Below, piece after piece: positions 1-64,000 of a DNA stretch of 64,000 nucleotides. How positions within the stretch are numbered: position 1 is the stretch's first letter; every line of letters starts with the position of its first letter. Under the pieces are notes generated by a model. That model was not told the DNA's origin, ran no database searches, and worked only from the letters and a program-made list of their open reading frames with translations. A program made the translations under genes and the position numbers. This stretch comes from Raphanus sativus (Eukaryota > Streptophyta > Magnoliopsida > Brassicales > Brassicaceae), in NCBI RefSeq assembly GCF_000801105.2, contig NC_079516.1:9610001-9674000 (forward strand), given 5' to 3'.

Positions 1-445
1 CAAAATTGAATTATACAAACTCGATACTACATAAAACTAAACAATATAGAATACATTTTAAAAATAAAACCCGTGCGGGTGCGCATGGCCTTTGCGAAAA
101 TCGTAGATATGTTTATATAATATATTTATATATTATGTTACACATATTTTCATATAAATAATACCACAGTGTAAGTTTTATATGATAAATGTTGAAAATA
201 CAAAATATATAGCACTATATATTTTAAATAATATATATAAAAAAATCTACTTCATGTTATCATAAAATTTAAAAATCAAATTTAGTAATTAAACACATTA
301 CTTATTTAAACACATTAGTACACATTGTTATTTATCAAAATTTTATATTAATACACATTGCAATCATGTATAACATTTAGTAAATTTAGTAGAAACAAAG
401 ATAAAAAAAAAAAACTGACTCCCGCTCGGTAGAGCGGGTCATGAT
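1..445. other. AT-rich repeat-derived spacer
   Basis: No gene seen. The stretch is strongly AT-rich and leads up to a Helitron-like 3' end at 419-449. A GC-rich inverted motif near 68-90 (ACCCGTGCGGGTGCGC) resembles the terminal hairpins of the Helitrons elsewhere in the window and may be a decayed copy. The left end of whatever element this is lies outside the window. Confidence 0.5.
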
Positions 446-449
446 CTAG
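419..449 (+). mobile_element. Helitron 3' terminus
   Basis: A hairpin (CCCGCTC / GAGCGGG with a GGTA loop, 421-438) is followed by TCATGAT and then CTAG at 446-449 with T next. A short GC hairpin about 10 bases before a terminal CTRR and insertion before T is the established Helitron 3' signature. The same layout recurs at 3651-3679 and 11323-11353. The matching 5' end is not in the window. Confidence 0.6.
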
Positions 450-549
450 TAGAGATTAAAGTTCAAGACCCGAATCCCTCTGAAAAATTCAAAAGAAAAA
501 ACTCTGTGAAAGGAAAGCTTGTCAAAAAGTTAGATCTAGTTGCCGTATC

Positions 550-2055
550 CAGAGCCGGCCCTTAGTAGAAGCAGACCAAGCACCTGCTTCCAGCCTCTAA
601 ATAATAACTGTTAAATCGGCAACATATTTCCAAAAGTTTCTTTAGCTTAACTGGTTACTGCATAGCCTTTGACTGGAAAAAGTGCCTATTTTAACATCAC
701 CTTTACACGTCGTGCCTATTCCTTCGCGAACTTTGTAGCAGTGCGTATTCCACACTGAACTAAACAATTTTTTTAAAATACTATATGAACTTTATGCGTC
801 GTGTCTATTCCTTCACGAACTTTATAGTAGTGTGTATTTCACATTGAACTAAACAAAAATAAAAAAATACTGCATAGACTCTCAAAATAGTGCTTATTTC
901 AATATTGAGCGTTAAATGTGTTAGTCATCCGTTAATTTATCAAAACAACGTTATTTTGAATAAATTTTGTGAAATTAAAAATCAAAATAAAATATAGACT
1001 CTTAAAATTGTGCTTATATATATTGACTGTCAAATGTAATAGTCATCCTTTAATTTACCAAAAACCTCTCAAAATTGTACTTATATATATTGACTGTCAA
1101 ATGTGTTAGTCATGTTTTAATTTATCAAAAGATTTTATTTTGGATAAATTCTATGAAATTATCCGTCAATTTGTAATTTTTTATTTTTTATAAAATATAT
1201 CAAAATGACGTTATTTTGATAAATTAACGTATGACTAACACTTTTGATTTCCTAAACAGAAAAATACTAACACTTTTGACGGTTAATGTACATATATATA
1301 TGACTACACCTTTGATTTGCTGACAAAAAAAAACGAACATCTTTGACGCTCAAAATCGTGATTATATATATATATATTGACCGTCAAAGATGTTAGTCTT
1401 TCTTTGTCAGTAAGTGAAAGGTGTTAGTCAAGTCATACATTAATTTATTAAAACAACGTCATTTTGGATAATTTTTTTGTAAAATGAAAAAATTAAAAAA
1501 CGACGGACAATTTCATAGAATTTATCCAAAATAGTCTTTTGATAAAATCAATGATGACTATTACTTTTGACAGTCAATATATATAAGCACAATTTTGAGA
1601 GTGTATTTTATTTTTAATTTTTAATTTCACAAATTTATACAAAATGACGTTGTTTTGATACATTAACGGATGACTAACACATTTAACACTCAATATTGAA
1701 ATAAGCACGATTTTGAGAGTCTATGTAGTATTTTTTGATTTTGGTTTTGTTCAATGTGAAATACGCACTACTATAAAGTTCGTGAAAGAATAAACACGAC
1801 GCATAAAGTTCATATAGTATTTTAAAAAAATTGTTTAGTTCAATGTGGAATACGCACTACTACAAAGTTCGTGAAGGAATAGGCACAACGCGTAAAGTTC
1901 ATATTGAAATAGACACTTTTTCCGCCTTTGACTACCAAAGGTAAAGGGTTCGAACACTTCCTTTTAAAACATTTGATTTTAATTTTTTATTTGTAATAAT
2001 AGACCATTTTTTTTTGTTTTTGCTTCCAGCCCACCACTTTCTAGGACCGGCTCTG
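550..2055. mobile_element. hAT-type MITE, split by a nested Mutator-like element
   Basis: The ends are inverted: CAGAGCCGGCCCT at 550-562 and AGGACCGGCTCTG at 2043-2055. The 8-bp flanks GCCGTATC (542-549) and GCTGTATC (2056-2063) differ at one base, fitting a hAT target-site duplication. Removing the nested insertion at 675-1923 and one copy of its duplication leaves an element of only about 250 bp with no coding capacity, so it must have been mobilised in trans. The CAGNGCCGG terminus also occurs on the hAT element at 31556-32548. Confidence 0.75.
675..1923. mobile_element. Mutator-like fold-back element with long inverted arms
   Basis: Nearly the whole 1249-bp element is an inverted repeat: arms of roughly 450 bp (675 to about 1130, and about 1470 to 1923) around a short centre. 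The termini are GGAAAAAGTG and CACTTTTTCC. A perfect 10-bp direct repeat GCCTTTGACT flanks it (665-674 and 1924-1933). Long terminal inverted repeats with 9-10 bp duplications point to the MULE superfamily. Each arm carries two copies of a motif of about 75 bp (around 700-770 and 785-855). No transposase is present. Confidence 0.75.
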
Positions 2056-2194
2056 GCTGTATCTCTTTCTCTTTCTTTAAAAAAATCACATGACATTTTC
2101 ATGTGTGATTTTTATATAATTGGATTGGACGGTTTTTAGAGTGCAATATCTTGTTGCTCTATTGAATGATTATCTTAGTAAAAAAAAATAAAAA

Positions 2195-2370
2195 TGGTAG
2201 TTCGAGTGGGCAAGCCCACTACTATCCCCGGAGTGGAATGTCAAGGTCCCGGTGGCCCGTGTAATTGTTTGCAGCCGCAGGGATTCGAAGCCGGATTATT
2301 GAGCATCATAGCACTACGCTAGCCCTCAGCCGGACATCGTCCTTACCACTAGCCCACTTACACGGCTAGT
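2195..2370 (-). mobile_element. tRNA-derived SINE
   Basis: On the minus strand a Pol III A-box-like sequence (GGGCTAGTGGTAAGG, complement of 2341-2355) is followed about 50 bases later by a B-box-like GGCTTCGAATCC (complement of 2281-2292). This spacing and order are those of a tRNA-derived SINE promoter. The 3' side runs into a homopolymer tract at 2180-2196. Exact ends and target duplication are not certain. Confidence 0.55.
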
Positions 2371-2693
2371 AGTTTGTTTAGATTGACAATTCGCCGTAGA
2401 CATTTGTGCTGATATCAAACTAGAAAATCTTTAGCAACGAGTATACTTTATATTCTTTAAGAATTATATATATTTTGGGCATATCGTAGACTGTGAAAAA
2501 ACTCTTACTAAAATAGAAACATAAAATGAAAATAAAGTTTAGCCAACGTATTTATTACGAGAAGTGCCACTGGAATTTATTTATTATCTAGAAATTTCAT
2601 TTATGGTAAAATTGTATAAGAAAGATTTAGTCTAACTATAAAGATCTCACATTCAATAGTTCGTGTTACATTGCTCGTATACAAGGGGAGAAA

Positions 2694-3679
2694 TCTTATT
2701 ATATTATTAAAAGAGAAGTACCCATATAAAATACCCCTTAGTTTTCACTTTTATTTATAATGGTATGCCACTGATATTAAATAATATTTCCTATTTTAAT
2801 GATGTCTTTTCCACTTCAATTAATGTGTTTTCCAAATTAAATTTAAATTAAATACACTTCATTAACTTCTCCATTAAATCAATGTCAAATTCAAAAAAAA
2901 AATACATTTTTATTAGACAAACGATTCTGGAAATTATAATATCAACTCTTCATTTAAAAAATTTGAACGAAAAAGTATTAGCATATTTGAACCGAAACTA
3001 GATAATATCCAAACGGATTTACCATTTTGGTATCTAGAGAACCATAACCAAACTTCATCCGAACGAAATATTTCGGATATTCAAATGTATTTAAATCATA
3101 TTTATATACTTCAATATGTTAGATATTTTTCGAATTAATATCCAAGATATAAAAAGATATAAGCTATTTTAAGTTGGTTAAAATATTTGAAATATAAAAA
3201 AATAATCAAAAGTAAACATTTTAAAGTAGATAAACAATAATCAAAACTCCAAAAATATTTAAAATATATATTTATTCTTCATCCAAATATTCAAGTTAAA
3301 CATATTTTAATTTTTAATTTAGATACTTTGGCTTACATTACTCAAATTTACATGTTATATTATTTTTATTTTTAGATTTAGGGAAGTTTAAAGATACATA
3401 AATCTTGAAAATTCAAAAATAGTTTAAATGGGTTATCAAACCCGCAAAAATCTGAATCAAACCGGAACCAAAGTTTATAAATATCCGAATAGAGGTAGAA
3501 TCTTTAAACTCAAAAAACTCAAATCCGAATAGATTTTAACCGAATTCGAGTGGATACCCAAATACCCACCCCTAACTTAGTCAATATAAAACGATTAAAT
3601 ATTATAAATATATTATTTAGTATAAAAAAAAATAAAACTGAAAATTAATACCCGTGCGGTCGCAAGGGTCAAGATCTAG
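2694..3679 (+). mobile_element. Non-autonomous Helitron
   Basis: The element starts with TC after A (2693|2694, TCTTATTATATTATTAAAAG) and ends CTAG at 3676-3679 before T, with a hairpin ACCCGTGCG / CGCAAGGGT just upstream (3651-3669). These are the three hallmarks of a Helitron: 5' TC, 3' hairpin plus CTRR, and insertion between A and T without a duplication. The 986-bp interior is AT-rich with no Rep-helicase coding, so it is non-autonomous. Confidence 0.7.
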
Positions 3680-3756
3680 TTAATTTTTATTTGCACATAC
3701 TGATTTTCATTAATTTTATTCTATTTTATTTTATGTATTTACACAAACTTATATAA

Positions 3757-3856
3757 NNNNNNNNNNNNNNNNNNNNNNNNNNNNNNNNNNNNNNNNNNNN
3801 NNNNNNNNNNNNNNNNNNNNNNNNNNNNNNNNNNNNNNNNNNNNNNNNNNNNNNNN
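3757..3856. other. Assembly gap (100 N)
   Basis: A run of 100 N, a conventional placeholder for a gap of unknown size. It lies just 3' of the Helitron in AT-rich sequence. Confidence 0.98.
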
Positions 3857-4890
3857 ACATGCACTAATTAATCATATATGTAAGTATTACGAAAATAGTT
3901 TTATAGAATAATGTAGTATTTTACTTGTAATTTAATATTTAATTGTGTATTTATATGTAAAATTATATATTTTACTGTATCATTTTGTTAATTAATATTT
4001 TTATAATATATTTATATATGTGCTATTTATTTATATTTTTATAAATTTAAATTAAGTATCATAAATATAAAGACTATAGTGTAAAATACAAATAGTTCTG
4101 ATGTTAGTTTGAAGTTTTACTTTTAGAGAAATTATCTTAAAACTTCAAGTATAGAGTTTGAAAAATTTCAAAATATAGAATATTTTTGCATTTGGAGATA
4201 CTCTTATACAATTAGTTTTGTATGCCTTTTCAATATCTTAAAACTTCAAATATAGAGTTTGAGAAACTTCAAAATATAGAGTATTTGTGCTTTTGGAGAT
4301 GCTCTTATAGAGTATTTGTGCTTTTGGAGATGCTCTTATACAATTTTTTCATTAGAAATTTCTTGGGTGTAAAGTACATCCAATAATACAGTGAAACTTC
4401 TATAAATTAATAATGTTAGGAATACACTAAAACTAGAAATTTTTATTAATTTATAGAGAATTTTTATTAATTTATAGAGATTATTAATTTATCGATATAC
4501 TAAAGAGGTTATATTGTATATTATACAAATGCCTTCTTTAGACTAAACCACATCGCATTGGGGTAAACCGAATTGTGGATTTCCAGTGTCATCGAGAATT
4601 GTAGTTCCTTCGAACAATATTTTAGCTGACCTCACTTCAAGGATACTGGAAACAAATAGAATATTACCAAGATATCAAAATTTTCATAACAATATTTGAT
4701 TGAATCAATTTATTTTTTGTCATTGAATCAATAATTTTCCAAAACTTGATAATATATTTCCTAGAAGATAAGGTTTATTCCATTTAAACTCGATAGTATA
4801 TTTAATATATGAATTAATAACTCAATATGATTTTGTATAAATATCCATAACGGAAAAGGATCATAAATGAAACAACATTTTAGTAACTAA
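3857..4890. repeat. AT-rich spacer with short tandem duplications
   Basis: No gene seen. Two diverged copies of an 80-85 bp unit containing AACTTCAA.TATAGAGTTTG lie at about 4131-4215 and 4235-4310, followed by an extra 33-bp duplication around GTGCTTTTGGAGATGCTC (about 4287-4342). Around 4430-4500 a short ATTTTTATTAATTTATAGAG motif is also duplicated. Likely transposon debris. Confidence 0.5.
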
Positions 4891-5474
4891 GGGCATGACT
4901 GGTTTCTTCGCTACTATTCGCAAATGCAGCTTTTGCGGTTAGTAACAGTTGTTGTCATTTTGAAACAATCACATAAAACGCTACAAATCATTTCAAATCG
5001 TTCTGAATCTCTTAAAATCAAAAGGTGTTCCCAACTGGCGTTTGATGGAGGACAATTTATTTTAAAATAACAAAAATAAAAATATTCTATAAAATTTTAA
5101 ATTAAAATAATAGAAATACTAAAATGTATATATATTATTTTTAGATTTATAATATAAAACTTTAAAACAATAATATTTTCTACATTTTTTTAAAAAAAAT
5201 AATAGTATAATTTATGAATATAATTTTATATTTATTAAAATATTATGATTTTTAATAATTTTATAGTTATATAAAATGTACAATATTTTTGTTTATTATT
5301 TAACAGCTGTTGTATTTGGTAGTTAACCATTAATAAATATCCAACAAACGCACCAATTTCTAATTGTTGTACTAGTCATACAAATTTCTTAAAGACAATT
5401 TAAGACGCAACCACCCGCATCTACAAACACCTACAACCGCACCCGCAATCGTTGCTGTTACACCAGCCAGGCCC
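4891..5474. mobile_element. PIF/Harbinger-like MITE
   Basis: The ends are imperfect inverted repeats (GGGCATGACTGG at 4891-4902; CCAGCCAGGCCC at 5463-5474), both flanked by TAA (4888-4890 and 5475-5477). A 3-bp TAA duplication is typical of PIF/Harbinger elements. The 584-bp interior has no coding capacity. Subterminal sequences rich in CAACCGCA / TGCGGTT occur on both sides. Confidence 0.65.
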
Positions 5475-5477
5475 TAA

Positions 5478-6031
5478 GTAGCCAAAATCGAACAATTTCC
5501 TAAAATATATAAAGAGATATGTTATTTCAAATCACAAAACCATAATAATTATCTCCAAAATATAAAATCATAAAATTATTATAACATATGAAACTAAAAT
5601 ATAACTGATAAATTCATAAATAAAAATATGAAAGCTATATAAACATATGTTTATTACTATTTTATTCACATATTTTTCTCAATAACTAAATACGATTTTT
5701 TATAAAGTATTGTAATGGTGAATTGATATTTAAAATAACTTATATAAATAAAAGGGAAATTTGATAAAATAAAACAAAAATAGTTCTATTGTCCCTTTAC
5801 CATAATGACCATACTACATTGTCCTATTAGCATAATTTTTTGCAGTTACCCCAATTATGCCCTCTTAATTATAACCTATTATTTGAAAAATTAAATAAAA
5901 ACAAATAAAACTAAATTTTTTAAATTAAATAAAAGGAAAAAAATCTCTTCCTACTCAATCTCTTCTCTTCAATCCCTAAAACCCTAAGTGAGTCACTTGT
6001 GAGAACGAAACAAGTATATTCACTTTGCAGT

Positions 6032-6096
<65 letters not shown>

Positions 6097-7260
6097 TGTT
6101 CGCGGTAAAGTGTTGGATTGTAGTTCATCGAACTGTTAGAGTTGCTCTTGGTTATTAATATGGAACTGCTTACAACATCAAAAGTTGAGTCAACCGCCGA
6201 TCTATCCTTTCCGCCATCATTTCTTCTCAGCAAAGGTTGAAGCTCTACAACAAGGTCCCTACAAATGGGCTGTTCTCTATTTAGTAATATGTTTCATTTT
6301 GATAATTAACATCTATTATATTACTTAAACTTGGCTGGCTGGATAACCAGACCGGAATAGAACAACAAATAAAACAGAGTTCTCTATGAAATGACCATGT
6401 AGTTCTAGTTAAAAAATCAAAAATTCTATTATGCGTTTTTGGGATGTTAGATACCTTTATCACCTCCAAATTTTGTTGCGAAGCTCGGCCATGCATGAGG
6501 ATCCTTTATCATTACAATCATGTCCTTGCAATATGTCCTAAAACTCTAACATGTTGAATGATGGAGAATGTTTTCCATAGTCCATCATAGCGCTTCCAAT
6601 TCTGTAGCAAAGCTACTTCTCGCCGTTTTAAATTCTTCGTCCCCATAAATTAAATCTTCTCCAAATTGTCCATCCAAACCCATCTACATCCACTATTTAG
6701 TAGTATGTTTATATGAGTATTTCTTCTATTACTTTTATTTTCTATAATTTTTTGATTCATAAAACTATTTATTTAGTTAGATTTGATAAATGAAAATGAC
6801 AATTAAAGTAAAATTGAAACAAAAAGATTTTATACTAAACATAGTAAACTTTTGTTCCATTTTAGCAAATTTTCTAAATAAAATTATTATTTAAATTTTA
6901 TGTAACACTATTTTAAAAGAACACATTTAAATAGTTTTATATGAATATATAAATTTATAAATAAATAGTTTTACATGAATATTCACTGATATTAGTCGAA
7001 TATAAATATTATTAAATTATATATGACCAAAACTTTTGCAAAACATTAATCACTTATTTTATGTTAGTACAACTGTATTTTATAAAACTGAAAGAAAACT
7101 CGCATACGAACACGCAGATTCAAATCTACTTATCTTGAAGCTCATCATCATCATTATAATTAAGATGAGGCAGACAGTTTTGCACGCAGTGCGAGGAAGC
7201 AGACGTCTTTTGTCGTTCATATGAATATAGAAGTCCCGGTATAGTTTTCAGAGTCTAGAT
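5478..7260. other. AT-rich spacer
   Basis: No convincing gene. The short reading frames here are AT-rich and fall across a microsatellite. A stretch at 5930-6250 has a UTR-like look (CTCTTC-rich, ending in a CT repeat) but no coding region I recognise follows. Confidence 0.4.
6034..6093. repeat. (TC)30 microsatellite
   Basis: An uninterrupted dinucleotide repeat of 60 bp. Long perfect tracts like this are usually polymorphic in length. Translation in some frames gives an artificial Arg-Glu repeat, which should not be read as a protein. Confidence 0.95.
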
Positions 7261-7451
7261 GAGTATGTTCAAACCGAGGATAAATTTTTTTTTTTTAACA
7301 TAAGCTGAAAGTGATCTTATGCTTTTAACTTTTAAAGTTAATCCCTATATATACGGGCCGAGCTCAAGGACCCTACAAGTTAAACAAAAGTCTACAGATC
7401 CAAAGTCCAAACATTCAACTTCGATACCTTAACGGGTTTGAAACTTGCTTC

Positions 7452-7505
7452 GGGCCAAGCCCATATTTATATTGGTGTAACCCTAACTCTAACAGAAAAC
7501 CCTAA
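7452..7505 (+). promoter_or_regulatory. RPL3 copy 1 promoter elements (site II-like and telo-box)
   Basis: A GGGCC/AAGCCCA cluster at 7452-7463 resembles the site II element (TGGGCY, reverse orientation), and AAACCCTAA at 7497-7505 is a telo-box. This pair is characteristic of plant ribosomal protein and other growth-linked promoters. The transcription start probably lies shortly downstream, in the CT-rich tract near 7540-7580. Both elements are conserved in copy 2. Confidence 0.7.
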
Positions 7506-7767
7506 TTCATAGATTAGCATATAAATAAATACACCTTCTTCCATACTTTCTCTCCAACAAAAAATCTCTCCTCTTATCGCCGCCGTACACGTAAGGTACA
7601 CAAGCCGACTCCTTGGTTTCTTGAATCTGGATGTCTTTGCTCCCTGAAACCTGTATATTATTTTCTACGTTTCTAATAGCTGAACCATACTTAATGTTCT
7701 TGTCTGTGATTTATTTTGTATGAGAAAGTGGTTTGCTATGAGATGCGCATCAGTATTATTCTCATGT

Positions 7768-7990
7768 TCTTGTGGTGATGATCGGAATGAAAACCCTCGG
7801 GAAACACTTATCCAAAATCAAGGCTGGAATCTCTGATCTGCTCTTTGTTGCTGGAAACCATTTTTAAAAATGGCTTTCTGGTGAGAAACACTTACAAAAG
7901 TGAGCTTGAGATTTGGCCATCTTCATTGATGCCATAGGCCTTTGATCCGGGGGAACATTTCGTGTCACGTTAACATAAGTCTTGAGAGTA
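7768..7990 (+). ncRNA. Candidate intronic box C/D snoRNA block, copy 1
   Basis: This part of the 5'-UTR intron of RPL3 copy 1 is about 97% identical to copy 2, while intron sequence on both sides is nearer 90%. The first part has a C box (GTGATGA, 7775-7781) and a D box (CTGA, 7833-7836) about 50 bases apart, the arrangement of a C/D snoRNA. A second possible unit starts at TTGATGC (about 7928) but its D box reads CTTGA here and CTGA in copy 2. Plant ribosomal protein introns often host snoRNAs. I could not identify an rRNA target by eye. Confidence 0.4.
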
Positions 7991-8440
7991 TACTTACGTG
8001 TCTTGTATTATTTCATAATCTATTGTTGTATATATATTGCTGGTTAATCTTTTTTTCTTTTTCTTTATTTCAAATGTATGATTATTTGCATTGTCATCTT
8101 TTGGTTGTTGAATTGATTGATTAGCAGTTTATGTAGAATTATATCAACTGTTGTCACATTTGTGTAAGAAACAACTTATTCTGTTAGTATTTGCTTTTAG
8201 TCTTTGGCTCACAGAATTATGAATCACTTAGATTGGCGTTTATTGGTCTGTTGTTTGAGTTGAGTGACTTTTGTTTTATCTTAGGAGCTGAAACATATGT
8301 TTTCCTTTTATTTTGCCCTTCTGTTTTGTGGGTTTAGGCATCGTCAACTTTAAAGGAGTTGTTTGCTGTTTGCTTGATTAGTTTTTTCATCTTTATGTAA
8401 AAATCAATCTTTTTTATGGGCAGTGTGTATTTTTGAGTAG

Positions 8441-10030
<1,590 letters not shown>

Positions 10031-10713
10031 ATTTTGGTTTTTCAAATCACATTAAACTATTGTGTCGAGTTTTTTTTTTATATGTTGGCAATTTTGACGT
10101 TGGTTGTTCTGTTGACGTTTTACATCATCTTCCGTTTTTGTTTTGATGTGACTGAGATTTTAAAATGCTATTTTGACTAAATCGTTGAGAGCATTTGATT
10201 CAGGTTTGTTGTCAAAATTGGCTCTGAAAATGTCGTTAAATTTTGTTTGGTTTTAGACTGTATCCACCTGGTCGATGGGAGAGTAACGCTCATCATTATG
10301 AGCCTTCGCTTGATCCAAGCAAAATCTAAACCAAAATCGACAACCCGTCAAAAAGAACCAGAACTTGCACACAATTTAGTGATTTACATCAGACGCATCA
10401 CATATACGCGGATGATTACACGGCCGCCTGGCCGCATTTTCGAACATGGATGTAACCATTGTAGATTGCGTTTTCGAACAGGGATGTAACCATTGTAGAT
10501 TCTGAGCCTAAGGGAGCAGTGTAAATGATCGTCTGCGGCCATGTAATCGAATATTTATCAATTGAACATGATTATCTTTTAATAAAATAAACTTTAATCC
10601 GCTTTTGGAAGCGCATGTTTGTTTTCAAAATTAAGTAAAATATTTAAATGAACTTTTATATAAAATATTGCATTAGTTTGGACAAATATCCGAATCCGTG
10701 AACCGAACCAAAC
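10031..10713 (+). other. RPL3 copy 1 3' UTR and downstream flank
   Basis: The 3' UTR and flank are almost identical to 14107-14789 beyond copy 2 (I see one substitution, at 10306). The tail end (about 10617-10713) is the left arm of the inverted repeat that is complete beyond copy 2. The sequence is cut by the N gap. An open frame of 80 codons at 10247-10489 is a by-product of the UTR and is not conserved as a protein I know. Confidence 0.6.
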
Positions 10714-10813
10714 NNNNNNNNNNNNNNNNNNNNNNNNNNNNNNNNNNNNNNNNNNNNNNNNNNNNNNNNNNNNNNNNNNNNNNNNNNNNNNNNNNNNNNN
10801 NNNNNNNNNNNNN
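10714..10813. other. Assembly gap (100 N)
   Basis: A run of 100 N. It begins within the left arm of a fold-back sequence, at the point equivalent to 14789 in copy 2, so the missing sequence may be the rest of that fold-back. Confidence 0.98.
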
Positions 10814-11353
10814 TATAACCTATAATCACTCTCAACTATTTAATATACATATAAAATACATAAACTTATTCTATAATTACGTTAACTTCTAAAATTTGGT
10901 TAATAATAAATTATCTTTACATTTTTCCATATCTAAGTAATAAATAAATTGTTGCTTTAAAATGTTATATTAACAATAATGTAATACATATAATTTACAA
11001 ATTTACAAAGAAAAAATTTAGTGAAAACAAATATTTATACGGCCATGGGTCAAGTTATAGAAATAAACAACAACAGCGTATAAGATTATATTTTATTTAT
11101 TTATATTTTTTTAAAGAATGTTAAAATTTTGGAATTGGAAAAAATTATGACCAAATCTCTATATTATTTTAATTAGAAAATTTAAATTTATATCAAAATA
11201 TTTTGTTAAACATTTAATCTTAATTTTTATTATAATTATAAAATGAATTTCCAATCTAAATTTATGTCTAAATATTACAAATATATAATTTAATATAAAT
11301 AAAAACTAAAAACATAAAATAATACCCGTCCGGTCGGGCGGGTCAAGGTCTAG
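10814..11353 (+). mobile_element. 3' part of a Helitron
   Basis: AT-rich sequence ending in the hairpin ACCCGTCCG / CGGGCGGGT (11323-11342) and CTAG at 11350-11353 before T. The 5' end is probably in or before the N gap. The terminus lies about ten bases from where homology with RPL3 copy 1 upstream sequence begins, so it abuts the duplication boundary. Confidence 0.6.
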
Positions 11354-11581
11354 TTCAATTTCAAACTGAGGACAAAAAAAATTAAGATAAGGCTGAAAGT
11401 GATTTTATGCTTTTAACTTTTAAAGTTAATCTCTATATATATATATATATATACGGGCCGAGCTCAAGGACCCTACAAGTTAAACAAAAGTCTACAGATC
11501 CAAAACATTCAACTTCGATACCTTAACGGGTTTGAAACTTGCTTCGGGCGAAGCCCATATTTATATTGGTGTAACCCTAGA

Positions 11582-11590
11582 AAACCCTAA
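11582..11590 (+). promoter_or_regulatory. RPL3 copy 2 telo-box
   Basis: AAACCCTAA, matching the telo-box of copy 1, with an upstream AAGCCCA site II-like element near 11550 also kept. Upstream homology between the copies starts near 11364, so the core promoter was duplicated together with the gene. Confidence 0.65.
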
Positions 11591-11844
11591 TTCATAGATA
11601 AGCATATAAATAAAATACCTTCATCCATACTTTGTCTCCAACAAAAAAATCTCTACTCTTATCGCCGCCATAGACGTAAGGTACACAAGCTTACTCCTTG
11701 GTTTCTTGAATCTGGATGTCTTTACTCCCTGACACCTGTATATTAATGTCTACGTTTCTAATAGCTTAACATATACTTAATGTTCTTGTCTGTGATTTCT
11801 TTGTATGAGAAAGTGTTTTGTTATGAGATGCCCATCAGTATATA

Positions 11845-12075
11845 CTCATGTTCTTGTGGTGATGATCGGAATGAAAACCCTCGGGAAACCCTTATCCAAA
11901 ATCAAGGCTGGAATCTCTGATCTGCTCTTTGTTGCTGGAAAACCATTTTTAAAAATGGCTTTCTGGTGAGAAACACTTACAAAAGTGAGCTTGAGATTTG
12001 GTTATCTTCACTGATGCCATAGGCCTTTGATCCGGGGGAACATTTCGTGTCACGTTAACACAAGTCCTGAGAGTA
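11845..12075 (+). ncRNA. Candidate intronic box C/D snoRNA block, copy 2
   Basis: Counterpart of the block in copy 1. The C box GTGATGA and D box CTGA of the first unit are unchanged, with a single substitution between them. In the second unit the D box is CTGA here (in TCCTGAGAG). Retention in both gene copies within a faster-changing intron supports a functional RNA, but the call stays tentative. Confidence 0.4.
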
Positions 12076-12513
12076 TACTTAATGTGTCTTGTTTGATTTC
12101 ATAATCTGTTGTTGTATATATATTGCTGGTTAATCTTATTTGTCTATTTCTCTTAAGCGCAGAGACATATATTTGCATGTTTGGTTATGTAGAATTATAT
12201 TAACTGTTGTCACCTTTGTGTAAAAACGACTAATTCTGGCAGTATTTTGCTTTTAGTCTTTTGTCTCAGAATTATGAATCACTTAGATTGGCGTTTATTG
12301 ATCTGTTGTTTGAGTTACTTACACTCGTGTAGACTTTTATTTTATCTTAGGAGCTGAAACATATGTTTTCCTGTTTATTTTGCCCTTCTGTTTTGTGGGT
12401 TTAGGCATCGTCATCTTTGAAGGAGTTGTTTGCTCGTTGCTTGATTAGTTTTTTCATCTTTGTGTTAAAGTTAAATCCTTTTTATGGGCAGTGTGTATTT
12501 CTGAGTAGAGAGA

Positions 12514-14106
12514 ATGTCTCACAGAAAGTTTGAGCATCCAAGACATGGTTCTTTGGGTTTCCTTCCAAGGAAAAGGGCTAACAGGCAACGTGGGAAAGGT
12601 AATCCCTTTGCTTGTAGATAGATGTTTTCAAAGTTACTATTTTCATTTCACCATCCATTTCTTGCATTTTTGTAAGTTGCTTTATGCAATGTAACCTTAT
12701 TAGCAGAGCGTTGAAGTTGTGATTATATAAATGTTTATAACTAGTGTATATTTCTTGTTTGCTGTCTCGCAAATTGTTTCGTAGCATGTTATTTAATATG
12801 GCTTGTTTTGTTTCGATCTGACACTCCTAGTTTGTTGTTTACAGTGAAGGCATTCCCTAAGGATGATCCTAATAAGCCTTGCAGGCTCACTTCCTTTTTG
12901 GGATACAAAGCTGGGATGACTCACATTGTCAGAGAAGTTGAAAAACCTGGATCAAGTATGTTCTCTTACTCTCTTCTGTTTTTGATTCACAACATTTACA
13001 TGAAAACTGTTGCATTTGCTTGTCTGTCTTGGCTTATTTCTTTGAATGTGATTGCTAGAGCTCCACAAGAAGGAAACATGTGAAGCTGTGACTGTTATTG
13101 AGACACCTCCAATGGTCGTTGTCGGTGTGGTTGGGTATGTGAAGACACCGCGAGGTCTACGCTCTCTAAGCACTGTGTGGGCTCAGCATCTGAGCGAAGA
13201 AGTGAGGAGGAGGTTCTACAAGAACTGGGCCAAATCCAAGAAGAAGGCTTTCACCAAATACTCAAAGAAGCATGAAACCGAAGAAGGCAAGAAAGACATT
13301 CAAAGTCAACTGGAGAAGATGAAGAAGTACTGCACTGTCATCAGAGTTCTTGCTCACACTCAGATAAGGAAGATGAAAGGGCTCAAGCAGAAGAAGGCTC
13401 ATCTGAATGAGATTCAGGTCAACGGTGGAGACATAGCAAAGAAGGTTGACTATGCATACAGTCTGTTCGAGAAGCAAGTCCCTGTAGATGCTATCTTCCA
13501 GAAAGATGAGATGATTGATATCATTGGTGTTACCAAAGGAAAAGGTTACGAAGGTGTGGTTACAAGATGGGGTGTGACCCGTCTTCCAAGGAAGACTCAT
13601 CGTGGTCTCCGCAAGGTAGCTTGTATTGGAGCTTGGCACCCTGCTAGAGTCTCCTACACAGTGGCTAGAGCCGGGCAGAACGGGTACCACCACCGTACTG
13701 AGATGAACAAGAAGATTTACAGGCTTGGTAAAGTTGGACAAGAGACTCACACTGCCATGACTGAGTTCGACAGGTAAATAAGACAACATTCTCGTTTATG
13801 TTTTAAACATCTCTTGTACATTTGTCTTATTCTGTTTCTCTTGACAGAACCGAGAAGGAGATCACACCGATGGGAGGATTCCCGCACTATGGGATAGTGA
13901 AGGATGATTATTTGTTGATCAAGGGATGTTGCGTGGGGCCAAAGAAACGTGTGGTGACATTGAGACAGACATTGTTGAAGCAGACTTCGAGGGTTGCGTT
14001 GGAGGAGATAAAGCTCAAGTTCATCGACACAGCATCCAATGGTGGACACGGTCGTTTCCAGACTTCTGAAGAGAAGGCCAAGTTCTATGGCAGAGTCAAG
14101 GCTTAG
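12514..14106 (+). CDS. RPL3B: 60S ribosomal protein L3 (uL3), tandem copy 2
   Basis: Second complete copy of the uL3 gene. Exons 12514-12598, 12845-12955, 13059-13773 and 13848-14106 have exactly the same lengths as in copy 1 and give 389 residues. Introns 1 and 2 have diverged by substitutions and small indels, whereas the sequence from late exon 3 to beyond the 3' UTR is nearly identical to copy 1. All uL3 landmarks (N-terminal [11 protein letters not shown], the tryptophan finger region, the C-terminal KAKFYGR) are intact. Both copies keep their promoter, so both are probably expressed. Symbol by synteny with Arabidopsis At1g61580. Confidence 0.93.
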
Positions 14107-14692
14107 ATTTTGGTTTTTCAAATCACATTAAACTATTGTGTCGAGTTTTTTTTTTATATGTTGGCAATTTTGACGTTGGTTGTTCTGTTGACGTTTTACA
14201 TCATCTTCCGTTTTTGTTTTGATGTGACTGAGATTTTAAAATGCTATTTTGACTAAATCGTTGAGAGCATTTGATTCAGGTTTGTTGTCAAAATTGGCTC
14301 TGAAAATGTCGTTAAATTTTGTTTGGTTTTAGACTGTATCCACCTGGTCGATGGGAGAGTAACGCTCATCATTATGAGCCATCGCTTGATCCAAGCAAAA
14401 TCTAAACCAAAATCGACAACCCGTCAAAAAGAACCAGAACTTGCACACAATTTAGTGATTTACATCAGACGCATCACATATACGCGGATGATTACACGGC
14501 CGCCTGGCCGCATTTTCGAACATGGATGTAACCATTGTAGATTGCGTTTTCGAACAGGGATGTAACCATTGTAGATTCTGAGCCTAAGGGAGCAGTGTAA
14601 ATGATCGTCTGCGGCCATGTAATCGAATATTTATCAATTGAACATGATTATCTTTTAATAAAATAAACTTTAATCCGCTTTTGGAAGCGCAT

Positions 14693-16269
14693 GTTTGTTT
14701 TCAAAATTAAGTAAAATATTTAAATGAACTTTTATATAAAATATTGCATTAGTTTGGACAAATATCCGAATCCGTGAACCGAACCAAACCGTACTAAAAT
14801 GAAAAAAAAAAAAAAATTTGAACTCAATTTTAATTATAACAAAGAACCAAATAGATACCTAAATATTTAAAATACAAATAATATACTCTCAAATATTAAT
14901 TATATTTAATTTCAAATAACCAAATGTCTTAAAATTAGTTTTATTAATTTAATTACCCAAATACATTTTTTAAAATATTAAATATTATCCAAATTATACG
15001 ATATTTTTATCCGAACAACCCGAATTGTTTAATATTTAAACTTAAAACCTCAAATTATCTAATATTTTATTTAAAAATTTGAAATTAGCCTAGGAGAATG
15101 TAGAAAAAACGTGTTGTTACTAGAAATTAATTTTGTTATAGAATAATAATAAAAAAGCTGTTATGAGTACAATCTATACATTGTAATATCTAACGTAAAT
15201 ATTGCGTGTAAATATTATTTTAAGCTCATAACAAATATTTTTAATTTTTATAATATCATGAAATGAAGTAGAAATTACAAAATTCTATAATTTAGATTAG
15301 ACTTCAGAAATATCATCTATTAAACAACTAATATTTGCATTTACTGGATTAATTATTTTTTGGGTTAAATTTTGTTGTATAACTATGAGAATATTCAAGG
15401 ATTGTTTATGGTTCATTGTTTAATAGGTAGAGATTGTGTACCATTATTCAAAAGCTAATCTGATATATATGCCCATATTAAATTCGTAATAAGTATATAT
15501 GATGTTTGGTTATCTATGTATGTATATTGATGTTACAAAGATGACTAAATTTGTGATGTAAACTATGTGCATTGTAATATGATATATGATATTTTATTAA
15601 CATATGTGAACTGTGTATTAGATTGAAATGGTTAAATTGTATTCTATAAAATGTAAAGGGAAATAATTTGACATTCTAGTATTATATAGTATAAAACACA
15701 TAAGAAGGTTAAGAATTTCATAATTTTATAAAGTGTATATATTAATATTTATAGATAAAACACATGATCCACTTTATATATACCAAAGTGATTAAAATAT
15801 GAATGTATGCTCAACCGGTCAATAAAATATTACATATATAAGGAACATAAATCGAATAATATGCTTTGTTTATTGCATATTTACGTGTTAGTAATGAGAT
15901 ACATATATATATATGACTGACATTTTCTATACCAAAATACATTTAATAATTTTTAGATAAATAAATAACTGAATGACAGAAAATGTAATATTGAAATAAC
16001 TGAATGACAGAAAATCTCAATCGATTTGTTTATTGGATTAAATAAGCAACGTTTTGGTCGTGAGATTCAGATGTTATGTTAGTATAATGTATTTATATGA
16101 TTAAATCAGCAACGTTTATTTGTTTCTTTGTTATTAATGAAATTCAGTTTATCTTAGTCCTATTTTTTTTCATTTTGGTTTGGTTCACGGATCCGGATAT
16201 TAGTCCAAACTAATGCAATATTTTATATAAAAGTTCATTTAAAAATTTTACTTAATTTTGAAAACAAAT
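14693..16269. repeat. Fold-back: inverted arms of about 105 bp around 1.35 kb
   Basis: Left arm 14693-14810 (containing TTAGTTTGGACAAATATCCG) is repeated in reverse complement at about 16155-16269 with roughly 95% identity. The interior is AT-rich with no gene. A CTAG before T lies just beyond the right arm (16284-16287), so a Helitron-like origin is possible. The left arm is also present beyond RPL3 copy 1, where the assembly gap begins. Confidence 0.6.
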
Positions 16270-16296
16270 CTGCGGATCAAATCTAGTTAGACTTAG

Positions 16297-16938
16297 GGTA
16301 TCTCCAACACTACTCCATAAATGGAGTAACCCTAGCCATTACTCCATTTTGGAGTTGAACTTTTTTTATTTATGAAATGGTCTTTTAAATCTTTAATGTT
16401 TTTATTTCTTATTTAAATAATATTTTAAAATGATAAAATAAAATGAAAAACAAGATATTTTATTATTTAACAATTTGACATAAAATGCATAACATAATTA
16501 AACAACATAAATAATATAAAATAAAAATAACATAAATAAGTGATTTAAATGTCTTTCAAAATTTTCTTGCTCGATTTAGGAATATCAAAGATGAAGAAGC
16601 TCATTTTTTCATTACGGAATGCATTAGTTGATCATTTGTGAGAAAAATATTCTAATGCTTATTATTGAACCAACTTATATATTATGTTTTATTCTATTTT
16701 TGTGATTTTTTGTACCTTTTAATAATAAATTTTAATTTAAATAAATTATATTTTAAGGCATTTTTGCAAATATAAAATAGTTGGGGTTAATTGGTAAACT
16801 TTTATAAGTATAAGATATTATTAACAATTATTAACTATTTTGGAGTAAAAAATGAAGTAATACATTGGAGTAAAACTTTACTCCAATTTAGAGTTGCATT
16901 ATTTTGAAGTAAAATTTAGAATAATACATTGGAGATGC
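16297..16938. mobile_element. Harbinger-like MITE carrying ACTCCA/TGGAGT motifs
   Basis: The ends are partly inverted (GGGTATCTCCAA at 16297-16308; TTGGAGATGC at 16929-16938), flanked by TTA (16294-16296) and TAA (16939-16941). Near each end ACTCC and GGAGT motifs alternate, a pattern of small Brassicaceae MITEs. There is no coding capacity. The flanks are not identical, so the class call is tentative. Confidence 0.45.
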
Positions 16939-16941
16939 TAA

Positions 16942-17405
16942 AGCTTATGTTAAGGATCACTTATTATCTTCAGCCTATATTTAAAAAAAAAAGTATTTCC
17001 TCTTCTACCGATGACTAATTCGTTGGAATTGTAAGCTCGTCTTATTTGCGGTTAGTTTTTTCTGGGCTAACTAAAGCCGAAAGCTAATTATGTGCAGCAC
17101 TGTTGCACGAGATATAATGTTTAGATTAATTTAGAAAAACATTAGTAAGCTCTCTTTACTAAAAACATCCCTTTTCTAAAAATTATGTGGTTACTAATCA
17201 TCATCCATAAATAGCCAACTTTAAAATCCATCTATTCTCTACTATATAAACAGCAATAAACTCTTCCTCATAACCCAAGAGATCCAACTCCAAATAAAAT
17301 TAAATATATAAATAAAATAAATTGAACTCCTATCGAGGATTTCTTTTATAAATTTATTTATTTAATTTATTTGGAAGATAAAAAATAATTAGTAATAATA
17401 CGAGG
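16942..17405 (+). promoter_or_regulatory. Upstream region of the RALF-like gene
   Basis: Non-coding. A TATA box (CTATATAAAC, about 17241-17250) lies some 160 bases before the start codon, placing transcription initiation near 17275. The 5' leader contains an inverted AT-rich motif around 17295-17370 (AAATAAATAAATT-type sequences on both strands). No other gene is visible. Confidence 0.45.
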
Positions 17406-17627
17406 ATGTCTAAAAATGTCAAAGTGTTTGTTTCTCTAGTTCTTGTAGTGTTCTTGGCTCTTGCAGCAACCAATATTGAAGCAAGATACATAAATTATGG
17501 TGATCTTAATGGTGGAGATCACGCTTTGGCTTGCGATAAAGCGAATCCTGGTTCCTGCAAGAAGCAAGAAGTCAATCATTACCGCAGAGGATGCGAGACG
17601 GAAGAACGTTGCCGTGGATCTCGTTGA
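17406..17627 (+). CDS. RALF-like secreted peptide
   Basis: A 73-residue secreted peptide precursor of the rapid alkalinization factor family; RALFs bind CrRLK1L receptor kinases such as FERONIA at the cell surface. Residues 1-26 are a signal peptide (hydrophobic VFVSLVLVVFLALAATNIEA). The mature part starts ARYINYGDL, matching the YISY-type receptor-binding motif, and has four cysteines in the family pattern, ending RGCETEERCRG. As in the short RALFs there is no dibasic RRxL processing site. Arabidopsis RALFL8 and RALFL9 (At1g61563, At1g61566) sit between RPL3B and MLO6, exactly this position, so it is their likely counterpart; I cannot tell which. Single exon. Confidence 0.85.
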   Translation: MSKNVKVFVSLVLVVFLALAATNIEARYINYGDLNGGDHALACDKANPGSCKKQEVNHYRRGCETEERCRGSR

Positions 17628-18280
17628 TTTATACAGATGATAACCGAAGCTCATGCATCAAATTAGTTTCCTGATTATTATAATATATTGACAGGCTTCT
17701 AACTTGGAGAACAACTATTGGTTAATTTATACGAAGGCAATCATATTAATTTGAGATGATCAAATTAATTTCCTTGTTATTTATTTAGTATTGTTATTTA
17801 TTTAGTCTGTTATTGGTTTTATAATTGATTTTAACCCAATGATGTTATGATCAAATAAATATAAATATCTTTGTTCCCTATTCTAACCAACTTTGGAGCT
17901 ATTTTTACTGGTGATTTTTCAAAAATGACTTAAAACTTGTTGTCAAACACAAAAATGACTCTAATTTGTTTTTTCTTAATTTTTTTTCGTTTGCCATATT
18001 CATTTTAGTAGTTCTAGTTATTCATGAAAATATAATTATTTTCCGAAAATGAGTATTTTACTCAATCATCCTTTTTTCAACACACAATTATCCTTTATCT
18101 TTATCTTTTATTTACAATATTTACATAGTCATCAATACATCATCCACCATGAACAACCAATTTCAAGCTCTAAAATCATATTAAACTCAACATCTACTCT
18201 TCATATCTTATATCTTATCCATACAAATAATTTCCCCTTCACTTTCTCTCTCATTTCTCGTTGAAGTGAAAGAGCTAGTG
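17628..18280. other. AT-rich spacer
   Basis: Contains the 3' UTR of the RALF-like gene (probably to about 17870) and then T- and A-rich sequence with no recognisable gene. Arabidopsis has TIM13 between RPL3B and the RALF-like genes; I find no trace of it anywhere from 14107 to 18280. Confidence 0.4.
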
Positions 18281-18520
18281 CAGAGGCGGATCCACGTTGT
18301 GGAATGAGGGGCCACATGAGACATGTTTAATTTATATTTTAGTGTTTTTGTTATAAGTATGTTAAAATTCTGCAGCAATTCTGGTTAGGAAACACAACTT
18401 TTGACACTCCATTAATTGGGTTTGAGTCTCCATTAATCCATCTTTAGTTTATTTTTTTCTTTATATTGAGCTTTAGTCCAATTTATGACCCCTTTAAATG
18501 TGAGTCTAGATCCGCCACTG
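18281..18520. mobile_element. hAT-like MITE
   Basis: A 240-bp element with inverted ends CAGAGGCGGATC (18281-18292) and GATCCGCCACTG (18509-18520). The flanking 8-mers AGCTAGTG and AACTAGTA share six of eight bases, consistent with an aged hAT target duplication. No coding capacity. Confidence 0.6.
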
Positions 18521-18679
18521 AACTAGTAGAGTTTATGGATAATAAGAAGAGAAAATTTGTTATGTATGTAAGACACTATTTTTTGGATGAACCATACTTG
18601 TACATACATAGCAGAGATGGAATATTCATGCTTTGTGACTGAAGCATAGATTCCATGAATCTTATTTCACTGCCATGGT

Positions 18680-19610
18680 TATTCATAACCAGAACACTTT
18701 TCCACGTTCAAAACAATGTTTAAGATCTTTTAGTCAAGAATCTGATGCTTTAAAATGTTTTCATGATGCACATGCTTTCATCTGCAAGTGCACTCATTTT
18801 CAGAGACAAGAAAACATTAGCAAAAACAATGAGATGCCCCAAAACTTCATCTTGGAAATTGAGTTTTTTCTTACCATCGTTTAAGAATGAAATACATCAT
18901 GGCTGCAGTGGGTTTTGTGTCTAAATGGGTCAAGGAATTGGCAAGCCACACAAATTGTCTTCATTCTCCCGTATGAGTACCTAGATAGGTGATTAGTGAT
19001 GAGGATAGTCACTTCATAAACAATATTTTTGAAATATTGTTGAACAAGAATGAAGTCAAGCAAAAGGTTGCAACCCCTACCACCCACAAATAAGTGGTAA
19101 AGTTAAGGTGTCTAATAGAGAAATCAAGAAACTCTTGTAGAAATATGTTAGCACCACTGGAAAGGATTGTTTTTTAAAGCTCAATGATGCACTTTGTGCT
19201 TAAAAGATACCTTATAAGACCTCACTTAGGAAAACTACTTATCACCTGTTGTGTGGTAAAGCTTTTCATCTTCATGTGGAGTTTGAAAATATGGAAGCAT
19301 GGGCTGTGAAGATGATGAATTTTGATACCAAAACAATTGCTGAAAGGTGATCCATTAAGCTCCACGATTTGGAAGATGATAGGAATCTGGCCTAAGAGCT
19401 CAAAATTTATAAGGAAATAAAGGCAAGTTCTGTTCTAGAACTCCAGGCTGAAGTTATTCCATAGAAATTTGAAAATCGAGATAGTCTGGACCCTTCACCA
19501 CAAAGAAGGTTCGACTATACAGAGTTATTGTGTTATTGGACACTTCAAGAGGAGAGGGTTTTGTGAATGGTAAGCGATTGAAATCATACCTTGTTGACAC
19601 AATCATTGCA
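18680..19610 (+). pseudogene. Decayed Athila-type Ty3/Gypsy integrase
   Basis: Translated in shifting frames this gives recognisable integrase pieces in order: a zinc-binding portion ending KCTHFQRQENISKNNEMPQN (about 18790-18860), core fragments with many stops (18900-19090), SNREIKKLL (about 19110-19135), the LCGKAFHLHVEFENMEAWAV segment (about 19240-19310), and the C-terminal GPFTTKKVRLYRVIVLLDTS (about 19490-19550). Stops and frameshifts are frequent, so it is dead. The order and wording of the conserved segments match Athila-lineage elements. Protease and reverse transcriptase are missing: a 5'-truncated remnant. Confidence 0.75.
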
Positions 19611-20951
19611 CAAGGAGACAAAATTTCCTCATGTAGTTCTCCAACCTAATTGGCTAAACAAGTCAAGCTAGTAGCTTAAACCAATGGGACACAATCCACC
19701 GGTAATTTTTAATACCTTAGTTTGGTTTTAGTTAATTGAGTTTCAGGTCAAAAGGCATAAAAATCTGAAATACTTCAAATTTGAGGGTAGCAACAACGGA
19801 GAAGCTGCCCCTCTGAAAGGAGCAACTGCTCTAGCCAACGGAGCAACTACTCTAGCCAAGGGAGAAACTGCTCCAGGCGTAACTTTGAAGATTCATCACC
19901 AGCATATCAGACACATATGAACCTTTTTAGGGACGCATATGATTTTGCTGAAATCTCCAATGAGGCATACACAACATAGTACAAGCGTTCGATGATTGAG
20001 ACTCGGAGTAACAAAAACAACCTCATGAAGAGGATACTTCGCACGATCACTGGTGGCTGATTTCAAGCATCACCATCAGGAGCAGGTAGAAGTGAGCAGA
20101 CTGGAAATGAGAGAGATCACCTTGTATTCCATTGCAGTGCTTTAGCAGGAACATGAGAGAGCTCATACATGAGGATAGAGAGAGCACAGAATGAGTAACA
20201 CCACCATCTTTGTCATTGTAAATCCATTTTCTGTTTTGTGTTTCTTACCTCCCTTTGATTTAATTTCATACAAGGGATGGTGTAAAGTAAGTCTGAGGGA
20301 GGCATGTGTGCTACTAATCTCATTTGCTTTTTTTTTGGGTCTTGAGTCATTTTGATGTTTTTATTGAGTCAATTTTGCAGAGATAAAACTTTGTTGGGAA
20401 TGAAGACCTTATTTTGTGAAGATCTTAACCACCATTGTACTTTTAGACACCTTATTAAGTGACAATCATCAATGAACGAGGAGCATACACATGATCTGGA
20501 ACACCCTAATTTTTGGATCTCTCTTTCTCCAGAAAATTCATGCTTGTCGAGGTTACACTGGAAATACTTGAACTCCACTTTACTTGAACCTAATCTTGAC
20601 TAAATTTCTTTTAAACATGGGTATTAGATCATGAAAAGAAATTATATTCATGACTTCTTATTCCTTTTACCAATCTTCTTGATCATGAATGGCTATCTCA
20701 TTTTTAGCTAGTACCCACCTTGAACCCTTATTTCTTCCACCTTCATGCACTTTTGTTTTCAGTTTCATATGTGAAAAAGGTTGAGAGGAAATGATCGACG
20801 CAGTCTCTCACTCATTCTTGCTGCAGTTTAATCGACGGAGAGATCATAGATCCATGAGTTGAACACAAATAATGATTGATGTTTTGATTGTCTATTTATT
20901 ATTGAAAGCTTTTATTAAACTTTCACTTAGTAAATAATTCTAGGTTTATCT
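19611..20951 (+). mobile_element. Downstream part of the Athila remnant, possible partial LTR
   Basis: Non-coding. A minisatellite-like run at about 19797-19877 repeats GGAGCAACTGCTCTAGCCAA-type units three times, as seen 3' of integrase in Athila elements. A purine-rich GAGGGAGGCA at 20295-20304 followed by TG at 20305 could be the polypurine tract and 3' LTR start; the LTR would then be interrupted by the CACTA insertion at 20952. Ends are not proven. Confidence 0.4.
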
Positions 20952-21611
20952 CACTACAAGAAATATCAACATTACCAGCGCCGTGGAAACGCTATTGTAT
21001 CGTTTTAGTAGCGAAAACACTTACGCTATGACAGCCGCAGCTATGGTAGACCCCCCCCCCCCCCCTATTGTAGCGCGTTTTCGTGTGCTATTAAAAGTTT
21101 CTATATTATAGCGTTTTTCTTTTGCTAAATTAAAATTATTTATAGCGAACATTTCGTGCTGTTTCATATTTTAATATGGCGTTTTGTTTTTGTAATAACA
21201 TATTTTATGATGACATTTTCCTCTTGCCATGGAATATATTCTTGCAACATTTGTGGTTTTCGAGTCTTGGACCTATAATAGCTTTGTCTATACCTTACGT
21301 AATAATGAAAAAATAGCAGTTTTCTTGTGCTAGGATTTTAATTTCCCTAGCTAATTTGAAATGCCAAAAATTTCGTAAAATGATACATTTGAAAATTAAT
21401 TTTGATTGCTATTTTTAATTTTCCAGATATGATTAATTGTTTTATTCGGAATATTGAATAGCATAAATTGTAAATTTTTTAAAAAAATTAAAATCAAGAT
21501 TTTTATTAAAATAAAAGACACAAATAACAAACATGGCAAAAGAAACAATTTAGATTCAGTACAATCCATAAGTCAATAAAACACAGACAGAAGCAATGTT
21601 TTATAGAAATA

Positions 21612-21950
21612 TTATTGACGAGAACCCTTGGCTCGTGAGGAGTGTCCATGTGCTTGGTGTGGGCGTCTTACTGGAGCTGAGTTCCAACCATTCAAGGATC
21701 TGATAACGTTCCGGAACATTGGGTCGATGTCTTCTTCAGGTTCCTCGATGCGTATCAAGTGGTAGCCTTGAGAGCGTCTGAACTCGGCTCTTGTTATCTC
21801 TTCGACATCACTGCCTCCTGAGGACTGTCCTGGTTCTGGTATTGGGCGTTGGAATTGAGTTGTGGCTGTTTTTTGTGGCTGTTGTTGTCTGAATTGTGGG
21901 TTCACCCCGGTTGCCGCGAGTGCACAGACTATTTCCTTCCTTGCTGCCAT
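21612..21950 (-). CDS. Hypothetical 112-residue protein inside the CACTA element
   Basis: I do not recognise this protein. It starts MAARKEIVCALAATG, has a Gln/Pro-rich middle (residues 18-42), an acidic stretch (EEPEEDIDP) and a basic C-terminus rich in Arg, His and Ser. Composition is protein-like rather than AT-driven. A possible 3' splice site (CATCTAG) lies just before the start codon, and the CTCTCTCACG-rich sequence upstream (22300-22390) looks like a 5' UTR, so it could be a small separate transcript. It could also be a last exon of the TNPA-like gene, although I could not connect the phases. Confidence 0.4.
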   Translation of the reverse strand: MAARKEIVCALAATGVNPQFRQQQPQKTATTQFQRPIPEPGQSSGGSDVEEITRAEFRRSQGYHLIRIEEPEEDIDPMFRNVIRSLNGWNSAPVRRPHQAHGHSSRAKGSRQ

Positions 21951-23148
21951 TAAAGTTGCTAGATGAGATTGAAAAGTTAACCAAAGTTAGAGCTTTAAGC
22001 TAAATAAGACTGTAAATGGAAAAAAAAGTTGAGTTTCAACAAAATACACCAAATCGAACAAAATACAACAAATAGATTTAATTGAAAAATTAACAGAAGT
22101 TAGTCTGAAGATATTGGAGTTTCTCTGACCTGGAAATTAACAGAAGTTGGTTATCTTTGAGAAAGACTTCAAATCTTTGTAGATCTGTAAGGAGAGAACT
22201 ATAATCAGAGAAAGAGATGGATGAGTAAATCAAGGGTTTAGAGGTCGCTATAACCTGTAAGGAGAGAACGATCTGTAAAGTGGGGATTGAATTGTGGAGG
22301 CTCGGATAGATTAGTCGTGAGAGAAGGCGTGAGAGAAAATCGTGAGAGAGATTTGTGGTGGAGAGAAGGCGTGAGAGAGATTTGTGGGAATGAGATAAAG
22401 ATATTTTGGCTCCCAAAATTAGGAAATTTTTGTTTTCCCTCCAGAAACTAAGTCGACCAATGAGGGAGAAGGGCGAGGATAACCTAAAGAAGTAATCTAC
22501 ACCGTTTGATCATCTCAATCAAATGGATGAAATCTGTCGATTTTTTTATTGTTTCTCTTCTATTGAGATAACGACAAAATGGAGTTCAGCTAAGAACAGC
22601 CTCGATTTTGTTTGGTTTTGATGATTTAGGATGGTGTAAACTTGTATTTGAATGTGTTTATACATTTTAAGTGATCATATAACCAATACAAACTAAAATG
22701 TGGAAAAACAGCATTTTGTGGACATATATAGACAAAACACTCAAAGTTAACCAAGTTATACCCTAACCCCTAAAACTTGACATAAACATGTTTACCCTCA
22801 ATGACAAAGGTTTGGAAAGCTTACTTTGATTATTGTTATTTTTGCTTATCTTCACTAAACAGAATCTGTATATTTTTCAATGAATCATTGAAAACTATCA
22901 TTACCTTAACCTTTAACACTAATACAATCCCTACACCACGAAACCCTATCGTTACCCTATCTTTACCCTAAACCCTAAATGTTTTTTTTATGTGAAATTG
23001 TATTTGGACATTTGAAGTGTATATAGTGAACTATTAAATTATGGGCCTTGTTGTGAATTAAGATAAATCATGATATCATAAAACACTTAATTACTTAAGT
23101 TTCAAACTGAATACAAAGATCCAAAGGAAAATACTAAGACAACAGTAA
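21951..23148 (-). other. CACTA internal non-coding region
   Basis: An open frame at 22090-22416 is Ser/Leu-rich and arises from repeats of the GTGAGAGA.GGCGTGAGAGA type (22316-22386); I read it as untranslated leader, not protein. At 22750-22990 there are scattered degenerate CCCTAA motifs resembling interstitial telomere-like sequence. Nothing else is recognisable. Confidence 0.4.
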
Positions 23149-26100
23149 TCACGTTCTGCAACAGAGAAACAGAAAGCCGACGATGTCTTTAGAAAACAGA
23201 GTAAATAAAAACAGAGTCAATAAAAACATAGTCATTACAAATGTCTTATTGCTTGGTTCCTTTGGCTCTTTTAAACCTGCCCATAAAGACATATCTCTGA
23301 TTAGTTTGACACATCTCCACACTAATGTAACAAATAAACGAGATCTCACCATTAGAACTTTATCCTCTGGCCAAGCAAGACAGCTTCCAAGTGCATCTTC
23401 CATATACTCGATCTCAGACGATGTCCTCCACACAGCAGCATCTTTAACCTTCACAACATCCACAAAGACTCGACATGCACCAGACCCCAAAGGTTGAAAG
23501 TGGACAAGATGTTCAGGATTATTCGATGACCAACGTCCTTCAGCGACGACCACATTATTTCCGGACAGATCCATCAGCTTAATTTTTTGATTAGGCTTGA
23601 ATTTGTTACGCTGCAACCACAAACCACAATACCACAAAGCAGAACCAATATTCAGGAATGATAACCACAACCAATCAAGTAGTGCAAGGACAGAAACTAC
23701 CTCTGATCTGCGAAGAGGAGATGCTGGAATTACATGTGACTTGGCTTTCATTGTCGCTGCAGGTTGTTTTGTAGGAGCTGGTGGGGTAACTGGAGAACCC
23801 TGAGCACTAGACTGAACGTTGACACCTGTTGCAGTAGCTGTTGCACTTAGTGGAGACTTTTGATTCTTAAAAGAAGGACTTGCTGATTTTGAACTTCCTG
23901 CCATAGAACTTCCTGCTTTAGAGGTGGGTGTTTCGGAGTCAAACACAACGCTATTTGCTGGCCATGCTAGAAAACAATTCTGATAATCCTCCATAGCTGT
24001 CTTCCCCACAGTAGGCCTCCATATGTATGCATCAGGGTTTAATACCTCATCCACATACACTTTTATTGCATTTGGACCAAGAGGAAGTCCATTCACCAAA
24101 GTTTTTGGTTCTTTTGTCTGCCATCGGCCTACAGCAACGACTTCCTCATTATGTACGTAGTCCATGAGTTTGCATTTGTTATTAGAACTGCTGAAAGGGC
24201 TCTGCAAAACAACACAAACAATTTTGAATAAGAAAGACCTCGACTGAGAGTCAGATTCAGCTACAGAGGAAGAGGAAAAGTAACCTTCGGAGCATTGTCA
24301 TCTGGTAAAGAAGCTGCAGGAACAATACAATGATTAGAATGCCATGCTATCATTTCTCCTACTGCATCCTCCATAGTAAACATATTAGGTGCAGGTCTCC
24401 ATAAAAATGTTTCTGGTATTGTTGCAGTTTCAACTAAAACCTTCACAGCATTAGGCCCTAACGGTATCCCATTAACCAACTCATCAGGTTCAGAAGAAAC
24501 AACCCGTCCCTCAGCGACATTGACATCAACAGCAGACCAGTCCACAAGAAAACACTTGGGCAGTAACTTCGTATTTACACTCTACATGCAGGACAAAAGA
24601 TTCAAATCAATTCTTAAATACAATTATGGAGATATATTGATTCAACGTAAGTTCTACCATACCTTGTTATTTGAGTTTTCACTGACATCTGTATCAGGAG
24701 ACTGCTTATTCATTCTGGCAATTTGCTGCTGTAAACTATGAACCTGTTTCTCCAGACACACATGTTTTTCTTGCATGGCAGCCACAAAGCTGTTCTTAAT
24801 TTGTAAACAGTTTAACTTGGTGGTGCTAATGCCTCTGCCCATAGCTCTGAACCGCCCAGGTTGATCAGGTCCCAATATCTCAGTTATCAGATCTTGCTTT
24901 GGATTCGTTGAGGATGAATCTGCACGACCTTCAACTTCTAACTCCGACGCCTTTCTCTGGAAAAACATGAAATCAGTATTCACAGACAAGAAATCAGTGA
25001 AATCATAAAATCAGTATTCACAGACAGACAATCCAACTTAATAAAATCAGTGTTCACAGAGTAACTTACTATCTTTTCAGCCGCAGTGACATTGACAGGC
25101 GTTCCATCCTTCTTAGTTCGTGATTTTACCCACACTCTTAGCCTAGACACCTGTGATGGGTCTTCGCTAGCCTTAACCAGATCTTCTCTCAATCTCACCA
25201 TTCCTTTACGACCGCAAGTGTGAGGAATCTGCTTCTGTCTTCTTTCTCTGTAAGCGTCACTGACAACCTTGAAGGCGGTACTTGTCTTCTCTCTAATGAA
25301 TTTACGCCATTCAGCCACAGTTACATTCTTCGGACGCAGGTTCATCCTTGCACTAATGGTAGGAGTATTCCTGATTGAGGTTACCAGACGTGATTTGGAG
25401 GATCTCCACAAACACCCCATCTGCTTAAACAAAGCATCCTTTTTGAAGTCTTCGTCCACGTCGAACCTCATCTGTAGAGTGGTATGAGAGAAACATTAAC
25501 ACACAACCAACATTAATAGCAATTGTATAATTTGATTCAGCTTACCTGAATTGATTTCCATAGCACAGTTCTGATATCTTCAGTAACCTTCCTCCAGTTA
25601 TCAATGACCACAGGAACATGCTCACGTACTAATGGACCCAAATAGGAGGATAACAAGACTGACCCTGGACCACAAGGTTCTCCCAAATCAGTGAAGTCAA
25701 CATGTAGCCGTTCATTTGGATCCTTGGCTATGTGCTTCATCTTCGTTGCTCCTCGACGTCTTTTACGTCGTCGCTCTTCTTCCATTTGACCCCGCTCTGC
25801 ATCCTCCATTTCATTCGGTTGATCCTGTTGTTCCTCCCCCATTTCATTCTGCATTTGATCCTGCTCTTCCTCCTCCATTTCATCCTGCAGTTCTTCCTCC
25901 ATTTCTTCCTGGTTTTCATCCTCCATTTGATTCTGCTCATCCTCCTCCATCTGATTATGCTCTTCTTCCTCTAGTTCCTCTGAAACTTCTTTGGTTGTAA
26001 CATGTTCGAGAAATTGCTCAGCTTCTTCAATATGTTCCTCTGAAACCTGTTTGGTTGTAACATGTTCAAGAAATTGCTCTGCTTCAACCTCCTCCTCTGT

Positions 26101-26157
26101 TTGCTTCTTCTTCGGTGTCCTACTCTTCTTCAGACGCTTGTTCCTACGATTCCCCAT
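23149..26157 (-). CDS. TNPA-like CACTA accessory protein with three repeated modules
   Basis: Predicted exons (minus): 26157-25546, 25471-25070, 24956-24663, 24581-24285, 24201-23701 and 23610-23350, or reading on to a stop at 23149. Every exon to 23350 is a multiple of three and all junctions fall between codons; 789 residues to that point. Exon 1 encodes a basic start (MGNRRNKRLKKSRTPKKK), a duplicated QFLEHVTTK segment and a long Glu-rich low-complexity tract, then a conserved region of plant En/Spm proteins (about residues 165-330). A coiled coil (residues about 355-430) follows, then three copies of a module of about 65 residues (pattern GR..S..P..LV.G.PLG..A..V.V...W) in exons 4, 5 and 6. 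By family it should bind subterminal repeats and help excision; that is inference. The C-terminal end is uncertain: the read-through tail after 23350 is hydrophobic and probably intronic. Confidence 0.7.
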
Positions 26158-26395
26158 CTAGGTTCACCTGAAACATTAAAAAATTGTTTAGTGTCAACAT
26201 AGTAAACCACAATGAAAAAACACTAAGTCAGAACTAAGAAAACAGACAGTTAATCAAAACATGCAATCATCAAGCCACGCAATCATTCAAGATACGCAAT
26301 CATAAAGCCACGCAATCATCAAGCCACGCAATCATTCAAGACAATTCATTACAAAACCAAAAAATACAGGCTCCTGCCCTCAATCATTCTTCCTT
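26158..26395. repeat. Short tandem repeats between the two CACTA genes
   Basis: About 26262-26343 contains five diverged copies of a CACGCAATCATTCAAG-type unit (variants CATGCAATCATCAAGC, TACGCAATCATAAAGC) in direct order. The spacer between the transposase stop and the TNPA-like start is only 238 bp, so these repeats lie in the promoter or leader of the TNPA-like gene. Confidence 0.7.
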
Positions 26396-29300
26396 TCAGA
26401 CATAAATTCCTTCACAGTCAGCCCGAGCATTTCTACTATCATCAACCAAGTCATCATCATCCATAGCTACAACTGCTGGCAATGGACCAACATCTGCATG
26501 ACCATCTTCACAATCTTCTTCAGTGTATCTTCTTGTAGGACCTCTCATAGCTACATACCAAGTGGATGTCTCATCTACTCTGGAATAAAATACTTGCTTG
26601 GCTTGTGAGGCGAGGATGTATGGATCTCTAGCAAAAGCCATTTGGCTTTGGTTCAGGTTGACTAGTGTGAAACCATCTTCTACCTTCACTCCGTTTCCTA
26701 TGTTTGCCCATAGACAGCGGAAAACAGGAATGTAGAATGTGTTGTAGTCGATCAGTATAATCTCCACCACTCTGCCATAGTAACTTACTAAATCAACTAT
26801 CTGAGAAGTGTCTTTTGCACTAGAACGACACATTGCTGTTGCCTCATACAGAACACCACTGTTCTGAGTTTGTCTATCAACTGATATGGTGTGAAACCGC
26901 AGACCATTGATGATGTAGCCACTAAAAGACCTTGAGCTTGCCCTAGGACCATAGGCCAGCCACTTCAGTGTTTCATCGTGATCCTCTGAAGTTACTGGTA
27001 TCTGCTCTTTCAACCAAGTCGCAAATTTCTGCGTATGGGTTCTCCATAATGTTGTTGCATCACGTCTACATCTCTCATTAGTGTCCTGTAGATGTTGTAG
27101 GTGCATGCTGCAAATAGAACACATGAAAAATTATTTACAAAACCTCAGTGTAGAAGCACTTAGCAGTAGGGTTTTCAAAAGGATTAAAAAATTCAAGACT
27201 TACTCTACATAAGGTTCCACGCTTGCCATGTTCTGAATCACAGAGAGATGTACAATGTTCAAGTCCTTCTGAGAAAGAACACAAGAAGTTCCTGCGGATA
27301 TTGGACGGCCCTCTAGAATTGAGCTGCTCTCAAACTCAGCATTACGATCAGTGTTCTCCTCAACACTTGTTGTCTTTTTCAAGAACTCACTGCAGAACCT
27401 CACGCATTCCTCTGCGAGATACGCCTCCGCAATACAACCCTCTGGTCTTGCAGGATTTCTTACGAAGTCTTTCAGCACTTTCATATACCTGCATAAGATA
27501 AAATTTATTAAAATTTCAGAACCATGATTATTGACTCCATAAGATGACAACTTCTACTATATAAGTTATACCTCTCAAATGGGTACATCCAACGGAAATG
27601 GACAGGCGTCCAATAGCTATTCTAACACCTTTAGGTAATAACCCTGTAAGAAAGACCCATTGGAGATCAGAGTGTGAAAATATATAATTGTGTACAAATA
27701 TACAAAGTTAAAAGAGCTTCAGTTCATACCTCTAATAGCAACCGGAAGAAGCTGTTGCATCAACACATGGTAATCATGTGATTTCATTCCTGATATCTTA
27801 CATTCTTCTATCTTCACACACCTTGATATATTTGAGCAGTAACCATCCGGACCTCTAAAGTCAAAGAGACGCTTGCAGAATACTTTCTTCTCTTTGCTGG
27901 ACAAAGACCAAGGTGCTGGAGGAAGGTAAGTTCTTTTCCCACGGGGTTGAGGATGTAAATCTTTCCTGATGCCAAGCAGTTCCAGATCTTTTCTAGCGTT
28001 AAGACCATCTTTTGATTTTCCACAATGCAACAATGTTGCGATTAGGCTTGCAGCAATATTTCTTTCCACGTGCATCACGTCTAAATTGTGTCGCACTGGA
28101 AGTTCCTATACAAAACAATCACATAAGAGTGTCAAAGAAAGCTAGACATAGAACAATTCTTAAAACGAAGTCAAATATAGAAGAAACATACCTCCCAATA
28201 AGGCAACTTGAAAAATATTGACCTCTTCTTCCATCTAGATAGCTCCTCCTCATCTACTGCTTCTTCCTCTTCCTCTGATTCACTGGATTCATCATCTGTA
28301 TTTGACTCAGATCCAACAGCCTCTTTCATCTTCCTCTTCTTTCCAGATACTTTCACATTTCCAAATTCATTCTTGTAGTTTCTGAGTATTTGGCTAATGT
28401 TACGCCCACTCAGAATCCTACCCTTTCTCCCATACTCGGTTTTACCATCAAACCATGATTTCTTTCCTCGATAAGCATGTCTCGGTGGTAGACCTTTCCG
28501 ATGTGACATATATACGTGCTTCCTGCAATTACTCAGCCACATACTATCTGTATTTTTCCCACATACAGGACATCCCATTTTTCCTTTTACCTTACACCCT
28601 GCAAGATTGCCATACGCAGGAAAATCCTGAATGGTCCAGAGAAGCATTGCTCTTAACGTGAAAGTGCTCTTACTGAATGCATCATATGTGACCTCTCCTT
28701 TCTCCCACAACAGGTTTAGATCCTCTATAAGTGGTTCTAGATACACATCAATATTGTTTCCAGGTTGGGTTGGACCAGGAATCAGCAATACAACATGATG
28801 TTCTCCTCCTTCATACACTTCTCAGGTGACATGTTGTAGTTGACAAGCAAAACAGGCCAAGAACTGTAGTTCACATTCTTCATGCTAAAAGGATTGAACC
28901 CATCAGTCGACAGCCCTAGCCTGAGATTCCGTTCTTCAGCAGCAAAGGACGGGTACTTGTCATTCATCTGATCCCAAGTTACAGAATCCACCGGATGCCT
29001 GCTTTTTCCATCAGTACTCTTATTACTAAAATGCCACCTTAAGTCCTTCGCCATGTCCTCTGACCTGAACATCCTCTTCAGCCGTGGGATTATCGGAAAA
29101 TACCTCAGAACTTTCTGTGGAATACCTTTCCTCACATCACCTGTGCGCTTGTTAATCTTCCATCTTGAAGCATTGCATTTCGGACAGTTGTCTAGCTTCT
29201 CAAGCTCCTTCCTGAACAAACAACAGTCGTTCACACAAGCGTGTATCTTCTCATAACCCATATCAAAAGATTTCAGAAACCTTTTCACTTCATACAACGA

Positions 29301-29955
29301 TGAGTGCAAGACATTATCCTCTGGTAGCATCTGTGGCAAAGTCTCAAGCAACCTATCGAAGCTTCTGTCAGACCAACCACTCTCTGTCTTTATCCTAAAG
29401 AGGGAAACTATCGCCGAGAGCTTGCTGTGGTTAGCACAACTTGGATACAGAGGTGTTTCTGCATCTGCTAGCTTAGCAAGAAACTCATCTTCTGCCTTAT
29501 CTTCACCTTCAGCAACCTCACTTACATTACGCTGCCTAACAAAATCTTCATCGAGAAACTCAGCTGCTTGATATAACCCTAAAATCTCTCTGTTCCTATC
29601 ACTTGCATCGCTTCTACAGCCAGCCCCTGATAATACTTCTCCATGATGATACCAATCCTCATGCATCTTGTAACTCATATCCATTCCCTTAGTCACTAGA
29701 TGATCAACAACAACACCGGCTGAGTGACGATCAACATTGCGACAGTCTGCGCATGGGCAAATGATCAGCTCAGACTCTGCTATATCTGCACCCACACACC
29801 TCACAAACTCCCTCGCACCTCTCTCATAACCAGGATCAGCTCTGAATCACACATGAAAGCATAAATTAAACTCTTTTCATCACACAAAAATCAGTAACTA
29901 TAATATATTTTTTTTTTCATTACCTGTTTAGATGAACCCATGCCTTTTCCACCAT
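26396..29955 (-). pseudogene. TNPD-like CACTA transposase, damaged
   Basis: Exons (minus) 29955-29924, 29841-28192, 28105-27730, 27643-27572, 27488-27204 and 27107-26396. Order of domains: transposase-associated N-terminus with CPCADCRN and HHGE-type motifs, the Transposase_21 core (LGLSTDGFNPFS; CPVCGK; RHNLDVMHVERNI), the start of a DUF4218-like region (KSHDYHVLMQQLLPVAIRG), and a DUF4216-like C-terminus (YGRVVEIILIDY; DPYILASQAKQVFY). Two defects are visible. Near 28800-28818 the frame shifts by one base, between MKEEN and LLIPGP. In the 72-base exon at 27572-27643 the sequence passes from LLPKGVRIAIGRL to PVHFRWMYPFER in a different frame, so the middle of the DUF4218-like region (some 80 residues in relatives) is gone. 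This copy should not make working transposase. Both defects could be checked for assembly error. Confidence 0.85.
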
Positions 29956-30815
29956 TTTTATGCTCTAAGTTTCTCACCCATAACCAACAAACAAAAAACA
30001 TAACAGTATGTCAAACACCAAACACACACATTGTCATTCACATAAGCAGCAATAAACTATTCAATCGTCAAACATTCAGATACTAAAACTCACACAATCA
30101 AAAAACAATCAACAAAAAAATTGTCAACAAAAAATCACCTCAATAAACGACTTCACTCTAGAGATAAGCTCAAACCTGCAAATCAAAACAGAACAAACAA
30201 AAAATCAAATCGTAATCGCCACAAAAAGAATCAAACTTCAGTCCTCAAGATATCAAATCCGAAACTGATTTGAAAATCTCTAATCCTCATATCCTCAAAT
30301 CGAAATTGAAATTGATAATCTCTATCCTCATGTCCTCAAATCGAAATTGGAATTGATAACCTCTAATCCTCATGTCCCCAAATCGAAATCATAAAATTGT
30401 AAAAGTGGAAAGAACTTAAAGAAATTAATCGGCCAAAATCTAAAAACTTAATCTAGGGTTCAGACAGACAAAATCGAAATTGGGTTTCACCTGTAATCTG
30501 ACCGCCGGCGACGACAACACCACAGCGGGGAAGATCTTCGAGAAATGTCGGATTCGAGCTGAGGCTTCACTGTTTTGCCTCGTCGATGGTTACGAAGCGA
30601 AGGAGAAGATGAGGAAAAGTAAAAAAAAACATAAGCTAAAGAGCTAAACCCGACACTTTTACCGCTATTAATGTATTTTTTATTCTTTTTTTTCCCGGGT
30701 TAATAAAATTTTTCATTAGCGTTTAAATAACGCTATAAAAAGGTCGGGTATCGGATTCAACTTGTTTTCGTAGCACTTTGTGAATTCGTGCTACCGTGAA
30801 CTGCTACCAATACCC
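29956..30815 (-). promoter_or_regulatory. CACTA 5' region: promoter, leader and 53-bp repeats
   Basis: Non-coding sequence between the transposase start and the right terminus. About 30245-30395 carries three direct copies of a unit of about 53 bp built on CTAATCCTCATGTCCTCAAATCGAAATTG (shown here by its positions; key words CCTCA and TCGAAATTG). Near 30640-30815 the motif TAGCGTTT/CGCTATAA recurs on both strands, as expected of subterminal protein-binding repeats in this superfamily. Confidence 0.5.
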
Positions 30816-30853
30816 ATATTTCTTGTAGTGTCTATTCACCAAAAATGTTTTAG

Positions 30854-31290
30854 CACTACAAGAAAATTGTAATATTGCAATAATGATATATTGTTGCAAT
30901 ATACTAATATACTGTTGCAAAAATAAATTTGTAAGAAAAACGTGACAAATTTTAGTGTCTTGCTGTTTGATTGTTGCAAATTCACATTTGTTGCATATAT
31001 GTGACAAATTTGAGTGGTTGCTATAACTGTCTTATTATTGCAACAATATTTTTATAACAACTTTGTTGTATATGTACAACTTATTTCTGCAACCATAAAC
31101 AGTGACAAATAATTACTACATAAAATTTGTAGCAAACAACATTGCAAATATGCAGTTAATTAGTTTCTTGCAATGTAATAGTATTAATGCAACAAGAAAA
31201 TATATAAAAAATGTTATAATTACAACATATGGTTGCAACTTATACATTGTTTCAAAACTTTTATACTTATTTTTAAGGGAGAATTTGTGA
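30854..31290. mobile_element. Truncated CACTA-like terminus
   Basis: A second CACTA end (CACTACAAGAAAATTG at 30854) starts only 21 bases beyond the complete element, in the same flanking DNA. Following it are many TTGCAAC/GTTGCAA and GTGACAAATT motifs, the kind of subterminal repeats that CACTA elements carry. No matching opposite end is visible, so this is a fragment. Confidence 0.55.
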
Positions 31291-31555
31291 AATGACCAAG
31301 TTTGGAAAAAAAATTAAGTGTAGAGCATTGATTTTGACATAATGTATTATCTAACATTTGTGCCATAAAATATTCAGTTATATCCTTTCTGTTTATAGGT
31401 CAAAAGCATTTTTAAGCTGTTGCACATTAAAAAGGAGAAGCCATCCACATATACGTTTACTGACCACATATATATGCATTGGTTGTTCTATTTCATATTG
31501 TTGAATTAGTATAAGATTATAACCCCACATACAACCCCTAAATACTAAACATACC

Positions 31556-32548
31556 CAGTGCCGGTCTGGAGTTATGTGACGCCTAAAGCGTAAATAAAAA
31601 ATATTGCCCCTTAGCTATAATTTTTATATAATCACAGCAAAGAAAATATCATTAAAACTTATTCCTAGAGAACACAAACATTATTATTTTGTTTATAACA
31701 ATATTCATTACTTTTTTAAAAAACCATTTATAAAAATCTATTATTCAAATATTTCAATATATTCATGTTCTATTATCATATCATCGACAATCTGTTTAAT
31801 CACACTCACGAGACATACAAATTTTATGAGTTACAATCTTGGAAAAAAATACTACACAATAAGTAATTTGTGTTTGGGGAAAAGCTATTCTTTATTTTTC
31901 AAAATTAATATTTCAACCGTTTTGTAATTTTTTTTGACAGCATTGTTTATAGCTAATGAAATTCCATAAAAACTTCATAGGACTAAAATAAATTTAACAA
32001 TATTTTCATTTATAAAACTTTATTGAATTTTCATACAATTCCAGAAAACATATCTAATTTCTAATAACATGAACTATTCTTAAAGAACGCACACACAGAA
32101 GACGGGAAAACAACAATTTTAGTAACAGTCATAACAAATGAGAACATAGCTACTTTAGAATAATAAAAAAATAGTTGAGAAGAACTAAAAACTAATACAT
32201 AAACTGCTTTTAAAGAATAATGAATTATTAATTACGTTTTCGTTTGATATTTATTTTACACATCATATTTAATATAATAAAAGAAACTAATATGGTTAGA
32301 AAAGGAAGAAACTAAGATTTGTTCTAAAGTGATGTATATTCCATACATTTCATTTTATACTCACTATAATTTAAAACAAAAAAAGGAAAAGAAAAAGGAG
32401 CAGGGGGAATCAAGCTTCCTACCTGAAAGAAAAGAATACAAGTCTCTAAGCCACTACACTAAAGAAACTTAACAGTTTTATGGCGCCCCTAAAAAAAGTC
32501 TTATTCTGCATGGTGCCTAAAGCTCTTGCTTGCCCAGGGCCGGACCTA
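31556..32548. mobile_element. hAT-type element, 993 bp, non-autonomous
   Basis: The 8-bp duplication AACATACC is perfect (31548-31555 and 32549-32556). The termini are inverted imperfectly (CAGTGCCGGTC at 31556 and GGCCGGACCTA at 32548), with subterminal GGCGCC/GCCTAAAG motifs at both ends. An AT-rich open frame of 107 codons (31604-31927) does not resemble a transposase. Duplication length and terminus type identify the hAT superfamily. Confidence 0.75.
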
Positions 32549-32689
32549 AACATACCTCATCCCTACTCTTTATATACTAAATTCTAAATCTTAATTACTA
32601 AACCCTAAACCCAAATATAAGCCATAAACCAACCCAAAACCGATGACTACTATGCAAAATAAACCCACCCAAAACTGCTGTAACTATAC

Positions 32690-33400
32690 CCAAACCCCTA
32701 TTTAGTAAATCTAAACCTTAGGTAAAATCCTGTAAACTCAAATACAATGTATAAATTATTTTGTAATATTAGACACTTGAAGTCACATTTACTTGTTAAA
32801 TACATAATACATAGTATGAAATGTTGTATCCATGTATGGAATGTAAATAGTAAATCCTCCCCACCCGCAAAATATAACAATACAAGACACACCACTGATT
32901 AGTAAAACTAAACCCTAATCAAGAAAGTATAAACCCAAATGGAATGTATATAATATGATTTACTATACTAAACCCCTACTTAGTAAATCTATAAACCCAA
33001 ATACAATTTATAAATTATTTCCCAATATTTGACATTTGAAGGCACGTTTACTTGGTTATGATGTTGCATATTTTCTAATCAAGAAAGTATAAACCCAAAT
33101 GGAATGTATATAATATGGTTTACTATACTAAACCTCTACTTAGTAAATCTAAACCCTAGACAGAAATCTATAAACCCAAATACAATTTATTAATTATTTC
33201 CCAATATTAGACATTTGAAGGCACATTTACTTGGTTAAGATGTTGCGTATTTTCTATTTTCTATAATACTTAAATAGTATAGAAGGAGTAAAACCACACC
33301 CACAATCTTATTTGAAAAAAATATAACAATACAAAACACACTTCTGATTAGTAAAGCTAAATCCTAATCAAAGAAGTATAAATCCAAATAGAATAGTATA
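32690..33400. repeat. 160-bp tandem repeat array
   Basis: Blocks around AATCAAGAAAGTATAAACCC recur at 32917 and 33077 (period 160) and in weaker form at about 33366. Between them GACATTTGAAGGCAC-type sequence recurs at about 32773, 33032 and 33206. Copies differ by several substitutions, so the array is old. Upstream (32575-32700) CCCTAAACCC-type telomere-like words are frequent. Confidence 0.65.
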
Positions 33401-35200
33401 AAAACATGTTTCAAATAGTATGGTAACCTTACATAAATAGCTACACCAAATAATATATATACTATACTATTCATTTTCCCGAATATAGTATAAATGGTGA
33501 GTTCATCTTCTTCAGTTCTTATTTTTTTCAAACATGTTGATACACATTCATTTCGTTTACCATTGTTATTCTTCACCACTATATAGAGATCTCTTCATCT
33601 TCTCTCCTTTCTTTTCTTATACGACGACGTTTTTACCCGCCTGTCATCGTTATTCTTTACCATTAGATCACCAAAAAAAAGAAAACAGAGTATGAAACTA
33701 AAGCATGATGTGAGAATCAATGATTTAAGAGAAATAAAAAAAGAAATGAAAACAATTGTTGTATCTGCTCACCGTCTATGTCTTCATCGTTGTCCTTCTC
33801 GTGGGAAGAAATACAGTTCAAGAAGATATGTGAATAATGAAAGACCACGTTCATATTCATCTCCTCAATACTATATAATTATCCTGAGAGATGAGAGTGA
33901 ATACAACGTGCCACATATTTTACTTATTACAATAATTAATTATTTATTTAATTTTTTTTGGTCGTAGGTTTCACCGGTTGAATGTGGAGGCAATATAACA
34001 ATATTATATATTAGAGGCAAGTTATATAAGTGATGTAGGATTTTTGGTTAGGCCTTAAATCATAATTTGTTTGAGGTTATACAATGCAATTTCTCTATTT
34101 TCAATATATATTTGGTGCAAGGTGGTTTCACCTTGTCAGCACTTATTATATTTGGGAAAATAGTTTTTTAAGGCTTAAACTATGTCCTATTAGGCTAATA
34201 TCATATACTTTATGTTTTATTAGACTAAATATTTTTAGAATGGTAATACCGCCCTTAATTTTAATTAAAAATTCGAAATTACAATTAACAAAACAGTTGT
34301 TAAATATTAAAATATTTTTTAACTAAAAAAATTTAAAAATATTAAAAATCCAATTTTTTAAATTCACGTTTTTCTCTTTTAAGAAAAAGACAATCACGTT
34401 TTTCTTTTTTTCTAAATCAATTTTATTTTCTAAATTGATTTTTTAATCATGTTTTACTTCTTTTTTCTAAATCGATCTTTTTTTTTAAATCACATTTTTC
34501 TTTTTTTTCTTTTCTAAATCACGTTTAAAAAAATCAAATTAATAAAAATAAGAAAACTGAATATTTCTAAATATTCTCTTCCCTTATTTTTTCGGAACTA
34601 ATTATCTTTATCCGTATAATCTATATTCTACTATATGTAGAATACCTCAAACATATTTGAAATCGATTTCTACTAGTTTTAGATTTACAGTAAATGTGTA
34701 GATTCCGATTTCTACAAGTTTTAGATTTATAATAATGTGTAGATTTCGATTTCTACAGATTTAGAACAGTAGGTTAAGCGCGGAATGTGTTTTCCAAATA
34801 TTTTTAGATTACTATTATTTACGTAGAACACATATTCTAAACATAACTCGTTGCTAATGTCATATCAATTTCTTCTCCATGCTTATACCAAACATAATAG
34901 TCTGTGGTAAATCCTCTACTATATATATGTTTCCAAATTTTTGGTCCCGAGAGAAATTTATCGTTCTGGCAAACAGTACATGTGCAGAGAAAACTTACCG
35001 TTATTGCTCTGTGTTAAGAGGTTGATTGTTTGCAAATGTCATAAATTGCTCAACCCCGGTATGAACTCCTCCGATAATTTTCCCGTCTCTTCATCGATCC
35101 TCATGTATATCCACTCTCTAAAATTTGAATATTTGTAATTTTCGGACATTGTATATAGCATAAAACTTGTTTTCTTTTAAACTTTCATTTATTTTTTTTG
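33401..35200. other. AT-rich spacer
   Basis: No gene I can support. The frame at 33692-33967 (91 codons) is basic near its start, ends in an AT-driven hydrophobic tail, and matches nothing I know. 34360-34560 is a low-complexity T-rich zone repeating TTTTTCTAAATC and CACGTTTTTC. Short AGATTTCGATTTCTACA-type words repeat at 34660-34765. Confidence 0.4.
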
Positions 35201-35269
35201 AAATTTTTTTTTTTGATTTTTTTTGGTTTTTGTACGAGTGAGGAGAAGAATTTGGTTTGAAACATATAT

Positions 35270-35796
35270 ATAAATATAACTTTTGACTAATTCGCGACTG
35301 CCTAACAAAAAATTAGTTACGCTCAACAAAAAATGTAAATCACATGTTTGTAACAGTTTTTACTGACTGATTAGCGACTGAGTTATGAAAAAAACACATT
35401 AATCGCAGAAACAGTTGCAAATGTGGCGACTGATATGCGACTGCCTAACAAAAAATTATGTATGCCTACCCAAAAATGTAAACCACGTGTTTGTACCGGT
35501 TTTTAATAACTGATTCACAGTTGAGTTATAAAAACATACATCAGTCGCCAAATTAGTCTCAAATTTGGCGATTGATATGCGACTAACGTATACCGACTTC
35601 GTATCAGTCGACGTTCAGTCATTAGTTTACAACTGTTTTGGCGACTAAACAATTTGGTCTCTATATAGAGACTGATTTACGACCAATTTGACGAAGTTGC
35701 AGTGTAGTTGCTAAATAGTCGGTACGTAGTCGTTAAATTTTGCAACTACACTATTAGTCGCAACCCGCAGTCGTTAAACACAGGTTTTCTGTAGTG
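35270..35796. mobile_element. CACTA-like end with subterminal repeats
   Basis: The right boundary CAGGTTTTCTGTAGTG (35781-35796) is the complement of CACTACAGAAAACCTG, a CACTA-type terminus. Inside it, GCGACTG/CAGTCGC words occur repeatedly on both strands, and a block of about 120 bp (TTCGCGACTGCCTAACAAAA and following) is tandemly repeated near 35290 and 35428. The opposite terminus is not found, so the left boundary given is where the repeats begin. Confidence 0.5.
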
Positions 35797-36323
35797 CCAC
35801 CGAGATCCATGTGTCATGCCAGAATCGCGATATTAAACTAAGACCCTACCGTATATCTCACACCCTTTTTAAGGAGTTCTCTCGCTGCCAACATACTCTT
35901 CCATTCATAAGATTCTTATGATGAATTAGAGCTACTAATCTCTAAGGAGTTTGTATAACGGTAATATCTTCCTTTTAAAATCCTTGCGAGAAGAAAGTTA
36001 GGATATTGTAATAACAATCATAATTGCTTCTCAAGCAGTGCAAGATTAAAGGTTTTTTAGGTCTTTGAGTATTAAACTTTTTTTTGTTAATAGTTTACAA
36101 ATTTTATCCCACACTATCGAGTGAAATCCTTTTTTATTTTGTTTTGAGTTACACCAGTATTTAGCTATGATCTTTTTAGCTTATTATTATCTCATGTGAA
36201 AGCTCTTGATGACGAATATTCAATCTTACGAATATTCAATCTTGTTAATTACACATTAATCATTAATGGAAAATATACCAACCTTGTAACTGACGATTAA
36301 GGCCAATTTTGAGAGTTTAAACG
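35797..36323. other. AT-rich spacer
   Basis: No gene or clear repeat boundary recognised between the CACTA-like end and the SINE. Confidence 0.35.
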
Positions 36324-36530
36324 TTTTTTTTTTTGGATTATACAGAGGTATCCTGGCTTTCACAGAAGTGGGTCCAGACTAGTCACGTGTTTGCAGCCTA
36401 CGTTATCAGTCCACATGTCGGTCTCTTGTCCCTGGCGATGCCGAAATGTTAGTTCTCCAGTAACCAGCGGGATTCGAACCCAGGTCTGTATTGGGGCCGA
36501 AGCTCCCTCAAGACCAGATATCGAACTTGA
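36324..36530 (-). mobile_element. tRNA-derived SINE
   Basis: On the minus strand a B box GGGTTCGAATCCC (complement of 36469-36481) follows a degenerate A-box-like TGGTCTTGAGGG by about 35 bases, and the element ends in a poly-A tail (T run at 36324-36334 on the plus strand). The size of about 200 bp and this layout fit a plant SINE. No target duplication was identified by eye. Confidence 0.6.
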
Positions 36531-36594
36531 TTAAAAAATGAGATCAAGGAGAGGAATAGAAAGAATCAGTCTCTGCCCTCATTTAACCGAATAA

Positions 36595-36849
36595 GAGCAT
36601 CTTTATCAGTGAATTTTATGGGGAGGTTCACAAAAAAAATATTATTTTTTTTTACTGTTTGATTTTTTTTTAAAGGAATAATCGAACCAACCGCGGACCG
36701 CCACGTGTCGAATGGTCCGCGAAATAATGATGATACAGATTCAATGAGAAGAACTCGCGGGGAAGAGGTTTATAAAAATTGATTTATTTTAATATTTTTT
36801 TTTGGGGAATTTGGTGAACCTCGTTTAACATCCCCCAATAGGGATGCTC
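36595..36849. mobile_element. PIF/Harbinger MITE
   Basis: A 255-bp element with inverted ends GAGCATC (36595-36601) and GATGCTC (36843-36849), both flanked by TAA (36592-36594 and 36850-36852). A related MITE family is seen at 16297-16938. No coding capacity. Confidence 0.65.
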
Positions 36850-36852
36850 TAA

Positions 36853-37936
36853 CTAGACGTCACGCGCCCTTCTTTGCCACACGTAAATATTTAGCTGCAG
36901 AATCTGAACCTGACACCAACTGACATACTATCTGACACATGATACAATAACACTAGCCCAAATTCGGCTACAGCCTAAACCTCTAGCAACTCTCTCACCT
37001 TGCGTGGATAGGGAGGTAATTGCGCGGTCCCTTGATACCCGGGTATGCAAATACAGTTTTTATATTGATGAGTCCTACCTAATTACCGATTTAAATTAGG
37101 ATATTGAGTGAAACAGGCCTTTTATTTTCCTCCTATTTATTCCATTTTTCCCAATCACATTCTAAATATAAGATAAACAATCATATGTCATTTAAAATAA
37201 TTATTTATTATAGGCTTCGGTGTTTCGTTTTGATTGACTCAGATATTATCAAAGTTTGTTTTTTTTGCTTGAAGGAAAAAAAAATTGGAGGAGAAAGAAA
37301 TTCCAAAAGTCACAGCTATGCACAACGAGTTTCAGATTTGCGAGAAATCTCTCTTACCTGGAAGAAACTCTCGGTACGTTTAAAGACTTGAAGACAAAAA
37401 GTTTCGAACATTTTCAGATTAATTAAACATACCTTTTGAGTAATCGTTTGTTTTGTCGGCAACTTTAACTAGTCTTTCTTTCGGTTACATCAAGATTTTG
37501 ACGTAAATAATTAATTCACAATCAAAACAAAAGAAACACATGCAGGAGGAGAAGTTGTACTGAAAGTCTGAAAACATTAATGAAGAACTAAACAATACAC
37601 ACGGCAAGAGGAAGAAAAACAAAACACACGGGATGTTATTGAAAAAGTCATATTAATGGTTTCAAAGTCAAAAACTTGGAACTTTTCAAGAAATGCCTAC
37701 TCGCCGGTAGTCTTCGTTCACCTTCGTCTCTCTGTTTATATTATGACATAAAAGACTTATTTCATGATTGCAAATAAACAAAGAAAGAAAGAAGTGGACA
37801 AAATAAAGTAATACTATCAAACTGCGTTTCTGAATTTTAAATTCTGTGGAAACTATAGTATATTAGATAGTATTTACGGGGAGAAAACTTTTCAAAAATT
37901 AGGCTATTCTCGCTTGAGGTTGTTCTGTGAGCTCTA
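36853..37936 (+). promoter_or_regulatory. Upstream region of the MLO gene
   Basis: No gene seen; the short frames at 37104-37391 and 37837-38034 look accidental (the latter is antisense to MLO exon 1). The MLO promoter and 5' leader must lie in the last few hundred bases. A TTATATTATG sequence near 37735-37745 is a possible TATA region but I cannot place the start with confidence. Confidence 0.35.
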
Positions 37937-40900
37937 ATGGCTGATGATAAGGTGTATGAAAGAACGCTACAGCAGACTTCCACGTGGGCGGTCGCCGTGG
38001 TTTGCTTCTTCTTGCTTCTAATTTCGATCATCATTGAGAAACTGATTCACAAATTAGGAACAGTAAGTCCCTTTTTTATTTACCTCTTTCTCCTTCTTGA
38101 ATCTTGATTCTCTGTTTCTGAGTCAGTTTTTAGGTGTTCTTGATTCTCTGTTCTTCTTTTTGCTCTGTTTCTGAGGCTTTTTATTTCTTCTTGGTTCTTT
38201 GTTTCTTCTTTTTGCTCTGTTTCTGTGTTAGTTTAGTTCTTCATCATCCCAAAATTTAAATTTGATCTCATAGATTAAAAGTAATTTATGTTCGAAACAG
38301 CCAAATCCAAAAGGTGGTTTATGTTTTATTTTATTTTGTGTTTGCGTTGGTTTCATAATGATTGTTGCTCTGTTTCTGATGCTAAAACATAATAACAAAT
38401 CCATCTACTTATGACAGTGGTTTAAAAGGAAGAATAAAAAAGCTCTGTATGAAGCTCTTGAAAAGGTGAAAGCAGGTAAAAAAAGGCTCTGAATATTAGT
38501 TTTAAATTTTATTATTTCCCTCCCAAAGATTTATTTAAATATAGAGCTTAGTCTTCTTTTTGCTTGTAATGACTTAAATGTAAAATTTGCAGAGCTTATG
38601 CTGATGGGGTTCATCTCACTACTGCTAACAATTGGACAAAACTATATCTCACAAATTTGCATCTCCGAGAGCGTCGCAGCATCAATGCGCCCTTGCAGTA
38701 GATCCGAAGAGTTGAAAAAGTACCCACCTAAGAAAGAAGATACGGGAAATGACCAAGGAGATGACGAAAACTCGGGTCGAAAGCTTCTGGAGTTAGTCGA
38801 ATCTTTCATTCCTCGAAGAAGTTTGGCTACCAAAGGCTATGACAAGTGTGCAGAGAAGGTAAACAACTTCACTCTTCATCAGAAATCTTATCTTTAATTA
38901 TGTAAAACCCTTATTTCGAAATTTTTGACATATGATTCTTTAAATGTTTGTTTCCAGGGACAAGTGGCTTTTGTATCGTCCTACGGGATGCATCAGCTGC
39001 ATATATTCATTTTCGTTCTTGCTGTTTGTCATGTGATCTACTGCATTCTTACTTATGCTTTGGGAAAGACCAAGGTACATTCTCTCACGTTACTTACATC
39101 CACATTATGGTCAAAACTGGTTGAGATCTTGCTTCTTTTTTTTTTGCTAAAGAATGGATTTACCTTTGTTTCTTACTTCAACATCAGATGAGAAGATGGA
39201 AGAGGTGGGAAGAGGAGACAAAGACAATTGAATATCAGTATTCACACGGTATATACATATAGCTTACAAACTTTGAACAGATGAGACAAAGACAACGAGG
39301 CATCTTTTTTGAGTAATGCAGATCCTGAGAGGTTTAGGTTTGCGAGGGATACATCTTTCGGGCGTAGACATCTTAACTTCTGGAGCAAATCGACTGTTAC
39401 ACTGTGGATCGCATGTTTCTTCAGACAGTTTTTTGGATCAGTAACCAAAGTTGATTACTTAACGCTGAGACATGGTTTCATTATGGTAAAACAACTCAAA
39501 ACCTTTTTGGTCTTCTCTTTAAATCTTAAGACAAAGTTCTCACGTCATTTCAAATGATCTTTTGTTCTTCTTCTTCTTCAGGCTCATTTGGCTCCAGGGA
39601 GTGATGCGAGGTTCGATTTCCGAAAGTACATTCAGAGATCATTAGAAGAAGACTTCAAAACTATCGTCGAGATCAGTCCTGTTATATGGTTTGTGGCCGT
39701 GCTATTCCTCCTGACCAACACAAACGGTACAATCATCTTCAAAATATCTCTTAAAACCCTTTCACAACTTTCCCAAAACTAATATATATATTTTTGATCT
39801 TTCTTTCTTATGAACAGGATTGAATTCTTACCTCTGGCAACCATTCATTCCCTTAGTAGTAAGCAACAAAACCTCTTACAAGAAGCATTTTTCGGTTACG
39901 GTTACGTCTCTTTAACAAGGATGAATGTATAAAAACAAACAAACTGCAGGTGATACTTATAGTTGGAACAAAACTTCAAGTGATAATAACAAAACTAGGA
40001 CTTCTAATCCAAGAGAAAGGGGACATAGTGAAAGGCATGCCGCTTGTTCAGCCCGGTGATCATCTCTTCTGGTTCGGTCGTCCTCGTTTCATTCTCTTCC
40101 TCGTTCACTTAGTCCTTTTCACGGTACCATATACATAAACTTTCACAATCTTTTTCCTTCTTCCTTACAACAAAAGAAAACATGATTGAAAACAAATATT
40201 AAAAAAACAAACATGTTTGCCAATTTGCAGAATGCGTTTCAACTAGCCTTCTTTGCCTGGACTACGGTAAGCAAGCATAGTAATTCCACATTCTCCATCA
40301 CCAATTTCTCAAGCAGCCTTTACTGAAGAAATACACACTTGTTGTTTTTTCTATAGTATGAGTTCAAGCTCGAGAACTGTTTCCACAAGAACACTGTAGA
40401 TGTTGTCATCAGAATCTCAGTTGGGTAAGTAAAATCTTTAAGATTTAACCAATCATACCCCTTTAAAATCTAACAAAGTCACAATCTGTCAATCTATGCA
40501 GAGTTGTTGTACAGGTTCTTTGCAGCTATGTTACTCTTCCTCTTTACGCTCTTGTTACTCAGGTACAAAGACATAAAACTAAGCAATAGAGTGTGGAACT
40601 TTTTCAGTTTAAAATTCTGAACGTTTTGAATATTTTTGTGTAGATGGGTTCCAAGATGAAACCAACAGTGTTCAACGAGAGAGTAGCGATCGCTTTAAAG
40701 AGTTGGCATCACACAGCTAAGAAGCAGATGAAACATGGAAGAACCTCAGAGTCAACGACGCCTTTCTCTAGCCGTCCAGCTACACCATCACACGGTTCTT
40801 CTCCGATCCATCTCCTCCACAACGTCCACAAACGAAGCAGAAGCGCTGATGAAAGTTTCGCTAACTCAATATCTCCGAGGAGAAACTCTGACTTCGATAC

Positions 40901-41105
40901 GTGGGATGTTGAGTCTCAACAGGAACCTTCTTCTTCTTCTTCCGCGAAGCATCATTCTAGGTTTAGGGAAGGAGACTCAGAGAACATGAGGAAGCCTTCT
41001 TCTTCTTCTTCAGCTGTGGAGCTTCCTCCTGGACCTGGACAAATAAGAACTCACCAGCATGAGATTAGTAGTATTAGCTTGAGGGATTTTTCTTTTAAGC
41101 GATGA
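37937..41105 (+). CDS. MLO6: MLO-family seven-transmembrane protein, MLO6 type
   Basis: Plasma-membrane protein of the MLO family; the Arabidopsis MLO2/6/12 group are susceptibility factors for powdery mildew. Thirteen exons: 37937-38062, 38418-38475, 38593-38858, 38958-39074, 39188-39248, 39322-39485, 39582-39726, 39818-39858, 39950-40123, 40231-40266, 40357-40424, 40502-40562, 40644-41105. All junctions are GT-AG and keep frame, giving 592 residues. Visible landmarks: first membrane segment (residues 18-35), the [11 protein letters not shown] segment, the invariant [14 protein letters not shown] loop, [10 protein letters not shown]...HGFIMAHLAPGS, the calmodulin-binding helix ([16 protein letters not shown]), a Ser-rich tail and the terminal DFSFKR motif. 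Position between RALF-like and LHCA3 genes matches Arabidopsis MLO6 (At1g61560), and residue choice fits MLO6 better than MLO2 or MLO12. Confidence 0.92.
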
Positions 41106-41624
41106 TTTTTCTTTCTTATATTGATTATTTATTAATATGTTTATAAGTTTCTATGGAAACAGTGTTCTTGTGTACATTTCACCTTTTTTATATATAATTA
41201 TTTCTCGTTTTAAATCTGTCACTTTTCAACTTTTAGCTACCAAAGTGTTATCTTATTGCTATAGACAATGTCTCAGGAAAAAATCTATGGAAAAGAAAAC
41301 TCTGAGCTAGCTAAAAAAATGTTCACATTGATATTCTTTGTGATGAGTGTGCTTTTCAAGCGTTACATAATTTCATAACAATTAAATATTTTAACTGAGT
41401 TTTTTTGGTTATTGCTAAATACCAACCATTAATCCTAGAAGTTGTTTCATTATGGCCACTGATATTGTCATTTCTTACAAAAGACGAATATGTTTACACA
41501 TGGTGTTACAACACAAAGAAACTGATGGTACCAAAGAGAAAGAAACAAGACTGTAGGATACAAGAGAATGGGAGACCAACAGACAACACCATGGGATGGT
41601 ATGATATGATATGTTATGATCACC
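41106..41624. other. Convergent intergenic region MLO6 / LHCA3
   Basis: The two genes end tail to tail 519 bp apart; the region must hold both 3' UTRs. No clear additional gene; the 77-codon frame at 41405-41638 overlaps the LHCA3 end and is accidental. Confidence 0.5.
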
Positions 41625-42619
41625 TCAGTGGAACTTGAGGCTGGTCAAGACATTGTTGTTGACGGGATCCGCCAAATGATCAAGAAGGTTCTGGTAAGGT
41701 CCCACACCGGTCACTAGTCCCTGGATAAAATAGCCAAGGATGGCGAGCATTGCCAGTCTACCGTTCTTGACCTCCTTGAGTTTCAACTCCTTCATCGACT
41801 TCTCGTCTTTTCCAAACCCTAGAGGGTTGAAGAAAGGTCCACCGGGGTAAGCCGGGTTACCTGAACCGGCGAAACCTTTCTCTAGACCCAAGAAGTATTG
41901 TTTACCCATAGATCCTGGGTTGTACCAGTCCTGCAACCTCCTGTGCTCAGCAAAACCCATCAAAGCCATCTCGAGAACAAAGAGTGTGTAAGGGTCTGCC
42001 CAGTAGCTGTACGTCCCTGCAGGTGGAATCACACCGGTCTGGAACCAGGGAAGAGCAGTGTCTGCTGGAATCAGACCGGCCTTTCCTAGAATCTCAGGTG
42101 CAATAGCTCCAGCTGCACCCAACATAGCAAACCGCCCGTTGATGATCTCTCCGTAGGCTAGCCATCTCGGCTCGATGAACCCTCCAGTACCCTCTGGGTC
42201 TGAAAGACCAAGCGGGTCAAATCCAAAGTCGCCAGGTAAGCTGCAGAATCACAGCAACTCTCCAGTTAAAGAAATCAGTTTTCTAATAAACTTTACACGT
42301 CTTGAAGATTAAAGAAATCAAATCTTTGTAATTATTACCTGCCATCCAAGTAAGAGAGACTCTGTGATGATGCAAACCACAATTGCCTGTTTGCTCCTTG
42401 CTGAAACCAAAACACACAAATCCACGATCAGAAACTATTCAGTTCACACTGTTTGTTAAGTAAATAGAGAGCATCATGTACCTTGGCAGGTGGAGTTGAG
42501 GCAGCCTTAACAACCAACTTCCTCTGTGATACGGACACAGCTGGTTTTGTGCCGAATATCTGTCTAGCTGTCTGAACAGAGGAGGTAAGTGAAGAAGACA
42601 CAAGCGCTTGTGCTGCCAT
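41625..42619 (-). CDS. LHCA3: Photosystem I light-harvesting protein LHCA3
   Basis: Chlorophyll a/b-binding antenna protein of photosystem I in the thylakoid membrane. Exons (minus) 42619-42482, 42400-42339 and 42240-41625 give 271 residues. Residues 1 to about 40 are a chloroplast transit peptide rich in Ser, Thr and Ala ([20 protein letters not shown]). The mature protein shows the LHC helices: [15 protein letters not shown] (helix B with the chlorophyll-ligating Glu-Arg pair), the middle helix ending [11 protein letters not shown], and [18 protein letters not shown] (helix A/C repeat). The ending VLTSLKFH is typical of LHCA3. It sits next to MLO6 as in Arabidopsis (At1g61520). Confidence 0.95.
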
Positions 42620-42800
42620 TTTTTTTGCTTAAACTTTTTCTCTTCTGTCACCAAGAGACGATGATTATTGAGTAATGGTCTGCAGGGAACTGTTAAAGAG
42701 TACAAGGAACAAGGTCCACTAGAACTACTTGTGGTTTTGAATTAGCCCAACTGGTTTTGGTCAGATTAGATTAGTATCTGCTTCACCAACTACATCTGCC

Positions 42801-42825
42801 CACGTGGCAACATGAGTTGGATAAG
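42801..42825 (-). promoter_or_regulatory. G-box and I-box upstream of LHCA3
   Basis: CACGTG (42801-42806) and GATAAG (42820-42825) lie about 180-205 bases upstream of the LHCA3 start codon. This pairing is a well-known light-response module of photosynthesis nuclear genes, fitting the gene's expected control. Confidence 0.6.
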
Positions 42826-42899
42826 AGATTTTGTTTGTGTTTTTTCTTATCTACCACACAAGAGCGAAAATAGTCTTTACATTAAAGCCAAGTGGATAA

Positions 42900-44998
42900 A
42901 AAAAATTATCAAATGATTTATTTATTGGCAAATTTGAATAGATATCTACCTCTGTGGTTAAAAGAACAACTTGGCTTTACTTTTAGCATGAATCAGTTCC
43001 CCATTGAACTATATAAATCAATTCAAATTTAAGTACAATATGTAAATTGTTTCAAATTGTATTGGCCGTTTGCTTCAGTTTTTTTTTTCCTGAAACACAC
43101 CTTTTGCTTCAGTTAAATCGTAAAATTCACAGCATTAAAGATTGGTAAGTCTCGAGGGTTGGCTCGAGTGCCTCTCACTGGCCCAGAACCATTAAATAAG
43201 TTGAAGATGTTAGACCGACGACCAGCCCACCAGCACTCTTTATGAATCTCTCTACATTGGTCATATTGGTATATATTTTCTTGTTGGAAAATATACTGTG
43301 GATCACCGATATATATTTCGACTTTATCATCTTCTTCTACTAGAAAGAGTATTTCATTACCATTCACATTTGACTTCATCATTCTGAGTCTAAAATCTTT
43401 TGTAAGCATTTTTCTAATTTTTTGCATAATTCATTTTTTCGAGGATTAAAACTCAAACTTTTTGCTTGAAAAATTGCTTTATCTGAGATTTGAAATCTAA
43501 ACATAAGTGCAGAAACTTTAAAACTTTGATCAATAGACTACAGTGCTTCCACGTGTGTTCTTGTATTATTTTCTGGTCATTTACTTAAGTCCGCTCATCA
43601 TTTTGTTATTTTGTCTAGTGGTTTGTATGAGAATGTAACAAATCCATCCGGTGAATTCCAGGTTAACTTTGCAGAGCATCGACCCCAACCTTTCAATTTT
43701 AAATCCTCACTGATTTCATAATTAGACTGTTAGTGCGTTTGACATTCACCTTTTAACAACCCTTCTACATGACAAGTTGTCACCAATTCTCACAAGACAA
43801 TTTGTCACCAATTTCCACAAGACAAACTATCACCCGTTGATCAGATAAATTGGTGACAACTTGTGCTGTGGGAAAGTTATTAAAGGTGAGGTTAGAGCTG
43901 GGAATTTGAGTTTTTACCCACGGGTCCCGTCCCATTTGATCCGCTGCGGAGCGGATGTGGGTCGACCGATTCAAAAAATTCAACATGCGGGTGCCAGTCG
44001 AGTCGAGTTTAAGCGGAACGGGTGCGGGTCGGCCGGATTTGAATCGCGGGTACCCGCTGACCCGCAAAAAAACTTATTTTTTTTCAAAGAAAAAAATAAA
44101 AAATTTGTAAAAATATATATAAAATATATATGCAATATTAGAAAATTATATAATCTTAATTATAAATATCTATTTTTAATTATAAATATATAATTTTACA
44201 AATTTAATAAAATTTAGTTAAACTATCTAATTGACTAAAAATATTCAAAATAACAAATAAAACAAATTAGAAAAATATTTTGAATACTCTTAAATATCTA
44301 AATCATCACATTTAACATATATAAAAAGATTAACATATTTAACTAATTTCAGATCTATTCGGATTTTAGTTCAGATTTTAGTTCGGAATATAATAAAGTT
44401 CCAAAATACTAACTTCATAAGTTCCGTTTGTTTATTTTTGTATAACAGTTCGAATCTGGTTTCGGCTTTTACGGTTCGAATTTAGGTAGATTTTTTGGGT
44501 TGGAGTAAAAGCTCTCAAGCCGAACATAGATAGATGTTTATATATTTCCTTTTGTCAAACAAAATAAAAATAAAATAAATGTGTATATATATATATACAG
44601 TATATATATCGCTGGTTCATGGTTGACGGGATAAAACGGAATTAGGTTTAACGAATTAACAAATACATGGAAATGACACAATTTTAAATACGAGGTCAAC
44701 CATTGCACGCTCAATTCCTTAATTTAAGTTAAATACTGGAATTCAAAGATTCAATGCATTTGGCTAACCGGTAAGCATTAGTATTACTATTTAATTTGCA
44801 TTATAGAACAAGGATTAAGTTGATCGTGAATAAAGTAATATAGAATCGTGGAAGATCGGCACTTGATCAACATTGTTTAGAGAATTTTACTTCACTAAGT
44901 ATTGAGTTTTGTTTTCTTGGCTTACTTTTCTCTTGCATACTTGTTCGTCTCTTACATTAATCTTAAAAGAGATTGTTCTTGGAGACACAAGAACGCTC
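42900..44998. other. Spacer with small fold-back and GC-rich repeat
   Basis: No certain gene. A 104-codon frame on the minus strand (43113-43427) has protein-like composition (acidic and Trp/Cys residues) but I do not recognise it. At about 43746-43889 inverted arms (CACCTTTTAACAAC and GTTATTAAAGGTG, plus GACAAGTTGTCACC and GGTGACAACTTG) form a small MITE-like fold-back. At 43915-44065 there is an unusually GC-rich patch repeating GCGGGT/ACCCGC words. The last 300 bp are the promoter of the receptor kinase and share TACGAGGTCAACCATT-like sequence with the second kinase at 53300. Confidence 0.45.
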
Positions 44999-47995
<2,997 letters not shown>

Positions 47996-48218
47996 GGGAA
48001 AAATTAAATGTTCGATGGAAATTGTAGAGCTGAGGAATGCTTATATTGTGAAATCAATTCTACAATCAATGAAAAACTCATCGATGAGTTTGTGAAGTTG
48101 TGAAACCAAAAAACTTTCGCAATAAAGCAGAATCAAAACCAAAATAAATCTATTTAAAAAAAAAACAGCACGCAGTAAGAATCTCAAGATAAAGAGAGTG
48201 TCATACATAATAATAAGA

Positions 48219-49687
48219 TCACTCGGACTGGAACACAAGTTGGCAAGAACTGGAAGCCCTGACGACAGCAGGCAATTCGTTGAGCATTTCTCGTCTTTTT
48301 GCTAACCTGAAGAGCCTTTTCGATTCAATGGGTTCTATGATGAAGGTTGCCTTCTTCAAGTGTCGTGCATTGCCTAGAATGTATCTGGCCACTTCTTTCT
48401 CTTCTTCTCTTATCCAATCAGGTCGTGTCCACACAAATGTCTCAAGATGCCACAACAAACATTGAGGGACACACTTGGGTTGGTTCCATTTCCCCGGCTC
48501 CATATTTTTCTTGTCCGAAACCAACTTTGGTTGTTGAGACGAATCCTGCACAAAGGAAAAGCAATGTATATTATTATTATTAATTAACAGACCTTCAAAA
48601 ACTGAAATTGCTTACATCAGTGAGCTTAAGAACTTGTAGCTTAGGAGAGCTATCAAGCATTACTGCAAGTAGATTCCACCACTCAACTTTATGTGAATAC
48701 ATCTCAAGATATACCAGCTGATAGAAGACAATTCCAGTAGGATATGCAATCTGGTCCATGAGACACTTATTAGTATTATTACAAAAAAAAAAAAAATAGT
48801 TCAATCAATCAAACCCGAGAAGTTACCTGCAAAGGTGATAAGTCCAAGCAAAGACGTTTGGTAGACTTAAGAGAAGCCATAATAGTCTCATTGGTTATAT
48901 TCGAAACATTGCTAACATTCGCCTCTATTAGCAGCTCAGGCGCGTTCTCAATAAGACAATGCTCATAACCTTTCAACATTTGAATATTCAAGCGTACCAA
49001 AGAAGGAGCGTTTATCACATATCCCCCAATCCCATTCTCTCTTCCAACAAAATTCTCACCGTAAAGAGACAGCGTCTTGAGAGATGGAGACTCGATAACG
49101 AATTTCACCACATCGTTATAAGATCGATGGACGACCAAATGTTCAAGATTCGGGCAGCTAGAGAAAAGGTTTCGAATAGACTCACTGTCTTTGTAAACCA
49201 CAGAGTGAAGATGAAGAGTTCTAAGGGAGTTGAGAGACACCAAAGAAGGAATATCTAGAAGAACGTGATGCTTGAACTTCAAGGTCTCAAGCGTGTCGAA
49301 ACAAAACAAGCTGCTTGGAAATCTGATGGGGGGATCGCTATAACCAAAGTGGAGATCAAGCTCGAGGTCACGCACGTGGCGTGTGATTGCGATTCCAGCC
49401 CATACTCCAATGTACACGTCGTCGCATCTATCGTTTAGTTTCAGATGGAGAGTGTTCAAGATGGGAGATTTATGTGAAAGCAAAGACTTGGAAACACTCT
49501 CTGCGAATTTCTTTATATCTCCTTTGGATTCGAACCGGAGAACCGGCACCATTTTCCAAACGCACCGCCATCGCTTAGACAGAACACTTGTGGCTATGAC
49601 AAGTTTTGTTGGGAGTAAAGACAATATCTGCAGAATCAAAGGTTCTGGTAACGCACTGATTCTGTCCACTACATCTCGCTTCCTCAA
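48219..49687 (-). CDS. F-box / LRR / FBD protein
   Basis: Likely substrate-recognition subunit of an SCF ubiquitin ligase; the target is unknown. Exons (minus) 49687-48827, 48750-48616 and 48545-48219 give 440 residues. The N-terminal F-box reads [21 protein letters not shown] and [10 protein letters not shown] (about residues 8-45), followed by leucine-rich repeats (for example [21 protein letters not shown]) and a C-terminal FBD domain ([12 protein letters not shown] onward, with [16 protein letters not shown]). This three-part structure defines a very large Brassicaceae family with fast turnover. Similar genes flank the S-domain kinase cluster in Arabidopsis (around At1g61330). Convergent with the kinase gene, 223 bp apart. 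Confidence 0.88.
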
Positions 49688-49999
49688 ACTTTCTCCACTA
49701 AAAAAAAATCAAACATTAAGATTTAAGAGTCAGAGTTTGAAGCTTACTGTACTGTCAAGAACGGTTCATAGAAGTAAAAGAAGATCGAACAGAGAAACTA
49801 ACCATTGTTCCATGTTCTTCGGATTCGTTCCTCCTCGTTACGAAGAATTGGACGCAGACAAACGTTTCGAAGAAATGGAGGAAGCGAAAGGTTTTAAGAC
49901 ACTAGGGCTTCATGATTATAACCGATCGGTTTTGGTCGGACCGAACCCAATCCAATATGGTCACTTTCGTCTAATTGGTTAATATACATACAATGTTGC
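49688..49999. other. F-box gene upstream region
   Basis: Holds the 5' UTR and promoter of the minus-strand F-box gene. The long plus-strand frame crossing this region (49383-49982) is antisense to the F-box coding exon and not a gene. Confidence 0.5.
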
Positions 50000-51455
50000 T
50001 GTGTTCAAAAACGCGGCCTAGTTGCCGAGTAATCGGCCGAGTAGGCGCTAGGCGTCACCTTAGCGTGGAGAAAACACTCAATTCGGCTAGTCTAGGCGGT
50101 CAACAAGTTATTCTCGCGTTTGACCGAATAATTAAAAAATCACCGTATAATTGTGTAATCCGAGTAGGCCCAATTGGCCAATTCTCCATATTTATCTATA
50201 ACAAAACACGAAGCCCATACTTTTTTTTCCTATTTCCAAGTGCTCTGATCTTTTCTTTAATTATACTAAGTTGAGTTTGAGATTTTATTTGTGGAAGAAA
50301 CCCTAATATCACGATCTCTGAGTTTCAACCCAAGAACAAATCGAGTGTTCAAATCTAAGACCAAATCAGGTACTGGATATCTATTTTCACTTGATTTCCT
50401 TCTTTATTTCTTTGTGTTTACTTGACTTCAATTAGTTTCTGGGTTCTTGTTTTATCTTTTGGCTTTTGTTTCATCTTGTTTCATCGTGGTTAATATACTC
50501 ATATTTTGGCTTTTGTTAATTTTGTGAAGTTTCTCATATGTGTTCATTATGTCTGAGTTTACTACTAGTATAAGATAAATGTCGTATTTCTCTTGAAGAT
50601 AAAGGTCTCTGCTCTTCTTCATTGTTACTAAAAGACTTGATTTTGGTTCAACTAGTTAACTGTGTTTTTAGATTGTGTATGATTTTTCTGGCTAAAGAGT
50701 AAAGAGTTATATGTTTTCAGTTGACTTTTTTTTCCTCATGTTCTGTTAATAATTATTTAGGATATTACTGATGGTTTGTTTCATTATGTCACTTAGGAAT
50801 CAATGGATGATCCACCGACAGATAGGCCTCCACCTCTTAAGCGTAACTCAAATGATGTAGGATGGCAGTATGGAGTCTTGTGTGATTCAAGAAGTCTAGA
50901 CAAAGTTAAGTGTAAATTGTGTGGAAAAGAGTTTTCTGGTGGTGTGTTTAAAATGAAAGAACAGAGATAAATGAGGAACGTGATGTTTTGTTTTCAAGTC
51001 ATGTTTTTGTTTTTGTTTGTTTTTGCTTTCAAAGTCAAGCTGACATCGTTTTCTTTTTGTTTGCAGGTGTAATGTATAAGATATAACTTCTAACACATCT
51101 CTCTACTACACAGTGATAACTTGATCTTTAAAGATTATAACTTACTTTTTGTATATTCTTAAGATCAAGACAATCTTTTTTTGGTGTATCCCGTGTATAG
51201 AAATTAGCTTTTGTATTTTGAACTAGATGTGTATTAGAAGAAATTTCAATATATTTTGGAGTATAAGCTTTGTGTTATAAATTTATAATATATCTTATGA
51301 ATTAAAATATATCAATTATTTGATGAAAAAAAATATATATATATATATAACTAAAAATTACTCCCCGAGTACTCCCCGTTTAATCACCGCTTTTTTGATA
51401 ACTCGCTAGGCCCGACGTCGCCGCCCGACTCGCGCCTAGCGCAATTTCGAACATG
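50000..51455 (+). mobile_element. hAT-type relic with BED-finger exon
   Basis: Termini TGTGTTCAAAA (50000-50010) and TTTCGAACATG (51445-51455) are inverted with mismatches; flanks AATGTTGC (49992-49999) and AATGTTGT (51456-51463) differ at one base, fitting an 8-bp hAT duplication. The subterminal zones share GC-rich CGCTAGGCG and CGGCCTAG words, in contrast to the AT-rich interior. The interior keeps one recognisable transposase piece (50803-50970) but no dimerisation domain, so most of the gene has been deleted. Confidence 0.65.
50803..50970 (+). pseudogene. Truncated hAT transposase: BED zinc-finger start
   Basis: A 55-residue frame beginning MDDPPTDRPPPLKRNSNDVG with the BED-finger half-site KCKLCGKEFSGGV (Cys-x2-Cys). 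In complete proteins two histidines follow after about 15 residues; here the frame reaches a stop in KMKEQR before them. It is therefore the N-terminal scrap of a hAT transposase, probably left by internal deletion. A preceding intron-like sequence (50370-50795) and TTAG before the start suggest it was once a second exon. Confidence 0.65.
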
Positions 51456-51463
51456 AATGTTGT

Positions 51464-53595
51464 AGTAGTCCCTTTCACTTATCACATGCATTTTTTTTTA
51501 TCAAGCGTGGTTTTATTTCATGTCCATAATTTACACAAATGCTTGTAAATGCGTGGAAAATTCTAGAAAATTTTATATTTCACATAAAAAATAATTATCT
51601 ATCAAACACAAAATAGTTTATTATTGTGTTCAAATTTTAAAAACACTTACATATTAAAAATATTTTAGAAAATATATTTATACAAATACTTTTGCTTGAT
51701 TATTGTTTAACTATAAAATATATTATATATTAATTTAAAGATATATATATATTAAAATATTAAATCGTCATTATTTTTAAAAGTAACTAATTGTTATACA
51801 AATTCTTATTAATTCAATATACATATATTGTGAGAAGTCAGTAATATATGTATATTGAATTAATAAGAATTATTATAACAATTAGTTACTTTTAAAACAT
51901 AAATCGACATTATTTTTAAAAATAACTCTGTAAATTAATACTCGATAAATTAATAAACATCACAAACCAAATATCTCAAATAGCATAATCATCTTATAAT
52001 TTATCTTCGTACAAATAATTAAGAAACGACTTCTAATTTATAAAAATAAAACAAAATATTAGTTATGTTAGCTAATGTCACTCTGTACCAATCATCAATT
52101 TTTATTTTTTCCACTTGATCTTAACATACAAAATCTAATTGAGAAACGACTTCTAATTTATAAAAATAAACATAATATTAATGCGTGAAACTTTAAACAA
52201 TTATTGTTATGTTACCTAGTGTCACTCTGTACCAATCATCAGTTTAATTTTTTTCCACTTGATCTTAACATACAAAATCTCATTATGAATAAATCATAAA
52301 TTAAATAAATCATCAAACCAATCATCAAAATTATAAATATAAATTAAATATAAAATGATCATGAAACCAATCACATATCATCAAACTGATCTAAATTCTA
52401 ATACTCAAAATCAAAAGTTCAATTGAGTCAAGAACATACTATTGTTTACAATAATTTTATATTTTATTTTATACATGTAAATTATAAAAACATAAAATTA
52501 ATTCATTATTTTTAATTCTTATAAATATTTAAATCCGTATATTTCAAAAAATAATTGGTTATTAGTTCTACAACCTCAAACCAAGGAACACTTCATTTTT
52601 ACTACTTGTTTTCCAAAACTACATCTATTAAATTATACATAAATTTATAGAAATATTGTATGTCAAAAATTAAAATAAATACAAACTAACAAAATTAATC
52701 AAATATAGAAAACAAAAATTATGATTTAGTTCAGATGAAAACATAAAACTCAGTTTACCTAAAATAACTAAACCAATCAAATTTTGTGTATCATAGTCAT
52801 ATGTTTAATTCATATAATAACACAAGATATTGATTTTTTACTTATTTCCTTACATATGTATTATTATAAACCAATTTTAATTATAAAAATGAAAGTAAAA
52901 ACTGAACAATTATTTATTTATATTACAAATATTTATTGGTGTATGAACAAGGGAGAGTCACCTAGTAATTAGTAAACAAACGTTAACCCTAACTCTAACA
53001 TGACAGAATTGAAGATGTGATCTAGTCAGTAAGATGTGCTGCATCAATGATATGTCCCAGTGAAATGCCTGAACGAAATGTAATGCTTCAAAAGCTTTAA
53101 CAGAAAAAATAGATGATTATGGACGTACAAAAGACTTGTATTGTTCAGTCTCAATAAACCCTTTGTTTTTTTATTTAGTTGGTCGTTGGTCGATTTATTT
53201 TTGTCTTGCATCTCTGTTGTTAGGCATACGCATGAGATTGCGTATTCAAGCTCCAACTTTTAATTGAGTTAACAAGAGACATGAAAATGACACGATGTTT
53301 CAATATGAGGTCAACCATTAAAAGGTTGTTTGAGTTCCAAGGCTGGACTTCTAAAATTCAATTATTTGGGTCCAGCTTGTTTTATAATATGCTTTATATT
53401 ATAAAACAAGATTTTATAAAACAAGATTTTATGTAAGATCTTGGAAGATGGGCATATGGTCAACATTTTTTCCAGGTGCTTGACAATAATTCCCATAATT
53501 CATAGAATTCGTTTTTTGGCATACTTTTTCTTGCATTCCTGTTATCTTCTCCCTCTAGTCTGAAGGAAATCAATCTTGGAGACACAAGAACTAAC
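51464..53595. repeat. AT-rich spacer with hairpin and tandem duplication
   Basis: No gene. A near-perfect palindrome lies at about 51775-51897: arms of about 50 bp (around AACTAATTGTTATA and TATAACAATTAGTT) with a 13-base loop. A unit of about 120-145 bp containing CACTCTGTACCAATCATCA is tandemly duplicated at about 52020-52139 and 52141-52284. From about 53280 the sequence resembles the promoter of the S-domain kinase at 44999 (GAGGTCAACCATT near 53308; CTTGGAAGAT near 53442). Confidence 0.55.
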
Positions 53596-53756
53596 ATGGG
53601 GACAACTAGGTTTGCTTGTTTGCTTCTGTGTACTATGCTCTTAAGTTTTAGTTATGCAGTTTTGACGCCAACAAAGCCTTTGTCAATAGGACAAACCATC
53701 AGCTCCTCTGACGAGGTCTGTGAATTGGGGTTCTTCAGTCCAAATAACACCCAACA
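53596..53756 (+). pseudogene. 5' fragment of a second S-domain receptor kinase
   Basis: Encodes the signal peptide and first 54 residues of an S-domain kinase, close to residues 1-54 of the complete gene at 44999 (shared PLSIGQT.SSSD and [11 protein letters not shown]). Homology stops abruptly at CCAACA, where the LTR retrotransposon begins. The remaining lectin, PAN and kinase exons are not found on the other side of the retrotransposon, so this is a truncation and not a simple insertion. Upstream promoter sequence is also shared with the intact gene, showing it was once a tandem copy. Confidence 0.85.
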
Positions 53757-54126
53757 TGTGACAGGATCAGTCACAACGTCGGTTCTCCATAATCTGATTT
53801 CCTTATTTCTGGTTTTCTTTTACTATTTAGCTTTATGTTAATTTTCCTTTTCTTAATAACTAAACCTCTTCTTTGGTTGCTATATATATGTAGCCTTACG
53901 GCATATCTTAATCATCATTCAAAAATCAATAAAAGCTTTCTTAACCTATAACTTATCTCTCAAGTTACTTTGCTAAGTTCATACGAAAGAGCTTCGCATA
54001 CGAACTCTGGTTTCCGAGTTGATCCTTCTTCATTCGTGATCATCTCCTAGACCTTTGTTTACCCGTTCTTCGAATCCACAGTAGGATTCCTAGTTTGGGA
54101 TTTATCTATCCAAGTTTCCCGTCTCA
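53757..54126 (+). repeat. 5' LTR
   Basis: 370 bp, begins TGTGACAGGATCAG and ends CCCGTCTCA. By eye it is identical to the 3' LTR, which implies recent insertion or recent gene conversion. Confidence 0.93.
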
Positions 54127-54170
54127 GTGGTATCAGAGCTACTCCATCCTCTAGGACCGACTACAACACC

Positions 54171-57100
54171 ATGGAAACAAGAGCAACAACCACTATGGCT
54201 GAGATGAACAAACAAATCGAGGACCTCCGTATTTCACAGACTAAACAAACCGAAGAATTAGGAGGAGAAATCGCTGAGCTCAAAGCGATGATGGCAAAAT
54301 ATTTTGCGAATCCTCCACCTCCAGCGCAACAAGAAGGTTCTTCTGGTCTTACAGCAGCAGAAAAATCTGATGAAATTAACCCGCCAGATCGAAATATCGG
54401 AGACCAAAGCGCAACAAGAACAGCTCCACTCAACCCCGCAGCTACCCCTAACCCACCACTCCCCAATAGTTTATCCGCACGACTAACAAAAATTGGGTTC
54501 CCAATGTTTGATGGCTCCGAACTCAGAGAATGGATTTATCGCTGCGAACAATTCTTCTCTATTGATAGTACCCCACCAGAATTGAAAGTTCGTCTAGCCT
54601 CCCTCCACATGACCGGCAAAGCTCTGCAATGGCATCACGCCTATATTGCAAATCGCTACAACATCTTTCCTCTCTGGCCGGAATATGTTGCTGCCATAGC
54701 TGAACGCTTCAGTGAACTTTTTGACGATCCTCTTTCTGAGTTAGTTAGCTTGAAACAAGGAAGCGACCCTATCGATGTTTACTTGGAGAAATTTGACTGT
54801 GCCATGAACAGATTAACACTTGCTCCAGGTCACGCCTTGAGTATCTTTCTCACGAACATGAATCAACACCTCGCCCTCCATGTCCGTCAGTTCAACGTCA
54901 CGACAGTTCCAGCCGCAGCAAGAATTGCCAAGCTCCATGAATTGTCTCTTCTCCACACACCGGTGAAAGCAACCAAAACCTCGTTCAACTATTCTCAAAA
55001 ACAGAATTCATCGCCATTCTACAAAAATCAAAACCAAACAACGAGTTCTGCAGCACCGACCACCAACACAAAACCAATCATCCCCAACACACCACACAAA
55101 CGCCTTTCTTTCGACGAGATGCAAGAGCGCAAACGCAAAGGATTATGCATGTTTTGCGAAGAACCATTCACTCCTGGCCACCAATTGAAACACAAAAGAT
55201 CTCAGATCTTGTATTTAGAAGCTGAGCAAGGAGAAGTATCAGATGACGATGATGAGGAAACCCCAGCCGAGTTTGAGCTTGAAAACCATGATGACAAAAC
55301 ACCTACAATTTCAGTTCACGCTTTAAATGGTTCCACGACATACAACTGCATGCGAATCATGGGTCAGCACGGGAAGAAGAAACTCCACATACTTATTGAT
55401 CCAGGAAGTACTCATAATTTTCTTGACCTACAGATAGCAAAGTTATTGGGTTGCAACTTGAAAACCACCAAACCAATGCCCGTGGTAGCAGCAGGTGGCG
55501 ATCTCATCACCAAGTATAAGTGCAGTGAGTTTACTTGGAAAACACAGGGCTACGAGTTCAAAACAGAGATTCGAACTCTACCTCTTGGATGCAGTGATCT
55601 CGTACTTGGTGTGCAATGGCTTTCAACATTAGGACCCATCTTATGGGATTTCTTAAACCTCCGTATGGAATTCACTTTCAACGGCCTGAAACATGTTCTC
55701 AGAGGAGTTACACCGAACAGTTCGACAGTTATTTCGAGCAGCAGCCTCAACAAATTGATGTTACAAGAACCGCCAATGGCACTACTGCACCTGCAAGAAA
55801 TTGACGAAACAGCAGGCTCACACCAAAGTCTCCAACCGGATAAAATTTTATATCACATTGAGGCTACAAATCCAGAACAAGACAAGTCAGGCTCATTGCA
55901 ACAGCTTCTTCAAAAATACTCAGACGTTTTCGAAGAGCCTACGACTTTACCTCCTTTTCGTGACGGGTTCAATCATAAGATACCTCTGGAATCAGGAGCC
56001 AACCCAGTCAATTTGAGACCTTATCGCTATTCTTCACTACAAAAAGACTCAATCGACACAATGGTTCAAGAGATGCTTACCCAAGGAATTATTCAATACA
56101 GCTCGAGCCCATACGCGTCGCCAATAGTTCTCGTGAAGAAGAAAGATGGTTCGTGGCGGCTTTGCGTTGACTACAGAGGTCTCAACAAACAAACAATTAA
56201 AGACAAATACCCAATACCCCTCTTGGAAGACTTACTTGATGAACTCGGTGGCGCTAGACTTTTCTCTAAACTTGATCTTAGGGCTGGATTTCATCAACTA
56301 CGAATGGACCCTGCGGACGTACATAAAACCGCGTTCCGGACTCACTCAGGCCATTACGAGTACCTCGTAATGCCGTTTGGCCTCACAAACGCTCCTTGCA
56401 CGTTCCAAGGCCTCATGAACCATGTCTTTGAGCCAGTACTTCGGAAATTCCTTTTGGTATTTTTCGACGACATCTTGATATACAGCAATACGTGGGAAGA
56501 ACACATGCTTCACTTGGATATGGTTTTTGCGATTTTACGACATCAACAACTCTATCTCAAGAAGTCCAAGTGCACCTTTGGAGCAACCAGGATCGAATAC
56601 CTCGGCCATTTTATCTCTTACGATGGCGTTAGTACAGATCCCGCAAAGGTCAAAGCAGTAGAACAATGGCCAACTCCAGCAAACCAGAAACAGTTACGGA
56701 GTTTTCTGGGTCTCGCAAATTACTACCGTCGCTTTATCCAGGCCCACAGCATTATTGCACGACCTCTCACCCTACTGCTCCGAAAAGACAGTTTTTTATG
56801 GTCTTCGGAAGCCTCTGCAGCGTTTCAGACATTAAAGGAAGCTTTAATATCAGCCCCTGTCCTTGCTTTGCCAGACTTCTCCAAACAATTTATCATCGAA
56901 ACAGATGCTTCACAGACAGGAATCGGCGCGGTTCTAATGCAAGATAACCATCCTATCTGTTATATTAGCAGAGCACTAGGTCCCCGCCATCAAAACCTAT
57001 CAGTTTATGAAAAAGAACTCCTAGCAGTAGTACACGCGGTACAGACATGGAACCCTTACCTCGCACACAACAAATTCATCATCCGCACCGATCAGCGAAG

Positions 57101-58709
57101 TTTAAAGTATCTCCTGGAACAAAAGATTACAACACCCTTTCAGCATATGTGGCTGTCAAAGCTTATGGGTTACACTTTCGAAATCCAATATAAGCAAGGC
57201 AAGGAAAACGTTGCAGCAGACGCTTTATCTAGAGTTTCTGGTTCTCAACTTCTCAACCTTGCCTTATCTCAGATACACCATGGCTTCTACGAGAACCTCA
57301 AACTTCTTTGGGACTCTGACCCAACCCTTAAGAAGATCATTGACGATCTGCAGTCACAGCCAGCAAAACACTCTGCATATTCCTTCGTTAATGGAGAATT
57401 ACGGAGAAAAGGCAAGCTCGTCGTTGGTAATGATCAGGCCGTCAAAACTCATATCTTTCAATGGCTACACGATTCTGCAGCTGGTGGCCATTCTGGAAGG
57501 GACTCCACTCTCCAACGAATCAAGTCTTTGTTCTTCTGGCCCAAGATGAGCTTGGAAACACAGAACTATGTCCGTAATTGTTCTGTTTGTCAGAAAAATA
57601 AATATGATCTTGCTGCAAAACCAGGATTACTGCAACCACTTCCAGTTCCTGCAGGTGTTTGGGAATCCGTAAGTCTCGACTTCATTGAAGGATTACCACC
57701 ATCATCTGGGAAACACTGTATTCTTGTGGTCGTCGACAGACTTAGCAAAAATGCTCACTTCTTGGCGTTATCTCATCCTTATACAGCCATGGATATTGCT
57801 AAGCTCTACTTGGATCAGGTCTTTCGTCTTCACGGCATGCCTAAAGATATCACAAGTGATAGGGACCCGACATTCCTTAGTGAAGTTTGGCGTGAAATGT
57901 TTCGAGTTCACGGTGTTGACCTTAATTTTTCAACCGCGTATCATCCCCAGACGGACGGTCAGACAGAAGTTACAAACAAAACTCTTGAGACATACCTCCG
58001 TTGTATGACTTCTGATTCGCCCCATTCATGGAGTTCATGGTTACCTTTGGCTGAATGGTGGTATAACACCACGTTTCATTCTGCAATACGTAGCAGTCCT
58101 TATGAGATCATCTATGGGCAACCTCCCCCAGTACACATGCCTTATCTTCCGGGCGAAAGCACATCACCTTCTGTTGATCGATCACTACAGAAACGAGAGG
58201 CTGTTATCGATCTTATGAAGTTCCATCTTCTCAGAGCTCAAAATAGGATGAAGCAGTATGCAGACGCACGTCGCTCTGATCGTGACTTCAAAATTGGAGA
58301 TTCAGTCTACTTGAAACTTCAGCCGTACCGTCAACACTCTCTTAAAGGCCGCAACATCCCACACAAGCTGTCACCACGATATTATGGTCCATTTCAGGTG
58401 CTTGACAGAGTTGGTTCTCGTGCTTACAAACTGGCACTCCCTCCAAATGCTGCAATTCACAATGTCTTTCACGTAAGCCAGCTCAAGTTTTGTCCTAACC
58501 CACCTAGTTCAGCTCCCAAGCTTCCTCAATATCTGAATGATGTCGGGACAAGCAAAGAACCTGAGTTAATACTAGAGAAGAAGATGGTGAATCGGCAGAA
58601 TAAAGCAGTCACAAAAGTATTAGTCCAATGGAAAGGATTTTCACCACAGCAAGCAACTTGGGAATTTTATCAAGACTTCATTGCCAAGTATCCAGACTTC
58701 CATCCTTGA
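54171..58709 (+). CDS. Gypsy gag-pol polyprotein with chromodomain
   Basis: One uninterrupted frame of 1512 residues, encoding everything needed for copy-and-paste transposition. In order: coiled-coil start and Gag (about residues 1-300, with GKALQWHHAYI and LVSLKQGSDPIDVYLEKF), a zinc knuckle-like CMFCEEPFTPGHQLKH (about 325), aspartic protease (LIDPGSTHNFLD, about 410), reverse transcriptase (RLCVDYRGLN; catalytic FFDDILIYS, about 765), RNase H (FIIETDASQTGIGAVLM), integrase with HHCC finger (GGHSGRD ... CSVCQKNK) and DDE residues (SLDFIEGL, TSDRDPTF, the Glu in QTEVTNKTLE), and a chromodomain (KVLVQWKGFSPQQATWE, about 1480-1500). Chromodomains steer integration towards particular chromatin. 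No stops or frameshifts, so it may be active. Confidence 0.95.
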   Translation: METRATTTMAEMNKQIEDLRISQTKQTEELGGEIAELKAMMAKYFANPPPPAQQEGSSGLTAAEKSDEINPPDRNIGDQSATRTAPLNPAATPNPPLPNSLSARLTKIGFPMFDGSELREWIYRCEQFFSIDSTPPELKVRLASLHMTGKALQWHHAYIANRYNIFPLWPEYVAAIAERFSELFDDPLSELVSLKQGSDPIDVYLEKFDCAMNRLTLAPGHALSIFLTNMNQHLALHVRQFNVTTVPAAARIAKLHELSLLHTPVKATKTSFNYSQKQNSSPFYKNQNQTTSSAAPTTNTKPIIPNTPHKRLSFDEMQERKRKGLCMFCEEPFTPGHQLKHKRSQILYLEAEQGEVSDDDDEETPAEFELENHDDKTPTISVHALNGSTTYNCMRIMGQHGKKKLHILIDPGSTHNFLDLQIAKLLGCNLKTTKPMPVVAAGGDLITKYKCSEFTWKTQGYEFKTEIRTLPLGCSDLVLGVQWLSTLGPILWDFLNLRMEFTFNGLKHVLRGVTPNSSTVISSSSLNKLMLQEPPMALLHLQEIDETAGSHQSLQPDKILYHIEATNPEQDKSGSLQQLLQKYSDVFEEPTTLPPFRDGFNHKIPLESGANPVNLRPYRYSSLQKDSIDTMVQEMLTQGIIQYSSSPYASPIVLVKKKDGSWRLCVDYRGLNKQTIKDKYPIPLLEDLLDELGGARLFSKLDLRAGFHQLRMDPADVHKTAFRTHSGHYEYLVMPFGLTNAPCTFQGLMNHVFEPVLRKFLLVFFDDILIYSNTWEEHMLHLDMVFAILRHQQLYLKKSKCTFGATRIEYLGHFISYDGVSTDPAKVKAVEQWPTPANQKQLRSFLGLANYYRRFIQAHSIIARPLTLLLRKDSFLWSSEASAAFQTLKEALISAPVLALPDFSKQFIIETDASQTGIGAVLMQDNHPICYISRALGPRHQNLSVYEKELLAVVHAVQTWNPYLAHNKFIIRTDQRSLKYLLEQKITTPFQHMWLSKLMGYTFEIQYKQGKENVAADALSRVSGSQLLNLALSQIHHGFYENLKLLWDSDPTLKKIIDDLQSQPAKHSAYSFVNGELRRKGKLVVGNDQAVKTHIFQWLHDSAAGGHSGRDSTLQRIKSLFFWPKMSLETQNYVRNCSVCQKNKYDLAAKPGLLQPLPVPAGVWESVSLDFIEGLPPSSGKHCILVVVDRLSKNAHFLALSHPYTAMDIAKLYLDQVFRLHGMPKDITSDRDPTFLSEVWREMFRVHGVDLNFSTAYHPQTDGQTEVTNKTLETYLRCMTSDSPHSWSSWLPLAEWWYNTTFHSAIRSSPYEIIYGQPPPVHMPYLPGESTSPSVDRSLQKREAVIDLMKFHLLRAQNRMKQYADARRSDRDFKIGDSVYLKLQPYRQHSLKGRNIPHKLSPRYYGPFQVLDRVGSRAYKLALPPNAAIHNVFHVSQLKFCPNPPSSAPKLPQYLNDVGTSKEPELILEKKMVNRQNKAVTKVLVQWKGFSPQQATWEFYQDFIAKYPDFHP

Positions 58710-58738
58710 GGTCAAGTATGTTCTGAAGGAGGGAGTAT

Positions 58739-59108
58739 TGTGACAGGATCAGTCACAACGTCGGTTCTCCATAATCTGATTTCCTTATTTCTGGTTTTCT
58801 TTTACTATTTAGCTTTATGTTAATTTTCCTTTTCTTAATAACTAAACCTCTTCTTTGGTTGCTATATATATGTAGCCTTACGGCATATCTTAATCATCAT
58901 TCAAAAATCAATAAAAGCTTTCTTAACCTATAACTTATCTCTCAAGTTACTTTGCTAAGTTCATACGAAAGAGCTTCGCATACGAACTCTGGTTTCCGAG
59001 TTGATCCTTCTTCATTCGTGATCATCTCCTAGACCTTTGTTTACCCGTTCTTCGAATCCACAGTAGGATTCCTAGTTTGGGATTTATCTATCCAAGTTTC
59101 CCGTCTCA
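58739..59108 (+). repeat. 3' LTR
   Basis: 370 bp, begins TGTGACAGG directly after the polypurine tract and ends CCCGTCTCA, followed by GTACGCC of the upstream region of the next gene. Confidence 0.93.
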
Positions 59109-59699
59109 GTACGCCATCTTCCAAAACCCTTTGAAGAGAGAAAGAGAGGTTCTGTTCTGTTGATCGGAAAGGACGGACACTTTTGCCGCGTCGGTGTTTT
59201 TTTCTTTCTTCAGCCAATACGAAAAAGAAAAAATAATTTATCAAATTGGCCCCCGTAACTATTCTCATGTTTCGATAATCGCCCTGTATTAAAACATTGA
59301 CACGTTAGCCCCCCCACGAAACGAAAGGATCTGAAACTAAAAACCGTATGGACTTTCTCCACATGCCACGTGTATCACAACCTTTCTCCTCTCCTCTTTG
59401 CTGCTACTAACGTTTCGGTCCGACAGGTTCAAAGCTTGACACCAAACAAGACAAGATTTTTCGACAAGATTTGATCTACTACATCTCAGGTTCTCTCATC
59501 TTCTTCTTCAGATTCTCATCTATGTTCAATGATCACTAATAGATCCAAATTTAATTATTGTGAATAGAATCTGAAAGTTTTGGTTGGTTAATCTCTATTC
59601 GAATCTCATACTGTTAGATCGATTACAGCTCGAAAACGAAAATGAATCGATAAAGTTTGTATTTTTATTTTATTTCTGTACAGGTGAATCATAAGAAAG
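59109..59699 (+). promoter_or_regulatory. Upstream region of the TOM1-like gene
   Basis: No coding sequence. A CACGTG G-box core sits in CCACGTGTATC (about 59368). CT-rich leader sequence and a possible 5'-UTR intron (donor near 59487 in CTCAGGTTCTC or later, acceptor TGTACAG ending near 59683) precede the start codon. None of this resembles the S-domain kinase interrupted by the retrotransposon. Confidence 0.5.
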
Positions 59700-61045
59700 A
59701 TGGACAAATTGAAGATAGCTGAGTGGGGAGAGAAGCTGAAGACAGGAGGAGCTCAGATGAGCAGGATGGTGAGCGAGAAGTTCAAAGACATCCTCCAAGC
59801 TCCGACCCTGGAATCAAAAATGGTTGACGAAGCAACTCTCGAGACTCTCGAGGAGCCTAACTGGGGAATGAACATGAGGATATGCGCTCAGATCAACAGC
59901 CAGGAGTTCAACGCCGCCGAGATCGTCAGAGCCATCAAGAGGAAGATCTCTGGTAATAACAAAAGCCCCGTGAGCCAGAGGCTGAGCCTTGAGCTTCTCG
60001 AGGCTTGTGCTATGAACTGTGAGAGGATTTTCTCTGAAGTTGCTTCTGAGGGTGTTCTTGATGAGATGGTTTGGTTGGTTAAGAACGGTGAAGCTGATTC
60101 CGAGAACAGGAGCAGAGCTTTTCAGCTTATTAGAGCTTGGGGACGGTCTAAAGATCTTGCTTATCTTCCTGTTTTCAAGCAGACTTATATGGTATAACTA
60201 AGATCCTCTCTGAATCTTATGATCCAAAGTGGTTTTTGTTAATGTTCTTATTTGTTTGTTAAGAGCCTGGAGGGAGAGAATGGTTTGAACGCTCGTAACG
60301 AGGAGAATCCAGTGGCGGGACAGAGTTCTCTGGAGTCTCTCATGCAACGCCCTGTTCCAGTTCCTCCACCTGGTAGCTATCCGGTTCCTCCTAATCAAGA
60401 ACAGGCTCGTGGGGACCATGATGGTGGTCTTCTTGACTATAACTTTGGGAACTTATCGATCAAGGATAAGAAAGAACAGATTGAGATTACACGGAACAGC
60501 CTCGAGTTGCTCTCTAGCATGTTGAACACTGATGGAAAGCCGAATCACACAGAGGTAATCTATGCGTTATCCACTCATGCAAACATACCTCCTTGAACAG
60601 TTATTTTTGAGTCTGGAAAGATTGAATCTTAACTTGAGATTGACACAACAAAGATAAGTTATGGTGTTTAACTTATATGTTATGGTTACAGGACGAGCTA
60701 ACAGTAAGCCTGATGGAGAAATGCAAGCAGTCACAACCGTTGATTCAAATGATCATAGAGAGCACAACAGACGATGAGAGTGTTCTTTTTGAGGCTCTGC
60801 ATCTGAACGATGAGCTCCAACGCGTTCTATCCATTTACGATGAAACTAAGAAGAAGGCGTTGTCCGTGGTGGACCAAGAATCATCAGGAAGCAAAGATGC
60901 TGGTGGTCCGAAACCAACAGAAGAACATCTTGTGAAACAAAAGGATGAACATCCAGAATCACCAGGATCCTCCAACAAGACTGGTAAAGAAGATAAGCAG
61001 GTGAAAATAGAACTCGGGTTATCCAGTGATGAAGATGAGAAATGA
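59700..61045 (+). CDS. TOL2: TOM1-like VHS/GAT domain protein (ubiquitin sorting)
   Basis: Endosomal adaptor that binds ubiquitinated membrane cargo and passes it towards ESCRT; plants use TOL proteins in place of ESCRT-0. Exons 59700-60191, 60264-60554 and 60692-61045 give 378 residues. VHS domain about residues 15-160 (TLEEPNWGMNMRICAQIN, SLELLEACAMNCERIF, AFQLIRAWGRS), proline-rich linker (PVPVPPPGSYPVPP, about 195), GAT domain about 225-320 (LELLSSMLNTD, LMEKCKQSQPLIQMIIE), then an acidic tail ending LGLSSDEDEK. Length and ending fit Arabidopsis TOL2 (At1g06210), the immediate neighbour of the CLO splicing GTPase gene, and the same pair occurs here. TOL3 or TOL4 are less likely alternatives. 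Confidence 0.88.
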
Positions 61046-62126
61046 GCAACTCTGATATGTTTGTCTTCTTACGACATGGTTATCAGAATGTTGTAGAAGA
61101 TTTCATTGTTCTTTTGATGTTTACTTCTGCAATGTACTTTCTACTATATGTTTATGGAACCTTTCTTAGCTTCATTTTCTTTGCTATTGTTTCTCTTGAC
61201 ATTATAAAGGCGAATCTTCACCCGCCATCGTATGTATTCATCATTTACGTTTGGTGTTTTAGTAAGTATTTTCTAAATCTATAACCCTCTACCTGGGTTA
61301 GAGGCTTCAATCTTAGAACTTAACTCTGAAACCTCTTCCTGAGCTAGAGGCTTTTCTGTTATAAACCTAACTCTAAAATCTCTCCCTTTTTCTCTTCGAC
61401 GGCTCCGTTAAACACAACAGTGCTCAGAGTCTCGGACGAACCGAATCGCCGAGCAATCCTTCTCTCACCTCTCACTCTCTACCCTCGTCTCGCCGTTCGC
61501 TCGCATCTCGCACTTCCCAACTGGTTCGTCCTCTCACTCCTTAACTCTGTTTTTTCGCTATCATCTCGAGAAGTTTGTGGTTGATTCTAGCTTAGGGTTT
61601 TACTCGAGTTCAAGCTAGCTCAAGTTTGTAGATGTAGATGATTCGCGAGCTTAGAGTTTTTCTCTAGTCCAAGTTACCTTTGGTTTCTAATTTGATTAGA
61701 GCTTGGGGTTTTGCCTGGTACTCTCACAGACGCTTTGGTAAACTACGATAGGATCCTTCGTTTCCGTTTATGGCGATTGTGCTTACCGTTTTGATTGTTA
61801 GCTCGTTTTTACGCCTTGATGTTGTGGTGATAGCGTCTGGGTTTCATGTCTTACGCTGCATTACTCCTTAGCATTTTTTTCCAGATCCGAGAATTGTTTT
61901 TTTTTTTGTATATTTAAGTGTTAATGTTTTTATAGTACTAGGGGGGGGGGGAGTTAGTGGCTCTTGGGTTTCAGATGAAATGAAAAACGTTGCAGCTTTC
62001 TTATGAACAAGCTAGCTTTTGTTGTGTTGTTCTGATTTGAGTTTGAGGCATTTTATGTTTATAGTTTATCTGCGCTAGAGAATTCGCATTTCTGATGGGA
62101 TTCTTTTTGACAGGTTTACATTAAAG
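61046..62126 (+). promoter_or_regulatory. Intergenic region and 5' UTR of the U5 GTPase gene
   Basis: First the TOL2 3' UTR, then a probable promoter near 61290-61440. The CT-rich leader (61380-61520) leads into a likely 5'-UTR intron with donor CTGGTTCGTC near 61521 or nearby and acceptor TTTTTGACAG ending at 62113. The intron contains TTAGGGTTT (61592-61600, a telo-box in reverse) and a run of about ten G near 61942. No other gene. Confidence 0.5.
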
Positions 62127-64000
62127 ATGGATGATAGCTTGTATGATGAGTTTGGTAACTACATTGGACCTGAGATCGAGTCCGACAGAGAGAGTGATGA
62201 CGAAATAGAAGACGAGGAGTTCCAGGATAAGCAGCCTGAAGAGGATGGATCAGATGGAGAGCGTGGGCCTGGGGGTTCTAACGGATGGATCACCACGATC
62301 AATGACGTGGAGATGGATAACCAGATTGTTCTCCCTGAGGATAAGAAGTACTATCCTACCGCGGAGGAAGTCTACGGGGAGGACGTTGAGACGTTAGTCA
62401 TGGATGAGGATGAGCAGCCTCTCGAGATGCCGATTATCAAACCTGTCAGAGATGTCAGATTCGAGGTTGGGGTGAAGGATTCCACGACTTACGTGTCAAC
62501 GCAGTTTCTCGTCGGCCTCATGTCTAATCCAGCGCTTATGAGGAATGTTGCTCTTGTGGGTCATATACAGCATGGGAAAACTGTCTTCATGGATATGTTG
62601 GTAGAGCAGACGCACCATATGTCTACTTTTAATGCTAAGAACGAGAAGCACATGAAGTATACAGATACAAGAGTTGATGAGCAGGAGAGGAACATTTCGA
62701 TCAAGGCGGTTCCGATGTCGCTTGTCCTTGAGGACAGCAGGTCTAAATCATATCTGTGCAATGTCATAGATACTCCGGGTCATGTGAATTTCTCTGATGA
62801 AATGACTGCTTCTCTAAGACTCTCTGATGGTGCTGTTCTAATTGTTGACGCTGCTGAAGGAGTGATGGTAAGTGTTTGCTTTTTTTTTAAAGCTAAAGTT
62901 GTTATTTGAAATTTGTTACTTGTATTAACGATATGTCTTTCTTTAGGTGAACACTGAGAGGGCTATAAGACATGCAATCCAGGACCATCTTCCTATTGTT
63001 GTTGTGATCAACAAGGTACGTTTCCATGCTATCTTTAATTTGTAAATTTGAGATGCGTTGTGAGATTTATATTTCTATACAGTCTACTTGACCTTTGCAA
63101 TATGTCGATTTTGTTCTCCATCAGGTTGACAGGCTTATTACCGAGCTCAAACTACCTCCAAGGGATGCTTATTACAAGCTGAGGCATACAATTGAAGTCA
63201 TTAATAACCACATATCTGCTGCTTCGACGACTGCTGGAAACTTGCCCCTTATAGACCCTGCAGCTGGAAACGTGTGCTTTGCCAGTGGTACTGCCGGATG
63301 GTCCTTCACTCTGCAGTCTTTTGCTAAACTGTATTCGAAGCTTCATGGGGTGGACATGGACGTGGATAAGTTTGCATCTAAGCTTTGGGGAGATGTGTAT
63401 TATCACCCTGATACTCGGGCGTTCAAGAGAAGTCCTCCAGTAGGTGGTGGGGAAAGAGCATTTGTTCAGTTTATTCTAGAGCCTCTATACAAGATATACA
63501 GTCAAGTGATAGGTGAGCATAAGAAGAGTGTAGAGACCACCCTTGCAGAACTGGGAGTGACCCTGAGTAATAGTGCATATAAGCTGAACGTCAGACCTCT
63601 ACTTAGGTTAGCCTGTAGCTCAGTCTTTGGTTCGTCATCAGGCTTCACTGATATGTTGGTAAAGCACATTCCTTCTCCCAAAGAGGCTGCAGCTAGGAAA
63701 GTGGACCACGCATACACTGGACCCAAAGATTCTGCCATTTATGAAGCAATGGTAGAATGTGATCCGTCTGGACCTCTCATGGTTAATGTGACAAAGCTAT
63801 ACCCCAAATCAGATACTAGTGTGTTTGATGTATTCGGAAGAGTTTACAGCGGTACACTTCAAACAGGGCAAAGCGTACGTGTACTTGGAGAAGGGTATTC
63901 ACCTGAAGATGAAGAGGACATGACTATCAAAGAGGTGACCAAGCTGTGGATATACCAAGCGAGGTATAGGATTCCTGTAAGCAGTGCCCCTCCCGGTTCA
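62127..64000 (+). CDS. CLO: U5 snRNP GTPase Snu114/EFTUD2-like (partial, 5' part)
   Basis: EF-2-like GTPase of the U5 snRNP that controls spliceosome activation and disassembly in the nucleus; Arabidopsis CLOTHO/GFA1/MEE5 (At1g06220). Exons seen: 62127-62867, 62947-63015 and 63125 to the window edge, 562 residues in frame, of about 990 expected. The acidic N-terminus MDDSLYDEFGNYIGPEIESD is diagnostic and separates it from cytosolic EF-2. GTPase motifs: G1 GHIQHGKT (residues about 144-151; EF-2 has GHVDHGKS), G3 DTPGH, G4 NKVD. Domain II starts near GPLMVNVTKLYP. The gene continues beyond 64000. Same strand as TOL2, start codons 2.4 kb apart. Confidence 0.94.

Follow-up and report, generated by a model that had tools for sequence, protein, structure and literature searches.

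Where a retrotransposon stands exactly between two ancestral gene blocks, has a chromosome been rearranged, or has an assembly gone wrong? The question is raised by 64,000 nucleotides of radish (Raphanus sativus) DNA, here called the window, which correspond to C6:9610001-9674000 (C6 is 53,709,999 bp long). We compared the window with the radish assembly (Rs2.0, reportedly described by Cho et al. 2022) of 433,372,886 bases in 6,413 contigs, for which the match counts from our sequence searches are lower bounds. The comparison points, with a probability that we put at about 0.9, to a false join in the assembly rather than to real chromosome structure as the source of the block fusion; the insertion around which this artifact would have formed is itself young and ordinary. 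If so, radish and Brassica synteny studies that use this reference would be working with a false interchromosomal block fusion and a false extra copy of TOL2 and CLO, which deserve to be flagged, and the junction would be a hint of recent transposition rather than a finding about chromosome evolution.

The junction as assembled

Left of the element the genes are of what we take, from Arabidopsis locus numbers, to be the At1g61 type, and right of it they are presumably of the At1g06 type. The first-pass annotation of this DNA had described a retrotransposon between the two blocks without a target duplication, LTRs that look identical, a kinase gene cut at the left LTR, remaining kinase exons missing on the right, and TOL2 and CLO in that place. 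These points hold for the assembled sequence, not necessarily for the chromosome. The flanking 5-mers are CAACA on the left and GTACG on the right, so that a target duplication is absent in the window; the LTRs agree at 370 of 370 positions; the kinase frame that opens at 53596 ends at 53756; and TOL2 is recognized by Pfam and by hand-fitted exons and CLO by Pfam (Table 1). A search for further kinase exons beyond the right end of the element, by tblastn and blastn with the paralog at 44993 as the query, gave no convincing match. This paralog, which seems intact when judged by eye, has B_lectin, S_locus_glycop, PAN_2, and kinase domains, and the truncated kinase shares 74% protein identity with it over 54 residues. 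TOL2 is complete in the window, with all three exons and its upstream region. The contig that carries the junction is bounded by gaps of 100 N (10714-10813 and C6:9674920-9675019) and stops at the second of these, 5.8 kb into C8-type sequence.

Table 1. Features of the window around the junction (positions are those of the window unless another sequence is named)
Feature	Position	Strand	Basis
Contig A, almost certainly chimeric	10814..64000, continuing to C6:9674919, 919 bases beyond the window	.	N runs and duplicate arms
Left arm	36328..53756	+	Reassembled on C6 past the gap (window-relative 65020-82427)
S-domain receptor-like kinase paralog	44993..47992	+	Pfam (exon 1 and one kinase exon); frames
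Second S-domain kinase, 5' part of exon 1, ending CAACA	53596..53756	+	Similarity to the paralog; other alleles
5' LTR, TGTGAC...GTCTCA, 370 bp	53757..54126	+	Self-comparison, related copies
Likely primer-binding site, TGGTATCAGAGC	54128..54139	+	Position
gag-pol, single open reading frame	54171..58709	+	Pfam
Likely polypurine tract, GAAGGAGGGAG	58725..58735	+	By eye, position
3' LTR, same as 5' LTR	58739..59108	+	Self-comparison
Probable false join, exact LTR end to TOL2 upstream region (GTACG)	59108..59109	.	Comparison with C2143 and C8
Right arm	59109..64000	+	59109-64919 equals C8:703254-709064 base for base
TOL2 (TOM1-like 2)	59700..61045; exons 59700-60191, 60264-60554, 60692-61045	+	Pfam, hand fit, homologs
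CLO/SNU114 start (EFTUD2-type U5 snRNP GTPase), leaves the window	62127..64000	+	Pfam

The two arms elsewhere in the assembly

To the left of the junction, the kinase locus exists in three assembled versions. Past the 100-N gap, C6 repeats the left arm (36328-53756) and then continues through the kinase without the element; this element-free allele reads CCCAACATCAATATC, with one CAACA. The third version is the unplaced contig C2143 (17,127 bp, with the kinase locus on the reverse strand), in which window positions 47030-53756 are assembled once more and are followed by the element, by CAACA, and then by the 3' part of the kinase. With CAACA on either side of the element, C2143 holds a canonical insertion with a 5-bp duplication. 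Window positions 53000-53600 are accordingly found at 100% in three places, namely the window, a site 28.7 kb further along C6, and C2143.

The three versions are nearly the same. Across 17,453 aligned columns, the left arm and the later C6 copy differ by 3 mismatches and 64 gap openings; all 3 mismatches fall within the first ~2.1 kb of that copy, and of the 64 indels, 59 precede window position 39000, which corresponds to its first ~2.7 kb. The other ~14.8 kb contain 5 indels and no substitutions, which is to say that haplotypes with and without the insertion show no substitution over ~14.8 kb left of the element. Over 12,084 aligned columns, the left flank of C2143 together with its element shows no mismatches and 12 gap openings against the window, and its 3' part of the kinase equals the element-free C6 allele over 3,360 of 3,360 columns. 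When 6.7 kb of left flank from the window, the later C6 copy, and C2143 were aligned together, no pair showed a substitution, and the pairwise single-base indels number 6, 10, and 10 (one of them from a slice boundary). Right of the insertion site, C2143 and the later C6 contig agree for 3,359 bases, after which a segment of ~1.28 kb differs, and the 1,723 columns beyond it contain 2 mismatches and 6 gap openings. Because of this divergence, the two contigs probably represent two closely related haplotypes and not one.

The kinase itself may have been nonfunctional already when it was hit, judging by the assembled DNA: in the element-free allele its frame shifts into stops ~145 codons in, and the DNA of C2143 is the same there. 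A sequencing error common to both assembled versions is a possible alternative.

The right arm, followed to the end of its contig, is identical to C8:703254-709064 at 5,811 of 5,811 positions without a gap. On C8, CGATAT directly precedes GTACGCC and the element is absent; the flank left of the TOL2 site reads CGATATGTACG. The region C8:683001-723000 is free of N, and in a blastn comparison of the window and its extension with this region the right arm was the sole match of at least 150 bases, from which it follows that the C8 locus contains no element. At 100%, window positions 59111-60200 have no match outside the window and C8 (11 of 11 candidates scored), and C8:702001-703000, the native left flank of TOL2, occurs at 100% once, on C8 (8 of 8 candidates scored).

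The surroundings of TOL2 on C8 suggest that this is its native place. Right of CLO, Pfam identified DUF455 and class 3 lipase (Lipase_3) frames, which we take to fit At1g06240/06250. A frame left of TOL2 (L025 9245-9619), presumably resembling the S26-type peptidase gene At1g06200, had no Pfam match, nor had four others among the eight C8 frames. The C8 context of TOL2-CLO would thus fit our assumed Arabidopsis order At1g06200-06250, and since the expected neighbors are on C8, the TOL2-CLO beside the element appears to be an extra rendering.

Each arm is therefore also continuous without the join, the left arm in the later C6 contig and in C2143 and the right arm on the gap-free stretch of C8. 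Given the insertion in C2143, the element-free C6 allele, and the intact C8 locus, the contig spanning 10814-64919 is almost certainly chimeric.

The element and its other copies

Positions 53757-59108 form a 5,352-bp Ty3/gypsy chromodomain element. The Pfam order within its gag-pol frame is gag, protease, reverse transcriptase, RNase H, integrase, and chromodomain, with the rve, Ty3_capsid, and Chromo matches slightly under the Pfam curated cut-offs. Two more bases (GT) are common to both LTR edges; this appears to be chance, as related genomic copies end in GTCTCA (two of those listed in ATCTCA), followed by a motif resembling the primer site or by host flank. The motif TGGTATCAGAGC we take to be the complement of initiator tRNA-Met. 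In these respects the element is like other plant chromoviruses (Ty3/gypsy chromodomain elements), which likewise have gag-PR-RT-RH-INT-chromodomain in one frame and TG...CA LTRs; it shares with them the likely initiator-tRNA-Met primer site and, at its correctly assembled copy, a 5-bp duplication, and no unusual trait was detected in it. The absence of any difference between the 370-bp LTRs places an upper bound of ~0.27 million years on its age at a divergence rate of 1.5e-8 per site per year.

In the LTR search, in which 40 of 60 candidates were scored, the four matches at 99-100% could all be assigned to this one insertion (the window and C2143). The next, at 96%, was at C4:345446 and covered the LTR plus 11 bases only; the others had 71-90% identity, and those above 84% extended over only ~100 bases. 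No other near-identical copy turned up among these scored candidates, GTACG was not seen before any of the four near-identical LTRs, and the left flank of TOL2 was not seen joined to the element, its only 100% match (C8:702001-703000, 8 of 8 candidates scored) being that on C8.

Target duplications were surveyed at 30 loci fetched from 40 LTR matches, with LTRs paired by position. Both outer flanks were readable for 9 insertions, the window included. Exact 5-bp duplications flank six of them (C2143, C8:21.75, C8:24.35, and C1:18.07 Mb, and solo LTRs at C1:8.51 and C6:26.15 Mb), and at C1:24.46 Mb the duplication matches at 4 of 5 bases. The insertion at C4:24.76 Mb, whose LTRs are 73-74% like the query, has no duplication, and the window is the other of the 9 in this state.

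Possible origins of the join

The sequence of events that we favor begins with a young Ty3/gypsy chromodomain element that would have inserted normally into the S-domain kinase gene of one haplotype, generating the CAACA duplication, while the other haplotype of the radish line would have stayed without it. In building the contig 10814-64919, the assembler would have kept to the insertion haplotype as far as the end of the element and then exited into TOL2-CLO of C8, and scaffolding would have set this chimeric contig beside the element-free haplotype contig, leaving the 17.4-kb left arm on C6 twice. Because the join sits at the exact LTR end, a position that random chimerism would rarely produce, we suggest that a second, unassembled insertion, ~590 bp ahead of the start codon of TOL2 and with the duplication GTACG, gave the wrong exit. 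Some reads would probably carry LTR-GTACG-TOL2, and a true recombinant would show the same. Pooling of DNA from several plants would make a third haplotype possible. We lean slightly toward an element that is near single copy, has an open gag-pol frame, and has moved very recently in this stock; the chimera would then preserve the right junction of the second insertion upstream of TOL2, an insertion that the reference lacks elsewhere. Should that insertion exist, this radish line would offer a natural setting in which to follow an active Ty3/gypsy element of plants.

The locus has much in common with the chimeric, redundant, and uncollapsed-haplotype contigs of long-read assemblies: both arms are assembled again at 99.6-100%, the join falls at a mobile element, the contig lies between N gaps, and duplicated BUSCOs are high in Rs2.0. 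A quick test for such joins is to look on unplaced contigs for the element between matching flanks, as in C2143. Repeat-driven misjoins usually involve abundant repeats, whereas here no second near-identical copy was found among the 40 of 60 candidates scored. The first-pass annotation had named a false join across a repeated element as an alternative. The false join is strongly supported by C2143, C6, and C8; a misjoin across a repeat at two loci would, like ectopic recombination, need a second near-identical element, and none was seen among those scored candidates.

A variant of the false join that dispenses with a second insertion is that a chimeric read or graph error joined the end of the element to C8 DNA. 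The missing second copy and left TOL2-side junction would be expected under this variant, and other apparently redundant contigs in the assembly are compatible with it. A random break would strike the last LTR base at only about one in several thousand positions, however, and we regard the variant as unlikely, while still giving it appreciable weight.

Real ectopic recombination, between the copy in the kinase and a copy upstream of TOL2, would have given some plants of the sequenced stock either a C6/C8 translocation or a duplicated TOL2 segment, and recombination leading to a translocation or large deletion was how the first-pass annotation had accounted for the junction. Exact LTR ends on both sides with mismatched flanks are its classic signature, and both arms are otherwise intact. 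Known ectopic translocations at LTR elements resemble the window in having an element at a junction with unmatched flanks; they differ from it in that here both unrearranged loci are present and neither a second near-identical copy nor a reciprocal product was found. The kinase locus is assembled both with an ordinary insertion (C2143) and without the element (C6), and these two haplotypes account for one diploid plant, which disfavors a translocation. Pooled plants would weaken this argument. TOL2 is also intact on C8, from which the right arm differs at 0 of 5,811 bases. The reciprocal junction that recombination predicts did not turn up: C8 carries the only 100% match to the left flank of TOL2, and GTACG precedes none of the four near-identical LTRs. 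Ectopic recombination is thus left without support and appears highly improbable.

An end-joining deletion after a normal insertion was rejected, as its endpoint would have to coincide exactly with that of the LTR and as C2143 keeps the right side. An old block rearrangement into which the element later inserted, exactly at the breakpoint, is hardly credible and was likewise rejected: nothing in the analysis supported it, each original locus is present, intact and without a break, in this very assembly (C2143 and C8), and an insertion would leave matching flanks.

In the portions of the literature on Arabidopsis locus names, Brassica breakpoints, radish assemblies, and misassembly that we consulted, the junction is not named. 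Protein homologs of TOL2 and MLO6, both of which we take to have their Arabidopsis counterparts on chromosome 1, give weak hints. Their best matches lie on contigs of different name or size in Sinapis alba (TOL2 on N665_0629, with a second on N665_0790; MLO6 on N665_0040), in Hirschfeldia (2,124,090; 10,635,972 and 14,559,679), and in Eruca (413,252; 546,507), all of which are draft contigs. In Brassica rapa, a homolog of each is tagged BRARA_I05418 and BRARA_I01498, respectively, where the tag letter is presumably of the A09 type; copies of both genes are thus on one chromosome, but their tag numbers differ by almost 4,000 and they are not adjacent.

Further apparently redundant contigs are present in the assembly, and redundancy of this kind would help explain its high share of duplicated BUSCOs. 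According to Table 1 of PMC10831357, this share is 20.9% in Rs2.0, the assembly of radish cv. WK10039, versus 7.8% in Bakdal, another radish assembly.

Haplotype differences at the kinase locus

The S-domain kinase gene cut by the retrotransposon may have become a pseudogene before the element inserted, judging from its reading frame: in the copy without the element, farther along C6, a frame shift and stops appear from about codon 145, and the unplaced contig C2143, which carries the same locus with the element, is identical in DNA to the C6 copy across the frame-shift region. Comparison of C6 with C2143 also revealed a segment of ~1.28 kb, past the 100-N gap beyond the window, that is missing from C2143 and flanked by nearly identical DNA on either side. 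The haplotypes thus differ in presence or absence at this second place too, and the segment is perhaps another mobile element.

Related LTRs and transposase-like frames

Among the 40 of 60 candidates scored, the closest other LTR (96%) lies on C4, with a primer-site-like motif after it; in the sequence beyond that motif, blastn finds no counterpart of the element's first 1.9 kb. This LTR possibly belongs to a non-autonomous or rearranged relative.

Separately, the At1g61-like gene block holds several long frames, which by eye are candidate CACTA-type transposase and accessory frames.

Apparently redundant sequence in the assembly

Two similar stretches, one on each side of an N gap, each contain a gene that is presumably RPL3-like. 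This is a second redundancy spanning a gap. The left copy ends precisely at the gap, so the doubling may reflect a haplotype left uncollapsed, or else a tandem duplication that is real. In the unplaced contig C2190, TOL2-homeologue matches follow one another just as they do in a region of C1, at almost equal scores, and C2190 is probably another redundant contig.

Positions of the features discussed
Feature	Contig position	Window (or window-relative) position	Strand
Doubled stretch		7295-10713 / 11382-14789	
Part matching at 90.8%		7295-8067 / 11382-12155	
Part matching at 96.7%, RPL3-like gene		8129-10713 / 12185-14789	
N gap		10714-10813	
CACTA-like frames		23149-29846	minus
Kinase copy without element	C6:9692267 onward	82267	
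~1.28-kb segment	C6:9695782-9697053	85782-87053	
Closest other LTR (L042)	C4:345446-345814		
TOL2-homeologue matches	C2190:12524-15223; C1:3620994-3623696
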